From contig NC_031781.1 in assembly GCF_001522545.3 (NCBI RefSeq), positions 11,599,487-11,663,486 of the forward strand: 64,000 nt of DNA. Direction: 5' to 3'. Each line of letters opens with the position of its first letter. Within the stretch, counting starts at the first letter, position 1. The position numbers were made by a program, and so were the translations under genes. Positions 1 to 64,000 of this stretch are shown here, piece by piece. The stretch is from Parus major. Lineage: Eukaryota > Chordata > Aves > Passeriformes > Paridae. Under the pieces are notes generated by a model. That model saw nothing but the letters and a program-made list of their open reading frames with translations. It made no database searches and was not told the DNA's origin.

Positions 1-1739
1 CCCCTGAACCAGGCTGGGGGCTCTTCTGTTTCTTGTACCCCCAACAGCTAAAAATAGCAGCTGGCTTCCTGGGAGAGTATGGGGAGCATGGCTGCTGGGC
101 CACAGGGTGGATGTGGTCCCGTGCACCACGGTGGTGCAGGCTGTGTGATACTGCCAAACTTCCTGCTCATGCCGGCTCTCCCTGGCCGCCCCAGCACCCC
201 AGTGCCTGCCGGGGTGGGCAGGATCCAACCCCTGGAGAGAGATAGCTTTGGAATGACACGATCACTCCCGCTGAGCGGGCAGCCAGAGAGCCATCGGGGA
301 TGTCGTGTCTTTCCAAAGCTCTTTCGGCGCCTCCGAGAGCCCTCCCCAAGCCGCTGCGCGGCCAGGGCCCACGTGGGCGGCCTGCGGGGACGCTCTGGGG
401 ATGTGGAGGATCCAGCCTGGACCCACCTTGAGTGGCAAGGTCCAGCAAGCCCCCCCGGCCGGGCAGGGGTCCTGGGCAGCTCCTGCACTGCAGACAGTCA
501 GCAGTTGGTCTGGTGTGAGCAGCGATTCTCAGATCACCTCTTGGCTGTGGTTGGTGCAGGGAGCACTCCACCATGTCACGGCTGGGGGACATGTTCTCAC
601 TCGTGCCCTGGGGCTGCAGATTATCACTGACTGTGGGCTGCAGCCTTGGGGCTCCAGGGCTGCCTGAGGAGCCCCAAAACGTGTAGTTGCGTTCCTGAAA
701 GACCCCGTGCTGCAGGATCTGCCCTCGCCCTGCTCCCCCCTCCCTTTTCCCCCAGGCACACAAGCCCTGGAGGAACCGGTTTGGGCCCTGCGGGCAGAGC
801 TCCCTCCTCCCCCCGCCACCCCCCTCCCTCGCCTCTACGGGGTGGGCAGGAAGGGCACAGTACAGAGGGAGGTCCCTAGCTCCCTGCTATGGTGGGGTTG
901 GGTGCTTCCTGCTCCCTACCAATCAGGTTTGGTACCACGGGGCTGGGGGTGTGCTGGGTCCTTGCCCTGTACCCAGTTCAGCAGCCACTGGCACACTTGT
1001 CTGGGAATTGGCCAGCACCGTGAGCCCATCTGTGCTTAAACCATTGCTGTGGAGCAGCTCAGCTCTGCAGATGTAATCACGACCACGATGACGTGATCTA
1101 ATCATTTCCACTTCCTTCTTCCTGGGGCTGATAAGCAGGACACTGCTCTTGTGCTGGAGAGGAGAGCAGCCCTCTGGGGCAGGCCTGGAGAGCATCACAC
1201 CCACAGCTGCTCATCGCTGTGCCCTGCAGAGCCCATACCAGGAGCACACGGTTGCTGCTGGTGTTCCTCAGCCATTATGTCACAGCCCAGCCAAGCCCTG
1301 GGGCTTGTGGAGGACAGGCTGGACTGGCCAGCCAGCGTCTGTCAGTGACACCATACCCACAGCTGTGGTCTGCCTCACACACTGCCGCCCATCCAAACCT
1401 CCCTTCCCACCACAGTTCAGGCTGCTGGACCTCCCAGGGACCCTTGTCCCCAACAACCCAGGGACCAGGTAGGCTGTGCTCTGGGGTGTGCCATGCCCAC
1501 AGCTGTGCTGTACTCCCTGCCCCGGGCAGCCCATTTCTGCCCAAACCGCACTGACCCCAGCATGGCCTCTGGCTCCTGCTTCCTGAGATTTTTAAATCTG
1601 GGCTCCCCAGTGTTGGAGAAGAGGGGACACCACTCCTACGCACCTCAGGATGACACCATGGCCCTGCTGGGGTGAGGCTGAGTAGAACTGAGACCTTCTC
1701 GAGCCATTCGGAGTGCCTGGTTGCAGCCCTATGGTCCTG
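1..1739. other. Upstream region; nothing recognised except mir-425
   Basis: GC-rich, non-repetitive sequence upstream of the DALRD3 promoter. The short open frames on both strands have low-complexity translations (rich in G, P, R, S, A) and match no family I recognise. In mammals NDUFAF3 lies near here in divergent orientation, but I see none of its coding sequence. The region probably holds the first intron or leader of the long DALRD3/miR-425 primary transcript; this is inferred from synteny. Confidence 0.5.
240..325 (+). ncRNA. MIR425: mir-425 microRNA precursor hairpin
   Basis: Positions 252-274 match the miR-425-5p sequence I know except for one base near the 3' end (CCCGCTGA where human has CCCGTTGA). 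The seed ATGACAC is intact. The other arm, about 293-313, carries ATCGGGGATGTCGTGTC, which resembles miR-425-3p. The arms pair well: AGCTTTGGAA (244-253) with TTCCAAAGCT (311-320), and GACACGA with TCGTGTC, around a loop near 275-290. In mammals the miR-191/miR-425 cluster lies in a 5' intron of a long DALRD3 transcript, on the DALRD3 strand. Here the hairpin is on the same strand, about 1.6 kb before the DALRD3 start, so a shared primary transcript is likely (inference). miR-191 would lie a few hundred bases upstream, outside the window. The call rests on both arms plus position. Confidence 0.95.
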
Positions 1740-1951
1740 ACCTAACACACCCATCATGGCGGCGCCCGCTGTCCGCCACACCCACCATGGTGTATCCGCG
1801 CCCGTCCCCCCAAGATGGCCGCCCTGCCCGGCCTACCCGCCCGCCACCAATATGGCCGCCCGGGAGCTCTGCGCGCAACATGGCGACTGTCGGGAGGGCG
1901 AGGCGGGACGTCACTTCCAGTGGCGGCGGCGGAAGCGGCGGCTGAGCTCCC
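1740..1951 (+). promoter_or_regulatory. DALRD3 CpG promoter with YY1-like motif array
   Basis: A dense GC-rich block just before the DALRD3 start contains four same-strand ATGGC-core motifs typical of YY1 sites: 1756-1763, 1812-1823 (AAGATGGCCGCC), 1849-1860 and 1877-1887. A CRE/ATF-like GACGTCAC at 1907-1914 abuts an ETS-like ACTTCC. No TATA box is visible. Each motif contains an ATG out of frame with DALRD3. The frame opened at 1756 runs across the true start to 2058, so productive transcription probably starts after about 1880. The factor assignments rest on motif resemblance only. Confidence 0.7.
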
Positions 1952-4900
1952 ATGGAGATGGGCGAGGGCCGCCCGGAGGTGGCGGCGACACTGCGGGCTC
2001 TGAACGAGGTCCTGGGGCGACCCGCCGCTCTCTGGGTGAAGGAGAGCGGTGCCCGTAACCTGCGCCACAGGGATTTCCTGGCGCCGCGGGCCGCGCTGAA
2101 CGCCTCCTTTCCCGGCGGGCAGGTAGGCCGCGGCGGCGTGGGCAGGCCTCGGTCTGGAGCGGAGATTTGCGGGAAGTGTTTGATTGGGACGGGAGTGGAG
2201 TTGTCCTTTGTACGTGCAGTCCGGACCTCTCCTCACCCTCCGCCCGCAGGTGCCCCCCGAGGCCGTGTCGGCGGTGCCGTCGCTGCGGGGCCCAGCAGTG
2301 CTGCCGCTGCGGGTTTGCCGGCAGACGCCGGCGGGGCTGGCGGTGCAGGTGCGGCGCCCTGAGGCCTTCCAGCGCCTGCTGGGGCCTCTGCCCGGCCCGG
2401 CCCCCCCCGCCGCGGGGCCGCGGACGGGTTGCGTGGTGCTGCACTGCCCGGCCCTGCGCAGCTCCGCTGCCCTGCGGCCCCGCCACCTCCGCTCCGTCCT
2501 GCTGGCCGATCACCTGGCCCAGCTGCTGCGCGCCCAGGGGTGAGTGCCACCGTCCCGACCTGCTCTCGGCCCCTCGCCACAGGGCCTGCTGCTCCCAGTG
2601 CCTGCCTTACTCTCTCTCGCAGGGTCGGTGTCCGCCTGGTCCCTGCCCTCAGCGAGGAGAGGAGCTGGGACGTCCTGCGACAGCTCCGCATCTGCTGGCC
2701 CTCCGCCTCTGGTAGCTTATCCCTCACTGACGCTGTCTCAGCCTTGAAGGCAGCGCTGGGCCGGTGCCCCTGTGCCTCAGCCTGTGATCGGGGGCCGGGC
2801 ACAGCCGAGGGTGTCATCTGTAAGGTGCACCTGAAGAGCTTCGTGGAGCAGCAGGGCTTGTTGGGTTACGACCCCAATCTAGATGTGCTGCTTGGTGAGC
2901 CTCACATGTACAACAGCTCTGGTGTGGCAGTGGGGGTAGAATGGGTGCAAATAGGCCTGTTTACTTTCAGTTGTGTCTTAACAAAAATAAGGCGGGGGGA
3001 TGTACACAAATGGCTTTCCCCTCTTGTTCCCCTTCAGTCAGGTTTGAGCCTGAGGCAGAGCCGATGGTGGGGGCGTGGAGAACCCCGTGGCTCACTGGTG
3101 TTCCTCCTTCTTTCAGTGACAGAGGGGACACTGCAGTCCTTGGCTGAGCTGCAGGAAGCTGTGCTGCAGTGTCCAGTGAGTGACCCCACGGCACTGCCTG
3201 CCTCCCACTTCCCAAGTGACCTTCCCTTCTGCCAGGCAATAGGATTGAGCTTCCTGTTGTGCTCTACTGCAGGCCAAAGGCCAGAGCAGTTGTTGCAGCA
3301 TTGTGCATGTGGTGAACTGTGAGGAGGAATTCCAGCAGCAGCAGCTGGATGTGCTCTGGAGGATTTTGGATCCAGGAGCTCACACAGCTTTGCAGGTGAG
3401 CAAGAGCAACCTCTTAACCTCCTCAGTGTGGGCCCCAACATTCACCCTTGGGTCATGACTAGGTTTAGAACAGGGCTGCATTTCACTCAGTTCCCAGCCT
3501 CAGCCTCTCTGTCTTTCAGAAACACCTTGTCTGTGGGCCAGTGAAGGTGACCAACCCCTCATCGCCCATTGGGGCAGACCAGTACTTCCAGTAAGTTGGT
3601 GTGCAAGGCACCTGCTGTTTTCTCTCTTCTAAGGCTCCCTGTGGGCCAGCTCAGCCCACAGTGGGTGGTTCTGTCCCTCTGTTTCTCCCAGGCTCCGAAA
3701 GCACCAGATGCATGAAGCCTCTGTGATAAAGTATGGGGAGCTTGCACAAGGTGAGAGTTTGCTCTGGGGCTCCATGCATAGATGCTGCTCCATCCCATCT
3801 TCATTGCTCCTGTTAGTCCACAGCCAGGGGTGGCTGCACCCCTGCAGGCTGCTCCTTCTCCCCTCCAGGATCAAGCCAGGTGCTGCCCTTGCTTTGGGAA
3901 GGCATCTAAACATCCAGGGCACTGGCACAGAGCAACTCCTTCCAATGGGAGCCAGGGCCAGTGGTGTAGTGGTCCACAACTACTACCTGGTCCTGGCAGG
4001 GGTGTCCTGCCTGGGTGCTGGGGGTATCAGTATATGGGAATGGAGCGAGCTGTTCGTGATAGCACCTACATTCTCCACAGATAAGGCCTGGACAGAGGTG
4101 ATTGATACCCTGACAGTGGCTGCCATCAGGTTTGAGATGCTGAGCACTGCTCACCGGAGTCAGGTAGGACAGCAGCTTGCACGGAGCCAGGGCTGGCAGG
4201 TTGTGGGAACAGCGGAGTGCATCTGTGCTGAGCAGCCTGGACTGTGACTTCTCCCTGCCCTCAGATCACCCTGGACCTGGAGAACAGCAGCATCTCCACA
4301 AAGGGAACAAAGAGCGGTGCCTTTGTGATGTACAACTGTGCCCGATTGGCCACACTCTTCAACACCTTCCAGCAGGCTGTGGAGCGGGGTGAGCACCAGC
4401 CCCACCTCCCTCCTCTGACAGCCACACCTGGAGCCACTGGGGCTTCTTTGGGCACAACAGTCTCCCTGCTTTCCAGGCACATACCCACCTCTGCCACCAG
4501 CATCTGAACTGAATTTCTCCTGCCTCCGAGAAGAGGTGGGTGCTGAGAGGAGGAATGGGGGCATCTTTGCACCCTCAGCTCTGGTGATGGATGCTATGGG
4601 CCCAGGAGGATCTGACACTGAGACACATGATCCCTTTACAGGGAGAATGGCTCCTGCTCTTCAACTATCTCCTCCCCTTCCCGGAAGTCCTGCAGCAGGC
4701 AGCACAGCTGCCCCCACCTTCCAAGGGGATCCGGATCACTGCCAACACAGAAACAGTAAGTACCATGTGCTATAGCATCTGTGGATGCTGCTCCAGCAGT
4801 CCCAACCCAGGGCAAAGCACCATGCCAGCAGGCGCTGCCCATCAGTGAGCAACACAGGGCCAGTGCTGATAGAATAGACTGCAATGCCCCTGTGGCATTC

Positions 4901-5351
4901 CTGCTGTGCTTGGGGTGGGTGAAGGTTCAAGACCAGCCAGAACTCACTGTGCCATGAGAATGTCTCTGCCTTGCAGGTGTGCAAGTTCCTGATCCAGCTT
5001 AGCATGGATTTCAGCTCTTATTACAACCGGGTGCACATCCTGGGGGTGAGTTAGGTGTCTCAGCCTGCAGTTTTGTGGCCCTGCAGTCCTTTTGGGGCTG
5101 CACTGCAGTTGGGGGGAAGCCATGTGGGGAATGGTGCCAGGAGTGTGATGGCCCCTTGTCCCATCCTCCAGGGGTGCACAGGCACCAATGGATGCAGGGC
5201 CAGCCCCAAGCTGCTGCCTTTCTCCCTGCAGGAGCCGTTCCCTCATCTCTTTGACCAGATGTTTGCCCGCCTCCAGCTGATGGGAGCAGTCAGGGATGTG
5301 TTCCACAGCGCATTGGCAACCCTGCACCTTCCTCCTCTCAGCCAGATCTGA
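1952..5351 (+). CDS. DALRD3: DALR anticodon-binding domain protein 3 (13 exons, complete)
   Basis: Coding exons: 1952-2122, 2250-2539, 2623-2894, 3117-3175, 3273-3395, 3520-3590, 3692-3750, 4081-4163, 4265-4388, 4477-4535, 4642-4755, 4977-5045 and 5232-5351. All junctions are GT-AG and phases agree, giving 537 aa (human about 543). Recognisable segments are RDFLAP near residue 40, GYDPNLD near 235, [34 protein letters not shown] and [16 protein letters not shown] in the C-terminal DALR domain, which resembles that of arginyl-tRNA synthetases. No synthetase catalytic core is present. The human protein binds METTL2 and recruits it to tRNA-Arg for m3C32 formation. The start was chosen because exon 1 aligns to the human N-terminus. 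The gene converges with WDR6. I see no AATAAA on this strand from 5352 to 7000, so the 3' UTR may enter WDR6's 3' UTR or use a variant signal (AATACA near 5789). Confidence 0.96.
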
Positions 5352-6427
5352 GCCATCCCTGAAGAGCTGTACTGTGCTGTAACAGTCACCTACATTTTGC
5401 ATGTAGGGGGAGAACGAGACACGTTCTCCTGGCAGGGCAAGGGGCTGCCCCAGTGGCAGGCAAGGCCAAATTCAGCCCCACACAGGCCCCTTCCTTCCCA
5501 TAGCCCATGGTCTTTGGAGTTAGGTCTGTGCTCTCTGCAGCTGTGTCCAGTGTGGGACATGGATATGTCTCTCCACATCCACACCAGCAGAAAAGGGCTC
5601 CTGGGGCACCCCAGGAGCTGTGCTGGGAGTACTGGGGAGGTGGCACTAGGGACCAGATGCCACAAAGCCAGACAGACACCAACTTCACTTCCTTCAAAAC
5701 TTTATTGAAGGGTGCTCCGTGCTGGCAGGGAGCTCCTGAGGCTCCAGGCCCCTCCTGGGCTCTGAGCCAGGCCCCAGCACTGGGGTCCAATACACTTGTT
5801 GCTGGACAAACACTCTGTGTGTCTGACCTCAGGGTTGTCTGTCTTTCCTTCAGTCTGACTGCCCTGGGTCCTGCTGCTGTGTAGGAACAGCCCACTTGGC
5901 CTGAGATGGGTGGCATTTGTGGTCAGCCCAGCCACCACTCATGCCACAGGGTGCTGCTGTGGAGGATCAGCATCCCTGTCCATTTCAGCACCATCCTGAG
6001 CACTGCAGGGTCAAGACTGTCACATAGGGCCCTGTGCCAGGACACACAAGGCTGCAGCCCACCATGTGTCACACCAGTGCCTGACCCTTGCTGGCCTCCT
6101 GCTGCTCTCAAGCTCCCAGGGCCAGCCCATGTCCTCAGTGCCCTCCCAAGCAAGGTTCTTTGAGACCAAGTCTGGAAAGCTGACATGGGTCCTTCATACC
6201 TTGGAGAGGAAGAACTGCTCTTGAGCAGTGGGGATCCACAACCCCACTTCTTTACTGCATGGGGAAGCCCCAGGCTTGTCCAGGAGGGATCATACCTGCC
6301 TTCTTCTCAGAGACCACTGGCCCTGAGCACCACAAATGTGGCATGTGCCACAGTGATGGGCAGAGCCCAAGTGCAAGATGCCCTCCAAATGCAGGCAGGG
6401 ATCTGGATGTGTCACACACCTGCCCCA
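5352..6427. other. Convergent 3' UTRs of DALRD3 (+) and WDR6 (-)
   Basis: This 1.08-kb stretch separates the two convergent stop codons. Open frames here have no recognisable family features. It should hold the DALRD3 3' UTR on the left and the WDR6 3' UTR on the right, with possible overlap between the transcripts. Confidence 0.7.
5701..5706 (-). terminator. WDR6 poly(A) signal AATAAA (minus strand)
   Basis: TTTATT on the plus strand reads AATAAA on the WDR6 strand, 722 bases beyond the WDR6 stop codon at 6428. I see no other exact AATAAA on that strand between the stop and this site. Cleavage is expected about 10-30 bases further left. Confidence 0.7.
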
Positions 6428-9400
6428 TTACTGAGAAGCCTCTTGTGGAGGAGGTTTGGAGGAGACTGTGCCACACAGCATCTCCAGGCCTTGCCCACAG
6501 AGCACACAGTAGTACCACAGCTCCCCCCCAGACTCCACCTCCCAGCAGTCCAGCTCAGCTAGGTCAGGCACATGGAAGAAGGTGGTGCTGAGGGGCACCA
6601 GCTCGCCTGGGCGCTGGTTCCACAGTGTCAGGCGCTGGTCCACTGAGGCAGAGAGCAGCAGATCTGGCCGCAGCACCCGGATCCCCGTCACATGAGCAGC
6701 ATGAGCACAAGGCCTAGACACCCGCTCCAGGACCTGCAGGCAGGTCCCTGCTATAGCCTCACCCCTGCCCAGGGCAACCTCCAGCAGGCAGACATGGATG
6801 GAGCCATCATCACTGCCGCTGGCCACCAGGTACCGTCCCTCAGGCGTCTCGTGGATGTGAAGGCTGTTCACGCCGCAGCTGTGGGCCATGACGGTGACCA
6901 GTGGGGCATCCAGGGCTGGGTAAACAGGCTTGGTCAGGAAAGCAATGCTCACCTTGGTTAGAGGGAGCAGAAGAGCTGCTAGACAGCAGCACTCACCCAA
7001 GAGCTGCATCTCTCCCTCTGCTTGGTGCAGGGCATCCACTGCATCCGTGATGGGGCCGGTGATGTCCCAAAAAGCAATGCTGCCATCAGTGGCTGCGCTG
7101 CACAGGAGGTGCCTCCTAGAATGGGGGGTGTAAGGGGATTCTCTGGCTGCATCCCTGAGGGTCCCACTGAGATCCGTGGAAGTGGCAGAACAGCCCCTAG
7201 GGATTAACTTCTCCCTTCCCTCTTCCTGCTGAGCTGCCATTTGTGACGCCTGTGACGACAGACATTTCTCCCCAGAGCCCATCAGCTACAGCCCAGCATT
7301 TGGGGCTCACCTTTCCCCTCCTGCCCATGTGTGCAGGAACGCCTCCACCTTCAGCACACAGCGCTGGTGGTGAAATGACTCTGCTACCAGCACCAACTTC
7401 CGAGCAGCCTCCAGCAGCCCAAAGAGCCTGCAATGGAGCAGAGGGCAGTTGGCTGTGGGAAAGTAGGAGCTTCTGGCACCACTGCCCCTTTTCCTACCAT
7501 GTGCTGTCTTATGCACAGCTCAGAGCAGGCCACATCCACAGCAGCAACGTCCTGTGTGGAGCCTGCTCTGCTGCCATCACCAGCTCCATTCTCCATCAGG
7601 CCCCGTGATGGCTTCTCACCGGACTGATCCATCACTGCAAGCAGCAGCCAGGAACTTCCAGGGTGTTGGGAGCTGCTTGGTGCTGGTCCCAGGCACAACC
7701 GACAGGGACATGTACCTGCAGCAAAGACACAACACTCACCAACACCTCTGTGGCTCCATGGAGGAGGGTGGCCCAGGAGAGCAGCCCTGAGCATTTCCCT
7801 AACACCAAATGCCCCTGGAGGCCCACAGGACACTGTACAGGAATCGCACATGAAGCCACGCTGGCCCTGTCTGCCTCAGCTGAACCTGCAGCTGCACAGA
7901 GCAGGTATTCCAGTGGAGGCCCATACAGTTCCCAACACCCTCCCACACTGTGATCACTACTAACCCTGCCTTTGGCAGTCCCTGAGCATCACCTCGTCTC
8001 TGGGTCCATCTTGATAAGCTTGTGCCTGTTCTTCTTCTGCTCCCAGTGCTTGTCCAGCCGGTGGGAGGCCACATGGATGACCTGGCAGGCCACAGCACTC
8101 TTAGATGCTGTGTCTCCAGTGCACAGCAGCCGGTAGCACTCAATCTGTGCACGGCCACCCGCAGTGAAGAGCAGGGCAGACAAGCCCTCATCACCAAAAC
8201 CCTCATCTCCAGGTCCTGTGGCGAATGCCAACGTCCTTACACTGGAAATATGGTCACTGATGCGAGCAAGGGGCACAGCTGCCCGCGAGTTCTCACTGAG
8301 CACCAGGACACAGGCCGTGGTGTCCTCACTGCCAGTGACAAACACATTAAAGGTGGCATGGCCGGGCACCTCCACAGCCCCCAGGCGCCGCACGCAGGTG
8401 ATCTCCCGCCCATGCAGGGATGCCAGCAGCACTTGCTGCTCGCACGGCTCAGCCTCACAGTGGTACAGCATCACATCCCCAGACTTGATAAAGGCGAACA
8501 TTTCGGCCAAGGGGCTGCTGCAATAGCTCCAGGAGCGGTGCCCACCCCCACAGGGGATGCAGTGGATGTTCTCGCCCATCCTGGTACTCCACACTACGAA
8601 GTTGTCAGCATGAAAGCCCAGCACAAGCAGGTCCCCATGTGAGGTGAAGCGCAGCTCCTCAATCCACTGCAGCCCTTTGCAAGGCCTGTGCTTCTGCAGG
8701 ACCTCCAGTTGATGGTCTCGCAAGCGGAGCTGGCGGTAGACACCATCCCGGCCAGTGCTGTAAATGTAGCCCCCGTGGATGGTCACTGAAGTAACTCCTG
8801 TCTTCCCGTGGAGTCCAAAGAGCACTGACAGTGGGGACTCAAGAGGAAAAGCCTCTTTGTGCAGTAAGCAAGAGGGCTCCAACTCATTGCTGGAGTCCTC
8901 AACAACCGGGTCACTGCCACCATTGACAATGCTGGTGCTTTCTGCAGCCCACTCCGAGGAGCTGTTGCAAGAGAAGAGGAGAAGGGAGCCCCGGCGGTCC
9001 CCGCAGACCAGGAGCCCTTCCTGGGGCAGAAAGGCAGCACAAGTGTGCCAGCGCTGCTTGCAGGGGGGCAGCAGGTACCGACCCATGAGCCGCACCCAGG
9101 GTGCCTGGCCTGGGCGGTGGGTGACGTCCAGCCAGAGCATCTCCCCGTCGGGCCCGGAGGCCAGAAGGGCAGCAGCGGTGTTGGGGGGCACTCCGGGACG
9201 GGGGGCCCAGCTCAGCCCGTGCACGGGCCCCTCGAACAACCTCAGCTCTGCGGCGGCCCCGGGGCGGCTCAAGGCGAAAAGGAGAAGGCGCCCGTCGCCG
9301 CCGGCCACGGCACACAGCGTCTCGTCCCATCCGACCAGCGGGGCGGCCGCCAGTACGGCGCGGGGCCCCCCGGCGGAGGGGTGCAGCACCGGCGTCCAGC

Positions 9401-10563
9401 GCCCCTGAGCCACCTCGAATGTGGCCAGCCCGCCCGCCTCGCCAAGCGCCAGGACCCGTCGCGGCCCCACCAGCAGCACAGCTCGCGGCCGCTCCGGGGC
9501 CCCCAGCGCCGCAACGCTGGGNNNNNNNNNNNNNNNNNNNNNNNNNNNNNNNNNNNNNNNNNNNNNNNNNNNNNNNNNNNNNNNNNNNNNNNNNNNNNNN
9601 NNNNNNNNNNNNNNNNNNNNNNNNNNNNNNNNNNNNNNNNNNNNNNNNNNNNNNNNNNNNNNNNNNNNNNNNNNNNNNNNNNNNNNNNNNNNNNNNNNNN
9701 NNNNNNNNNNNNNNNNNNNNNNNNNNNNNNNNNNNNNNNNNNNNNNNNNNNNNNNNNNNNNNNNNNNNNNNNNNNNNNNNNNNNNNNNNNNNNNNNNNNN
9801 NNNNNNNNNNNNNNNNNNNNNNNNNNNNNNNNNNNNNNNNNNNNNNNNNNNNNNNNNNNNNNNNNNNNNNNNNNNNNNNNNNNNNNNNNNNNNNNNNNNN
9901 NNNNNNNNNNNNNNNNNNNNNNNNNNNNNNNNNNNNNNNNNNNNNNNNNNNNNNNNNNNNNNNNNNNNNNNNNNNNNNNNNNNNNNNNNNNNNNNNNNNN
10001 NNNNNNNNNNNNNNNNNNNNNNNNNNNNNNNNNNNNNNNNNNNNNNNNNNNNNNNNNNNNNNNNNNNNNNNNNNNNNNNNNNNNNNNNNNNNNNNNNNNN
10101 NNNNNNNNNNNNNNNNNNNNNNNNNNNNNNNNNNNNNNNNNNNNNNNNNNNNNNNNNNNNNNNNNNNNNNNNNNNNNNNNNNNNNNNNNNNNNNNNNNNN
10201 NNNNNNNNNNNNNNNNNNNNNNNNNNNNNNNNNNNNCCCCTCCGCCGGGCAGCACCGCCAGCACTGCCAGCCAGCGCCCACCGAAGACCGCTACTCTCGC
10301 TGCCGGCCCGGGCCCCGGCTCGACCCGCAGCCCCTGCACGCTGGCCTCACGCAGCACGCTCCGCCGGTCCGCCGCCGCCGCTGGCCCGCTGCCGCTCAGC
10401 CGAAACGCCACCACCTCCGGGCCTGTACCTGCGGGACATCGCGTCAGCCGCCGCTGCTGGTCCCGCCGCCCGCCCCGTCCCGGTCCCAGCGCTCACCCGC
10501 CAGCAGCACGTTCCCCGCGAACTCCAGCGCTGTCACCGGCGCCACCAGCGCTTTCGACTCCAT
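6428..10563 (-). CDS. WDR6: WD repeat protein 6, tRNA 2'-O-methyltransferase cofactor (6 exons, gap in exon 2)
   Basis: Coding exons in transcript order: 10497-10563, 7993-10428 (containing the N gap 9522-10236), 7620-7715, 7311-7427, 6997-7115 and 6428-6915. About 869 residues are visible; the human protein has about 1121, so roughly 250 fall in the gap. WDR6-specific blocks include YLLPPCKQRWHTCAAFLP, VCGDRRGSLLLF, HGGYIYSTGRDGVYRQL, GFHADNFVVW, CGGGHRSW, LHGREITCVRRLG, SSHRLDKHWE, KMDPETRYMSL, CSAATDGSIAFWD, AHSCGVNSLH and HAAHVTG. The protein is a WD40 multi-propeller homologous to yeast Trm734. It partners FTSJ1 (Trm7) in 2'-O-methylation of tRNA position 34. Phases do not match across the N run, so the gap length is not exact or it hides an intron. 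The last junction is an 81-nt intron readable in frame. The exon 5 acceptor is tandem (start at 7115 or 7112), changing one residue. Confidence 0.95.
6916..6996 (-). other. 81-nt in-frame intron in WDR6
   Basis: On the minus strand this segment begins GTGAGT and ends TTTACCCAG. It is 27 codons long with no in-frame stop, so it can be misread as coding. Removing it leaves 33 residues between FW and AHSCG, against 34 in human WDR6. Keeping it would give 60. Splicing is therefore strongly favoured. Retention would add a hydrophobic insert rich in C, L and A. Confidence 0.85.
9522..10236. other. Assembly gap (715 N) inside WDR6 exon 2
   Basis: A run of N in very GC-rich coding sequence, within the large second coding exon of WDR6. 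The flanking codon frames are offset: codon starts on the right and left of the gap are not a multiple of three apart. The true length therefore differs from 715, or an intron lies inside. Confidence 0.99.
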
Positions 10564-10770
10564 CTTAGCCGCACCAACCCCGCCACGGCTCCCCCACAGC
10601 GCTCATTGGCCGAGTCGCACGTGCCACCGCCCCGCCCACTGCCCATTGGACAGCCCCCGTCACCCCGCCCCCAGAGCACGCGGAAGCTGCGCCCGTGCCT
10701 TCACGCTTTATTGGCGCGCGACGCGGCCCCGCCCCCCGCCCTGCGCGGGAAAAGGTCACGTGCGCACGGT
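10564..10770 (-). promoter_or_regulatory. WDR6 promoter / P4HTM 3' boundary with three CCAAT boxes
   Basis: Only 220 bases separate the P4HTM stop (10784) from the WDR6 start (10563). On the minus strand there are CCAAT boxes at 10605-10609, 10645-10649 and 10710-10714 in GC-rich, TATA-less sequence. A CACGTG E-box lies at 10757-10762. The most distal CCAAT overlaps the P4HTM poly(A) signal. The position just upstream of WDR6 supports a CCAAT/NF-Y-type housekeeping promoter; factor binding is inferred. Confidence 0.7.
10707..10712 (-). terminator. P4HTM poly(A) signal AATAAA, overlapping a CCAAT box
   Basis: TTTATT on the plus strand gives AATAAA on the P4HTM strand, 72 bases after the stop codon, so the 3' UTR would be unusually short. 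The minus-strand reading is CCAATAAAG: the signal shares three bases with a CCAAT box of the WDR6 promoter. Confidence 0.7.
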
Positions 10771-10783
10771 AGCATTCCCGGCA

Positions 10784-13700
10784 CTACAGCTCCAGATGCA
10801 CCCCGCTGTAGGCCTTGTCCACTGTCCATTCGCCCGGGGCTCCGGCCCTAGCCCCCGCCTCAGACCCCGCAAAGCGCTCCATCTCTTGCTGGAACTGTTG
10901 CTGCCGCCGGCGGTTGGGGTCCACGTTGATCCAGTTGTTGGCGATCCACTTGGTGCCTTGGGTGACCAGGCAACCCCCATGCAGAGCAAAGTCGTCCAGC
11001 TCCCCTACCCAGCCTGCAGAGCAGAGCCCCATTAGACGGTGGCAAAGGAGGGCAGGCCCCGCTGGGACCACACAGGGACATACGGCCAGTCAACACCAAT
11101 TCCATCTCTCCTTCCTGCACTGCCTGCTTGGATTTGAGCTCAGATACATCTTACAGGAGTTACTTTTCCTGGCACCCCTCCATTTTAGCACCATCTCACC
11201 CTAGTGCCTACAAGGAATTAATCAGGCTCCCCAAGTGCAAAAGGCCCACTGCCTCCAATTCTCCACTCAGCACAACTGGCTCTCACAATCCAGATCACAG
11301 CATCTGTTTTTCTCAGCTCTTTTGGAAAAAAGAAGGCTGACACAGAAGAGATGGGTACTGCCACTAGAAGGCCTGTGGAAGCCAGAGGCTTCCAGCTGTT
11401 TTAGAGATTGCATTTCAGCAGTCCTAAATGACCTGTTTACAATGATCCTATCGTTTTTCTGTGGCAAACTTGCCTCAGCAGCCACTTTCCATTTAGGAAC
11501 AAATTGCTCATAAAAACACAACAGGGCTCTTCTCACAGGAGAGTGATGGTCTTGATATTATCATACAACAGCCCCAACACTGGTCTTGTGACCTCCTCTG
11601 TGGATTTTCTAGAGATGGAAACATGGGCTGCTCTCAGGGGACCTGAGATGCTACACTCCTTCCTCCCACCACAACTCAAAATCTGCCATGGAAACCCTCT
11701 GGAGCCATACTCACCAGCAGCCTTAAAGATTCATGTCAGTTCCCAGCCCGTCAGGGAAAACCACACTGCGCTTCATGACAAAAACAGCCTCAAGGACACA
11801 TCATGGGGCTGCGGCTGAGCTACAAAGCAGGCACTGGCCCCAAGCGTGGCATGGGGTGGCCCATGTGTCCTCATGCTGCAGAGCTGATGGCCGTGCCTTT
11901 GTCTACCTCCCCTCCCCACCCCTTTGGGCAACACCACATCAGTGACACATTCTGAATTGCAGACCAAGTTCCAGCAGGAGTTTCAGCTTGCACAGCAGGA
12001 TGGAAGGCAGCTGGTGATGGCGAGTGCAGCCAAGGTCTTTGTTTGCTAGCTAGTCCTGTCCCCCAAAGACATCAGGAGCCACTGACCTACTGCCTGTAAA
12101 CAAAGGCCTTTCAGAGTCAGGAAGCTCCTACTCAGCTGGTGACAAAAAGACTCTACAGTTCCCGCTAGCTGGCAGCTACCACCCTTTTTTTGGCTGTTCT
12201 TTGAGCTCCCAGCTGCAGCAAGGAGATGATTGCTGTCACCTACTGCAGTCCCACCCCTCCCAAAAGCTCAGTTTTGAAGTGAGCTTGTACCTTCTCCATC
12301 TGACAGGTAGTTGTACCAGAAGACAGCAGTGCCTTGCTGAGGTTTCACTCGCAAATTGCCCTTGTCACAGTTTTTCCGAGTATCTCGCAGGTCAATGTCA
12401 TTCTGGATCAAAGACTGGAGAGAAACCATAGGGAAGATGTCACAAACAGGGCTGGAACAAGGCATATGCATTGGGTTGTCCTGCTCCTCACCCTTGCCTG
12501 AGAGTCTCAGCATGGCTTAATGTTGATGCAGGGGCTTTCATAACCCACCTGGAGCAACCAGTTTCAGGCCCCAGGAGGTTCATAACCTGTTTCTGAGCAA
12601 ATGCCATTTCTTAACACATTTCCTGACACCTCACACCTCTGAGCAGGGAGAGCTGAGCTGTCAAAGCCCTGCCCCTCCTCCCCTGTCCTCAGAGGAAAAA
12701 GACTCTAAGTGGAGCATGGTTTCCCCAATGCTCTAGCTACAAATGGTAATGCATACCAACTAAAGGCACCAGACCCCTTCTGCAGCCACAATAAATTCAA
12801 AGAGGGACTCAGAATCCCCAGGGGTAACATGTAGTTGAGGTTCATTTACCATCTCCTCGTAAGTCCTGTTATCAGCGATAGGAAAGACTGTTTCACCTCC
12901 TCCAGTCACATTGTTCAGGTAGAACAGCACGGTCACATACCTGCAAGACAGAGGCTGTCAGAAGACACACCTGGAGCAGAAGGAGATGCACACGGGCTGT
13001 CCATGCCCTGCCTCTCCACCATAAACACAGTGGCTCCTCCAAGACATCACATGGCACAAGATTTACACTATCAGCTTTTCTCCAAGAGTAACACAAGGAC
13101 AACAAAAACTCCTACCGAGAGTAGTGAATGCGCTTGTAGGCTCTGCTGGGGACGGCCCACCCACTCCATCTTCCATGTGTGGACCCACAGGGATTTGCTC
13201 ACCTCCCCTTTAAAACCCCTTCATGCCAGTGATGTCCTGAGCTGGTCTGTGAGCCTGCAACCTGACCACTGAGTCCCAGGTGAGATGAGATGAGGTGAGG
13301 TGAAATGGCTCCTCACACTCCTTGTCTTAACATGTTCAGGGCAGAGCTTACCGGCAGGAGGTCTCAAAGGGAGCGCTTTCATTGGCAACAAGCTTTGTGT
13401 GGCTGCAGGCAGTCTCAGGGAACACGGGGCCACTATCCATGTGGGCGTGGTAGTGCCCTCCTTGGTCATACCGGACAACCTGGAGGGGCTCGCTGTGCTC
13501 CACGATCTCGGGGGGCAAGCGAGTCAGGCGCATTACCCTGAGGAAGAGCAGAGCAGATGAGTGGAAAGCCACCCTCACCACAGTCAGCTGCTACCCCCAA
13601 GCAGATAAACCCAGAGAAAGAGAACCCCCTTCCCCAAAAGACCGGACAGACGGATGGGCTGCAGCGAGCATGCCAAGAGACAACCAGGTCCTTACTGTCT

Positions 13701-16700
13701 GTTGGACCATCAGCATTGGCTCAGAAAGCCCTCATCAAGGTTCATGAAAAAACAAAACAAAACCCAAGGAAGCATCTCTAGCAGGACTGCTCTCAGGAAG
13801 ACTTTGCTTGCTCAGCAAGATCCCTTTTGTGCGTGTCCCTGGAGCATTCATGTGCCATCTCATCACTTCTCTGGACTCCTGCACACCACCTACAGACCTC
13901 AGGGACAGTTAGAAAAGCAAAGGGCCCCTGCTGAGAGTGAATGAGAGACTAGCTCTAGGAAGTCTTGTCACCTAACTCACCTTTCCCTGTTGCTTTTTCA
14001 GCAGCCTCCCCCAGGGCAGAGGGGCACTGGAAGTGATCAAGGAGACCGGAGCCCTCCTGCTCTGGGATTTTTCCACTGCTACATCTGAGATCATCCCCAA
14101 GGCAAGCAGGTACGTCTTGAGACCTGCCAAAGAACACTCAGAGCTCTGAGAATCTGGACCGGTGAAACCCTTGGGGCAGGTGCAAGGAGAACGTGGCACC
14201 CGGGCAGGATGGCAAAGCCCCTGCAGGCACTGCCTGGTTCCAGGGAGGACCAAATCTCCTTCAGTGCTGTGTCTTCACATCCTCCTGACAGCAGCCAGCT
14301 GGAGAGCGTATAAGCTGAATGCTGATGCCTATGTGTGCTGGCTAGCTGGCACAGAGAAGGTGGCAGCCACAGTCTGCTCTAATCAAGGCAATATGTGATC
14401 CCATTTTCCCACTGGAATGCACTGAAGAAAAGGAGTGGCCAACAGCTGTTTTTCAGGGCTTGGGGACAGATTTTACCCACACATATTCTGGGTGAGGACC
14501 AGCACCACAAGAACAAGCGAGTCTCCAGTCAATTATCTGAAACTCACTACAACTACATGATTTAGCCTTCATGCTGGGTTTCAGCTCTTCCCAGTACCAA
14601 ATCTGAGATGAAGGGAAGTGTAAAAGGTTCTCCCATCTGCCATGAGCTGCCCTACAATATGTGTGTTCAGAGGATTAAACTATCTTGACTAGTTTAAGGT
14701 GAAGTCGTGCTTTTTAAAAAGTCAGCTCTGAACAGCAAAGACAGATTTCAGTGAAATGCATGAGTAACTAAAGCAAATGACAGTAACTGCTGGCACACAG
14801 ACAGCATTGGAAATGGGCAGTTTCTCCCAGTAAGCTCAGTTACTAATTAGAATGAATGATTTCATATACTGCCAAATCTTCCTGGTTTTATAGGGCTGTT
14901 CCCAAAAGTGAATAGAGATGCTGAAAGGCTTGATTTTTCTTTTTCCCTTTCCACAGGACAATACAAATTCTTGTTCTAATGAAAACCTCCTCTCTCCATT
15001 TTGTGTCTGTTTATTGCTCTTTATACTCCAATGACTTTTCACACAATTAGAAAGTGTGACTTAGCAGGTCTACCACTGCCTCTCGCAGCACACAGGTGAT
15101 GCTTGTGCCTACCCAAATCCAACCTCCCCTCAGCTGCCTGGCCCTTACCTTTGCCGAATGGCTCTCATGACCTGGTGTGCCCCCTCGCCCTGGTACAGCC
15201 AGGTGTGCTGGCTGTTGCGCACCAAGTCACTCATCTTCACTTTCTGGCTTCCCATGTACTTGTGGAAATCACGGATATTCAACTGCTTGAACTCCTCCAA
15301 ACTTAGCACACCTATGGGAACACAGGAAAAACCACCTGAGTCTGGTGCAGGTAATAGTTCTTGCATCCTGTACTTGGAGAAACACCAGCTGAGGGCTCTG
15401 CAGAAACTGCCTTCCTCACACACACCCCAGTCAGGGTCCACTGTGTCCACCACAGGCTGCACCCCTTCTGCCCATGATCATGGGCTCCAGCAATGCTCTC
15501 GCCTGCAGCAGAGGACACAGAGAAACCTGCCAAAGTGAATTTTGCAGGGTCACAACTGGGACAGGCAAAACACCATTTTAAACTTTAAAAAGCTCCTGAA
15601 ACACAAATCAATATATCAAAAGAGAGAAACAGACACTATAGTTTGGATATACACAAGAAAGTCTGTACCACCCAATGTCTTATTAGTTAGATATTTAAAT
15701 CAACATGTTTAAGGACAGAGTAGGACCTCAGACCACATTTTCTATATGATGTTGCAAGGCAATTAAGAAAAAGCCAAATCAAAAATAACCAGTACATTCT
15801 CCTGCATTTGTGTAATTGCAAAATATAAATGAGGAATACATGACAATATGGTCTTGTGTAAATAGAAATACAGAAAAGCAATAGGTATAAAGCAGTTTCT
15901 CCTAAAACAGGTGTTTCTTCTTTGCACTTAACTGGAATCAGCAAGGGTTGTCCTTGCCTTTGTCAGCTTCAGGAAAATCCTCACATTTGTTGTTTCCTCT
16001 TTCTGGAGAAGGGAAGCCTTGCACGGGTCTCTGATACCAGCATGCAGTGCACTGCCCTGGGCTGCCCACCACACACCATGGGCTGGGAGAGGAGGCACTC
16101 AGGCAGCAAACCCAGTGCCTCTGGGTGCCAGCTCTGTTCCCTGGGCACCAGCACCCCCTGGCAGGAGGAAGGACCAGCAACAGTGGTCAACCAGGGACAG
16201 CTCTTCAGGTGCCATATCCTCAGGTCATGACCAAATGATCCATTGTTATTACTTCTAGTGTCTCTCTGTCCCCACTTCCCCTTACTCCCCCACAGTCTTT
16301 GATGACGCAGTGCCACATCCAGGTTGTGACCTGGTCTCTCAGTGTCATGTACCAATCTAACAACAGAGGGAAGCAGCACTCTGGAAGCAAGGTCCTGCCA
16401 ATAGCCCTTTAACAGGACCTTTCATTTGTTAATGTCCAGAATGGTGGAAAAGCCATTGAGGACTCAGTCATACCCCTGCCAAGAATGCCATCAGCCTGGA
16501 GGAGAGTTGCACAGGGTGCCCTCCGGATATTTATGCATTCACACTGCTACTGCTTCAAGTCCAAAGCAGCTCCTCCTAGGCAGCTCTCAATGCCAGGTCA
16601 TTGGAAGAGAGTGTGTAGAGCTTGTGCATTCACTTAATTTGATTAGGAAATGGAGTGTTGCTTAATTGAGGCCACTCTAATTAGAGCAGTAGAGGTTAGA

Positions 16701-19700
16701 GTGTATGTCCGGACCAGCAGGAGCCCTTGGGACACCAGGGGCAGGAGGGGCAGAAGTGGCCTCATGGAATACAGAGAGGTCACAGCAGCAGAGTGGGGGG
16801 ACAGCGCCAAAGGCTGACAGACAAGATCACCCCCACCTCCACTTATTCCACTCTCCCCTCATAGTGATACAGGCCACTTGGCCTGCTGCAAAAGTCTCCC
16901 TGAAAGCAGGGGGGGAATGCAATGTGTATCTGAACATGTGCATCCCAGGTAACAAGCGCTCTGTAGTCAGAACCTGAGCAGTCTCTCAGACTAGGGGAGC
17001 GGAAGCACAGCCCTAAGATCCTGTTACAGCAGTGCATGAACCAAGGCTGGTGTGACAGTGGGGTGGGAGCGCAGAATTGTGGTCTGGTCCTGCTCCAGCA
17101 AGATCCAAGCCTAGGCAGTGGAACCAGTTAGCCACTACAGTGGTGATGCAGGGGCGGGAGTGCTGCATTTACTTCCCTAAGAAGATGTTTAGGGCAGTGC
17201 TACTTCCCTTCAAAGAATTCAGCTAGAGAAAAAAACCCTGGGCAGGGACATGGCTCTTGCCCTCCCCCAGCATGGCTGTGTAAGGTGTCCAAGGTACTGA
17301 TGGTGAAGGGATTCCCATGGAGCTGCTCTTACCATTCCCATCAGGATCAGCTTTGACTGCTGTGTACATCTCCCGGATGTTTTCAGGAGTCATCCACCTG
17401 CCGTTCCCAAGTCGGGTATGGGTCAACACCTGAAATTCATAAATGGATCAAAAAAACCCACTGGTTTCTTGCACTCCTGAGACCCTACAGATTCCCTGCA
17501 TGAGGCCTGGTGAGATCTCCTTCACAGCACATTAGCCAGACAGGCATTGGCAAACTACTGCAGAAAGACGATTGGAGTGAGAATCATCAGTGTTGCAAAT
17601 GAGCGCTGTTATTTCCACTTTAGGTCATGGCAAATGACCGCTGGGATTTGATTAACCAGCCCTGAGGTAGACAGAGCACAGCTGTTTTTTTACTTGTCTG
17701 AGGTAAGGGCTTGGAACAAAATTCTTGCCTTCAACATGTACAGAGAGATGCAGAAGCCTAAACAGCTCTCAGCAGGCTCTGACCTTCAGAGAAAGTAGCC
17801 TTGCCCTCGGCTGTCACTGGCACAGCTCCCCATACTCCACAGTACTCATGGTGCACAGGATGGCTCAGACTCCCAGCTTCACCTGAAATGGGAGCCTGAG
17901 GAGGGACACTGTCAGTAATTGTCCTGATGCACCCTGCCATACAGGACAAGGGTGCTGAAGAGCTATGGACAAGGGGCTTATTATCCCCCCGCCATGGCTC
18001 ATCAACAGAGGTGGCTTTGGTGGGGTGTGTGAATTCACACAGTAAGTTCCCCACAGGCTGCAGAAAGCAGGGCATACATGACAAACTCACTTCCCAGGAC
18101 ATACAGAAAGAGGCAACAACCCACAGCACAGGAACATTTTATCCAGCATATTCAAAACACATATGTTCTGCCAAGGACTGTTGCTGTCTCCCAATAGCAT
18201 GACAACTGTTGCACATTGACCAAGAAACTTCCATTTTGAAGGCCAGGACAAAATTTGAGGCATAAAATTAAGCAAATTGTGATTGGTATATCCTGGGGTC
18301 TGGCCCCACCCAAGCACATGAATAGTCAAGAGAGCATCTGACAAGGGGATGTGCCAGAGGGTCCCCAGCAAACCTTCCCCAGTCTGTCCCACATTCTACC
18401 TCTTTGAGCTGCAGCTTCCCATCCTGATTGTGATCCAGAAGATTGAAAATGTCCATCTGGCTGATTTCGATCATTTCCATGGCTTCCTCATAGTCCTCTG
18501 TTGGTAGGATCTGGCTCTTCTGCAGCCCCTTTAGCTTTGCCAGATGGACAATGAGCTTGCACTCCTCCTCTGTCAGGAAGTCAGGGATTTCTGCAGCAAA
18601 AGTGTGAGCAGCAACAGAGACTGAGGAACTGTTACAGTGGGATACCATGCTGGTGGCAGGAGACTCAGGAAAAAAAACAACAGAGGTAGAGGGGAAGTTT
18701 AGAAACTATCTAAGTCTGGGACATTTAAAAACATCTACCCTTCTACCAGAAGGGCCCTCAAAGAGCATACACTACACACTAGAGCTGCTGGAGACAGGTA
18801 TTTTTATAGCAGCAGTTCCTAAATGTTTGGATCCTGGGGTCAAGCCCTTAAACTCTCTCACAAATACCACAATGGACAAAGGAGTGAACAAACACATGCA
18901 TATCACTGCATATTACCATTTCAAAGGTGCCATGTGGATCACAGTCTGGGAACTGCTGCTTTACCGGAAGGGAGGCCAAAAATCTTTACAGTGGGCAGTG
19001 GTGATGGCCAGGGTTTCAGACTTCCCTGTTCTCATGTGGACAGGATAACACTTTGCACAAAACCAAATCCCTTTCAGGGGAGCATGGCACAGTGCTCTAC
19101 TGTGAAACTCAAACATAAAGGAGAAAAATTCTAACTTACTCACACTCATTCTCTTGATCCCCCATTGAAAGTGGTCTCCAAACGCAATATTAAAGAGGAA
19201 AATACTGGACATGGAGGATGCCAGGCTCCATACCCAAGTAGCTCCAGCTTTCACTTGCAGCACAAACCCAGCAGCAATCAGGCAATTCCACAATCCCAAA
19301 CAAATTAAAGCACAGAGAAATCCACTGATGACCACGAGACTAGGAGACTTCTAGCTGCATGCTACACTGGGCACACACTTGGAAAGCACTGGCAAGGTCC
19401 CACTGCATAGCACAGTTAGACTGTGGTCCAGGAGGTTCAGAGGATCCTCCTGGCTGGTGTCTGTCAAAGCTATGGTGACCTTGTTACCAGCTGCTGAGAC
19501 TTGAAAAGGGAAAGAAAAACCATCAGTGTAGGACAGGTTAAGTGCTCCTAGACCCAAGGTCTTGCTCTCCAAATTGCAGCTCCCTAGAGCTCCTGCAGGT
19601 ATGTGCCAAGGACACATTATAGATCAACTACAGCAGCAATCCTCAAATGGAGGGAAAAAATTAATTACTTTCATGACCTGAAATCAACCCTATCGGCTCA

Positions 19701-22700
19701 AGCTGTCAATAAGCAGTTGGCTTCCTGCTAAGCACAGAACAGAACCAGCCCTGTAGAAAAAGAACTGTTCCTGGGAAGCCCCAGGAACACAATGCAGCCA
19801 GCTGTATCCTTAACACACTCCAAGGAAACAATTTCCGCCACAGGCAGCACAGGGTCCTTGTGCCAGAGGATGCTTCGAGCTGGAGCTTCTACTGACCAGT
19901 TTGAATCTCATGGCACAGCACCAGGTCTAAATGAACCATGTGCACTGGCAACCAACGCCCCCAGTATTTCCAGTTCCCCAAACTGGGCTACAATAATGAT
20001 GGCTTATGGAACCTTAATTACATGCTGGAGGAAGGACAATTCCACTCTTCAGAGGTAGTAACAGGATTTCAGAATGAAGCAGGAATTCTGTTAACTGCAA
20101 AGTGTGTGGCCATGCAGGTTGCAAGGTGAGGGGGTTTCCAGCTGAGTGCTGCCAATCCCGTCTGCAAACAACTTGGTTCCACAGCTGTAAATTAGTTCCT
20201 CTCTGGCCCCAGCTCTCCTAAACAGTTAACTTGTGGCTGTGAGACCATCCTATCTCCCTGCCTGCTCAACAATAGCTCCAGCTAAACAAATGCCTCCTAA
20301 TTGACTTTAAGCAACACTTGATTGCTTTTACAAAAAACAAAAGAGAGGAAAACATTAGGGTTTATGAAATAATGACTAATCCTGGAGCAAGAGAAAGGGG
20401 ATGGGTTGGAGCACTGGTGTCAAACCGAGATTCACTGAAAGAGCTCCAAGACACATGGGCCAAGTCATTCATCCCTCCCCAACTGCCCTCATTTCCACAC
20501 CTGCTGATCTAAGCCAAACCCCTGCTAAAATACAAACAATCAGGGCCGCTGGCAAATGAAAATTGGAGCATTGTCTTCCCCATGAGGGCTCTGAAAGGGC
20601 CGCACTTAATGAGGATGGATTGACAAAGAGGTGGCTGGTAGGCTATAAAAGGCATTCCACAGTCAGGAGCAGTTCAGTCTGCAGTGTGCTGTTGGTTCAC
20701 TTGCTCCAAGCATGATCACGTCCCCTCGCAGGCACCCCTTGAGGTTGGGTGGCCTGTGGCTACTCGGTCTCCTGGCACGCCTGCTGCTCTGGGGCTCTCC
20801 AGGCGCCTGGGCAAGCTACCTGAGGAGATCCTCCAGCTGCATGACCATCCCACACCGCATGGCCTTGTGCTACGATATCGGCTACTCCGAGATGAGGATT
20901 CCCAACCTGCTGGAGCATGAGACCATGACAGAAGTCATCCAGCAGTCTTCCAGCTGGCTGCCCTTGCTGGCCAGGGAGTGCCACCCAGATGCTAGGATTT
21001 TCCTCTGCTCCCTCTTTGCACCGATCTGCTTGGACAGGTAAGATGTTTTTATGAGTTATTTCAGCTGTAACAGTTAACTCCCTGCAGGAGCACAACTACA
21101 TGTGCCTCCCGAGAGAAAATGCATTCAATGGGATCTGTGTGGTCCCCAAGAAGCAGCACTGCTGCTCTCGGCAAGGGACAATTGGATTACTCAGCATGGA
21201 ACAACCCTCTGAAAGCGAAACATGAGCATTTCATATCACAGGAGCAGAAATATGTTCCCTCCTTGGGATTCTACTGCTCTCTTACCCCAGGCACTGCTGT
21301 CACATGCCCTAGCCAGCCCCTCATACACTGCAGTAGCTGCTGGTAAACATCAGCTTCACCTCCTACCTCCTGTGCAGCCCCTCACCCCAGCTCCTAGCCC
21401 AAGTATATAGTTTCTCAGTTTCCCAACTGTTTCCCAACAGTTCCAGTAGCAGAAGGAAATCCCCAGCTTTGAGGTGCAGCTCTCAAAGTACAGAGCTGCA
21501 AAGGAAATTTGGTGTGTAATCAGGTACCTGTAAAGGTAAGCAGTCTTTGCACAACTAGAGAAGATCACTAAGGAGGTGAAGGGCTTCTGGCAACTTGCCT
21601 CATCCCTCCTGTCCTGAGAAATTCCTTGCATTCCTGGACTTGAATGTTCACAAAAAAGTCAAAGATCCCAAAACTGCCTGCTAAGCCTTCCACTCGGCTC
21701 TGTGCAGCAGCAGTGGTGCTAGGGCTTGACCCTCAGCCTCCTGCCAGGCACACTGAGGTGCTGAATACCCATCCCCTCCCCAGGCTCATCTATCCCTGCC
21801 GCAGCCTCTGCGAAGCTGTTAAGAGAAGCTGTGCGCCCGTCATGGCTTGTTATGGCTATCCCTGGCCTGAAATCCTGAACTGCAACAAGTTCCCTGCAGA
21901 TCATGAACTGTGCATTGCAGCAGTCTCCATGGATGAAAATTCCTCAAGCAAGAGAAGTAAGAGGTTTTTTTCTTTATGTATTTTCCCATACATAACACTG
22001 AAAGCTCAAAAGGATGATCCTATGACTTGTTTCTATTCTGCTTATTTCTGGTTTTAAGCTATATTTAAAAACAAAAAAAATTACAAATTCTAGTTTTATT
22101 CTCTCTGGGAACTGTGTCTAGAAAATTAGTGTAACATTGACTGTGGCTTGTTCCCCTCTCTGCTGTATTCATTAGCTCCCCGGGTGCCCTTAGACCCCAC
22201 AGGGCTTGGGGCAGGGGAAAGGAAAAGCTGCAAAGCCTCTGGCCCAGGCACAGTGGGAGAGCTCATGGAGTGCAGACTCCCAGCAGCGAGATGTGCTTCT
22301 ACTGGAGCTATGGAGCTGAAGCCTCGATCTTTCAGCTGTGTCTAGGGTTTAAAAACACACAAAAAGAAATGTTTTGCAAGCCTTCTCTCTAAACATTAGA
22401 AACATCATGAAGGGACATAAGCCTCTGCAGACATGAGTTACACTGGAAAAAAGTCTGTCTGAAGGACTCGATTAACACCCATATACTGATGAACACTGGG
22501 GGAGATTCAAGAGCAGTTAAGGGGAGAACAGACATTTCCACATAATTTCAGCATCACTGGATGGAGTCTGGCCATGTCATTAGTTTTGCTGTTTCATCCA
22601 AATTACGAGACCTTCATTAAGTATTTTCACTGATGCTTTAACATGCAGCAACTCACACAAGCCTGAACAAAGCATGACAAGTGGTGTCTGCCCCAGTCAC

Positions 22701-25700
22701 AGGAAGGAGAGTCTAACACTTCCCACCCTGCTTGTCTGAGGTATCTCTCCATGGCCTGGGTAGCTCAGAAAGATGCATCACTAAAAAACAGCAAGCCATC
22801 ACTTGCAGGTCTCAAAAGTTCATTGTGCCTTTTCCAGTGAAGCTTGACAAGGGTGTTATAACCTAATTTCTATTGCAGCAGTGCCCCGAGCCAGCTGCAA
22901 GGACTGTGAGCTTGAAGAGGCCAGCACTGCCAGGGAGATCCTGGAAAGCCTCTGTGCAAACGATTTTGGTGAGTACCCTCCTTTTCCTCTCAATTGCTGC
23001 CATTCCCTCCAGCAGCCAAGCAGTGGCATGGACAGAAAATAGCTTTGCCATAACATACTGACTTGGAGAAACTGCAGCTTTTACAGCAGATCCCAGGCAA
23101 TTTCAGTTTCTACCTTACCTGTGAGGTAGCAGGAAGACCCAATTCCTGGCAGCACTGGAAGTGAAGACCTGGGTTATTTCTGATTTGGGCTCTGATTTGG
23201 TTTTGGTCTGTGACTACTAAAAACAAGCAGTATTCTGGTTTTCTCTTGCAGACAAACATTTCAATCAATGCCTGTAAGAATCTTTAGCAAATTCCATGTC
23301 AGCTATTTCAAACTTTAATAGTGTCGTTCTAGTATTGTAACTCTCCTTCTCACAGTCCAAGCAAGTGGCAGCACTGGCTCTGCTCAATTAGATGGCACAG
23401 AGTTTTCAACATATTGTCCTGAATTCAGGCACACATATTGGAAAACAAAGACATTTTTCAATAAAAGAGGAAAGGTTAAAAATCCTGAGCAGCTGTCAGT
23501 CATGTCACTTCCCGAAATCCCTGCTTAGAGAAAAGTCAAGTAATTTGCACAAGACCAGGAAGGACTTTGATGCATGTGCTTGCTTGTGCCCATGATTCCT
23601 CCAGAATTTCTGCAGTGATGCTGATAAATCTTCGCCACTCTTAGGAGGTAAATGGATTGAGAAGGAGAAGGAGGTCTTTTCTCCCACAGAACAAGAGGAA
23701 ATGCAATGGAGAGGTTCAGATTGGGTAATAGGAAAAATTTCTTCACCAAAAAAATTATCAAGCACTGGAACAGGCTGGCAAGGGAAGGGCTTGAGTCACC
23801 ATCCCTGAAGGTATTTGAAAGACATGGAGATGTGGCACTTTAGATCATGGTTTAGTGGTGAACTGCACAGTGGTTGAACTTGATCTTTGAGGTATTTTCC
23901 AACCAAAATAATTCAGTGATTCTAAGAACAGTGTTCAGTACTGGAAACTAACCTCAAACGAGAACTTTTACAAGTTCACTGCAATTGCAAAAGCTTGGAC
24001 AGATACCTCCCCACATTACAGAGACAGCAGAGAAGCCTTGGGCTTGGCTGTTGAAGTAGGTTAGAACTATGAAAAGTAAACAGAGCTAACAGCTTTTCTT
24101 CCAACCCCTGCAGCAGTGAAAATCCGAATCCTGAGGAAGAACATCACCACCACCATCTCGGATTTTGACCTGGACCCCTCCAAGGTAGAGGTGCTGAAGC
24201 ATGGCCCGCTGCTCAGAACTGAAATCCCTGCCAGGCTCCAGCAGTGGCTGGACATAGATGCCACATGCGCCCACAACATCATGCGAGGCACTCACGCAGG
24301 AGTCTTTGTTGTATGTGGTGAAGTACAGAGTGACAAAGTGGTGGTGAACAAGGCCTATGCCTGGCAGAAGAGAAACAGGAACTTGCACCAGGCAGTGCGG
24401 AGGTGGAAACATCACCGCTGCCCTGAACAGGCGGGATGGAAGGTCTGAAAAATGCAATAAGAAACTTCTCCCTTCCCTATGGCTAGAAAACTCCTTTTCC
24501 TGGCAGGTGGCATTTTGGAGATGTACAGTCCTATTTCTAGGTGATTTGAAGCAGTCATAGTGCACAGATAGGGCTTCACTACAGATCCCCATTTTACCAA
24601 GACAATGCTTAAGGATGCAGGTTTAACATGTTCCTCTCACAAGGCTCTGTAGATCCAGGACGTGCTATGTTCAGCTTTGCGTAGGATCCAACATCAAAAC
24701 AAAACTTAACTATGCAGGTGAGGACAAATTAGAAGAAACCTTTAATAACAGTTCCTTCTAGTTCTCAGTATCAGAGCTGGTATTTCACATTCATTATTTG
24801 ACCCCAAGACATTGATGCTGTTCAAGTGCCTGCTTGCTTTCTGTCCAGAGATTACATGCAAGTCTCCCTGACTGTGAAGCGATACTTTTTATGTAATGGA
24901 GGAAATACTTTACTCTTGAACAGACTGAGGTAAACTGATGGGGAGAGGAACCCACCCCTGCTGTGCCCAGACCCTTAAAAACTGCAGGCTAAACTCTGCT
25001 CTTGAGTCAGGCTGTCCCTTCAGCTTCTTGCACTGAGAGCTAATGAGCATCCATGCACGCAGAAGGAAATGGCCATTCTCAAGCAGGAAGGGCACAGAGC
25101 AGATAGCTGAGGGTTTCCATATAACAGGGAAAACTATTTTTCAACATCAGAAATTCAGTGTAGATCAGAAGATTCTGGTAACTGAGGATATCACAAGAAC
25201 CTTGAGAAAAGCAGAGCATGAGTGAGACATCAGCTTTCAAAGCTGCTTTGGTGTGAAGAGCAGCTTGCTCAGGACTGGGAGTTGAGTCCCAGCCCCAGCA
25301 CAGTAGGATACTGCAGTTTTCATATGGGAGCAGGGGAGAAAGCTTCCACAGCTACCTGGCCTTCCACTTGTACATAAGGAAGATAATACATATGGGAAAA
25401 CTCAAGTCTCACCAAGTTCTCTGCAGCTCACTCTCTCACTCAAGTGGGACTGTCACTCCTTGCAGGGGTACACACTGTGCTCCAGACCACACAGCAGAAA
25501 ACAACAAATCCCCAAATGAGGAAACAAGTTGGGTTTCTACCACTTAACAAAGCACTGTCCATGGAAGATTTTCTATATTGGTTTAAACCTGTGGCTGAAA
25601 TAAAAAAAACACACAATCAGAAAAAACAGCCTTTGGGAGGAATGCTTTTGGCCCTGCTGGCGATGCCTGCAGCATTGGCCGAGCAGAGACAGCCAGTCTG

Positions 25701-28116
25701 CTGGAGACACATCGGTCTGCTGGAGACACATTGCCTCCCCGTGTTCACAAGGCACACCAACAACCCACGCTGCAGGCTCCTCCTCACACTGGTGTGGGCT
25801 GAAACGAGCATTCACACACACACACACACACACACTGCAATTCAGCTGCGCCCTGACATTTGTGCAGTGATTACTTCTCTTCCCTGAGGCTCAGAAGAAA
25901 AACATAGCCAAATTTCCTATTTTTATTCCTCCCCACTGTCTTCTTAGAAACTGCTGCCCAATCCACAGAATCTGCTGTCAGGTGGTCCCTGCAACGGCAG
26001 TATCTTCTGAACAGACTGCGTTTGGAAAAAAGAACACATAAAAGCTCTTGAAGGTTGAAAAGGCTTTGTGTGATTTGTTTTCCATTAGTAGGGCTATTTG
26101 ATTACTAGTGTTTCCCAACTGAAAACTGCACAGATGGTCTGATTTACAAGCTTTAGAAATGATGCCTTGTAGCCAGAGGGGGGAAAAAAATAGGGCAGGG
26201 ATTTTTTCATAGCTCCATAAAATACACTTGGGTTCCATGCAGATGTGACTTATCTACAATTAAAAACCAAAACCTAAAGTTCCCCTATGGTGCACAGCCC
26301 ATGCTCTAAAGCCCAGAGAACACAGTAAATAATTCATGAGTGTCTGCTGCTGTGGTCCCACTGCAGCCTGCTCTGCCGAAAGATGATAGACCAGGCAGTG
26401 TTTCCTTAAACTGGTTCTTGTATGCTGCAGCACTTTGTATTAAATCCCCAGAATCTCAAGCGTCTTTGCTAAGGGCTTCTGTATTCACCAAACACAACTA
26501 AATTAAATACACACTTCCACTAATTTAAGCAACAAAGATGCAATGAATTGTTTTTTTTAAACCAGTTGAATTAGACTGGTACTGCTTGCATAGATAGAGA
26601 AGTCTCTGGAAGTCTTTTAAAGTCAGAGCTGGCTCCTGGCAAGTTCATCCAGGAGATAAGAACTGTCTTGCAACTAGGAGCTTCTAAATAAGGGACTCCT
26701 TATCGGAGGACAAAGGAGAACACACTCATGGCATCTCAAGTGGTGAAAGTGTCACAGTCTGTGATGGCATCCTCAGGGAACAAAGCTTTCCTCAAAACCA
26801 ATGGAAGTGCTGGAACAAGAAACTAAAAACTGCAGGATTACTGCTGCCAGGACAAACCTGCCTTTTATCATCTTCAGCACCTTCCTTGCTGGCCAGGACC
26901 AACTGTTTCACTTCAGTGGTACTAGAAAGGCAGGGAAAGAGGAAACAGGAGTTTTCCTGAGTGAAAACCAGAGCAATTGCCACAGACTACGGTTCTGGTA
27001 ATGACAACAGTTTTGTGATGTTATGGGGTTATCAGCTCCAGGTTACTATGTCTGTTTAGTGAATGTCAGACAGAAATCCACTAAGAAATTAATGGTGAGG
27101 TTTTCAGTGTATATGATCTATTTATTAAAAGAAAAAAATATATTTATCTCTATATAATTGAGAAAGCATCTGAAAGATTCTGTATGCTGTCTTTTCAGAA
27201 ACAACAGGTTTTCTCTGACTTTGAAATAGTAGGAATTTTGTAATGATTGATTCCCCCCCTCAAATTATTTAGCATATTGTCAGTGACTTTCCAGAACACT
27301 GAGTTAGTGAGACTTGACCAGTGACAGCAAAACATGACAGAAAGGTAAAGAAGAGGTAAAAATATCTGAAAGGCAAGTGTTGTGTGGTTGTGTATCAGAG
27401 AAGCCGAAAATAAAGATAAATCTAGAACAGGACACAAGATGGTGGAAGACTTTAAAACTATCAATTCTCCTGTAACTCATTTCCTCAGTGTTGAAGCATC
27501 AATACTAAATTGCTTATTCATAATTTAACAAAAATCTTGTCCTTTCCTTCTATCGAGCAGCTTCTTCAAGGTTCTTGCCAGTGATCTGCTGTCTATTCCT
27601 AGTATTTTACAGAGAACCTGAAAAACCTAGAAAGGTTAATCTTCCGAATTCTTCAAACTGGGCCATCCAGAATACGTAACCTCTGCGAATTTTACATCAA
27701 CATACCTTAAACGACACTACACTCTTTAAAGCAGCCCCAAGGAACAGCAGCACGGGGAGGTGATGCCAACACGCGGGAAGTCGTTTTCCCCGAGTGGGTG
27801 TAAAACAGCGGGGGGTGTCAGACAGACACGCACACACCCCCCCCCTCCGCCGTCAGGGCGGAAAGCCCACCGCTACCGGCTCGCCCGTGCCCGGCAGCAG
27901 CTGCCCCCGGCGGGGCCTGTACTCACCGAACAGGAGCGGCTTGAGGCTGAGGGTGCGCACAGCGTGGGCCCTACCGGGCACCAGCTCCACCCGCTGCGTG
28001 TGGCCCACCTGCGGGGAGAGCAGCGGTCAGCGGTCAGCGGTCAGTGGCCCCGGTCCCGGCCCCCGGTCGCGGCCTTGCCTTGATGCCCTCAAGGCGTGGG
28101 AGGGCGCGGGCGGGCG
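10784..28116 (-). CDS. P4HTM: Transmembrane prolyl 4-hydroxylase (N-terminus in assembly gap)
   Basis: Exons in transcript order: 28079-28116 (exon 1, continuing into the gap), 27927-28008, 18400-18590, 17333-17429, 15149-15311, 13352-13537, 12850-12940, 12291-12414 and 10784-11013. Phases agree, with 387 residues downstream of exon 1 (human total about 502). The protein is an ER-membrane Fe(II)/2-oxoglutarate dioxygenase that can hydroxylate HIF-alpha. Visible parts are [12 protein letters not shown], an EF-hand [12 protein letters not shown], a second EF-hand-like loop [14 protein letters not shown], and the double-stranded beta-helix core. That core has the iron ligands in HYHAHMDSG (H, D) and LHGG (H), and the 2-oxoglutarate lysine in GTKW. 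The membrane anchor should lie in the unsequenced part. Intron 1 is a 70-nt GC-AG intron. Intron 2 (9.3 kb) hosts an SFRP gene on the other strand. ARIH2 lies upstream and WDR6 downstream on the same strand. Confidence 0.95.
18810..18958. mobile_element. Degenerate hAT-like MITE (about 149 bp, terminal inverted repeats)
   Basis: The left end starts CAGCAGTTCCTAAATGTTTG and the right end, read in reverse complement, starts CAGCAGTTCCCAGACTGTGA, so 10 terminal bases match and the similarity continues inward. The termini resemble the CAG-rich ends of hAT-Charlie-type elements. Flanking octamers TTTTATAG and CTTTACCG match at 5 of 8 positions, as expected for an old 8-bp target duplication. There is no coding capacity. 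It lies in P4HTM intron 2, upstream of the nested SFRP gene. Confidence 0.55.
20520..20711 (+). promoter_or_regulatory. TATA-box promoter of the nested SFRP gene
   Basis: A canonical TATAAAAG at 20644-20651 sits about 65 bases before the start codon at 20712, predicting transcription from about 20675 and a leader of roughly 35-40 nt. Upstream are SOX/FOX-like ACAAACAAT (about 20533), a CATTGT, and a TCF/LEF-like GACAAAG (about 20628). The context is AT-rich with no CpG island, unlike the four housekeeping genes nearby. This fits a tissue- or stage-restricted gene (inference). Confidence 0.75.
20712..24448 (+). CDS. SZL: Secreted Frizzled-related protein, sizzled/crescent type, nested in P4HTM intron 2
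   Basis: Coding exons: 20712-21037, 21784-21956, 22879-22968 and 24114-24448. All junctions are GT-AG with consistent phases, giving 307 aa. Residues 1-34 form a signal peptide with a leucine-rich core ending GAWA. A Frizzled cysteine-rich domain follows (about residues 40-150): [54 protein letters not shown] and NKFP. There are 11 cysteines, one more than the usual ten; the extra one is in [10 protein letters not shown]-terminal netrin-like domain begins [11 protein letters not shown] and includes [10 protein letters not shown], ending in a basic tail with RRWKHHRC. It should be secreted and modulate Wnt ligands and/or tolloid-type BMP-pathway proteases. The family is certain. Sizzled versus crescent is not settled from sequence alone, and the symbol is my best guess. 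It lies antisense within P4HTM, has its own TATA promoter, and has a first in-frame ATG with an A three bases after it but a weak upstream context. Confidence 0.9.
23655..23926 (+). mobile_element. CR1 LINE 3' fragment
   Basis: The sequence follows the avian CR1 3' end closely: AGGTTCAGATTGGGTAATAG, then TTCTTCACC, CACTGGAACAGGCTG, GAGTCACCATCCCTG, GGTATTTGAAAGACATG, GATGTGGCACTTTAG, CATGGTTTAGTGGTG and TTTTCCAACC. It ends in an ATTCAGTGATTCTAAG tail like the CR1 terminal octamer repeat. It is 5'-truncated with no open frame left. It lies in intron 3 of the nested SFRP gene, in the same orientation. Confidence 0.93.
25599..25604 (+). terminator. Candidate poly(A) signal of the nested SFRP gene
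   Basis: First exact AATAAA that I see on the plus strand after the stop at 24448, implying a 3' UTR of about 1.15 kb. AATAAG near 24454 is a weaker, closer variant. Confidence 0.4.
25812..25837. repeat. (CA)n microsatellite
   Basis: A short uninterrupted CA dinucleotide run in P4HTM intron 2. It generates open frames with alternating T/H or C/V residues that are not genes. Confidence 0.9.
28009..28078 (-). other. 70-nt GC-AG intron (P4HTM intron 1) with triplicated branch-point-like repeat
   Basis: On the minus strand exon 1 ends ...LEGIK (matching human LEGIK|VGHERK) with AAG|GCAAGG as donor, and the acceptor is CTCCCCGCAG. No GT dinucleotide occurs anywhere in the 70 bases, so the GC donor is the only plausible choice. 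It keeps the correct phase (0). Three near-tandem copies of CTGACCG, a good branch-point consensus, lie just before the polypyrimidine stretch. Confidence 0.85.
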
Positions 28117-28419
28117 NNNNNNNNNNNNNNNNNNNNNNNNNNNNNNNNNNNNNNNNNNNNNNNNNNNNNNNNNNNNNNNNNNNNNNNNNNNNNNNNNNNN
28201 NNNNNNNNNNNNNNNNNNNNNNNNNNNNNNNNNNNNNNNNNNNNNNNNNNNNNNNNNNNNNNNNNNNNNNNNNNNNNNNNNNNNNNNNNNNNNNNNNNNN
28301 NNNNNNNNNNNNNNNNNNNNNNNNNNNNNNNNNNNNNNNNNNNNNNNNNNNNNNNNNNNNNNNNNNNNNNNNNNNNNNNNNNNNNNNNNNNNNNNNNNNN
28401 NNNNNNNNNNNNNNNNNNN
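28117..28419. other. Assembly gap (303 N) over P4HTM exon 1 and promoter
   Basis: N run in a CpG-island context between the visible end of P4HTM exon 1 and the ARIH2 3' end. It should contain the P4HTM start codon, cytoplasmic N-terminus, transmembrane helix and promoter. Confidence 0.99.
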
Positions 28420-28490
28420 CCCCGCCCCCCGCCCCTCCCCATCTCACTGCCAAGAAGAGCCAGGACACCGCCGAAGTTAGAAAGTCACAA

Positions 28491-28496
28491 TTTATT
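28491..28496 (-). terminator. Distal ARIH2 poly(A) signal AATAAA
   Basis: TTTATT on the plus strand gives AATAAA on the ARIH2 strand, about 70 bases before the gap that holds the P4HTM promoter. It is the last such signal before the neighbouring gene. Earlier candidates on the same strand occur near 30845 and 29083, so alternative 3' ends are possible. Confidence 0.55.
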
Positions 28497-31400
28497 TCAA
28501 ATAAACCACGGGCACACCTCTGGCAACCGTCTCCCGGGCGGTTTCCGCCGCCCCTGCCCCTCTCTGGTGCCTGCGAAGAAAAGCGAGGGGTGGGAGCAGT
28601 CCTGTGCCCTCCCACATACCTCAACGCTGTCCCAGAACCCCAACCAGACCGAGGCCGAGAAAGGAATTCCCAGAACGAGTGCCTCATTTAAAAATAAAGT
28701 TCTATTTTTCACCTGCTTAAAAAGTCTAAAATTTAGAGTGCAAGACTATAGTACAGAAACCTCCTGCTGCCCCGTCTGTGGGCGGGCACAGAGACTTCGC
28801 TGCACAGGGCAGCAGTCATGCAGTTTATGGTGTCAGTAGAAAACGTTTTGTTACAGTCTGGGAAGCCTGAGGACGAACAGAGATGAGGCAGCCAATGCAC
28901 TAACACAAGCAAAGCCCAAATAAAAAGAGTACCAGATGCAAGGATGGAGAGGTGTTGGGCTGGCGCAGGAGCTGGAAATAAGTGCAAAAAAGAAAAAAAG
29001 AGAGCAAACATTCCACGTCTGTAGCAGTAACGCATCAAAAGGAAACTTGTACCTCAGAATTAATGGCTCCTGAGCCACACTTTTTATTACCTACATCCAT
29101 ATAACCTTGCTAACACAAAGAGGACCATGTACTTATTACAGGGGGGGAAAAATGGCCTTTTCTTGTGGCGCTGAGAGTCCTCATTTCCTTCCTGTCACCT
29201 GCCTCCTGAGCAGTGTCATTCACCTTACACACACAGCCAGCAGCCCCTGTGCCTTGCACATTTCATCTTGAAGTCCATGACTTTCTGTACAGAAGTGGTC
29301 CTGCCTGCACTGCAAAACCAAGTCCTGTTGTTTTCCCGAAGTATGGCAATAGGATCTGTGGGTGCAACCCAGGACTTTCACAACTTTCAGAAAGGATGTT
29401 TTGTTTAAAAAGAAATGGAACTGTTGACAAAGCTCTAGTTTCAGAAAATTTGAAAGAATTAGTGGGTGCACTGTGCAATCCTTACTCCTGTTCCTCAGCC
29501 AAGTATCTCAGCAGCCGGTTCAGTAAGCCTGGCCACAGCTATATGGTCTGGCTTGTCTACAAACAAGGATTTATAGCAAAATATTTTGTGGGGGCACAGA
29601 AGAGGGAGGGAGGGAAGGAAGGAGGGAAGGAGAGAGACAAAACCTCATTCTCATTTAGCTCAAAGCCGGACAATTACGTAACAGAAGTGAAAATTCTTTG
29701 GGATTAGGAAACTCCACGTACATGTTCTGCAAAGGCATTAGGTGTTAAGATAGTTATGTTTAGACAACAAGAACACCAGCTTTTATCCAAATCAGTACTT
29801 TGCACATTACATTTTTAAATAATAGTTTAAACATTGGTTCTATTCACTGCAAACTGCTGTGTCTCAGCAAACCTTCCCTCATCCACTATCCCTTCCCATG
29901 GAAGCAGCATGCCAAGACATTTGGGAAGGAGAGAAAAAGAGACTGACCTCTAGGATATATCACGAAGAGGGCACAGAGAGGCTGCTGCTGGGTGCAGAGT
30001 GGGAAATGAAGTCAAGAGACAGTGGCTGGAGCAAGGTCAAATCTATCTCTACAGCTCCAGCTTCAAGGGGAGCCAGAACAGGACAGAGCAGGAACGCAAG
30101 GAGTCATGGCTATGGAGATCTCTTGCACAGCAAGCAGCGCTGCTCCCAGAAACCACAGACCCCTTTCCTACTCCCTGACTCCAGCCATCTCTCCACAAGC
30201 CTGCCCAACCCTCAGCTGCTTTTGCTGTAACACTCACTCCACGGCCAGCAGCTCCTTGCAGCGCATCCCCTTGTTCCCTGAGGATAGATCCCACACCAGG
30301 GATGGGAGGGAGGAAGGAAAAGGCCTCTCAGTTTGAAATTTTCTGCTGTGTACAACAAGCATGGCCACAGGATTAGCTCCTGTGACAGCTACTCCTTGTT
30401 TAAACTAATGCATCAGTCTTGATAAAATCTATGAGCCCAATTACACCTGCTGCAAATACCTGAGTCACATGTCTCAGGTATATGAAAGAGGTTAAAACAG
30501 CAATTAGCTTATTCTGACACACAGGGGTTTAGCACTTTTCCCCCCTCCAGTTTAATCTTTATCAAGTGACATTGCATAAGAACAATACAGGGATGCATCA
30601 AAGGCAACACTTCCAAATACAGCATAGAAGAGAATCCCAAGAGTTCCCCACAGAGGTGAAAATTTCCTCAGATCAGACTCCAGCTGCACCTTACCGGCTG
30701 CAAACAGCAAGCTCCTGGTGCAAGTGACACAGATATCTGAAATCCTATAAAGTGGCCTGCTTCCTGTAGCAAACAGGCAAGAGTCAGCATTTAAGTAACC
30801 TTTTTCATGTTAATCCCTACTAAGATGAACTAGGTTTTAATATTTTTATTTTAGTGTATATTTTACATTAGAAAAGAGAATGTTAATAAAAAAGCTCCAC
30901 ATGCTCCTAACAATCAGTTTTCTGATAAGTTCCCACCAGCATCAATACTAATATACAAATAAATTAATTTTGCTAGGTAATTTTCTGCCTGGCTTGGTGC
31001 AGGCTCTGCACAAGCAGTGCACCTGTATTCAAGTGCCTGTCCACATTGCCAACACGTGCCAGGGAGTGTGTTGCACATAATCTTTTTTCCTCATAATGTA
31101 GTGGTGTTTAGTCTCACTCTGATGAACGAGATCAATTTTTCTCAGCCATGCTACCCAGCAGGCACAAATAATCTTTATCAGGCTGCATGGCACTGTTATA
31201 ACATGGATTCTTTCACTCTGCAAAAGCCCCAAGCCTTGATTAACAACTGTATGCTACTACTCCCTCATCACTCACTTTGGCAATACAACATCCTCCCCAC
31301 AAAAACAAGTAAAGCAAAAATCTACATGGAAGACCTAAAATTCATCAAATGCAGAATCTGATTTCTCTCAAACTCAAGGCATACCCCCCAATGTTAACCC

Positions 31401-32126
31401 GGTCTGTCCCCTGCAATTCCTGTTTGCTTTTGTTTGTATAGCTGGATTTTGCACAGCTGATTTACAAGAAAAAGAGATGTCACATGTGATCATACTGAAT
31501 CATGGCCACTGTGGGTACTGTCAGGCCAGACACAGCAGCAGCCACCCTTAACACCAGCCACTCTCCTCATGCAATGCCAATGCCGCAACGTCCTGGTTAA
31601 AGGAGCATCAGAAAATCTAGCCGAGATATTTTTTAACCTCCTTCAGTGACTAGGAGGATTTTTGGGTCAGAGGAAGGGAGAGGGGGGGAAAAGCCCATTA
31701 AATTTACAAGCAGATTAAGGAAAAACACTCCACTGCCAATTTATTTTTAAAAAGGGTTTTGTGTTATTCTAAGGTTTGTCTGTATAATTGTACAACCATT
31801 GAAAATTACATAAACTGTAATGATCTAACACTATTAACAGCCATTCAGAAAAAAACTCCCTCCTCTTCTGAAACCATCAAGGGCAGGAGGAAAATGGCCC
31901 AGGATATGCCAATCTGAGCTCTGGCCTCTAGCCTGGCAGAAACAGAAACAGAAAGATAAGAGAACAAACTGGACTAAGAGGTGGTGTTTGCATGTGTCTG
32001 ACTTGCAAGGGGAGGGGTGGCTTTGTCCTTGGCCGTGTTCTCCCAGAGGCAGTGCCTGCTTATCCCAGTGAAGCTGACATCACTTCACTCGCTGCTCTCA
32101 CCCCTGCACTGTCACTTCCTCCTCTC
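28497..32126 (-). other. Probable long ARIH2 3' UTR
   Basis: This 3.6-kb stretch lies between the ARIH2 stop codon (32127) and the distal poly(A) signal. It has no recognisable coding exon on either strand. It includes a purine tract of GGGA/GGAA units at 29599-29637 and several AT-rich stretches. Assignment as 3' UTR is by position; part could be intergenic if a proximal poly(A) site is used. Confidence 0.5.
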
Positions 32127-35100
32127 TTATGTGTCATGGAAGTCTTTCAGCAGGGTCCTCCGTCTCTGCTCTGCTATGTGCATTTGATTCTCTAAGTCCT
32201 GGTAAAAGAGAAGGTACAAACTGTTAGCAAAAAATCTCTGAAGAAGACCTTATTTTCCTCAGGGAGACACTGAACTCCAGCTTGAGAAGTACCAACCATT
32301 GCACACTTCCTGCACACTCTCGATTACAAGATCCCAGATCCTTTTCCTTCTTATTTGGGCTCCTCTGCAGTTACCTCTGCTCTGTCTAAAATGCTACACA
32401 CTTAAGAAACCTGCTTTTCACCAGAAGGCTGCTTGCAGTCTCCTCCAGAGCTCCGTGGGGCTTGTTTCATTTTACAGGATCCCTGAAGCCCTCCCTCTTC
32501 TCCCATAAGGCAGTGGGCACTCTGCTTCTACATCATCTGCTGGCTAAAGATGGTTTCTGGATCTAGTTTCCCAGAACCCTCACTTGACAGCCTTAGTGCT
32601 CATGCACTTAGAGCTGCTCCCAACAAACAAAATCTGGCCAACAGGCTCAAGCAAGCAGAACACTCACCCCTCTGTCATAGCTGTCTGCTCGCTCCACCTT
32701 CCATGAGAGATTTTCAATTTCAGCTTCCAGCTGGGCCTGCTGGTATTCAAACTGCAAAGAGCAAAATAAGAGACATCAACAAGAAACTAATTTAGTGGAG
32801 CAGTTTCATTACGCTTGAGGAGCAGACAAATGTGTTCTGCTGACAGCAGTGGTGGCAGAGCAGGTTTGTGTCTCCTCCTTATCCACCTTCACCTAGACAG
32901 GATCAGCCCTTTTGGGCACTTCTTGTGTGAGCACTTCCCAACCTGCATCACTCAAAATTAATCCAGCTGGCCTAAAAACACTGCACTTGACTAATATATC
33001 CTAATTCAGCTTATTTTGCCATAAACAGGTCACAAAATGCTCTCATAAGTAGCACTGCAGGCAAAATGGAAGGACTGCTAACCACTGCTGGGAGCAGCAA
33101 CTTGTTCCACTGGCACAGTCAGATCCAGAAAAGAACATCTATCCACAGCCTTAGAGAACACATGATGCCATGAAGAAAGATTCTATAACAGGTTTTACAG
33201 GACAGCTGAGTCAAAGGAAAACCTCTTCACTGAATTCAAGGTTATTTTTGTACTTTTTCAGCCCATGAGATACACCAAGCCAGCAAGGAACTTATAGCAG
33301 GAATAAAAAGCAAAGTTTTTTTATTATTATTTTTATTTATTTTTATTATTTTCCTATTATTTTCCTGATCCAAGGAAAAGCTCTCCTCCAGCAGCTCTTA
33401 ACAGGAAATATGACCCACAGCATTGTGATAAATCTTACCAAGAAATAAAAGCACACTTCCAGCCTCAAAACATTCTGGATAAATGGCTTGTTAGTGAAAG
33501 TGCAGTGAAGTCCCCTGGGAAAATAATGTAATGTATAAGAGGACAGAGCTGCTGGTCAACTTGAAGTGAAGAAGAAAGGTGCAAACCCACCTATTTATCC
33601 TGTCCTTACCTCTAGCTCAGGACTAATATTTCAGACACTGCCCAGCTCTGGAATTCAGCCCAGCATGCTGCCAGCTATACCCCAAAAAGTCATCAGCAAA
33701 AAAAGAGCAGAGCATCTTACCAGCTTCTTTCTGGGACCAGACTCCATGTAGTAGGCATATGGATATGTGTACTGCAGGGTGTAACGACACTGTCCAAGAG
33801 TGGGAGGAAGAGAGAAAGAAAAGGACAAGAGTCTCAGTCTTGGAAGTCAGCACAGTCACATTTATGTGATCACTACAGGCTAAGAAGATACCTCCTGACA
33901 ACTGAACACTTCCTGGTAGAATTTCCTATACCTTCCTTGGAAGAACTTGTGCAGGTCTGTGTATTGTGGAGTATGACTTCACAGAGGTCACTTCTAGATG
34001 ATTTTTGGTTAGTTCATGTCCTAGACCAGAAGTACTGTCCCACATAACCACAACTCTTAAATTCCTTTCCTTACTTGATGTTATGAATTTAGCATTCTGG
34101 CATATAGTCTCTTCTCTGTGCTAAACAAGACACAATTACCCACCTTTGCAAGTAGTTTTGCAGCATTCTGTAGGTATTGCCAATCTATCCATGTTCCCAA
34201 GTTGTTCATAACTCTTTCTTGGATTTTCTCCTGGATTCGTTGGTAGGTCTGTGCCTCCAGCTGTAGGCTTTTATTGTGATTCTCCCACTGGAAGGGGTGA
34301 GGAGAGAGGGAAAAGAAAAAAATGGCATGAGAACAGAGTAATACTGCTGTAAAAGCACAAGCACTAGCAAGCAGAAATTGGAGTGGGGCAGGAGTCCAGC
34401 AAGGCAAGACATGCTGTGGGAAAGAATGGCAAGGCAGCACCTCCAGTAGCAAGTGGTGGAGGCTGTAACAACAGACTGACAGTAGCAAGAGCAGGGGCAA
34501 ACCCAGCTCCTCCAAGTGGGAATGCTCTCTGGTCACACAGTGACATTGTGTCTAACAAGGGGGAAAGTCGTGGTGATTCCTCTACTTAAAGGATCTCTAT
34601 AGGAAGGTCAAGAGTTTAAATTAACATTTGACATGGGCTGAGTGAACTCCAATATCCACGTGTACATTTTAAAGATGACTATTTCCCAAAGCCTGTTGGA
34701 CTGGAGAGACAGGAATGAAGACATTTATTTTATGACAGGACTTGGCTCATGCTGTGAAGCACAAACTCATGTTAATAGGGAAACTGAACACAGCAGTATT
34801 TAACCTCTACCACATTCTCTTCTAGAGATGATGCTGTAGAGTTGCTCTGCACAGCCAGGTGCATGGAACCTGCTGTGTGGACAGAGATGCTGATAGCAAC
34901 TTTTAAAAATGTGATTACATGAAATTTTAGTAAAACTTTGCTATAGCAAATGGAGCTTTGAATATGGTAGAATTTATTTAGTTTTTATCTGTATAAAGAC
35001 ATACTGCAGAGAAAGGGAGATCCCAAGTCCTGAAAAGAAATTATTGGAGCAGTATCTATCTACTGCAGTAGCACTCAGCCTGCAGGTACATGGTACAGTG

Positions 35101-38100
35101 GCACACAAGTAATACTGATTTTCTCTAGCACAAGGGAATACGGGAGTGAATACAATTTGCTTTGGGTATGACATCACTGGTTTGGATGGGACTTTCAGGG
35201 CAGGATTTTGAGTGAAAAACAACAGGGCCTGAAAATTCTGCACAGATTCTCTTTGGGCAGTTTCTTGCACGGAGATTGCTGGCAATGACCTTTGCACCAG
35301 GCAGGGAGCATTAAAAGGCTACAGCAGCTCTGGCCAAGGAGATGTCTCCTACCCTCTCAAAATAGAACAAGTACTTCTTAAGGGCCTCCCTGGCCTGTGC
35401 TTGCTGACTCTGGTTTACAATATCAGGATTCTCTTTGTACCGACTGCATTCGTAGTACTCGCTGCCGTGAGTCTTCCAGTCTCCCAGACACATCCAGCAG
35501 AAGTCTGCAGAAAACAGCAAAAAACCCACTGTGATGCACAGAAAAAAACCTCTGCGAAAGAAAAGCTTCAGGAGATAGAGCCCATCTGTTTTCAGATATT
35601 TCTGCTAAGCCAAGAAACACACACATTTTGTATCATCTTGCAAAATAGAACTCAACAGTGAGCCAAAAATACCAGCCTGTCTTGAAGATTTTAATTGCAC
35701 AGCCTCTCATTCAACTGTGGAAAGTAAACCTTGAAGTTCTGCATCCTGTACACCAAAACCACTGGGCAGAACTGCACTTGCACCCTGCACATACTGTCTT
35801 TAACTTTGGGTCAAAGAGGCCGCCAGTCTCTTTTGTGAGTTGCACCCTCCCCACCATGGGCACACTGCCCCATGCAAACCTCTCTCTGAATAAAACACAA
35901 ACAATCAGATCGTAAATTGGGCTAAGTAATGCAAAAGAAAGTCTGCCTTTAGTTCTCTCCAGGAGGGAACAGCCCAGGCAATGTCAGATGTCAGTGGTTT
36001 ATGATACTTCGAGTTACAAGCTGCTGAAATAGGAAGAAGGCAGAGTAAAGACAGCAATAGTGAAAATAGCAAAACATGACAATTTTCTGATTTTGGAGTG
36101 AGGTTGTGAGTGATCTGATGCGAAGGAAAAAAGATGGAGATTAAGTTGCTACAATAAGAATCCTTTCTGTGTTACTTATGATAACGAGACCGAAATCTGT
36201 AATTCCCAAGTTCATCAACCTTCTCAAGTGCTAAGTCACCATGGTATCTTGGCACTCGCCTGCTCCCCCTTGTCACAAAGCTCCATCAAAGCACATCCAG
36301 TGCTGCTGACAACCCCAAAGTGAAGAAAATGAGAGAGGACAGTCATCTTTAATCACCTTCCCAGTAAGGTTCTGGTATTACAATACTTTCTAGTGGTACA
36401 CTTAACTCAGAGGGCTGAATACAGCTATCTCACTCCAAGGCAACAGAAATTAATTCTGCCATGAAAAGGTAAGTGCAAGAACATGTTGTCATTTTGAAGT
36501 GCCACAGAAAGGGTCAGAGACACTTAGGCTGCTAATTGCACAGGAGTAGACTGAGAAGTTCGACACCTGCTGCTACATATAACAGTTCACAGCTCCTGCA
36601 GTTTCATCTGGGTTGAAGCTCATTATTTCCATCACTAAGCAGAAGGACTTAAACTGATCTGAGTAAATGGCTATGTTTGACAATATTTTCAGCTGATTAC
36701 AAATACAATTATATGGAAAAATCTCCTGTGATATGGATTCCACTGTTAATATTTTGGAGACTTCTCTATCCAATAGACACGTCAGGGGCAGAAGCCAAAC
36801 CAGCACTGAATCAGAACACAGCTGAGATCACAGCCAGTGGGGAAAAAAACCTATCACACAGAAATCTGTAATTAATATCCTGTTCAGCTTTTACTAGGGG
36901 GAAAGTATTTCAGCCTGTGTTCACAATTTATCTTAAAATCACAAAAAAAAAGTGAAGGGATCATCACCACTTACAAACATTGCAGAGAAAACAGCTCCCA
37001 AGCCCAACTTACCATGCTTGCATTTGGAACATTGCTGAAAAAGAAGAGATGAGAAGCATTTGGTTAGCAGAAAGTGTGGGAAAAAATTCCACTTAGAACA
37101 AGGGAGGTTTGACGTGTTCAGGGAATTACTCACCATGTGATTGCAGCCTCCATTCTTTTCAATACAGATATTGCACTTGGGACACTGAGGAAACAGACAC
37201 AATTGTTAGATCCAACTCCAACAGCCTTCTGAAGAATGACAGCACTTGTGTCATTATTTCTCTCTGCCTTTTTTTCTTAAAAATATGCATTCATGTATGA
37301 GAAATATTCTCATATGAGAATATTAGCATTTATATCCTGCTTCCCACCAGTTCCTGACAGCTCCATTTAAAAGACAGCAGAAAGGCAAAATTAGGAAGTT
37401 ACACTGCAGCACTGGACTGTTTGCTCAAGAGAACAAATTTAGTGTTGTTAGTCCTTGTAAAACTGAAGGTCTTGCTGAGTTACCACTCTGCATTTACTCA
37501 GGCACAGAGACACAATTAGTTCATGTATGACAGTGTACCACACCTACTTTGACTACAGATAATTGTCACTATATTCTGCCTTCAGCTGCCACTAACAAAT
37601 GATGTCTCAGCTACCTGCAGAAAATTTGCCTAACCACAAGAGATGCACACACCCTCACTCTACAGATACCCAGATGTCCAGATACATTTTTTGAGCTGCA
37701 TAGGTAAAAAGGAGGAAGTGAGTTTTGCTACTTTGTATAAATTTTTATGTCAGGCAAAATGTGTGCCAGGACAGTGCTCAATAAAACGGAGTCTTATTTC
37801 TACAAACAAGCATAGCAGGAACAACACCATCACATGCTGGCATCTTCTCCAGAGAAGGAAGGGAACTTGAAATCCCTGGTCCATCTAAATACCTCCTTTC
37901 CTAACATAACTGCAGCTAATCACCACTGTCACAATTGCCACTGGCCATGGTAGCACAAATGTAGCCAAGAACTGTTTTGAAGTCAGGCCACAAAATTCCA
38001 AGAAGACATTAAAACTTCAAATCTTGGAATAGTACTAACTTTGCACTTATGACACCCTCTCCTTGCATTTTAAATACACCTCCACTGATCATTTCATTGT

Positions 38101-41100
38101 AGCCACAATCTTTTGCCTGTGGGAGGACAGCGCACCTGGCAGTCAAAGACATTCACACCAGGTCTGGAATAAGGACCACCAGGTCCTTACTGCAGGACAG
38201 CAGCTGAGCTTCCCACACAAAGCATTCCCAAAGCATTCAGCTGAGTTCTATCACTGCCATAGGGACAAAATTAGTTCACATATGACAGTAGCTTCTGACA
38301 GAAGCTTCTTGACAGTCCCTAAGAAGCTGTGAGGATTTGCAGTCTGTGAAAAAGAAGAACACAATGCTACGTGTGCACAGAATTATATCCTGCTTTCCAG
38401 GCAGGGCTAGAGGACAAGAAGTAACATGCAGGTGCCTGTCCTTACATCTTTAGTGTGAGCACTGATGTAGTTGGCTGTTTCAGAGTCATCTGCACACTTG
38501 GTAAGCCATTTCCGAATGGTAGCGCAGTCTGTGGGCGCGTGGTACATCTGCCGACACTTAAAGCTTAATAGTGGGGGGAAAAAAAGAAAAAGACATATCA
38601 ATTTCTACAGAAATTACTCAAGGATTGAGGTTTTCCTGACCAAAATCTGGAGGCCCCAGTAAGGGATGGAAATGCTCTTGTGTATTAGTAGAGTGTGAAG
38701 ACCAAGACTGAACTCCAATTCCCCCCTTCTTGTGTAAAAGCCAGAGTCAGGATGAAAGTGGATTCAGGCCTGAGAAATCACGTGTCTGAGGGCTGATGTG
38801 TCCCTTCCTAGAGCCTACCTATGTCTCTTCTAACATGACAGCAGAGTTCTGGGGTAGACCAGTCACTTATAAGTAGCCTGACTCCAGTGGCAGGTATCAG
38901 GCACCTGTATTAGTGTGACTTGACAACCCCAGGTGAATAAGGGCTGTTTGCATGGAGATACCAGAAAGCTGAGTCTCTCTTACTCTAAGGGAGTCAAATG
39001 TTTTTAATAAACTTAAACACTCAATAACCAGCAGATAGCAAGAAGCACTCCATGTTTACTACCAGAATCTATATCAAACACAGTGTAGGAAAATAACCTA
39101 GCCTAACCTAGCCAAAATGTGAGAATGGTAGATTTGTAACCCGTTAGTTAACTCAAGCTCTGTGTCCCCTGGAGTCAGAACACCCAAGTTCCCAGGAGTT
39201 TAAGAAACAAGAGGACGTCTGACCACCTGCAGAAGTTAGATCACAAGTGTCCAATTACTCAGGCTAACTCAAGTTACAAACAACTCTAGCATTTCAGATA
39301 CTTCCACACACCAAAACTGTTGGCAAGCAAAAGGATTGACTCTGAGGACAGCACACACTTTCCCTGTAATCTGTAAGCTTCTCTGTTTCTTACCAGAAGA
39401 CCTCATTGCAACGATTGCACTGCACTCGACGGGCTTTTGGCTCTTGTACCTGTATGACCATAGGGCAATCTGCACCAGGACACAGCTGCAGCTGGTAATG
39501 GCTCTGTGGACACAACAAGGGAGTAAGATCAGCACTGGGTGCAGGAGACCATTATCTATTCAACTTTACCCATTCCTATCCTCAAAAACATACAAGGCAG
39601 TTATTTTGTATTATAAAAGAGTGGGAAGTGTCACCAGGTCTTGGCTATCAGAGCAGACCCTGCATCTCCTAACATGGAAGAGGTTTGTTAGTTACTTACA
39701 GCTTCTCTAGGGGGAATTCAAATGCACAGTTACAGGCTAAGTCAGCACAACAAACAAAACCCCACAAAGACACTAAACAATTTTACTCCTTTTGAGCTCT
39801 TTCCCCATCTTCTCCTTATTTCCCAGAAGTTATTCAGCTGCTCTCCTGTGCTGGCCATTTCTTCCCAAAGGGTCTCTTATTGAGGTGACACCATGCTTTT
39901 ATACTGCTTTGCTGCTTTTTTAGTATTCCCTGTCTGTTCCCAGTTATCAGAATACTCCTGCATATTTAACCTTAACAACTGCTGCTTTAATTTCAAGAAA
40001 GCTCACATAAAATGTAATTGAGCAAGCCAATTCGGCTGGGCTAACCTAAGCTGAGGGACCTATTTTTCTGAACCTAAAAATATTTATGTATGAACAAGAA
40101 GGACTTAAATAATCAGATTGAAGTTTTGAAATTCTCAGCTGCAACACTCTGAGGATTTTGAAGCACCAGCCAAGGAGTTAGTGGATGACCTTACAGCAGA
40201 ATTTACTTTGGCAACCTGCTAGAGCATTTTGTCAGTGAGGCTGTCTTACAGAAGCAGCCACATCATGCCTATTGAGGAAATTTTGCTGCGGCTACTGCAG
40301 TTCTAATCAAAAATGCAAGACATTTCAAACAAAATTTCTGCAAGTCATTGGTGACTTGACCCACGGTATTTTAAAACTGAAAAAATCTACTACCTCCACA
40401 TAGTCCCTGAAGAGGTAGCGCCTGTATTTGTCTTTCAGCTCTTCACTAGGCAGCAATGGAAACACAAAGTCTTCTGGTGTCCGGAGTAGACAGTCCTGAG
40501 CCATGCAGGACACCCCTGAGAAGAGAAACCAACATCTCAGAACACTGCAACTTATACTAAGGGGTGAATGCACAGAGTATTGAACACAGTTTCCTTGGAG
40601 CCATCTGTTGTTGTGGCAGGAGGGATACAACTGTGAAACAAATCTGGGCTGCTGAAAAGCTGAAGCCCAACTGTCTTCACCAAAAGATGACAGGGCACAT
40701 GTGTATCCAGGACCAGTGAGTGCTTCAACCAGCATTAACAAGGTCAGATACTTAAATTAGAAAATTACAAGTTACTGCCATGCCAACATGAAAGACAGGC
40801 TTGGAAAAGCCCAAAGCAACTCTGGCAACTACTGGCTTCTCCCCAGCACAAAGGGAACAGATGCTTGCATCCAGGAGCACTCCAGGGGCATTGCAACAGT
40901 CCATCATCACAGATGCAAATTCTATTCAATAGATTTGCAATTTCTAACTTGTTACAATCTTGCTCTTGACTAATCAGCATGGCCAGTGGGGCAAATACAG
41001 ACCCAGCACCACATCCACCTTGAACTCACCAACTCCAACACCATCCTTGACGAGCACTGTACAGTGCTGCTCCCAGCAGCTGCGACAGAACTGGTGCTGA

Positions 41101-44100
41101 CAAGCCAGGGAGAGCAAGTTCTCCTTCCGGACAAACTGCATGCACACTGCGCAGTGGTGGGAGGAATGTACCATTGCCTGGGAGAGACAAATCAAAGTGA
41201 AAGCGTCCCAGACCTCCTAGAGGATTTTCAGCTCATCCACAGACACCTGCCCCACCCTCACTGTGACAGTGGTCTCCACAGAGGTCCAGGCCAGAACAGG
41301 TTCATAAGCAGCTGGTGTGCTAAGGTGCTGCACTGCCCCAAACAGCCAGTCCTTCCCAAGAACCTCTAATCCCACCATGCACAAGTTAACAGTTGCTGAA
41401 GAGTTTCTGCTTCTCCTCTGTTGCTACCCAGAACTCACCTTTACTTTTCTGGTTCTTAGTCTCACCTTGGTTGAAATATGTCATTGTGCTAGTCCTTGCC
41501 TGGATTTACTAATATTCTTTGTTAGCTGGGCCAGACTATCTCCACAGGCTCTGGAGAGCAGCTGTCACTGCAAACAGACTTAGCACTGCCCTTGTACCAG
41601 ACAGTAATTCTGGGTAATGGGAGACGCAATTGTAGAGTGTTTATACAGAGAGGAAAGGGAATTCACAAACTATCACCTCCCATCTCTTATCTTCTGCCTA
41701 TGCTACATTTGGCAAAATAGGCATCATACCTTCAGCTGAAAAGGATTAAGAGGGCTTGTTTCAAATCAGGCATAACTGCTATTGCTTCACCAAACCACTG
41801 AAAGTAGTCTGGTTTCCCCCTATGTAGTGCAAAGCTGATCCCCAGACAACAGATCTAGCCTGCAACACGTCTCCACTCACCCCTGGGACCTGCAGAACTA
41901 GATCTAGCTCAGCATCAAAACCAAGGCTCTACAAAGCTGTCAGCTGCAGTTTATGTTCCGGTTTTTCCTTTGACAGACAAGTCATATAATCACTTTGCAA
42001 CCACTTTGCTACTCATGGAGAAGCTGGTGTGAGCCTGCCATCAGTTTCCACACCGATCTCTGCCTGCCAGAGATGCAGAGCAGCAGCCCCATGATATGCA
42101 GCCACATGAGTGACAGAACTTGATTTATGGCATGGCCACATGAAAGAGGAAGCAATGCAAATCTGTTCTAAGTGGCTTCAGTTACAGACCAGAACAAGAT
42201 TCACTGAGTCTGTAATTGCACTGATTGCCTGGATCAGCTGCTCAGCCTGAAGAGCACACGTGCCACCTCAAACCCTCACAAGCTGCCTCTCTGAGCTCAC
42301 CACTGCAGTTTCTCCCTATGGGGTCAGTCCCTCTACAGACACTCACTATGAGCATCTGTCCCCAGAATCATTCTGCATTACAAGCTGAAGCACAGAACAC
42401 CTTGCTCTAGCACACACAGACTGTAATGAATCGCCTAGAAAATCAAGTTTAAATTAACCTTTTAACCATAGTATCTTTCTTCCTAAAATAAAATCACCAT
42501 TTCTAGGAGACTGGAGAAATTATTAATGGCTCAAAACAACTAAAGTGTGTGTTTGGGTGTGGCCACTGCTCCACATCCCACCCACTGGGGCCTGGAGCCT
42601 CTGGTCCAGGCCCAAAGTTGACCAAGCCACCAGAACACTGAAAGCCACACCTGTGGCAAGGGATCAGAACAGAAAAAAGGCTGTAATTACAGTGTACAGC
42701 CTTGATGAGTCCCACTGCCTTGGACCTTACAGCAGCTAAGATTGACTGGATCCAAGGTGATTACCATTACCTCTCTCTCTTTTTCTTTTTTCTTTCTTTC
42801 TTTCTTCTCCTAACTTCCTTTTCTTGAAACCTGGATGGATTAGAGTTTGCTAAGTCAGTGCCTTGCCTTACTTTAATTGGATCTTGCTTTAATATTTGCC
42901 AAGTCCTTTATGGTCCAAAGTTTGTACGTAAAAGTTTGCTATTTAACCTCCTGAGAAGTTTGTTGTCTTCTCCTGCACTCTGCCCAGGGGTAGCAAAGTA
43001 GCTAAATCCCTTTTAAGCACTTGAGAGCGCTCAGGGTGTGACAGTTTTTCAGGTGAAGTGAGCAGGGTGTCCTTGAGAGTAGTGAGGAGCTACTTTCTAC
43101 TGGGACAACACAGTGCTGGACAAAGGAGAACTGTCATTTAGTCGAAGCTGAATTTTCCAGCAGAGAGATCATGGTAACCTGGGAAAAGCACAATCTCAAC
43201 TGCTACCTTCAGCTAGATTTGCTAAAAGATTATAAAACTTGTCCAGCTTTGAATGGACAGATCTGGGCTGAAGAAAATTAGCAATGTCTGCCTGGCCTTG
43301 TGGAAAAAATACAGTATTTAACAAAAAAGAATTAAAAAAAATCGGTAAGGGAAAATCCATAATCTGCACACTTTTGTGAGCTGCTTTAATAGTTGTTCAA
43401 AGAGATAAGCACAGAGCTAAGCAATGAGATAAGGTGGTGAATGGGTCTTTGACTGAATTGGCTAAAATACTGCAGACGACCTTGGAGGCAGAACACAATG
43501 CCCAGCAGAAAACACATAATGAACTAAAGGCTGAAAAGATACTAACAGAAAACTTGCACGTTTGACTAAACAAACCTCTTGTAAGCGAAAGAGAATTACA
43601 TTTGCAGATTGCCTGCTTGAAGGGGAAGGATTTGGAGAATGAGATGGGGCTTTCCAGACTCACTGAAGAGGTGGACCTTACTGATGATGATGTCACCTGC
43701 CTTTATCCTTGGGAGGAGCTTGATACAGCAAAGCCAGAACCCCAACCTCTCCCTAAATTCTGCCCATAAAGACTGACGCTGCTTATGAGAGGGAGTGTGA
43801 GGAGGCAGCACCCACTGCAACAACTAAACAAATGCCCTATTCTGCAACTGAGCTGGCTCAGCTGCAAGAAAAATACAGCAGGCAAGCAAAGGAAACCAAA
43901 ACAGTATGTATGGAGAATTTCACTGATGGTTTGGGGCAGACAGCATAAAGCTGTTGGAGAACAAAACACAAGGACCCTGGGGTCCCAGAGTGTCCTTCAC
44001 AGCGCATAATGACAGAGAGCCCTGGTCTCTGACTCAAGGGACAGACTATTGGGCAGGAGGTTTAAACCACCTGGAGAGGGGAGAACCCATCCCTATCCCC

Positions 44101-47100
44101 ACTCCAGCATAGAGGAATCTCACTGAGAGTGTGCAATAGACTGCTTGCCTCCAATTGATACACGAGAGGGGTCTTGCAGCCTTTCAGTCTTCTCCCATGC
44201 TGTTGTTTGCTGAGCCAGAGAGAATAAACTCCCTGATTAAAGGACTACCTGACTCATTGAAGCTTTAGACAACTCAATTGCTTAGAGCTGCTCATGGGGA
44301 TGGACTCTAGGCAGGACCTGGTCTTAACATGGGGGCAGTTGGCAACCTATGGCAGGTAGGATTTGTTGCAAATGAAGACTCAGACTGCTGTACAAAGGGC
44401 AAAGCTCAGGGATCCCATGGGTAGCCACAGATGCCCGTGGCAGAGAACACAAAATTAACACCAGATGGAGAGTTCTTTCTTTTGAAAACCAGTCCACGAG
44501 GGACTGGGTTTTCTTTTTTCTCTCCTCTTACAGGTATTTCATGAGAAGATGATTGGCCATGAGCAGATGGAAGTGGCAACAGGACTGAAGAGTTACACTG
44601 TTCTTCACTGCATCAATTATTTGCATGCATTTTGTCTCAGTACTTTTGTCATGTTTATATTTGTAATGTTTTGTCTCAGTTTTGCAGTATGTATAGAAGT
44701 TTGCCTCAAGCATTGTTTTGAGTTGCCACATTGGGCGAAAAAGATTCCTATACCACTTCCTACCTCCTCAGAGCAAAATATAAAGTTACTGTAAATTAAA
44801 GCTGGGAAAGTGTTTGGTCCAAACCCAAGACCCTGACTGAAATGATGTGCTGGTTGTCTTCACCTTGCCTGCCAAGGAGGTTGGAATGGCCCATTGCAGG
44901 GGGGAATACTTAAGCAACAGCTGATACAAGACTTGGATAAATCTTGGAATACATGGAACTAATTTGCAGGTAATATCAATTTAGAATTATTTTTTTTTCT
45001 GGACTTTAGGCAGATTATTTGAGCCCATGAAGCTTACACTTCTGTCAGTTTAGCTTTTGCACTATCTGCTAGTTATAAGAGAGCTCAGATGCCAAATCAA
45101 GCTTTTAAAATCTCCTCTCCCCCACAACCCAGATGCAGTATTTTATCACTCAAAATCTGACACATGGCAATGTGTTCCTAGGGTAATTCTGCATTGTACC
45201 AAGACACCCACCATGAATGAAACCTATAAACATGCAACAGGAAGTTTCTATTTAAAGGGGAGGGGGGAAGTATCTGAAGATCTGTGTAGCCCTGGCTACA
45301 AAAAACAAGTTGTTGGTTCAAATATCAGCACTGACTGACTCAGCAGCAACACAACTCACTGGGAGATTTGGCTTAAGCATCCCTGAGCTGAGCAGTGCAA
45401 ATAGATAAAAAGGTAAAAAAAGCTAAAAGAAAAGATAAAATTTTAAAAATCTGTTCCAGACACAGACAAGCTCTGTTCACTCTGTGCTGCCAGAACTTCC
45501 TTTCAGTCACTTTTTACAGAGAACAGAATTGAAAGAGGCAGCCAAGCCCATGCACTCTGCTCCTTCCATCATCTGCCATCACTCATGCCAAAAAATGATC
45601 CTAATTTTCTTGAAGAAAGTAATTCTTGAACACTACCTGCAAGCCAACAAAAAAGCTGCTACTAAAATATAAGAGACCTCTTGAATGCATTCTCATTTCA
45701 GAAGTAAATCCAGCAATGAATCAGGGTGTAAAATCTGAGTTTGTAAAGGGTTAACATTGGACAGAGTATGCTATTACTAATGCAATCCCCGGGATGGGGG
45801 TCAGATGTGTCTGCCAAGGGAACAGACGGGATAGTTTGCATACTTACATGTTTGGATGAGGTGGGCTGAACTCGTGCTTCTACTAGCAATTGGGCAGCAT
45901 TAGACTTGTGCCTGAAAAGGCAATTGAAGAATGATCAAATCAAGTTCTGAATACATTTTACATTGTTAAATTGATCCTTCTTGCCTGAATAAACAGTTGT
46001 CTCTGTGCAAATAGTAGGGCAGGTTTCAACAAGGAAAGTGGAAATATCTCCTGTGTGAGGCTCCTTCATATATAGAGCTGAACTCCCATCAACAAAACTT
46101 AATGAGAGTTTATTTGGAACCAGAAATACTACTTCTTCTGGTAATGGATTAACATTTCCCTTATACATCTTGTTTTTCTACAAGTATCTCCCTTCCCTGA
46201 AAATTATTTTTAAGCTAAGATTTTCCATGCACACTCCTAGACTAGTCCTAAGCCACTGTCCACAATAACACACACCTGTGAGGCTCCAGACTGTCTCCTA
46301 TTCCTCTGTAAAATTAAGCTGTCTCTCTTAAGTCTCACTTAAACTCCAGACTATTTTCTAGTTAAGCAATTACTCTACCACCCTTTAGGCATATGAAGCT
46401 GTCTATCAGCAGCCATGGAATTATGCAACACATTCTGCTGTTTGTGATTTCCTTTGCAGATGAATGTTTGTATCTCACTGAATTCAGAAACAGCAGCATC
46501 ACTGTTGTGGCCCTGCTGCAAGTCCTCCCTCCTCACCAACACTTAGTTGTACTATTGAGCTTTCTTTTGAGAATGTAATTTTGTATCAAGAGAGCAGCTG
46601 GATAACTAGATGGCTGGAGAACAATTTGCAAATTCATCATTTTAGAAGTAAATCCTTCCCCAAATTTCCTCATGTTTAAGTCTCATCAGTTAACCTGCAT
46701 GATCACCCTGAGCTGCTATGCAGGAATCTCACCCTCCTTGAACCCCAGAGAAAAGCTTTCACAGGACACAGGGTAACCAAGGAGGCAACAGCATCCATAC
46801 ACAGGATGCATTTTCCATACGTTCTCTGGATGAAGTTGCTGGCTACTGAGCCAAAAATGTCTGGGTAAAATGAGTCAAGCTGATATGCTCTCTATTTTCA
46901 GACAATGTTCAGTTCTCAGCCAGTACTTTGTGGAGGGGCTGCCAGCCAGCAGTGCCTCCCCAATGCACTTCTCACATATGTTTGGGCCGAGTCCGAACCC
47001 TCTTTCTGAAATCAGTTGGAGGGCTTTGTTACAGTGACACTGACCAAACAAGGGAGCTACAGTGCTCAGTTCTCTCACATTATCTTCTCCTGGTCTCCAA

Positions 47101-50100
47101 GTGCTGGCAGCTTGGAAAAAAACATCACTTAATGTTAACAAAAACTTCAGTGTGAATGTACAACCGAAGACTACATCAGTATAGGGTCAGTGCTCCTTTA
47201 TGATTTATGGCTCCTATGTTCAAAGCAGAATATATTATCTTTATGTCTATTAAATAAATACAGATGCAGCACTCTCAATCTGTTACCTCAAAATTTAAGA
47301 TAAATCTATCTAGAGGGTTCCTAGCATAACAATAATTTCTAAACTGAAAGACATTTACCACTACTACCCTCTCCCTGTTTAAAAATTTCTTACAGGCAGC
47401 GCAGCCTCAACAGATCAGTTTTTAGTTTCAGTTTATCAGATTAGTTTTCCTCTGCTCCCTAAAATGGACTGCATGTCCTGCTTCCAGGTCCAAAGACACT
47501 TGCCAGAAAATACACCTATGGAGCACCCTGAGCATTTTTGCAAAGCCAGGGGGGAAAGCACTAAGCAAAGACGAGATAAGACTATTTACACTTACCTTTC
47601 CAAAATCTCTGAGATTTGCCAGTGGAAACTAACTAATACTAGCTTTGCAACAGCATGTGATACCTAGGTGGAAAATAAAAGAAAAAAAAAAAGGTCAAAC
47701 TTCACACATTTTGAAGCCACACTCTGCTTAGGAGTACGGTTTTCATCAATCAAAATTGTACAAACTCAGTAAAATATCCCAGTGATAATCAATGCACATT
47801 AAATTGCTAGACATGATACTCAGAGCCAGTACATCTGCAATACAAAAGCTGGAATGAAGTACGGCTGTACCAAAAACTAACTCATGTACTTTGTTACACT
47901 AGCACAGAGAGGAAGGAATCAAGAATGCACTGGATTAATTTAACGGCTCATAGAAGCCCCACATCCAGTCCTGACTGTCACCACCACTCTGGAGGGTCAG
48001 ACTAGACTGCCATCGGGTCCTCACCAAAAATGCAAAGTAGGAACTCCAGGGCAGACAGATACCACTTACTGAGGTGGAGAAGAAGCAACAGGCTGCAAAT
48101 ACAGGTAAACTGTGACAGCAAAGGGTATGAGGAAAATACAAAACATTTTGCCAGTCCTTCACTGTAGAGAAGAAAGTTACACACCGGCGTGGAGAGGAAG
48201 ACAGAAAACTACTGTGACAGGGTCTGTTTCCATGCAGAGCTGCTTGCATTACGTGGACTCTTGGCAAACACTAGCACAATCCGTCCTAGCCTGAGCACCA
48301 TCAGAGTACTGTAACATGACATTTAAAGTCATGCTACAAGGGTACAAGCAAACAAGTTCTCCTTCATTTTATGTATTAGTTTATTTCAGAAGAAAACAGA
48401 CTTCTCTGCTTGCACAAAAAGACTCCTGCCCAGCAAGACGACAGACATCTGCTGAGCTGATAGAGCTTCACCCTGCTTCTCAACCCTTTCAGGTCCTAAA
48501 GTTCAAACAAAGCAGGTGTCCTCCAAACAACAGACCTTTTCCAGGGGAATTCAGAGGGCTGGCAATGCCTGTCTCCCACTGCTATTTGTGCTAGGAAGCA
48601 CGTGGGCAAGTTTGGTGCCTGTACATTCTGCATTCAAACCTCCTCTGACACTAAAGGGCTCTGCCTCCCGCACTCCAAGACGAGCTATCACCAAGGCATC
48701 TCTCTACTTTGCTCACAGAAAACAACTCCTTCTGTTCTAGCTGTAGGAAGAGTTGTTTGTTTTTTTTTTCTCCTAGAGAAGCTGTCAGTCCAAATCACTG
48801 GCTGAAATGCCATAGGCCTTCTTGAATGCTGCTACAGGTGAATCACAGGATATGATGTAGTACAGACAGCACACCAACACAATCCTGGAAGGAAAAACAA
48901 GCAATGGTCACTCCTACAAAAAGAGTCAGGCTCTCCACACCTAGAAGCAGCATATTCATTACTCTTCTAAGTCAACCTTGCTGAAAAGGTACAGTTTCAC
49001 AACATAACTGACCTATTGCTGCCACGTGATACTGCCCTGGTCTTGCACTGACATTTTTCAGTGCTGGATGGTTGTGTCAGAGAATTAAACCAGGGCAATA
49101 CCAACACACAAAGCAGATGTGGTGTTTAACTGACTCTTACGCACCTCTATATTCTGATGTGCCCACTTTGCTGGCCACTAAGAAATCCCACTAATAAAAC
49201 AGCAATTTTCAATATACAAATAACCATTTTTCTAGGAGAACCAAAGCATTAGTTCACGCTATGCAAGATCTGGCATGTTACCTTCCTCAACTTTATCAGC
49301 AATGTGATGTGACCCTCTGAAAACTTCCAGGCAGCACTGCCCTCCCTCCCAGCACAGAAGCCTGTGATTAGATGAAGCGTGGCACACAGGGCTGCTGCTG
49401 CCAACACACAGTCTGCATGGATGAAGTGATGCTGCCAGCCTGGGATGGGTTGTTATGTTAAGCCCCCAGCCTGGCAGACCCAGACAGACACCTCTGACTT
49501 GTTTGTACAAGGAAAACATCTGCATTTGAGTCTGTAAAACAAACAAGCATCAGGAATGTGGTCTCTACAAGACTGGCTTCCTACAAATGCAAACCACATG
49601 CTAATGAATCATTCTTTAGCAGTAATGAAACTATTTCTCAGTAGCAGTAAGGAAGAACTGACAGAAGAAAACAAACCCCTGGACTTAAATGGGAAACTAA
49701 TTTGTAACATAGGAAAATGAGTATTTTTCAGTTGGATTTTCAGAGCCTGAGGTATAGCATTTGTTGCTGCACCACGATTCTATGGAGTTACTTGCTCCCT
49801 GAGGAGGAGTCAAGTACATCCAAGACTGAAGATGTACAAAGAGAAGGACAAATACCAGCAGACATTTCTGAAATCAAACAAACCCTCCTAACACAATCAA
49901 ATGCTTTTGAGCCAAACTTCATGTCAGGCAAAGTGTGGAATTAATGCTCCAGAAGGATGCCAGACTAACAGATCTAGAAGAGTAACAGTTTCTTATGACT
50001 ATTCCTATTTAACTCCAACTACAAGTGTCGACTGGATCAGCTGTAGTGCTAATTTCAGTATTTTCATCATAAAAGCACAGAAGAATATAAAGCACACAAG

Positions 50101-53100
50101 AACATAACAATTATAAATTTTCAATTCATAAAGCCTGATCCATTACATTAGATCACTTTCATAAAAGCTCTGAAGCAGAAAAGTTTTTGATACTACCTGA
50201 TTGGTGTGCAAGTGATCTTGCAAAACAGAATTTCCAGAGTCAGTCAGTTGCAGCAACATAAGTACAGTCTCCTTAGCACAGAAGTACCACTTCTTACAGA
50301 TTAAAGATAGGTAACATTCAAACTGTAAGAAAGAGGGATGGGAGAGGAGCAAGCAACTGATGACGCTGGGGCTGTGCCTGCTGAGTGGAGTCTCACCACA
50401 TGCTATGTCCTGCTAACCAACAGTAAGGCTGGGAATTCAGAAGCCAAATGTAAATACCATCAGGGGCCAACACTACTGAGGAGATTCCAGAAAACAAATG
50501 TGAGAAGAAAAACAAATGTTTAACAAAAGCCTACTTCTATTGATTAGCAGCGCTCCCCAGCCTCTCTTCAATGACTGTACACTCACAATGACTGAACGAT
50601 TGCACCAAGTCAGTTTTTCCACAGTAACATCCCAGAAAAGTCAAAATATTTCTTTGTAAGCAGGAGCAAAACTATGCTGAACACAGAAAAATACCAAAAA
50701 TTGCAATCAGAAGTTTGGTCCGTGTTTACATAATACATTACCTTGCACTACTGAAGAAGCAATGTACAGAAGCTGATACTGCTGGCACACTGTCCAATGA
50801 AGTATTTCCTGGACAGTGAGAAGTTTCACCCAATGAAGTACCTCAAACTTATAAAACACTTTAGAAAGAGCACTGATTCAGTCTCCTACCAGTCACTGGG
50901 TGCTACAAGATCTCAGGAACAGCAATGCTTTGTCTCAAACACAAAACACATTTAAAAAAACTTATGCCTCTGATAAACTGTCTGCTTTGTTTAAACTTTC
51001 CTATTCTCATTTTAGAATCCCAAGAACCAAAAAAGGCAGCAACACACCCCATTTGGCGTCTTGCTGGCAGCAACTTCCTTCAGTGAAATACTTCTACAGA
51101 CTCCAGTGCAAAGGGGAATGCATATTCTATATGTTGCACTATTTCAGTATTTGCCTGCAACCCATCAATTATGCCAGTGCTTCTACATAGCCTGATTTCT
51201 CCAGAACTCCTCTATCTGGGATTAAATATATTAAAATTTAGAAGCTGAAAGCAATAGTCATGCTAACTTTTTTCTTTTCCTCATTCTCATTTCTCCACAA
51301 CCAACTTAAAACTTTAGTATCAAAGATCAACTCAGTCCAAATCTGAACCCAGAAAATTTCTGACTGAAAACCAGACTTCCTGCTCCATGATGTGGCAGCA
51401 AAGCTGAACAGACAGTATCTCATCCAACCTGCCATTTCCAGCTTTATTTTGAAACAGGAACTTTATCACCTCCAAAGCCTCTTCCAAACCTCCAGTTCAA
51501 CTCTGATTTACAGAGTGCTTCTGATTGCCAGAAATGGGCACCAAATGTTGACCAGTGCACTGGAAAAGGGGCACAGCACAGAGCAAGGGTACCAAAAGGA
51601 AGCTGCTCTGCATAAGGAAAAGACTCCACAGGAGTTGTAAAAAAAGTCTGAAGATTTTACACAGTGCTGAACAAAATCAGATGTTTTGAAAGTGGAACAA
51701 AATAGTAATGCCACTGCATCCAACACAAATCTATCCATTTTCTGGAAGAGTGCACAGTATTTTTTTTTTCCATTTCCATCTCCATTTATCTCCTAGGTAT
51801 TTTAGTCTCTAAGATAAGCAAAATTCTCACACTTCTGAAGTGTGAAAGAGAGTCTGGCACTCTTTAGGACAAAACAGTATCAAAAGAATTTGCAAAGAAT
51901 CCCTGCAGGTACCTTGCTGTGTTCAGAGGGCTCAAAACAATTGTCTCAACTTGCTTCCTTAGATAAGCCAAGGTGTTTGGAGAGCTGATGTTTCATCTCT
52001 TTACAGAAGAAAATCTTTTCAACCATGCCTCCTTGACAATTGCTAATTCAGACAAAAATGTTTCCTAAAAGCTAAAACACACCATCTTTTGTAGAGATTA
52101 TATTCTATGGAAATTGCTCAAGTGTATTTATATGGCATGCATGAGTTCATTTCATTTTTCTCAAAAGGAAGGCCTACTTTTTTGGAGGTGCATTTCAATC
52201 CTCACTTTTGCAGAAGTATGGTATCAGGAATTTAAAACAATGATCATCACATGATTCTCAAAGAGATTCAATTCAGAATGAGTTGGAGATTATAGGGTCT
52301 GGTTGGAGCTGACATCTCATGGTTTTGCACCAAGCTGACAATTCCTGTTAGATCAAAATTGCACTGAAATGTCTGCCCAAGAAGAACACAAATCTGGCAT
52401 AAAGAAATGTAGCTTCCATTTCTTTTATTTTCCCTAATCAAAGGTTTTTATAAAAATAGATTTAAGCAGATAGGATTAATCTTGAGAAACATTTGTTTTA
52501 ATCCACAAATAGTTTTTGTTAGTTCTACAATGAAAGGATGAACTTCAAAAGATACTAGTTTGTGTATTGCATCCAAACCTCTAAAAACACACTAAAATTC
52601 TTTACAACAGAGAAGGTACGCAGACCACAAGCCTCTGAAATTGTTTCTGTTGGTGAGAAATTATGGCAAAATAGAGACTGAGCTGAGCTGGCAACAGAGC
52701 AACACCTTAGAAAGAAACCATCATTTGTATTGAGTAATTTCACTGAAGAAAAAATCCCTTCACACATGCTTTAGTTCAGTTTGCTGAGGTAAGGAAAGTG
52801 ACCCACAAACGGAAAAAAAAATCATTTTATACTTGTTTTTCTTGTGGAAAGTAGATCTGACTCCCTCCATGCCCCATTGGAAAAATTATGTGGCTGTCCT
52901 GTTTTTACTGGAGGGCTTCTCATAAAACTGCAGAAGTATCAAAAATTAAGAAAGGGCAACCCAAGGTTTTTTTTTTGGACCACACTTTGTCCTTTGATCT
53001 ACCTCTTATAAGCAGACTTCCAATATGTAATCCTAGTTGAAAACTCAGGAGGTTGAAGAGGCTTGAGATATGATTCACATCACCTGCTGTAAACACCCCA

Positions 53101-55495
53101 AATGTTCAAAGTCTTGTAGCAAAATCTTTCATATCTGTTACAGGTTTCTGAGCATAAGAAGATTGTTTTCAAAATTGAACTAAAATTAATTTCATCTAAC
53201 AGGAAAACCAGACAGTCTTACAACAAAATCATAAATATTGCTTTTTTTTTTTTTTTTTAATTTACTTGACTGAACACAAGAAAAAAGTGAGAAAAAAACC
53301 CCTCCACCTTTAGGTTTCACACAGAGGATTGGTTATGATTTGTCTGATATTTTAGGCCCTCTCCTGATTACAGACTGCAGGCTGCAGCAGGTAAGAAATG
53401 CCACTTAAGAGACTGTAGCTGTAATCTTAATACCATGGAAAGGTTTTGACAAACAGCACTACGTAAACTCTGCTTCATCACAGGGTTTTAATCTGTACCC
53501 CATCACTCACCTTCTGGCATGCAGAGACCTGGCAGTCTGCAAGATTAGAAGCATATTTAGGAGGCAGACTGCAGTTTGGGAATGACAAACACTGCTGGTG
53601 TCACACCAGGGTTGTGAAGCTGTCAGTGCATAACCTAGTTGGCCTCATACTGAAGAAAAGGGGATCTGGGGTTAAATTCTAGCTCTTTCCCCACATTTAC
53701 ACATCGCTTTAATCCATCCGCTCTCCTACACAAGGACAGCAACAATTTCAGCTGCAGCTGCCAACAAACAGGATCAGTAGGACTCAGCTAGGAAATCTCA
53801 ACATACGTATTTCTCAAGCTGTTAGGCTATTCTTCCTGAGGAAATTCAGAAATAAATATCAAAAGAACAGAAACATTTAAGCAAGCTGGTATGCCAGAAG
53901 GCATTATTACAAAACAGCTATGAGATCCCTTCTTTGAGAGATTTAGAGCGAAAGAAATGCAGCAAGAAAGCTGTAAAACAGAACACGGATATAAGATTGA
54001 CATGAGATTCCCCAGCTGTCCTCCCTGCAGTTATTTTTTCCCAAGCAACACAGTGTGAGAACACCAGTGCCCAGCACTTGTGCTTGCTCCCTAAATGCCG
54101 CCAACACCCAGCAACACACCCCCACTGCATAGCCCCTGCTGAGGTGCTTTCCCTGCAAAGCACAGGAAGAGTGGACAATTCCTTCTGGTTGACAGAGAGG
54201 ATGATTCAGAAGATGCACAGGGAAGAAGCAAAGGTCTGGTAATAACCTGAAACCACACAATTGTGACCAGTGGCTCAGAACACTGGGGAGCCAACCCAAA
54301 CTGGGAGCATGGATGTGTGCACAGAGGCACAGTGGAGCAGGGCTTAGGTAACCTTGTAATGAGTAATACCTGCTCAGTCCCAAATAACACAGTCCTTCAC
54401 TCAACAACCCCAGCTCTAAGGGTGTTTTACTTTTGTTATACAAAGATGAAGAGGAGGAACATCTGCTCTGCACAGTATTTCACAATGCACAATACAGTTT
54501 GTTTCTGCTGCACCATCCTTAATAGGCACAGTACAAATTTGGCAGTGTTCAACTGCTTCATGATGCTCCTGTGATCATGATGTCCAGCTTTAAGCTTGCA
54601 ACATGAAACAGTTACTGAGAGATTGTTTTGGCATTTTTCTTGACTTGTGTCTTGCCTCTACCTCCCACCAAGATCACACTCATCAACAGCTGCAAGCAGA
54701 TTTCTTTGCTCACTGCAGTCATATTGGCTGTAAGATACACTTAAGGTGTGAATCACAAAGAAATGTGTGGGCTATAATCACTTTCCACATTTGCAGCTCA
54801 TTTTTCCAGTCAAGTTGAGAATTTCAGCAGTCCTGGGCAATAAGTAACAAAATTGTTTTCTCTCCTCAGATGACTCCAGGAAGGTGTCACAAGGTTATAA
54901 AGTTTGGGTGCTCCAGCCAGCTCTCTTATTCTGCTGACCAGAAGTCTACAAAAACTTAATACATTTTCACAAAACAAAATACACTAAAGACAGTTACACT
55001 GAAGTTAGACACACTCATGTCCTCTTGATACTACTGAAGTACAGACATTGTGAATGTATAGGCAAAAACTAAACTTTTGCATTGTAGAACTTCCAGGATC
55101 TTTCTGTTTGGGAACAAAAAGCAGGTAAAGGACAAAGGTATGTCTCAAACCTGAGTGCTCCTAAGGGTTACAGCCTCAGACTGGATGTCCCACATAATGT
55201 TGGCTTGGTGTTAAAATACAGAACACACTATAGATATAAACCTAAATATGGCCTGACAAATCTAGGGGTTTGCAGGTACTTTGAAGCAGTGTGTAATCTT
55301 TGCCAAATAGCACCACAGGGGTTCTGTGAAAAAGTCAAATTTGCCTATCAAGTTCTGCCATTTATAAATAATTACATTTAAATATTTACTGCTTACTAAG
55401 ACTTTAAAATGTTGGTGCTTATGGACTCGAACTTTGAACACATATTTTTGAAACCCTGTTTTTATGTACATGCATTTTAATACTTCAAGGGTGTG

Positions 55496-55527
<32 letters not shown>

Positions 55528-55610
55528 TATATACATATACAATATATACATATACATACATACATATATACATATATACATATACATATATGTATATGTA
55601 TATATGTATA

Positions 55611-55676
<66 letters not shown>

Positions 55677-58600
55677 TATATACTTACTACTTTAATCCCT
55701 CTCCTGCACCTGAGGTACCCAGGGCAGAGTGACGCTTTAACACTGCCATTTTACATTACAGAAAGTTTTTTGAAGTCATTATGGCACTGAAAGAATGACA
55801 CTGCAGCACTGCAGGTTAGTTCAGATAAGCAGCACCCTATAGCACATTCTGGGCCATGGTTTGAACAGCAATACAGCAGGGCACAGACACACCAGGGTCC
55901 TGACATATGGCTCTTTACAGACACTTTTGTGATTGCAGGGAACAGGCTCCTTCAGGAAGGGCTGCTCACACAGGCTGCCAGTCCCCACACACATGACCCT
56001 GGGTCTGCTGGAGATGGTATTTGCAAAAGAGCACTGCCAGCTCTCACCACGCAGCTCTACAGACTAACTGCTCTGTGTCAGCGCAATTTGAGTGTGTGGA
56101 GCAGCCTCAGAGGGCTGCGTTTTCATGAGTAGATACTAATCTGGTTCCATGAAAAGATGCAACATCAGTCTGGTGAGCCAGAATATATGCAAAACTGGTT
56201 GATCTATGAAAGATCAGTAGTGATGACACAGATTAACAGAATTATATCATGATATCAAATACTTTTTGCATCTACTAAGATTTACTCTTCAAGGGACAGA
56301 GCTAAAAAAAACCCACATCACAAGGTGTAATTTCAGGAAGCACAGAAAGTAAGCTTTTTGCTCTCTGATAAATATTAGCAGATCACTCAAATTAGTGAAG
56401 TGAAAAGTGTAAGTTCTTCAGTCTTACAATTCCTTTGGTTTTAGTGGAAAGACATCAGTACCTGTAGAACAACTTGACTATCTTCACTTGCCAGCTTGTA
56501 TATGCAGAAAGATCACAGCTTCCTCATGACTGACAATCAGCTAACACCTAAAGTCAACCTAAAATTTTTTTTCATACATTCTAATTGCAATTGTTTTATC
56601 TGGTGGTTTATAACAAAAACAAAACAAAACAAAAATAGAATAACACTAGAAAAATCTGCCTTATCACTGAAACAGAGAAACCATTGCCAGTTATTTGAAA
56701 CATTACAGATACTCCAGACATGTATGGAGACCCTCAGCGGAGCCAGGAAGCATCATTAACAAACAAAAACAATGTGACATAATCATACACTTAATTGCTT
56801 GCCAGTGACAGGCTCAGCTTTGCTTGTACAACTGCTGAGGATCACACTGTTTGCATGTACTGATAAGCCACTCCAGGACCCACAATCACCCAATGACAAC
56901 TGACAGTTATCTCAAAAGCAAAGTTACTACTATACTGTTTTAATTCATTATTTTTGAAAGATACTGTATCTTATAATTGTATGTATTTCTTAAAAAGAAC
57001 CTTTGTGAATTCATTTGCTGGTGAAGGCAATATGAGCTACTCAGCTTTTGAGAGCATTGTCCTTCACAAGTGTTGACTGTGGTCAAGTGACCTTTTGAGG
57101 AATTAAAAGTGACCTACTTCAATTCACAAGCCTTTTGGTCAGAGAACCACAGTTCTGGGTATTATTTTGAGATTGTCTTCTGGTATGCTTCAGTAGAGAT
57201 AGCATGTCCTAATTTTAGTCAGGGTATTAACAGAACCTTCCTTAGATCTTCATATTAACAGCACTAACCAAGCAGCAAAGACTTCATTTTCTTTTCCTTG
57301 AAAAACAATGAACTCACAGTTTTTACTAAAACCAAAATGAAGAAGAAACTTTCAGAGTAACACTTATTACATCTCTCTAGCTTCTGTATGGCTCTGGAAT
57401 AATCACTAATGTAGTGGCAGGCCTGTCACACAGCACAGCTGCTTTAGTCTACTGCTGCCTTGTTTGCACTAATGTTTATATTCAGGTTTTCACACCTGAC
57501 AAAAAGCAAGTCAGAAGAATTTGAGGCAAAAGTTTCCTATGACAGTAAGAGATACAAGGACATAAATTTACCTACATGTAAGGTGTCACACTTTTATCAG
57601 ACTTCAAATTTTAACTGTGCTGTTTCCAATTGGGATAAACAAAACACAAGCATTTTGTTGAAGAGAGTTTCTCTTTCAATGTTGCATATAAACTTTTAAA
57701 CATGTTCAGGGTGTTCACACCTGACCTGACATTAACCAGCCCATGCAAGGTTTCTTCAGCAAGAATGAGAATAAGGTCAGCTATAATTCATGGGGAATAC
57801 AAAAGCCAAGAAGGTGTCCAGAGACCACTCTTTACGCTACACTTTAAGATAAAATAGGAATTTAACATTCAGTCTGAAATAGCTGAGCAAAGCAGTTTGA
57901 AAAACAAAAGCTGAGGGTTAATGAGCATAACAAATGAAATACTATCTATTTAAACTGTTATTAGCCACTAACAGCACAGATTGCAAATATAAAAATGTAA
58001 AGCTCTGAAAATCTGTTTCTGGTCTTTAAAATGTACAGACAATATGTCACAAAGAAAAAGCCACTCAATACACATGTATGTATCCCAGAGTTAACCTTCA
58101 GAAAGTGAATCAACTAATGAGAACAGACAGTGGCAGAACATTCCAAAACAACTTTAAGCCCATTCATTGCAGTTATTTTTTATTTGCTTTACGGAATTGT
58201 ATTCGTCTATTAATTTTTGATAGTATATCACTCAGATACCAAGTCATCCAGAGGCTTCAACTTTGTACCTCCTGAAGATAATCTTTAATTTACCTTCAGC
58301 CTTCCCTGCTGGGGCAACCATTCTGCCTTAAATATGAGCTAATGCAGAAAAAGCACCACATAATCAGTATCTACCATAAAGGAGTAAAGGAGAGAAAGAA
58401 GTAAAGGAGATGAAATCAAAATTAACTAGATGCTCCAAAAGAACAATCAACACTATCCAGACATTGTGAAAGGTAGTTTTAAAGAGAAAAAACAGTTTTT
58501 ACAGCTCAAGGAAATGAATATAAAAGGAGGTTATATGACTCTTTAAAAAGTCTACCCCTGTTTACTCATATCCATTAAGCCCATGGAAAATAGTGATTAT

Positions 58601-60766
58601 AAATAGCTCAGCATGCTCCATTCAATTTCTTTCTTCTCTGTGCTCACTAATTCAATACTAATTCTTTCTATTCCATTTTGTCTCAGAAAACTAACAAAAT
58701 CACAAGTTTCCTTGGTGGGGAGAGAGGGGAAGGAAGACAGGTTGTTGAAGAACTGCAAGCAAGTATGCCAGGAAACAAAAAGCAAATGCTGCAGATACAC
58801 AAGAGATATCAAATAGAAGTGCAACTGTGAGAATATTGTTGCTGGAGAAAAGAGAGTTAATGTGGCACTTTGAGGGCTAAAGTGTGAGTGTGTGGCTTAC
58901 AAGATCACATCTTTCCAAACCGCTACTCAAATTCAATTTCATCTCCTTATGCATAAACCAAAGTGTGTAGCATTTAATTTTAAAAGTAAATTTACAGGCA
59001 TATTCTTGATATAAAAGAAAACTAGATTTTCTCTCCTTGTGTACTATTTGGGATGAAATTTGAGCGAGCAGGTTGGTATAGTGTGGGCAACTATAATATA
59101 TGATCAATGAGACCTTCAGAACTCCTGAAAATTTTATTTTAACACAGGAAGCCTGATTTTAAAGACTAAAAATATTGCTTTCTGTAATTAAATTCAAGAA
59201 AACAATATGGCAGGGGTCACCTTTTAGGAGGGTGTTCCATTTGAAGGCAGACAATAAGGTACAGAAAAGCTGTTCTAAATCTTAATTGCTAAGAACCAAA
59301 AGCAACTGGCAGCTGGATCAGAAGTGCTGACCAACTATTCTCATTTGTACTTTCCTGTTGCCTCCAGTTTCTGATCATCTGTAGGGAACTGCAGGCATTC
59401 AGAGCTCAGAATGCACATTTTGAAGTAATTACAGAGAAGTTTAAGAGCAAGAAAAAGTAAAACTTCATTTTCTGAGGTGATAAATGCTGGGAACAAGCAT
59501 AACAGATAGCAAAATCATCAAATTATGGGTGCCCTTTAAAGCCTGTTGTTTATGGTGCATACTCCTCAGGCTTTATGGTTATACTCTCTCTACATGGCAT
59601 TAATGTGCAAATAAAGATCAAGAGATCTCTCTCATTTTAAAAACAAGATTTGATTCAGACAGAATGAATTGGAATCAAAACCTACCCAAGACAGTCTTTT
59701 TTACATGCTGCAGTCACCACCTGTCCTGCCTTCAGAGGCTGATCCAGAGAAGAGCAAGCACTAGAAGACCTGGTTTGTTACTAGGTAGAAGCAGCAGCAA
59801 TTTCAAACCATTGTCCACATCTAGAGCTTGGAAAACTCTGCTTTCCCCTGGCCTGTCTCCTCTTCTGACTGACACTAAAGTAATCAGTTAGAAAAAGAGA
59901 AAGAAAACTTCACAAAAGTCTTATTGAGCATAGTAACCATGGAGCTGACTCCGAGTGTGACTTTTCTGTGATGAATTAAGTCACAATTGCCCCAAGAGGT
60001 GGCAAGTTCACTGTACTTGAATTGCTATCACTGCAACAGTAGGGTTAAAAACTGGCATGACAGCTAACCTGTCTTTGAAAGTCCAGGATTATTCTCAGAA
60101 CCAACCAAGAAAAGTGTTTTTGTTAGAATTACAGAGTTTTAGCATTCCTATTTGTCAGTTATCTTCTCAAACACAGGTTTACCAAGCTGCACCATTTATG
60201 GTTTGATTTGTTTCTTTTCTACACACCCTCTTTGCATTGTGTTAATACAAAGAGTTATAACTCAGGAATTTTGGTCATGAAGCTCAGCTCTGCAAAAAAA
60301 AAATTCAACATTCAGTGAGGAAGATTTTTCAGGCCCCAGTACGTAACAATTGTAAACCTTTGAGTCAGTTTCAAACAAGGGACCTTCAATAATGCTCCTC
60401 CAACCCCCCCAACAGCAATGTTGCCACAGCTTTCATTACAACTGTATTATCAGCATTTGCCTGTTCACAACCACAGACTTGTCTTGCACCTGTGTTAATG
60501 CAGAAACCTTTCCTCACCTTTAACGTGGCAGCCAAGCTGGCCATGTGTTCATTCAGAGTGCTCTCCGACTCCTTGTAAGTCAAGCAGGTGAACTGATATT
60601 CCTCTGGATCAAAGGCATCTGCTCCCTGCTGCTCCACGTCGTTAGCTACCCCATCATAATAATCCTCAATATCCCCAGGATCCTCATCCTCTTCCTCCTC
60701 CTCGCAATTAGGGTCATAATCCTCTTCATTGCTGTCAGAGCCCTGGCTGTTCATGTCCACGGACAT
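32127..60766 (-). CDS. ARIH2: Ariadne-2 RBR E3 ubiquitin ligase (14 coding exons, complete)
   Basis: Coding exons in transcript order: 60518-60766, 47596-47663, 45848-45911, 41030-41177, 40394-40515, 39394-39503, 38446-38563, 37134-37184, 37013-37034, 35353-35504, 34144-34287, 33721-33789, 32668-32751 and 32127-32198. Phases agree throughout, giving 490 aa (human 493). The order is: acidic N-terminus ([18 protein letters not shown]), RING1 (CAVCMQF...[16 protein letters not shown]), IBR ([17 protein letters not shown]), RING2 ([17 protein letters not shown], with the catalytic Cys in GGCNHM, then [17 protein letters not shown]), and the Ariadne domain ending KDFHDT. ARIH2 receives ubiquitin on the RING2 cysteine and works with neddylated CUL5-RBX2. 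The start at 60766 follows a splice acceptor (60784-60786), so the upstream in-frame ATG at 60802 is intronic. The 5' non-coding exon lies beyond the right edge. Confidence 0.97.
37013..37034 (-). CDS. ARIH2: 22-nt ARIH2 microexon
   Basis: Encodes QCSKCKH plus one base of the next codon, that is, zinc-ligand cysteines and a histidine of RING2. It is bounded by CAG before and GTAAGT after on the minus strand, and separated from the previous exon by only 99 bases. Skipping it would delete zinc ligands and shift the frame (22 is not a multiple of 3), so accurate inclusion is essential. Confidence 0.88.
42546..43043 (+). repeat. Avian ERV-L-type LTR (approximate limits)
   Basis: Resembles avian ERV-L LTRs as I recall them: GGGATCAGAACAGAAAA, then GATGAGTCCCACTGCC, GACTGGATCCAAGG, a CTCTCT/CTTTCTTT pyrimidine tract, CTTGAAACCTGGATGG, TTAACCTCCTGAGAAG, and CCTTTTAAGCACTTGAGAG near the end. 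Candidate limits are a TG at 42546 and a CA at 43042-43043. I found no clear matching second LTR downstream. Confidence 0.65.
43044..44330 (+). mobile_element. Degraded endogenous retrovirus (ERV-L-like), leader and partial gag remnant
   Basis: Continues from the LTR at 42546-43043. The stretch 43600-44100 reads, with stops and frame breaks, like avian ERV-L gag: short matches include [27 protein letters not shown] and DYWAGGL. No pol or env and no convincing 3' LTR are visible; the right limit is uncertain. It is inactive. It lies in the ARIH2 intron between exons 45848-45911 and 41030-41177, antisense to ARIH2, the orientation usually tolerated in introns. Confidence 0.65.
47664..60517 (-). 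other. Large ARIH2 intron (12.9 kb)
   Basis: AT-rich intron between the first two coding exons. Apart from the microsatellite at 55491-55683, poly-T/A runs (for example 53243-53259) and a CAAAA-rich run near 56611-56635, I see no gene, RNA or intact mobile element on either strand. Confidence 0.75.
55491..55683. repeat. Compound TA/CA/TG microsatellite with a perfect 46-bp palindrome
   Basis: The order is (TA)n, (CA)n, a CATA/TACA zone, a TGTA zone, (TG)n, an uninterrupted (TA) run of 21 units (55627-55668), then CA again. A perfect palindrome with 23-base arms is centred between 55588 and 55589 (55566-55611). Open frames of alternating Y/I or T/H across it are artefacts. It lies in the large ARIH2 intron. 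Confidence 0.93.
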
Positions 60767-60783
60767 CTTAATGCCCTGCCAAA

Positions 60784-63700
60784 CTGCAGACCAGGGAAGC
60801 AAGCGCAGCTTCTTTATTTTCCTCCAAACTTTATTGTTCTTTTGATTTCATCTGAGCTCTGTCTCCTAAGAGAGGAAAAACAATTTTTTCTGTGCCTAAG
60901 AAATTGTAAGAGGTGCCAAGTCAACAACAAGTAGGTGATCAAACAGCTAGGAACAGACCAACCCAACGGCCCAGTAAAGAGGATTCTGCTGTGCATGTCC
61001 CTGGTTTGGATCCACTGTGACTGTTGCACCTCCAAAGCCAAGGCTGCTCTTACAGGACAGGTCCAAATCCTTGGAGACTGGGTTATTACACTGCACCCTA
61101 GTCCCCAGTGCAGGCCCCGTGACTTCTGACATTTGGAAGCTGGCTGCATAACCTTCACTATAGATCTTCTCAAAGATAAAACTGAATTTATGACAAAGTT
61201 CTTTATCAACAGCCTGAAATGCTTAAGAACAGCATCCTAGCTATTTAATTAACAGGAAAAACACAAACCTCTTACCTATGACCACAGCAGCTAGAAAGGC
61301 AACCTGTGATATCCTGTACAACTTGTAATATTCTGAACAAATCCGTATTACTTCAGAACTACAGACATTAAGCGGGACTTAGGAAAATAAGACCAGCAAA
61401 CAGATCTCTCTCATGCACACAATTTAACAGTCTTCAATGCCATCTCAAAAGAAATTGTGAAAATAGTTCATCCCTTTAAATTGGTTCTACTGGATGTGAT
61501 GTGGCTTGGGGCCTTATATCTGAAGGGGCAAATAAAATTATTATTTATTGCCTTCCCAATATATATACTTATTACCTTTGAATGTAGAAATTTATGCTCA
61601 GGTATTGACAGCTGTTGGAAGAAGAAGAACAGCTAACTTTTCTTGTTTTTTAAGATTCTCACTTGTTTTGGAAAATTCACACATCTGATACTTATCTGAA
61701 CTACAAATCTTCTGTTTGTGTAATGGAACCATATGAATTTGAGCTCTAAAAGATTCAGCAGTAAAGCATGAATCAACTTTGAATTACGGTCATCTCATAT
61801 CTAGTCAAAAATTTCCATTTAACTGAATTATTTAGTTTAGAGAGACTATATTAAATACAGAAGAATTAAAACAATGCTGTAACCAAATTTTACATATAAA
61901 AACATGTATTGAAATCAAAGCTCTATTTTCCACAAGCAGCACATATTCGGTTCCTTAAATACACTCCCAATCTGCATTACTATGTTGTCAGCTCTGCCAC
62001 TCAAATATATTCCCTCAGTATTGCAATTTGTAGCTGCTGGGGAAACCATAATCAAGCTTTGATAATCCTGACTTTACAGTACAGGAAATCTTAACCACAA
62101 ATTTTAATTATTTTTTCTCAACTCTTGTTTTTTGTTTGTTTGTTTGTTTTGGTTTGGTTTTTGGTTTTTTGTTTGTTTTTTTTTCCCTGTTTCCAGTCAC
62201 CTGACCAGGCAGCAAAGAATAACCAGGAAGAGATGGGATGTACAATTAATTTGAGGGGCTTCAGTGATTTCAGGAGATACAAACCTCCAGAGAGGCTGAA
62301 GACTAGTACCTATTTACATTACCTCCTGAATTCTGGTCTTCATTCCTTTCATTGCCTCTTGATTCCTTAGCTATCCACAGCACACGTAGCATACAAATAA
62401 TTTTATAGCACTGCTTTCCACAGGACTTCAGAGGAACAGACACACAGTCCCTCCATACTGGAAGGAGACAGATGTGAAATCTGATTTGGCAGATACAAGG
62501 CAAACCCTCATCCCTCCCTCTACCCTGCTTAGAGTCTGGGCTTAATCTGCATTGACACTGAGCTCTTGCATAAAAGAATGGATCTTTACCTGCTAAAACT
62601 TGTATTTAAAGAAAGACTTATTTGAGCCTCTAACCCCAGTGTGGACTATCAATAGCCCAGTGTGCAACAACTTTGTTCAGCCACCACAAAGCCTGATCAA
62701 GTTTCACAGGCCAGGGAACTTCTCAAACTCACTCAGATCATTCCACACTCTAGAAGGAGAAAAAAAAAACAAAAAAAAACCCAGGAGAACACTAGGTCCT
62801 CTGCTCTTCCAACACATGTCAAGTCACATTCAAGCAGTGAGATGTTTGTAGATATCCAGGTAGAATAATGGGCCTGCCCAGTACCTCCCAATTACACACC
62901 AGTCACTGGGGAGGGGGTGAGAGGAGTGCAGAGATGTCTCTCTGTGCCACTAGCACATTTTTGTGAGCAGAGGAACTGTTTGCACAGGCAAATGGACATA
63001 TGGATTTATCAAGCTGCAGGACTGGGTGACTTCTGTGACTCCTATCCCAGCTTTCTAGGAAAGAGCTCATTTCCAGTATAACTGAACATCACACTGACAC
63101 AAGTGAAGGGAGAAGAAGCACAAGGCATATGCTCTGTGGACAAAGCAAAGGAGGGTACTAGGAAAACCAGGAACAAAACTCACCTATGTTCAGCCCAAAG
63201 CCCAAATCAAACACTTTAAATACATAGACAAGACAGCTACTACTTGATAGCACTAATTTTTAAGACATAAAGATGTTAAGTTCGAAAGATAGGGTCAAAA
63301 AAGCAAGGATTATTTAGATTAAATAATGACCATAACTCCCAAGACCAAATTATAAAATTTTAAACCATATTTAGATCACTTTCCTACTTAAGGGAGGATG
63401 ATCTCCTCCTTTATCACCTTTATCCCAGATACTCCTGTATCTTCACTAGCACTGATACAATTTAGTCAGCTCCCTTGCTCCAGTCTCTTGCAGGAACTCC
63501 TAAACACACCCACCCCTACACTCTGCTGTCTATCATCTCCAACCATGTCCTTTCCCTGACTCCTGCTTTGCAACACAATTCTTAACAAGGTCTTTTGAAA
63601 CAAAATGCCTTCCATAGTGCCACCACATTATGTGATCCCACCTCATTCCTTGTCCCACTACATCACTTTTCTTACTTCCTGCCAACCCTTGTTGGATTCC

Positions 63701-64000
63701 TCTAATAACTTTCCTCCAATTGGAGAATGCTCCTCCTATTTTTCTGTTGATATTTCACAACCCTTTCATACGTTTTTTTTCTTCTTTCACCTCTTTATTT
63801 ACCTGAAAATGAGAACGTGCGATTAAGTCTATCTCCTAGACTCCTTATCCACGTAACCTTTAAACTGGCTAACACTCTCCCTTTTCCCTCAAACTATCCA
63901 TTAGCCTCAGCTCCATGCTGGCTATCGATGCTAATTGCATCTTCATCTATGTCACCCAAGCCCATAATTCGTGGATCATCCCCAACTGCCTCCTCACATA
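60784..64000 (-). other. ARIH2 5' intron, continuing past the window edge
   Basis: Sequence upstream of the acceptor of the ATG-bearing exon. It includes a GTTT/GGTTT simple repeat at 62124-62186. No CpG island or first exon is visible, so the ARIH2 promoter lies further right. Confidence 0.65.
62124..62186. repeat. (GTTT)n simple repeat
   Basis: Low-complexity run of GTTT and GGTTT units in the ARIH2 5' intron. Possibly a degraded poly(A)-type tail of an unrecognised retroelement on the minus strand. Confidence 0.8.

Follow-up and report, generated by a model that had tools for sequence, protein, structure and literature searches.

Crescent lies antisense within an intron of P4HTM in Parus major and has apparently intact relatives in some placental mammals

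RESULTS AND DISCUSSION

A four-exon gene on the opposite strand of P4HTM

We analyzed a 64,000-nucleotide stretch of the Parus major genome (here, the window), in which four coding exons on the + strand (20712 to 24448) form one open frame of 307 amino acids plus stop, with GT-AG boundaries at every junction. Exon 1 (20712 to 21037) encodes a signal peptide, recognized by eye, and the first portion of an Fz (CRD) domain; exon 2 (21784 to 21956) encodes the remainder of that domain and an inter-domain cysteine, residue 131 of the protein, equivalent to Cys115 of Sizzled. The 90-nt exon 3 (22879 to 22968), which has a CAGCAG tandem acceptor, covers the linker and the start of a netrin-like domain, including the equivalent of Sizzled Cys156, and exon 4 (24114 to 24448) completes the netrin-like domain and carries the stop codon. 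A bat isoform (P0116) lacks the 30 residues encoded by exon 3. A tblastn search of the window with the predicted protein for a second such stretch gave a sole other match, at E = 0.19.

A TATA box (TATAAAAGG, 20644 to 20652, + strand) lies 68 bp upstream of the ATG; TATAAAAG occurs five times in the 64 kb, counting both strands, and turns up in 13 of 400 pieces of 600 bp drawn at random from the window. Downstream, the sole + strand AATAAA between the stop codon and 25900 is a candidate poly(A) signal (25599 to 25604). A previous reading of this DNA from its letters (the sequence-only reading) had described a complete gene of four exons and 307 amino acids with its own TATA box, and the coordinates, the frame, and TATAAAAGG at 20644 all agree with that description; its end coordinate, 25604, is the last base of the AATAAA. 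Transcription start and 3′ UTR end are putative, being placed from motifs alone, and 20520 to 20643 is presumably promoter rather than transcript. In the 600 bp upstream we counted 2 FOXA, 1 OTX/GSC, and 0 TCF sites, numbers reached by 64, 104, and 400 of 400 random pieces, respectively, and the count for a broad FOXA pattern was reached in 86 of 400. These counts do not exceed background, and we do not claim promoter control by these factors.

The host gene, P4HTM, runs on the − strand. The 3′ end of its exon 1 (28079 to 28116) has a GC donor instead of GT and adjoins a run of N (28117 to 28419); it is followed by exon 2 (27927 to 28008), exon 3 (18400 to 18590), and exons 4 to 9 (17429-17333, 15311-15149, 13537-13352, 12940-12850, 12414-12291, and 11013-10784). 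Since exon 2 ends at 27927 and exon 3 begins at 18590, the + strand gene lies wholly within P4HTM intron 2 (18591 to 27926, − strand; 9,336 bp) and antisense to it, as had been proposed. The window contains two N runs (9522 to 10236 and 28117 to 28419) and none between 10237 and 28116. Nested antisense intronic genes, in which a complete multi-exon gene sits in an intron of an opposite-strand host, are a general kind in vertebrates, and the arrangement seen here resembles them, with nothing unusual apparent.

The nested gene is crescent

The predicted product is a secreted Fz/netrin protein, as previously suggested. A Pfam scan reported Fz (E = 8e-28) and did not report an NTR domain, and the top match in a search of solved structures, Xenopus Sizzled (E = 3.3e-80), aligned over residues 40 to 300, covering both CRD and NTR. 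A protein search with the window protein returned 323 matches at E ≤ 1e-3 (counts below use the best 120 of these), and together these three results exclude a chance origin. The closest among the listed matches were from Cyanistes (98% identity) and Lonchura (97%). A Gallus entry named crescent isoform X1 was 92% identical across 90% of the query, with chicken crescent overall at 88 to 92%; Xenopus tropicalis frizzled related protein 2 was 67% identical, and Sizzled about 42%.

A tree of 49 rows placed the window protein with bird crescents (100/99), within the starred 15-row set of amniote crescents (96/93). After removal of FRZB, szl, and one long SFRP2-like row, the reduced tree united the 32 crescent rows in one group (100/100), separated by a branch of 2.74 from the human SFRP1 and SFRP5 rows. 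The single szl row of the 49-row tree fell among the crescent rows, in a 33-row crescent/szl group, on its own branch of 2.46.

Two other identities were weighed. The first, that the gene is an orthologue of sizzled, draws on the solved-structure match and on a fold match as well: the model of P0001, which is 98% identical to the window protein, had Sizzled 7el5 as its best Foldseek match (E = 2.9e-24), and the AlphaFold model was moderate (mean pLDDT 70.6, pTM 0.49; against Sizzled, rmsd 6.1 and query TM 0.53). The inter-domain disulfide cysteines are also common to both proteins, and the lone szl row lies inside the crescent group rather than outside it; with one unresolved row, the 49-row tree gives no exclusion of sizzled from crescent. 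However, none of the 43 PDB matches is a crescent entry, so the match to Sizzled cannot discriminate between the two, and the identity to chicken (Gallus, 92%) and frog crescent far exceeds that to Sizzled, whose long branch stands apart from the bird rows. On percent identity and tree placement we reject sizzled, which we consider extremely improbable.

The second identity, a diverged member of SFRP1/2/5, fits the many database names that read SFRP5-like, SFRP1, or SFRP2, and the reduced tree makes crescent the sister of both human SFRP1/5 rows (100/98). Against it stand the unity of the crescent rows, the long branch between them and SFRP1/5, and the Cys115 column. That position is cysteine in 120 of 120 listed crescent-search matches (best 120 of 323) and in 0 of 120 listed SFRP2-search matches, and is F and A in the human SFRP1 and SFRP5 rows. 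The CRD-NTR disulfide pair (Szl Cys115-Cys156) is reported for Sizzled and Crescent only (PMC9437010), and the window protein has C at both equivalents. We therefore rule out SFRP1/2/5 on percent identity, tree, and this column, and give it as minute a chance as sizzled. The phylogeny that the sequence-only reading had called for, with placement among SFRP1/2/5 as the outcome against it, keeps the window protein apart from those proteins.

The protein sequence identifies the window gene as bird crescent, the orthologue of Xenopus frzb2. Of the earlier label, sizzled/crescent-type, the crescent half stands and the sizzled half does not. Chicken crescent (P0004; Pfeffer et al. 1997, as cited in PMC6886504) and Xenopus crescent/frzb2 (P0021, P0022) are orthologous to the window protein, fall in one clade with it, and have the same CRD-linker-NTR layout, with species-level sequence differences only. 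Sizzled (szl; 7el5, 5xgp) has the two-domain fold, the CRD-NTR cysteine pair, and the equivalents of Asp92 and Glu44 in common with the window protein but differs in identity and branch, and SFRP1/2/5 have CRD plus NTR, with Asp92 also in SFRP1/5, but lack the Cys115 equivalent and form separate clades.

Proposed function

By analogy with the named relatives, the TATA promoter would drive transcription in early anterior endoderm as well as in the hypoblast and prechordal tissue, and the protein would be secreted and act extracellularly in two ways. Its CRD would bind Wnts and keep them off Frizzled receptors, and an Asp-tipped CRD loop would enter the active site of BMP1/Tolloid proteases, the resulting inhibition protecting Chordin and lowering BMP signaling. 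PMC9437010, PMC3639276, and PMC8753366 describe Crescent as an inhibitor of Tolloid proteases, and the first of these names Asp92 and Glu44 as key to inhibition of BMP-1 by Sizzled; the equivalents in the window protein are D and E. Asp92 alone is not diagnostic, because SFRP1/5 also have D there, as do 76 of 120 listed SFRP2-search matches, and the Glu44 equivalent is E in 41 of 120 listed crescent-search and 54 of 120 listed SFRP2-search matches. The hypoblast part of the expression pattern may fail for some sauropsids, since turtle and gecko hypoblast are reported to be without Crescent expression (PMC13200725).

Crescent in mammals

Among the best 120 of the 323 protein matches, five clusters are named for four placental species. 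The models from camel, sac-winged bat, and pika appear intact, and a mustelid model is N-terminally short (256 aa). The four placental rows are 80 to 90% identical to one another and 60 to 64% identical to the two marsupials; the models keep 71 of the 74 columns that are invariant in 28 nonplacental rows and all 16 cysteines, the mustelid lacking the stretch that holds the first. They group with marsupial crescent in two trees (95/94 and 81/96), at the end of a long branch of 0.78 to 0.82. The contigs listed for these clusters measure 225 Mb for the mustelid, 83 Mb for the bat, and 43 Mb for the pika. It is mildly surprising to find intact-looking relatives in some placentals, given the dead remnant in human and mouse.

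These proteins could instead stem from contamination, from pseudogenes repaired in the models, or from a different paralogue, with crescent extinct in placentals. Annotation pipelines can bridge disabling mutations, and the placental sequences are annotation models known here as protein only, one of them without its N terminus and all of them on the long branch; human and mouse, moreover, are reported to have remnants only. The mutual identity, the retained cysteines and invariant columns, the large contigs, and the grouping with marsupials argue the other way, and we regard extinction in all placentals as unlikely.

The sequence-only reading had crescent lost in placental mammals, possibly by a clean intron-internal deletion. 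Loss in the placental ancestor appears wrong, because apparently intact models group with marsupial crescent, and the clean deletion is unsupported, since PMC6886504 reports unitary-pseudogene remnants in human and mouse; a recent family paper gives mammals SFRP1 to SFRP5 only (PMC9437010). Mammalian loss would have been decay in separate placental lineages rather than one clean deletion. We favor, with some reservation, a scenario in which crescent is alive among camels, bats, lagomorphs, and probably mustelids, and so in more than one placental order, evolved faster on the placental stem, was lost separately toward human, mouse, and others, and has been antisense in P4HTM since the bony-vertebrate ancestor. 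The overall reading, an orthologous nested bird crescent that would inhibit Wnt and BMP1/Tolloid and would have decayed in separate placental lineages, we hold with high confidence.

Age of the neighborhood and its uses

For 6 of the 14 species that could be compared (two frogs, a caecilian, a skink, the coelacanth, and the ropefish), the crescent and P4HTM proteins are listed on contigs of identical length, and a seventh species, Ascaphus, has consecutive locus tags for the pair (FKM82_004459/004460). The listed contig sizes differ in the other 8 of the 14, and none of six teleosts gave a match. Ancestral nesting, as previously raised, is thus borne out at the level of chromosome linkage, the nesting itself being directly seen only in this window; a pattern search aimed at vertebrate DNA carrying both genes in this arrangement gave 8 matches in genome_contigs and 44 in viral_contigs, none of them a relative. 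The assembly could be wrong at this point, or the gene could have been inserted recently in this bird, for example as a retrocopy, a reading to which the single sequence lends some weight. Yet the region from 10237 to 28116 is free of N runs, both proteins share same-length contigs in six non-teleost species, the Ascaphus tags are consecutive, and the three introns of the crescent gene rule out a retrocopy; we think error or insertion very improbable. The linkage looks old on these protein and contig records. We see crescent inside P4HTM as an old genomic neighborhood without a demonstrated regulatory role, in which transcriptional interference between the two genes may occur.

Crescent itself is already known from chicken and frog; its setting inside P4HTM is underdescribed. 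The cited text on chicken and Xenopus crescent does not mention a position inside P4HTM, and the listed titles and abstract openings yielded no literature on P4HTM paired with crescent or a nested SFRP. The same kind of search, which covered few subscription papers, found none among the papers listed on placental retention of crescent, of which a prior description is possible.

Crescent is an early-embryo inhibitor of Wnt and Tolloid that PMC6886504 describes as lost in human and mouse. If it is intact and constrained in marsupials and several placental orders, its supposed mammal-wide absence becomes a set of repeated late losses with study mammals named, and embryos of the camel, bat, or pika would offer a natural way to test what the loss of this inhibitor cost other mammals. 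The P4HTM neighborhood offers a precise place to search for intact crescent or its remnants in any vertebrate genome. For annotators, entries named SFRP5-like, SFRP1, or SFRP2 can be crescent.

The nested gene and its host

Four plus-strand exons (20712-21037, 21784-21956, 22879-22968, and 24114-24448), with GT-AG at every junction, form a 307-amino-acid frame lying wholly within intron 2 of P4HTM, which confirms the nested crescent-type gene of the sequence-only reading. The minus-strand host was mapped by tblastn of a human P4HTM protein against the window, with exon ends placed at splice sites; it extends from exon 1, partly masked by an N run within it (28117-28419), as far as 10784, the end of exon 9, and its intron 2 (18591-27926, 9336 bp) encloses the entire crescent gene. 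Intron 1 (about 70 bp) has an apparent GC donor at 28077-28078 (ATCAAG/gcaagg), and another N run (9522-10236) lies in what we take to be WDR6. The literature searched yielded no description of this crescent/P4HTM setting.

The crescent ATG is preceded by TATAAAAGG, 68 bp upstream, and an AATAAA at 25599 is the only one from the stop codon to 25900. FOXA, OTX/GSC, and TCF sites show no enrichment upstream of the gene relative to random pieces of the window. Part of intron 3 (about 23840-23920) resembles an avian CR1 element at its 3′ end. CAGCAG tandem acceptors stand ahead of exon 3 (22876-22881) and exon 4 (24111-24116). Because the second exon 3 acceptor would yield the one-residue-shorter KRMPRASC form found in a Cyanistes entry (P0001), the 306- and 307-amino-acid versions are probably, to judge by sequence, tandem-acceptor products of exon 3. 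The CpG observed/expected ratio is 0.99 (CpG-rich) on the P4HTM promoter side (27900-28900, N run included) and 0.11 (CpG-poor) on the crescent promoter side (20200-20700), a contrast compatible with wide use of the host and tissue-restricted use of the guest, and proof of neither. Transcriptional interference between the two, raised in the sequence-only reading, is speculation.

Identity as crescent

On sequence grounds, the nested gene is an already known one, crescent (frzb2). A protein search with its product found 323 proteins at E ≤ 1e-3; among the best 120, which are those listed, Cyanistes (98%) and Lonchura (97%) rank closest, and the window is therefore bird DNA. The listed matches also include Gallus "crescent isoform X1" (92% identity across 90% of the query) and Xenopus tropicalis "frizzled related protein 2" (67%); aligned over its whole length, chicken crescent is 88% identical to the window protein. 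Visible names of crescent-like proteins among these 120 are mostly SFRP5-like, SFRP5, SFRP1, and SFRP2, with "crescent" only in the chicken entry. Pfam identified an Fz domain (8e-28) and, up to E = 0.01, no NTR model, and a PDB sequence search matched residues 40-300 to Xenopus Sizzled (3.3e-80).

Tree rows included 31 picked from the 120 listed crescent-search matches, 13 from the 120 listed matches of an SFRP2 search, and human SFRP1 and SFRP5. In the 49-row tree the window protein groups with Cyanistes, Mycteria, and Gallus crescent (support 100/99). In a 46-row tree, made by removing FRZB, szl, and one long SFRP2-like row, the 32 crescent rows form a single group (100/100) with SFRP1 and SFRP5 branching outside, which places the window protein with crescent and apart from those two. 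The two trees disagree on deep crescent order, which we do not trust since the tree program warned of long branches meeting. The single szl row, on a branch of 2.46, fell among the deep crescent branches of the 49-row tree in an unsettled place, so a clade of crescent minus sizzled is not demonstrated. The SFRP2 search also lists, among P0206-P0240, a separate "SFRP2-like" paralogue with about 50% identity to human SFRP2. Its listed rows come from sharks, coelacanth, amphibians, turtles, a crocodile, and lizards and include no mammal; it lies beside SFRP2 with support of 88/75 (49 rows) and 100/98 (46 rows, without the shark row).

Diagnostic residues and proposed function

Excerpts of a report on Sizzled (PMC9437010) describe eight disulfides, one of them inter-domain (Cys115-Cys156) and shared among other SFRPs only by Crescent, and name Asp92 and Glu44 as key for BMP-1 inhibition. 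The window protein, placed in a 244-row alignment, retains all 16 cysteines as well as Asp92 and Glu44. The Cys115 column is C in 120/120 crescent-search and 0/120 SFRP2-search matches listed. Asp92 and Glu44 are nondiagnostic, since Glu44 is found in a minority of listed crescent-search matches (41/120, versus 54/120 for the SFRP2 search) and Asp92 also in SFRP1/5 and 76/120 listed SFRP2-search matches. A fold predicted for P0001, 98% identical to the window protein (26-row alignment; mean pLDDT 70.6, pTM 0.49), has Sizzled 7el5 as its top match (E = 2.9e-24, 42% identity, rmsd 6.1), followed by Frizzled CRDs.

By analogy with relatives, Crescent would be secreted and bind Wnts through its CRD, and an Asp-bearing CRD loop may inhibit BMP1/Tolloid, sparing Chordin and dampening BMP signaling. 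Chick crescent is reportedly expressed in anterior endoderm/hypoblast (in part from the title of Pfeffer et al.). Tolloid inhibition is a role of Crescent reported in excerpts of three papers (PMC9437010, PMC3639276, PMC8753366), and excerpts of another place it among AVE/hypoblast genes without expression in turtle and gecko hypoblast (PMC13200725).

Age of the P4HTM neighborhood

As a proxy for linkage, contig sizes listed for crescent and P4HTM were compared by eye (120 listed rows each); a size mismatch is weak evidence, because each cluster is represented by its longest contig and shown under its first name alone. Fourteen species have sizes in both listings. For six the two sizes agree to the base: Hyperolius riggenbachi (299533495), Anomaloglossus baeobatrachus (263395100), Tiliqua scincoides (272452919), Rhinatrema bivittatum (486875112), Latimeria chalumnae (46767274), and Erpetoichthys calabaricus (89129353). 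The eight that differ include Ascaphus truei (45112175 and 25563010), where crescent is listed on two contigs but has a locus tag (FKM82_004460) directly following that of P4HTM (FKM82_004459), and Xenopus laevis, which is tetraploid and probably has several assemblies. Teleosts make up the remaining six: Anguilla rostrata, Paramormyrops, Hypomesus, Halichoeres trimaculatus, and Morone saxatilis, on sequences of at least 14.9 Mb, and Aldrovandia, whose scaffolds (3.1 and 0.2 Mb) cannot decide the matter. A shared chromosome in ropefish, coelacanth, amphibians, and lizard fits an ancestral crescent-P4HTM neighborhood that was broken in teleosts. The suggestion that the nesting itself is ancestral thus gains same-chromosome linkage in 6 of 14 comparable nonmammals, although linkage is no proof of nesting.

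Placental copies and the mode of loss

Four placental species appear among the 120 listed matches, in five clusters: Camelus dromedarius (P0041, 6 member sequences), Saccopteryx leptura (P0043, 6; isoform P0116, 3), Mustela lutreola (P0055, 14), and Ochotona princeps (P0060, 4). All four crescents are annotation models, known here from protein alone, and the literature searched held no description of intact placental copies. Excluding P0116, they are 80 to 90% identical to one another and 60 to 64% to two marsupials, with which they group on a long stem (95/94, stem 0.82, in the 49-row tree; 81/96, stem 0.78, in the 46-row tree). All four placentals preserve 71 of the 74 columns that are invariant in 28 nonplacental crescent rows (mustelid gaps ignored), and the CRD is the best-kept part (50/51). 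The mustelid model starts at an internal methionine and has neither the signal peptide nor the first cysteine, reflecting either a gap in the annotation or incipient decay. Bat isoform P0116 lacks 30 residues equivalent to window exon 3 to within one residue; the limits of exon 3 are therefore apparently common to both genes.

Crescent had been proposed to have left placentals through a clean intron-internal deletion. The camel, bat, mustelid, and pika models, grouping as they do with marsupials, speak against a single loss, and excerpts of PMC6886504 report unitary-pseudogene remnants of crescent, their location unstated, in human and mouse ("a recognized mammalian pseudogenization event"), at odds with a clean deletion. 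Taken together, these findings favor decay in place, separately in different lineages and after a period of faster change, over one early placental loss or a clean deletion.
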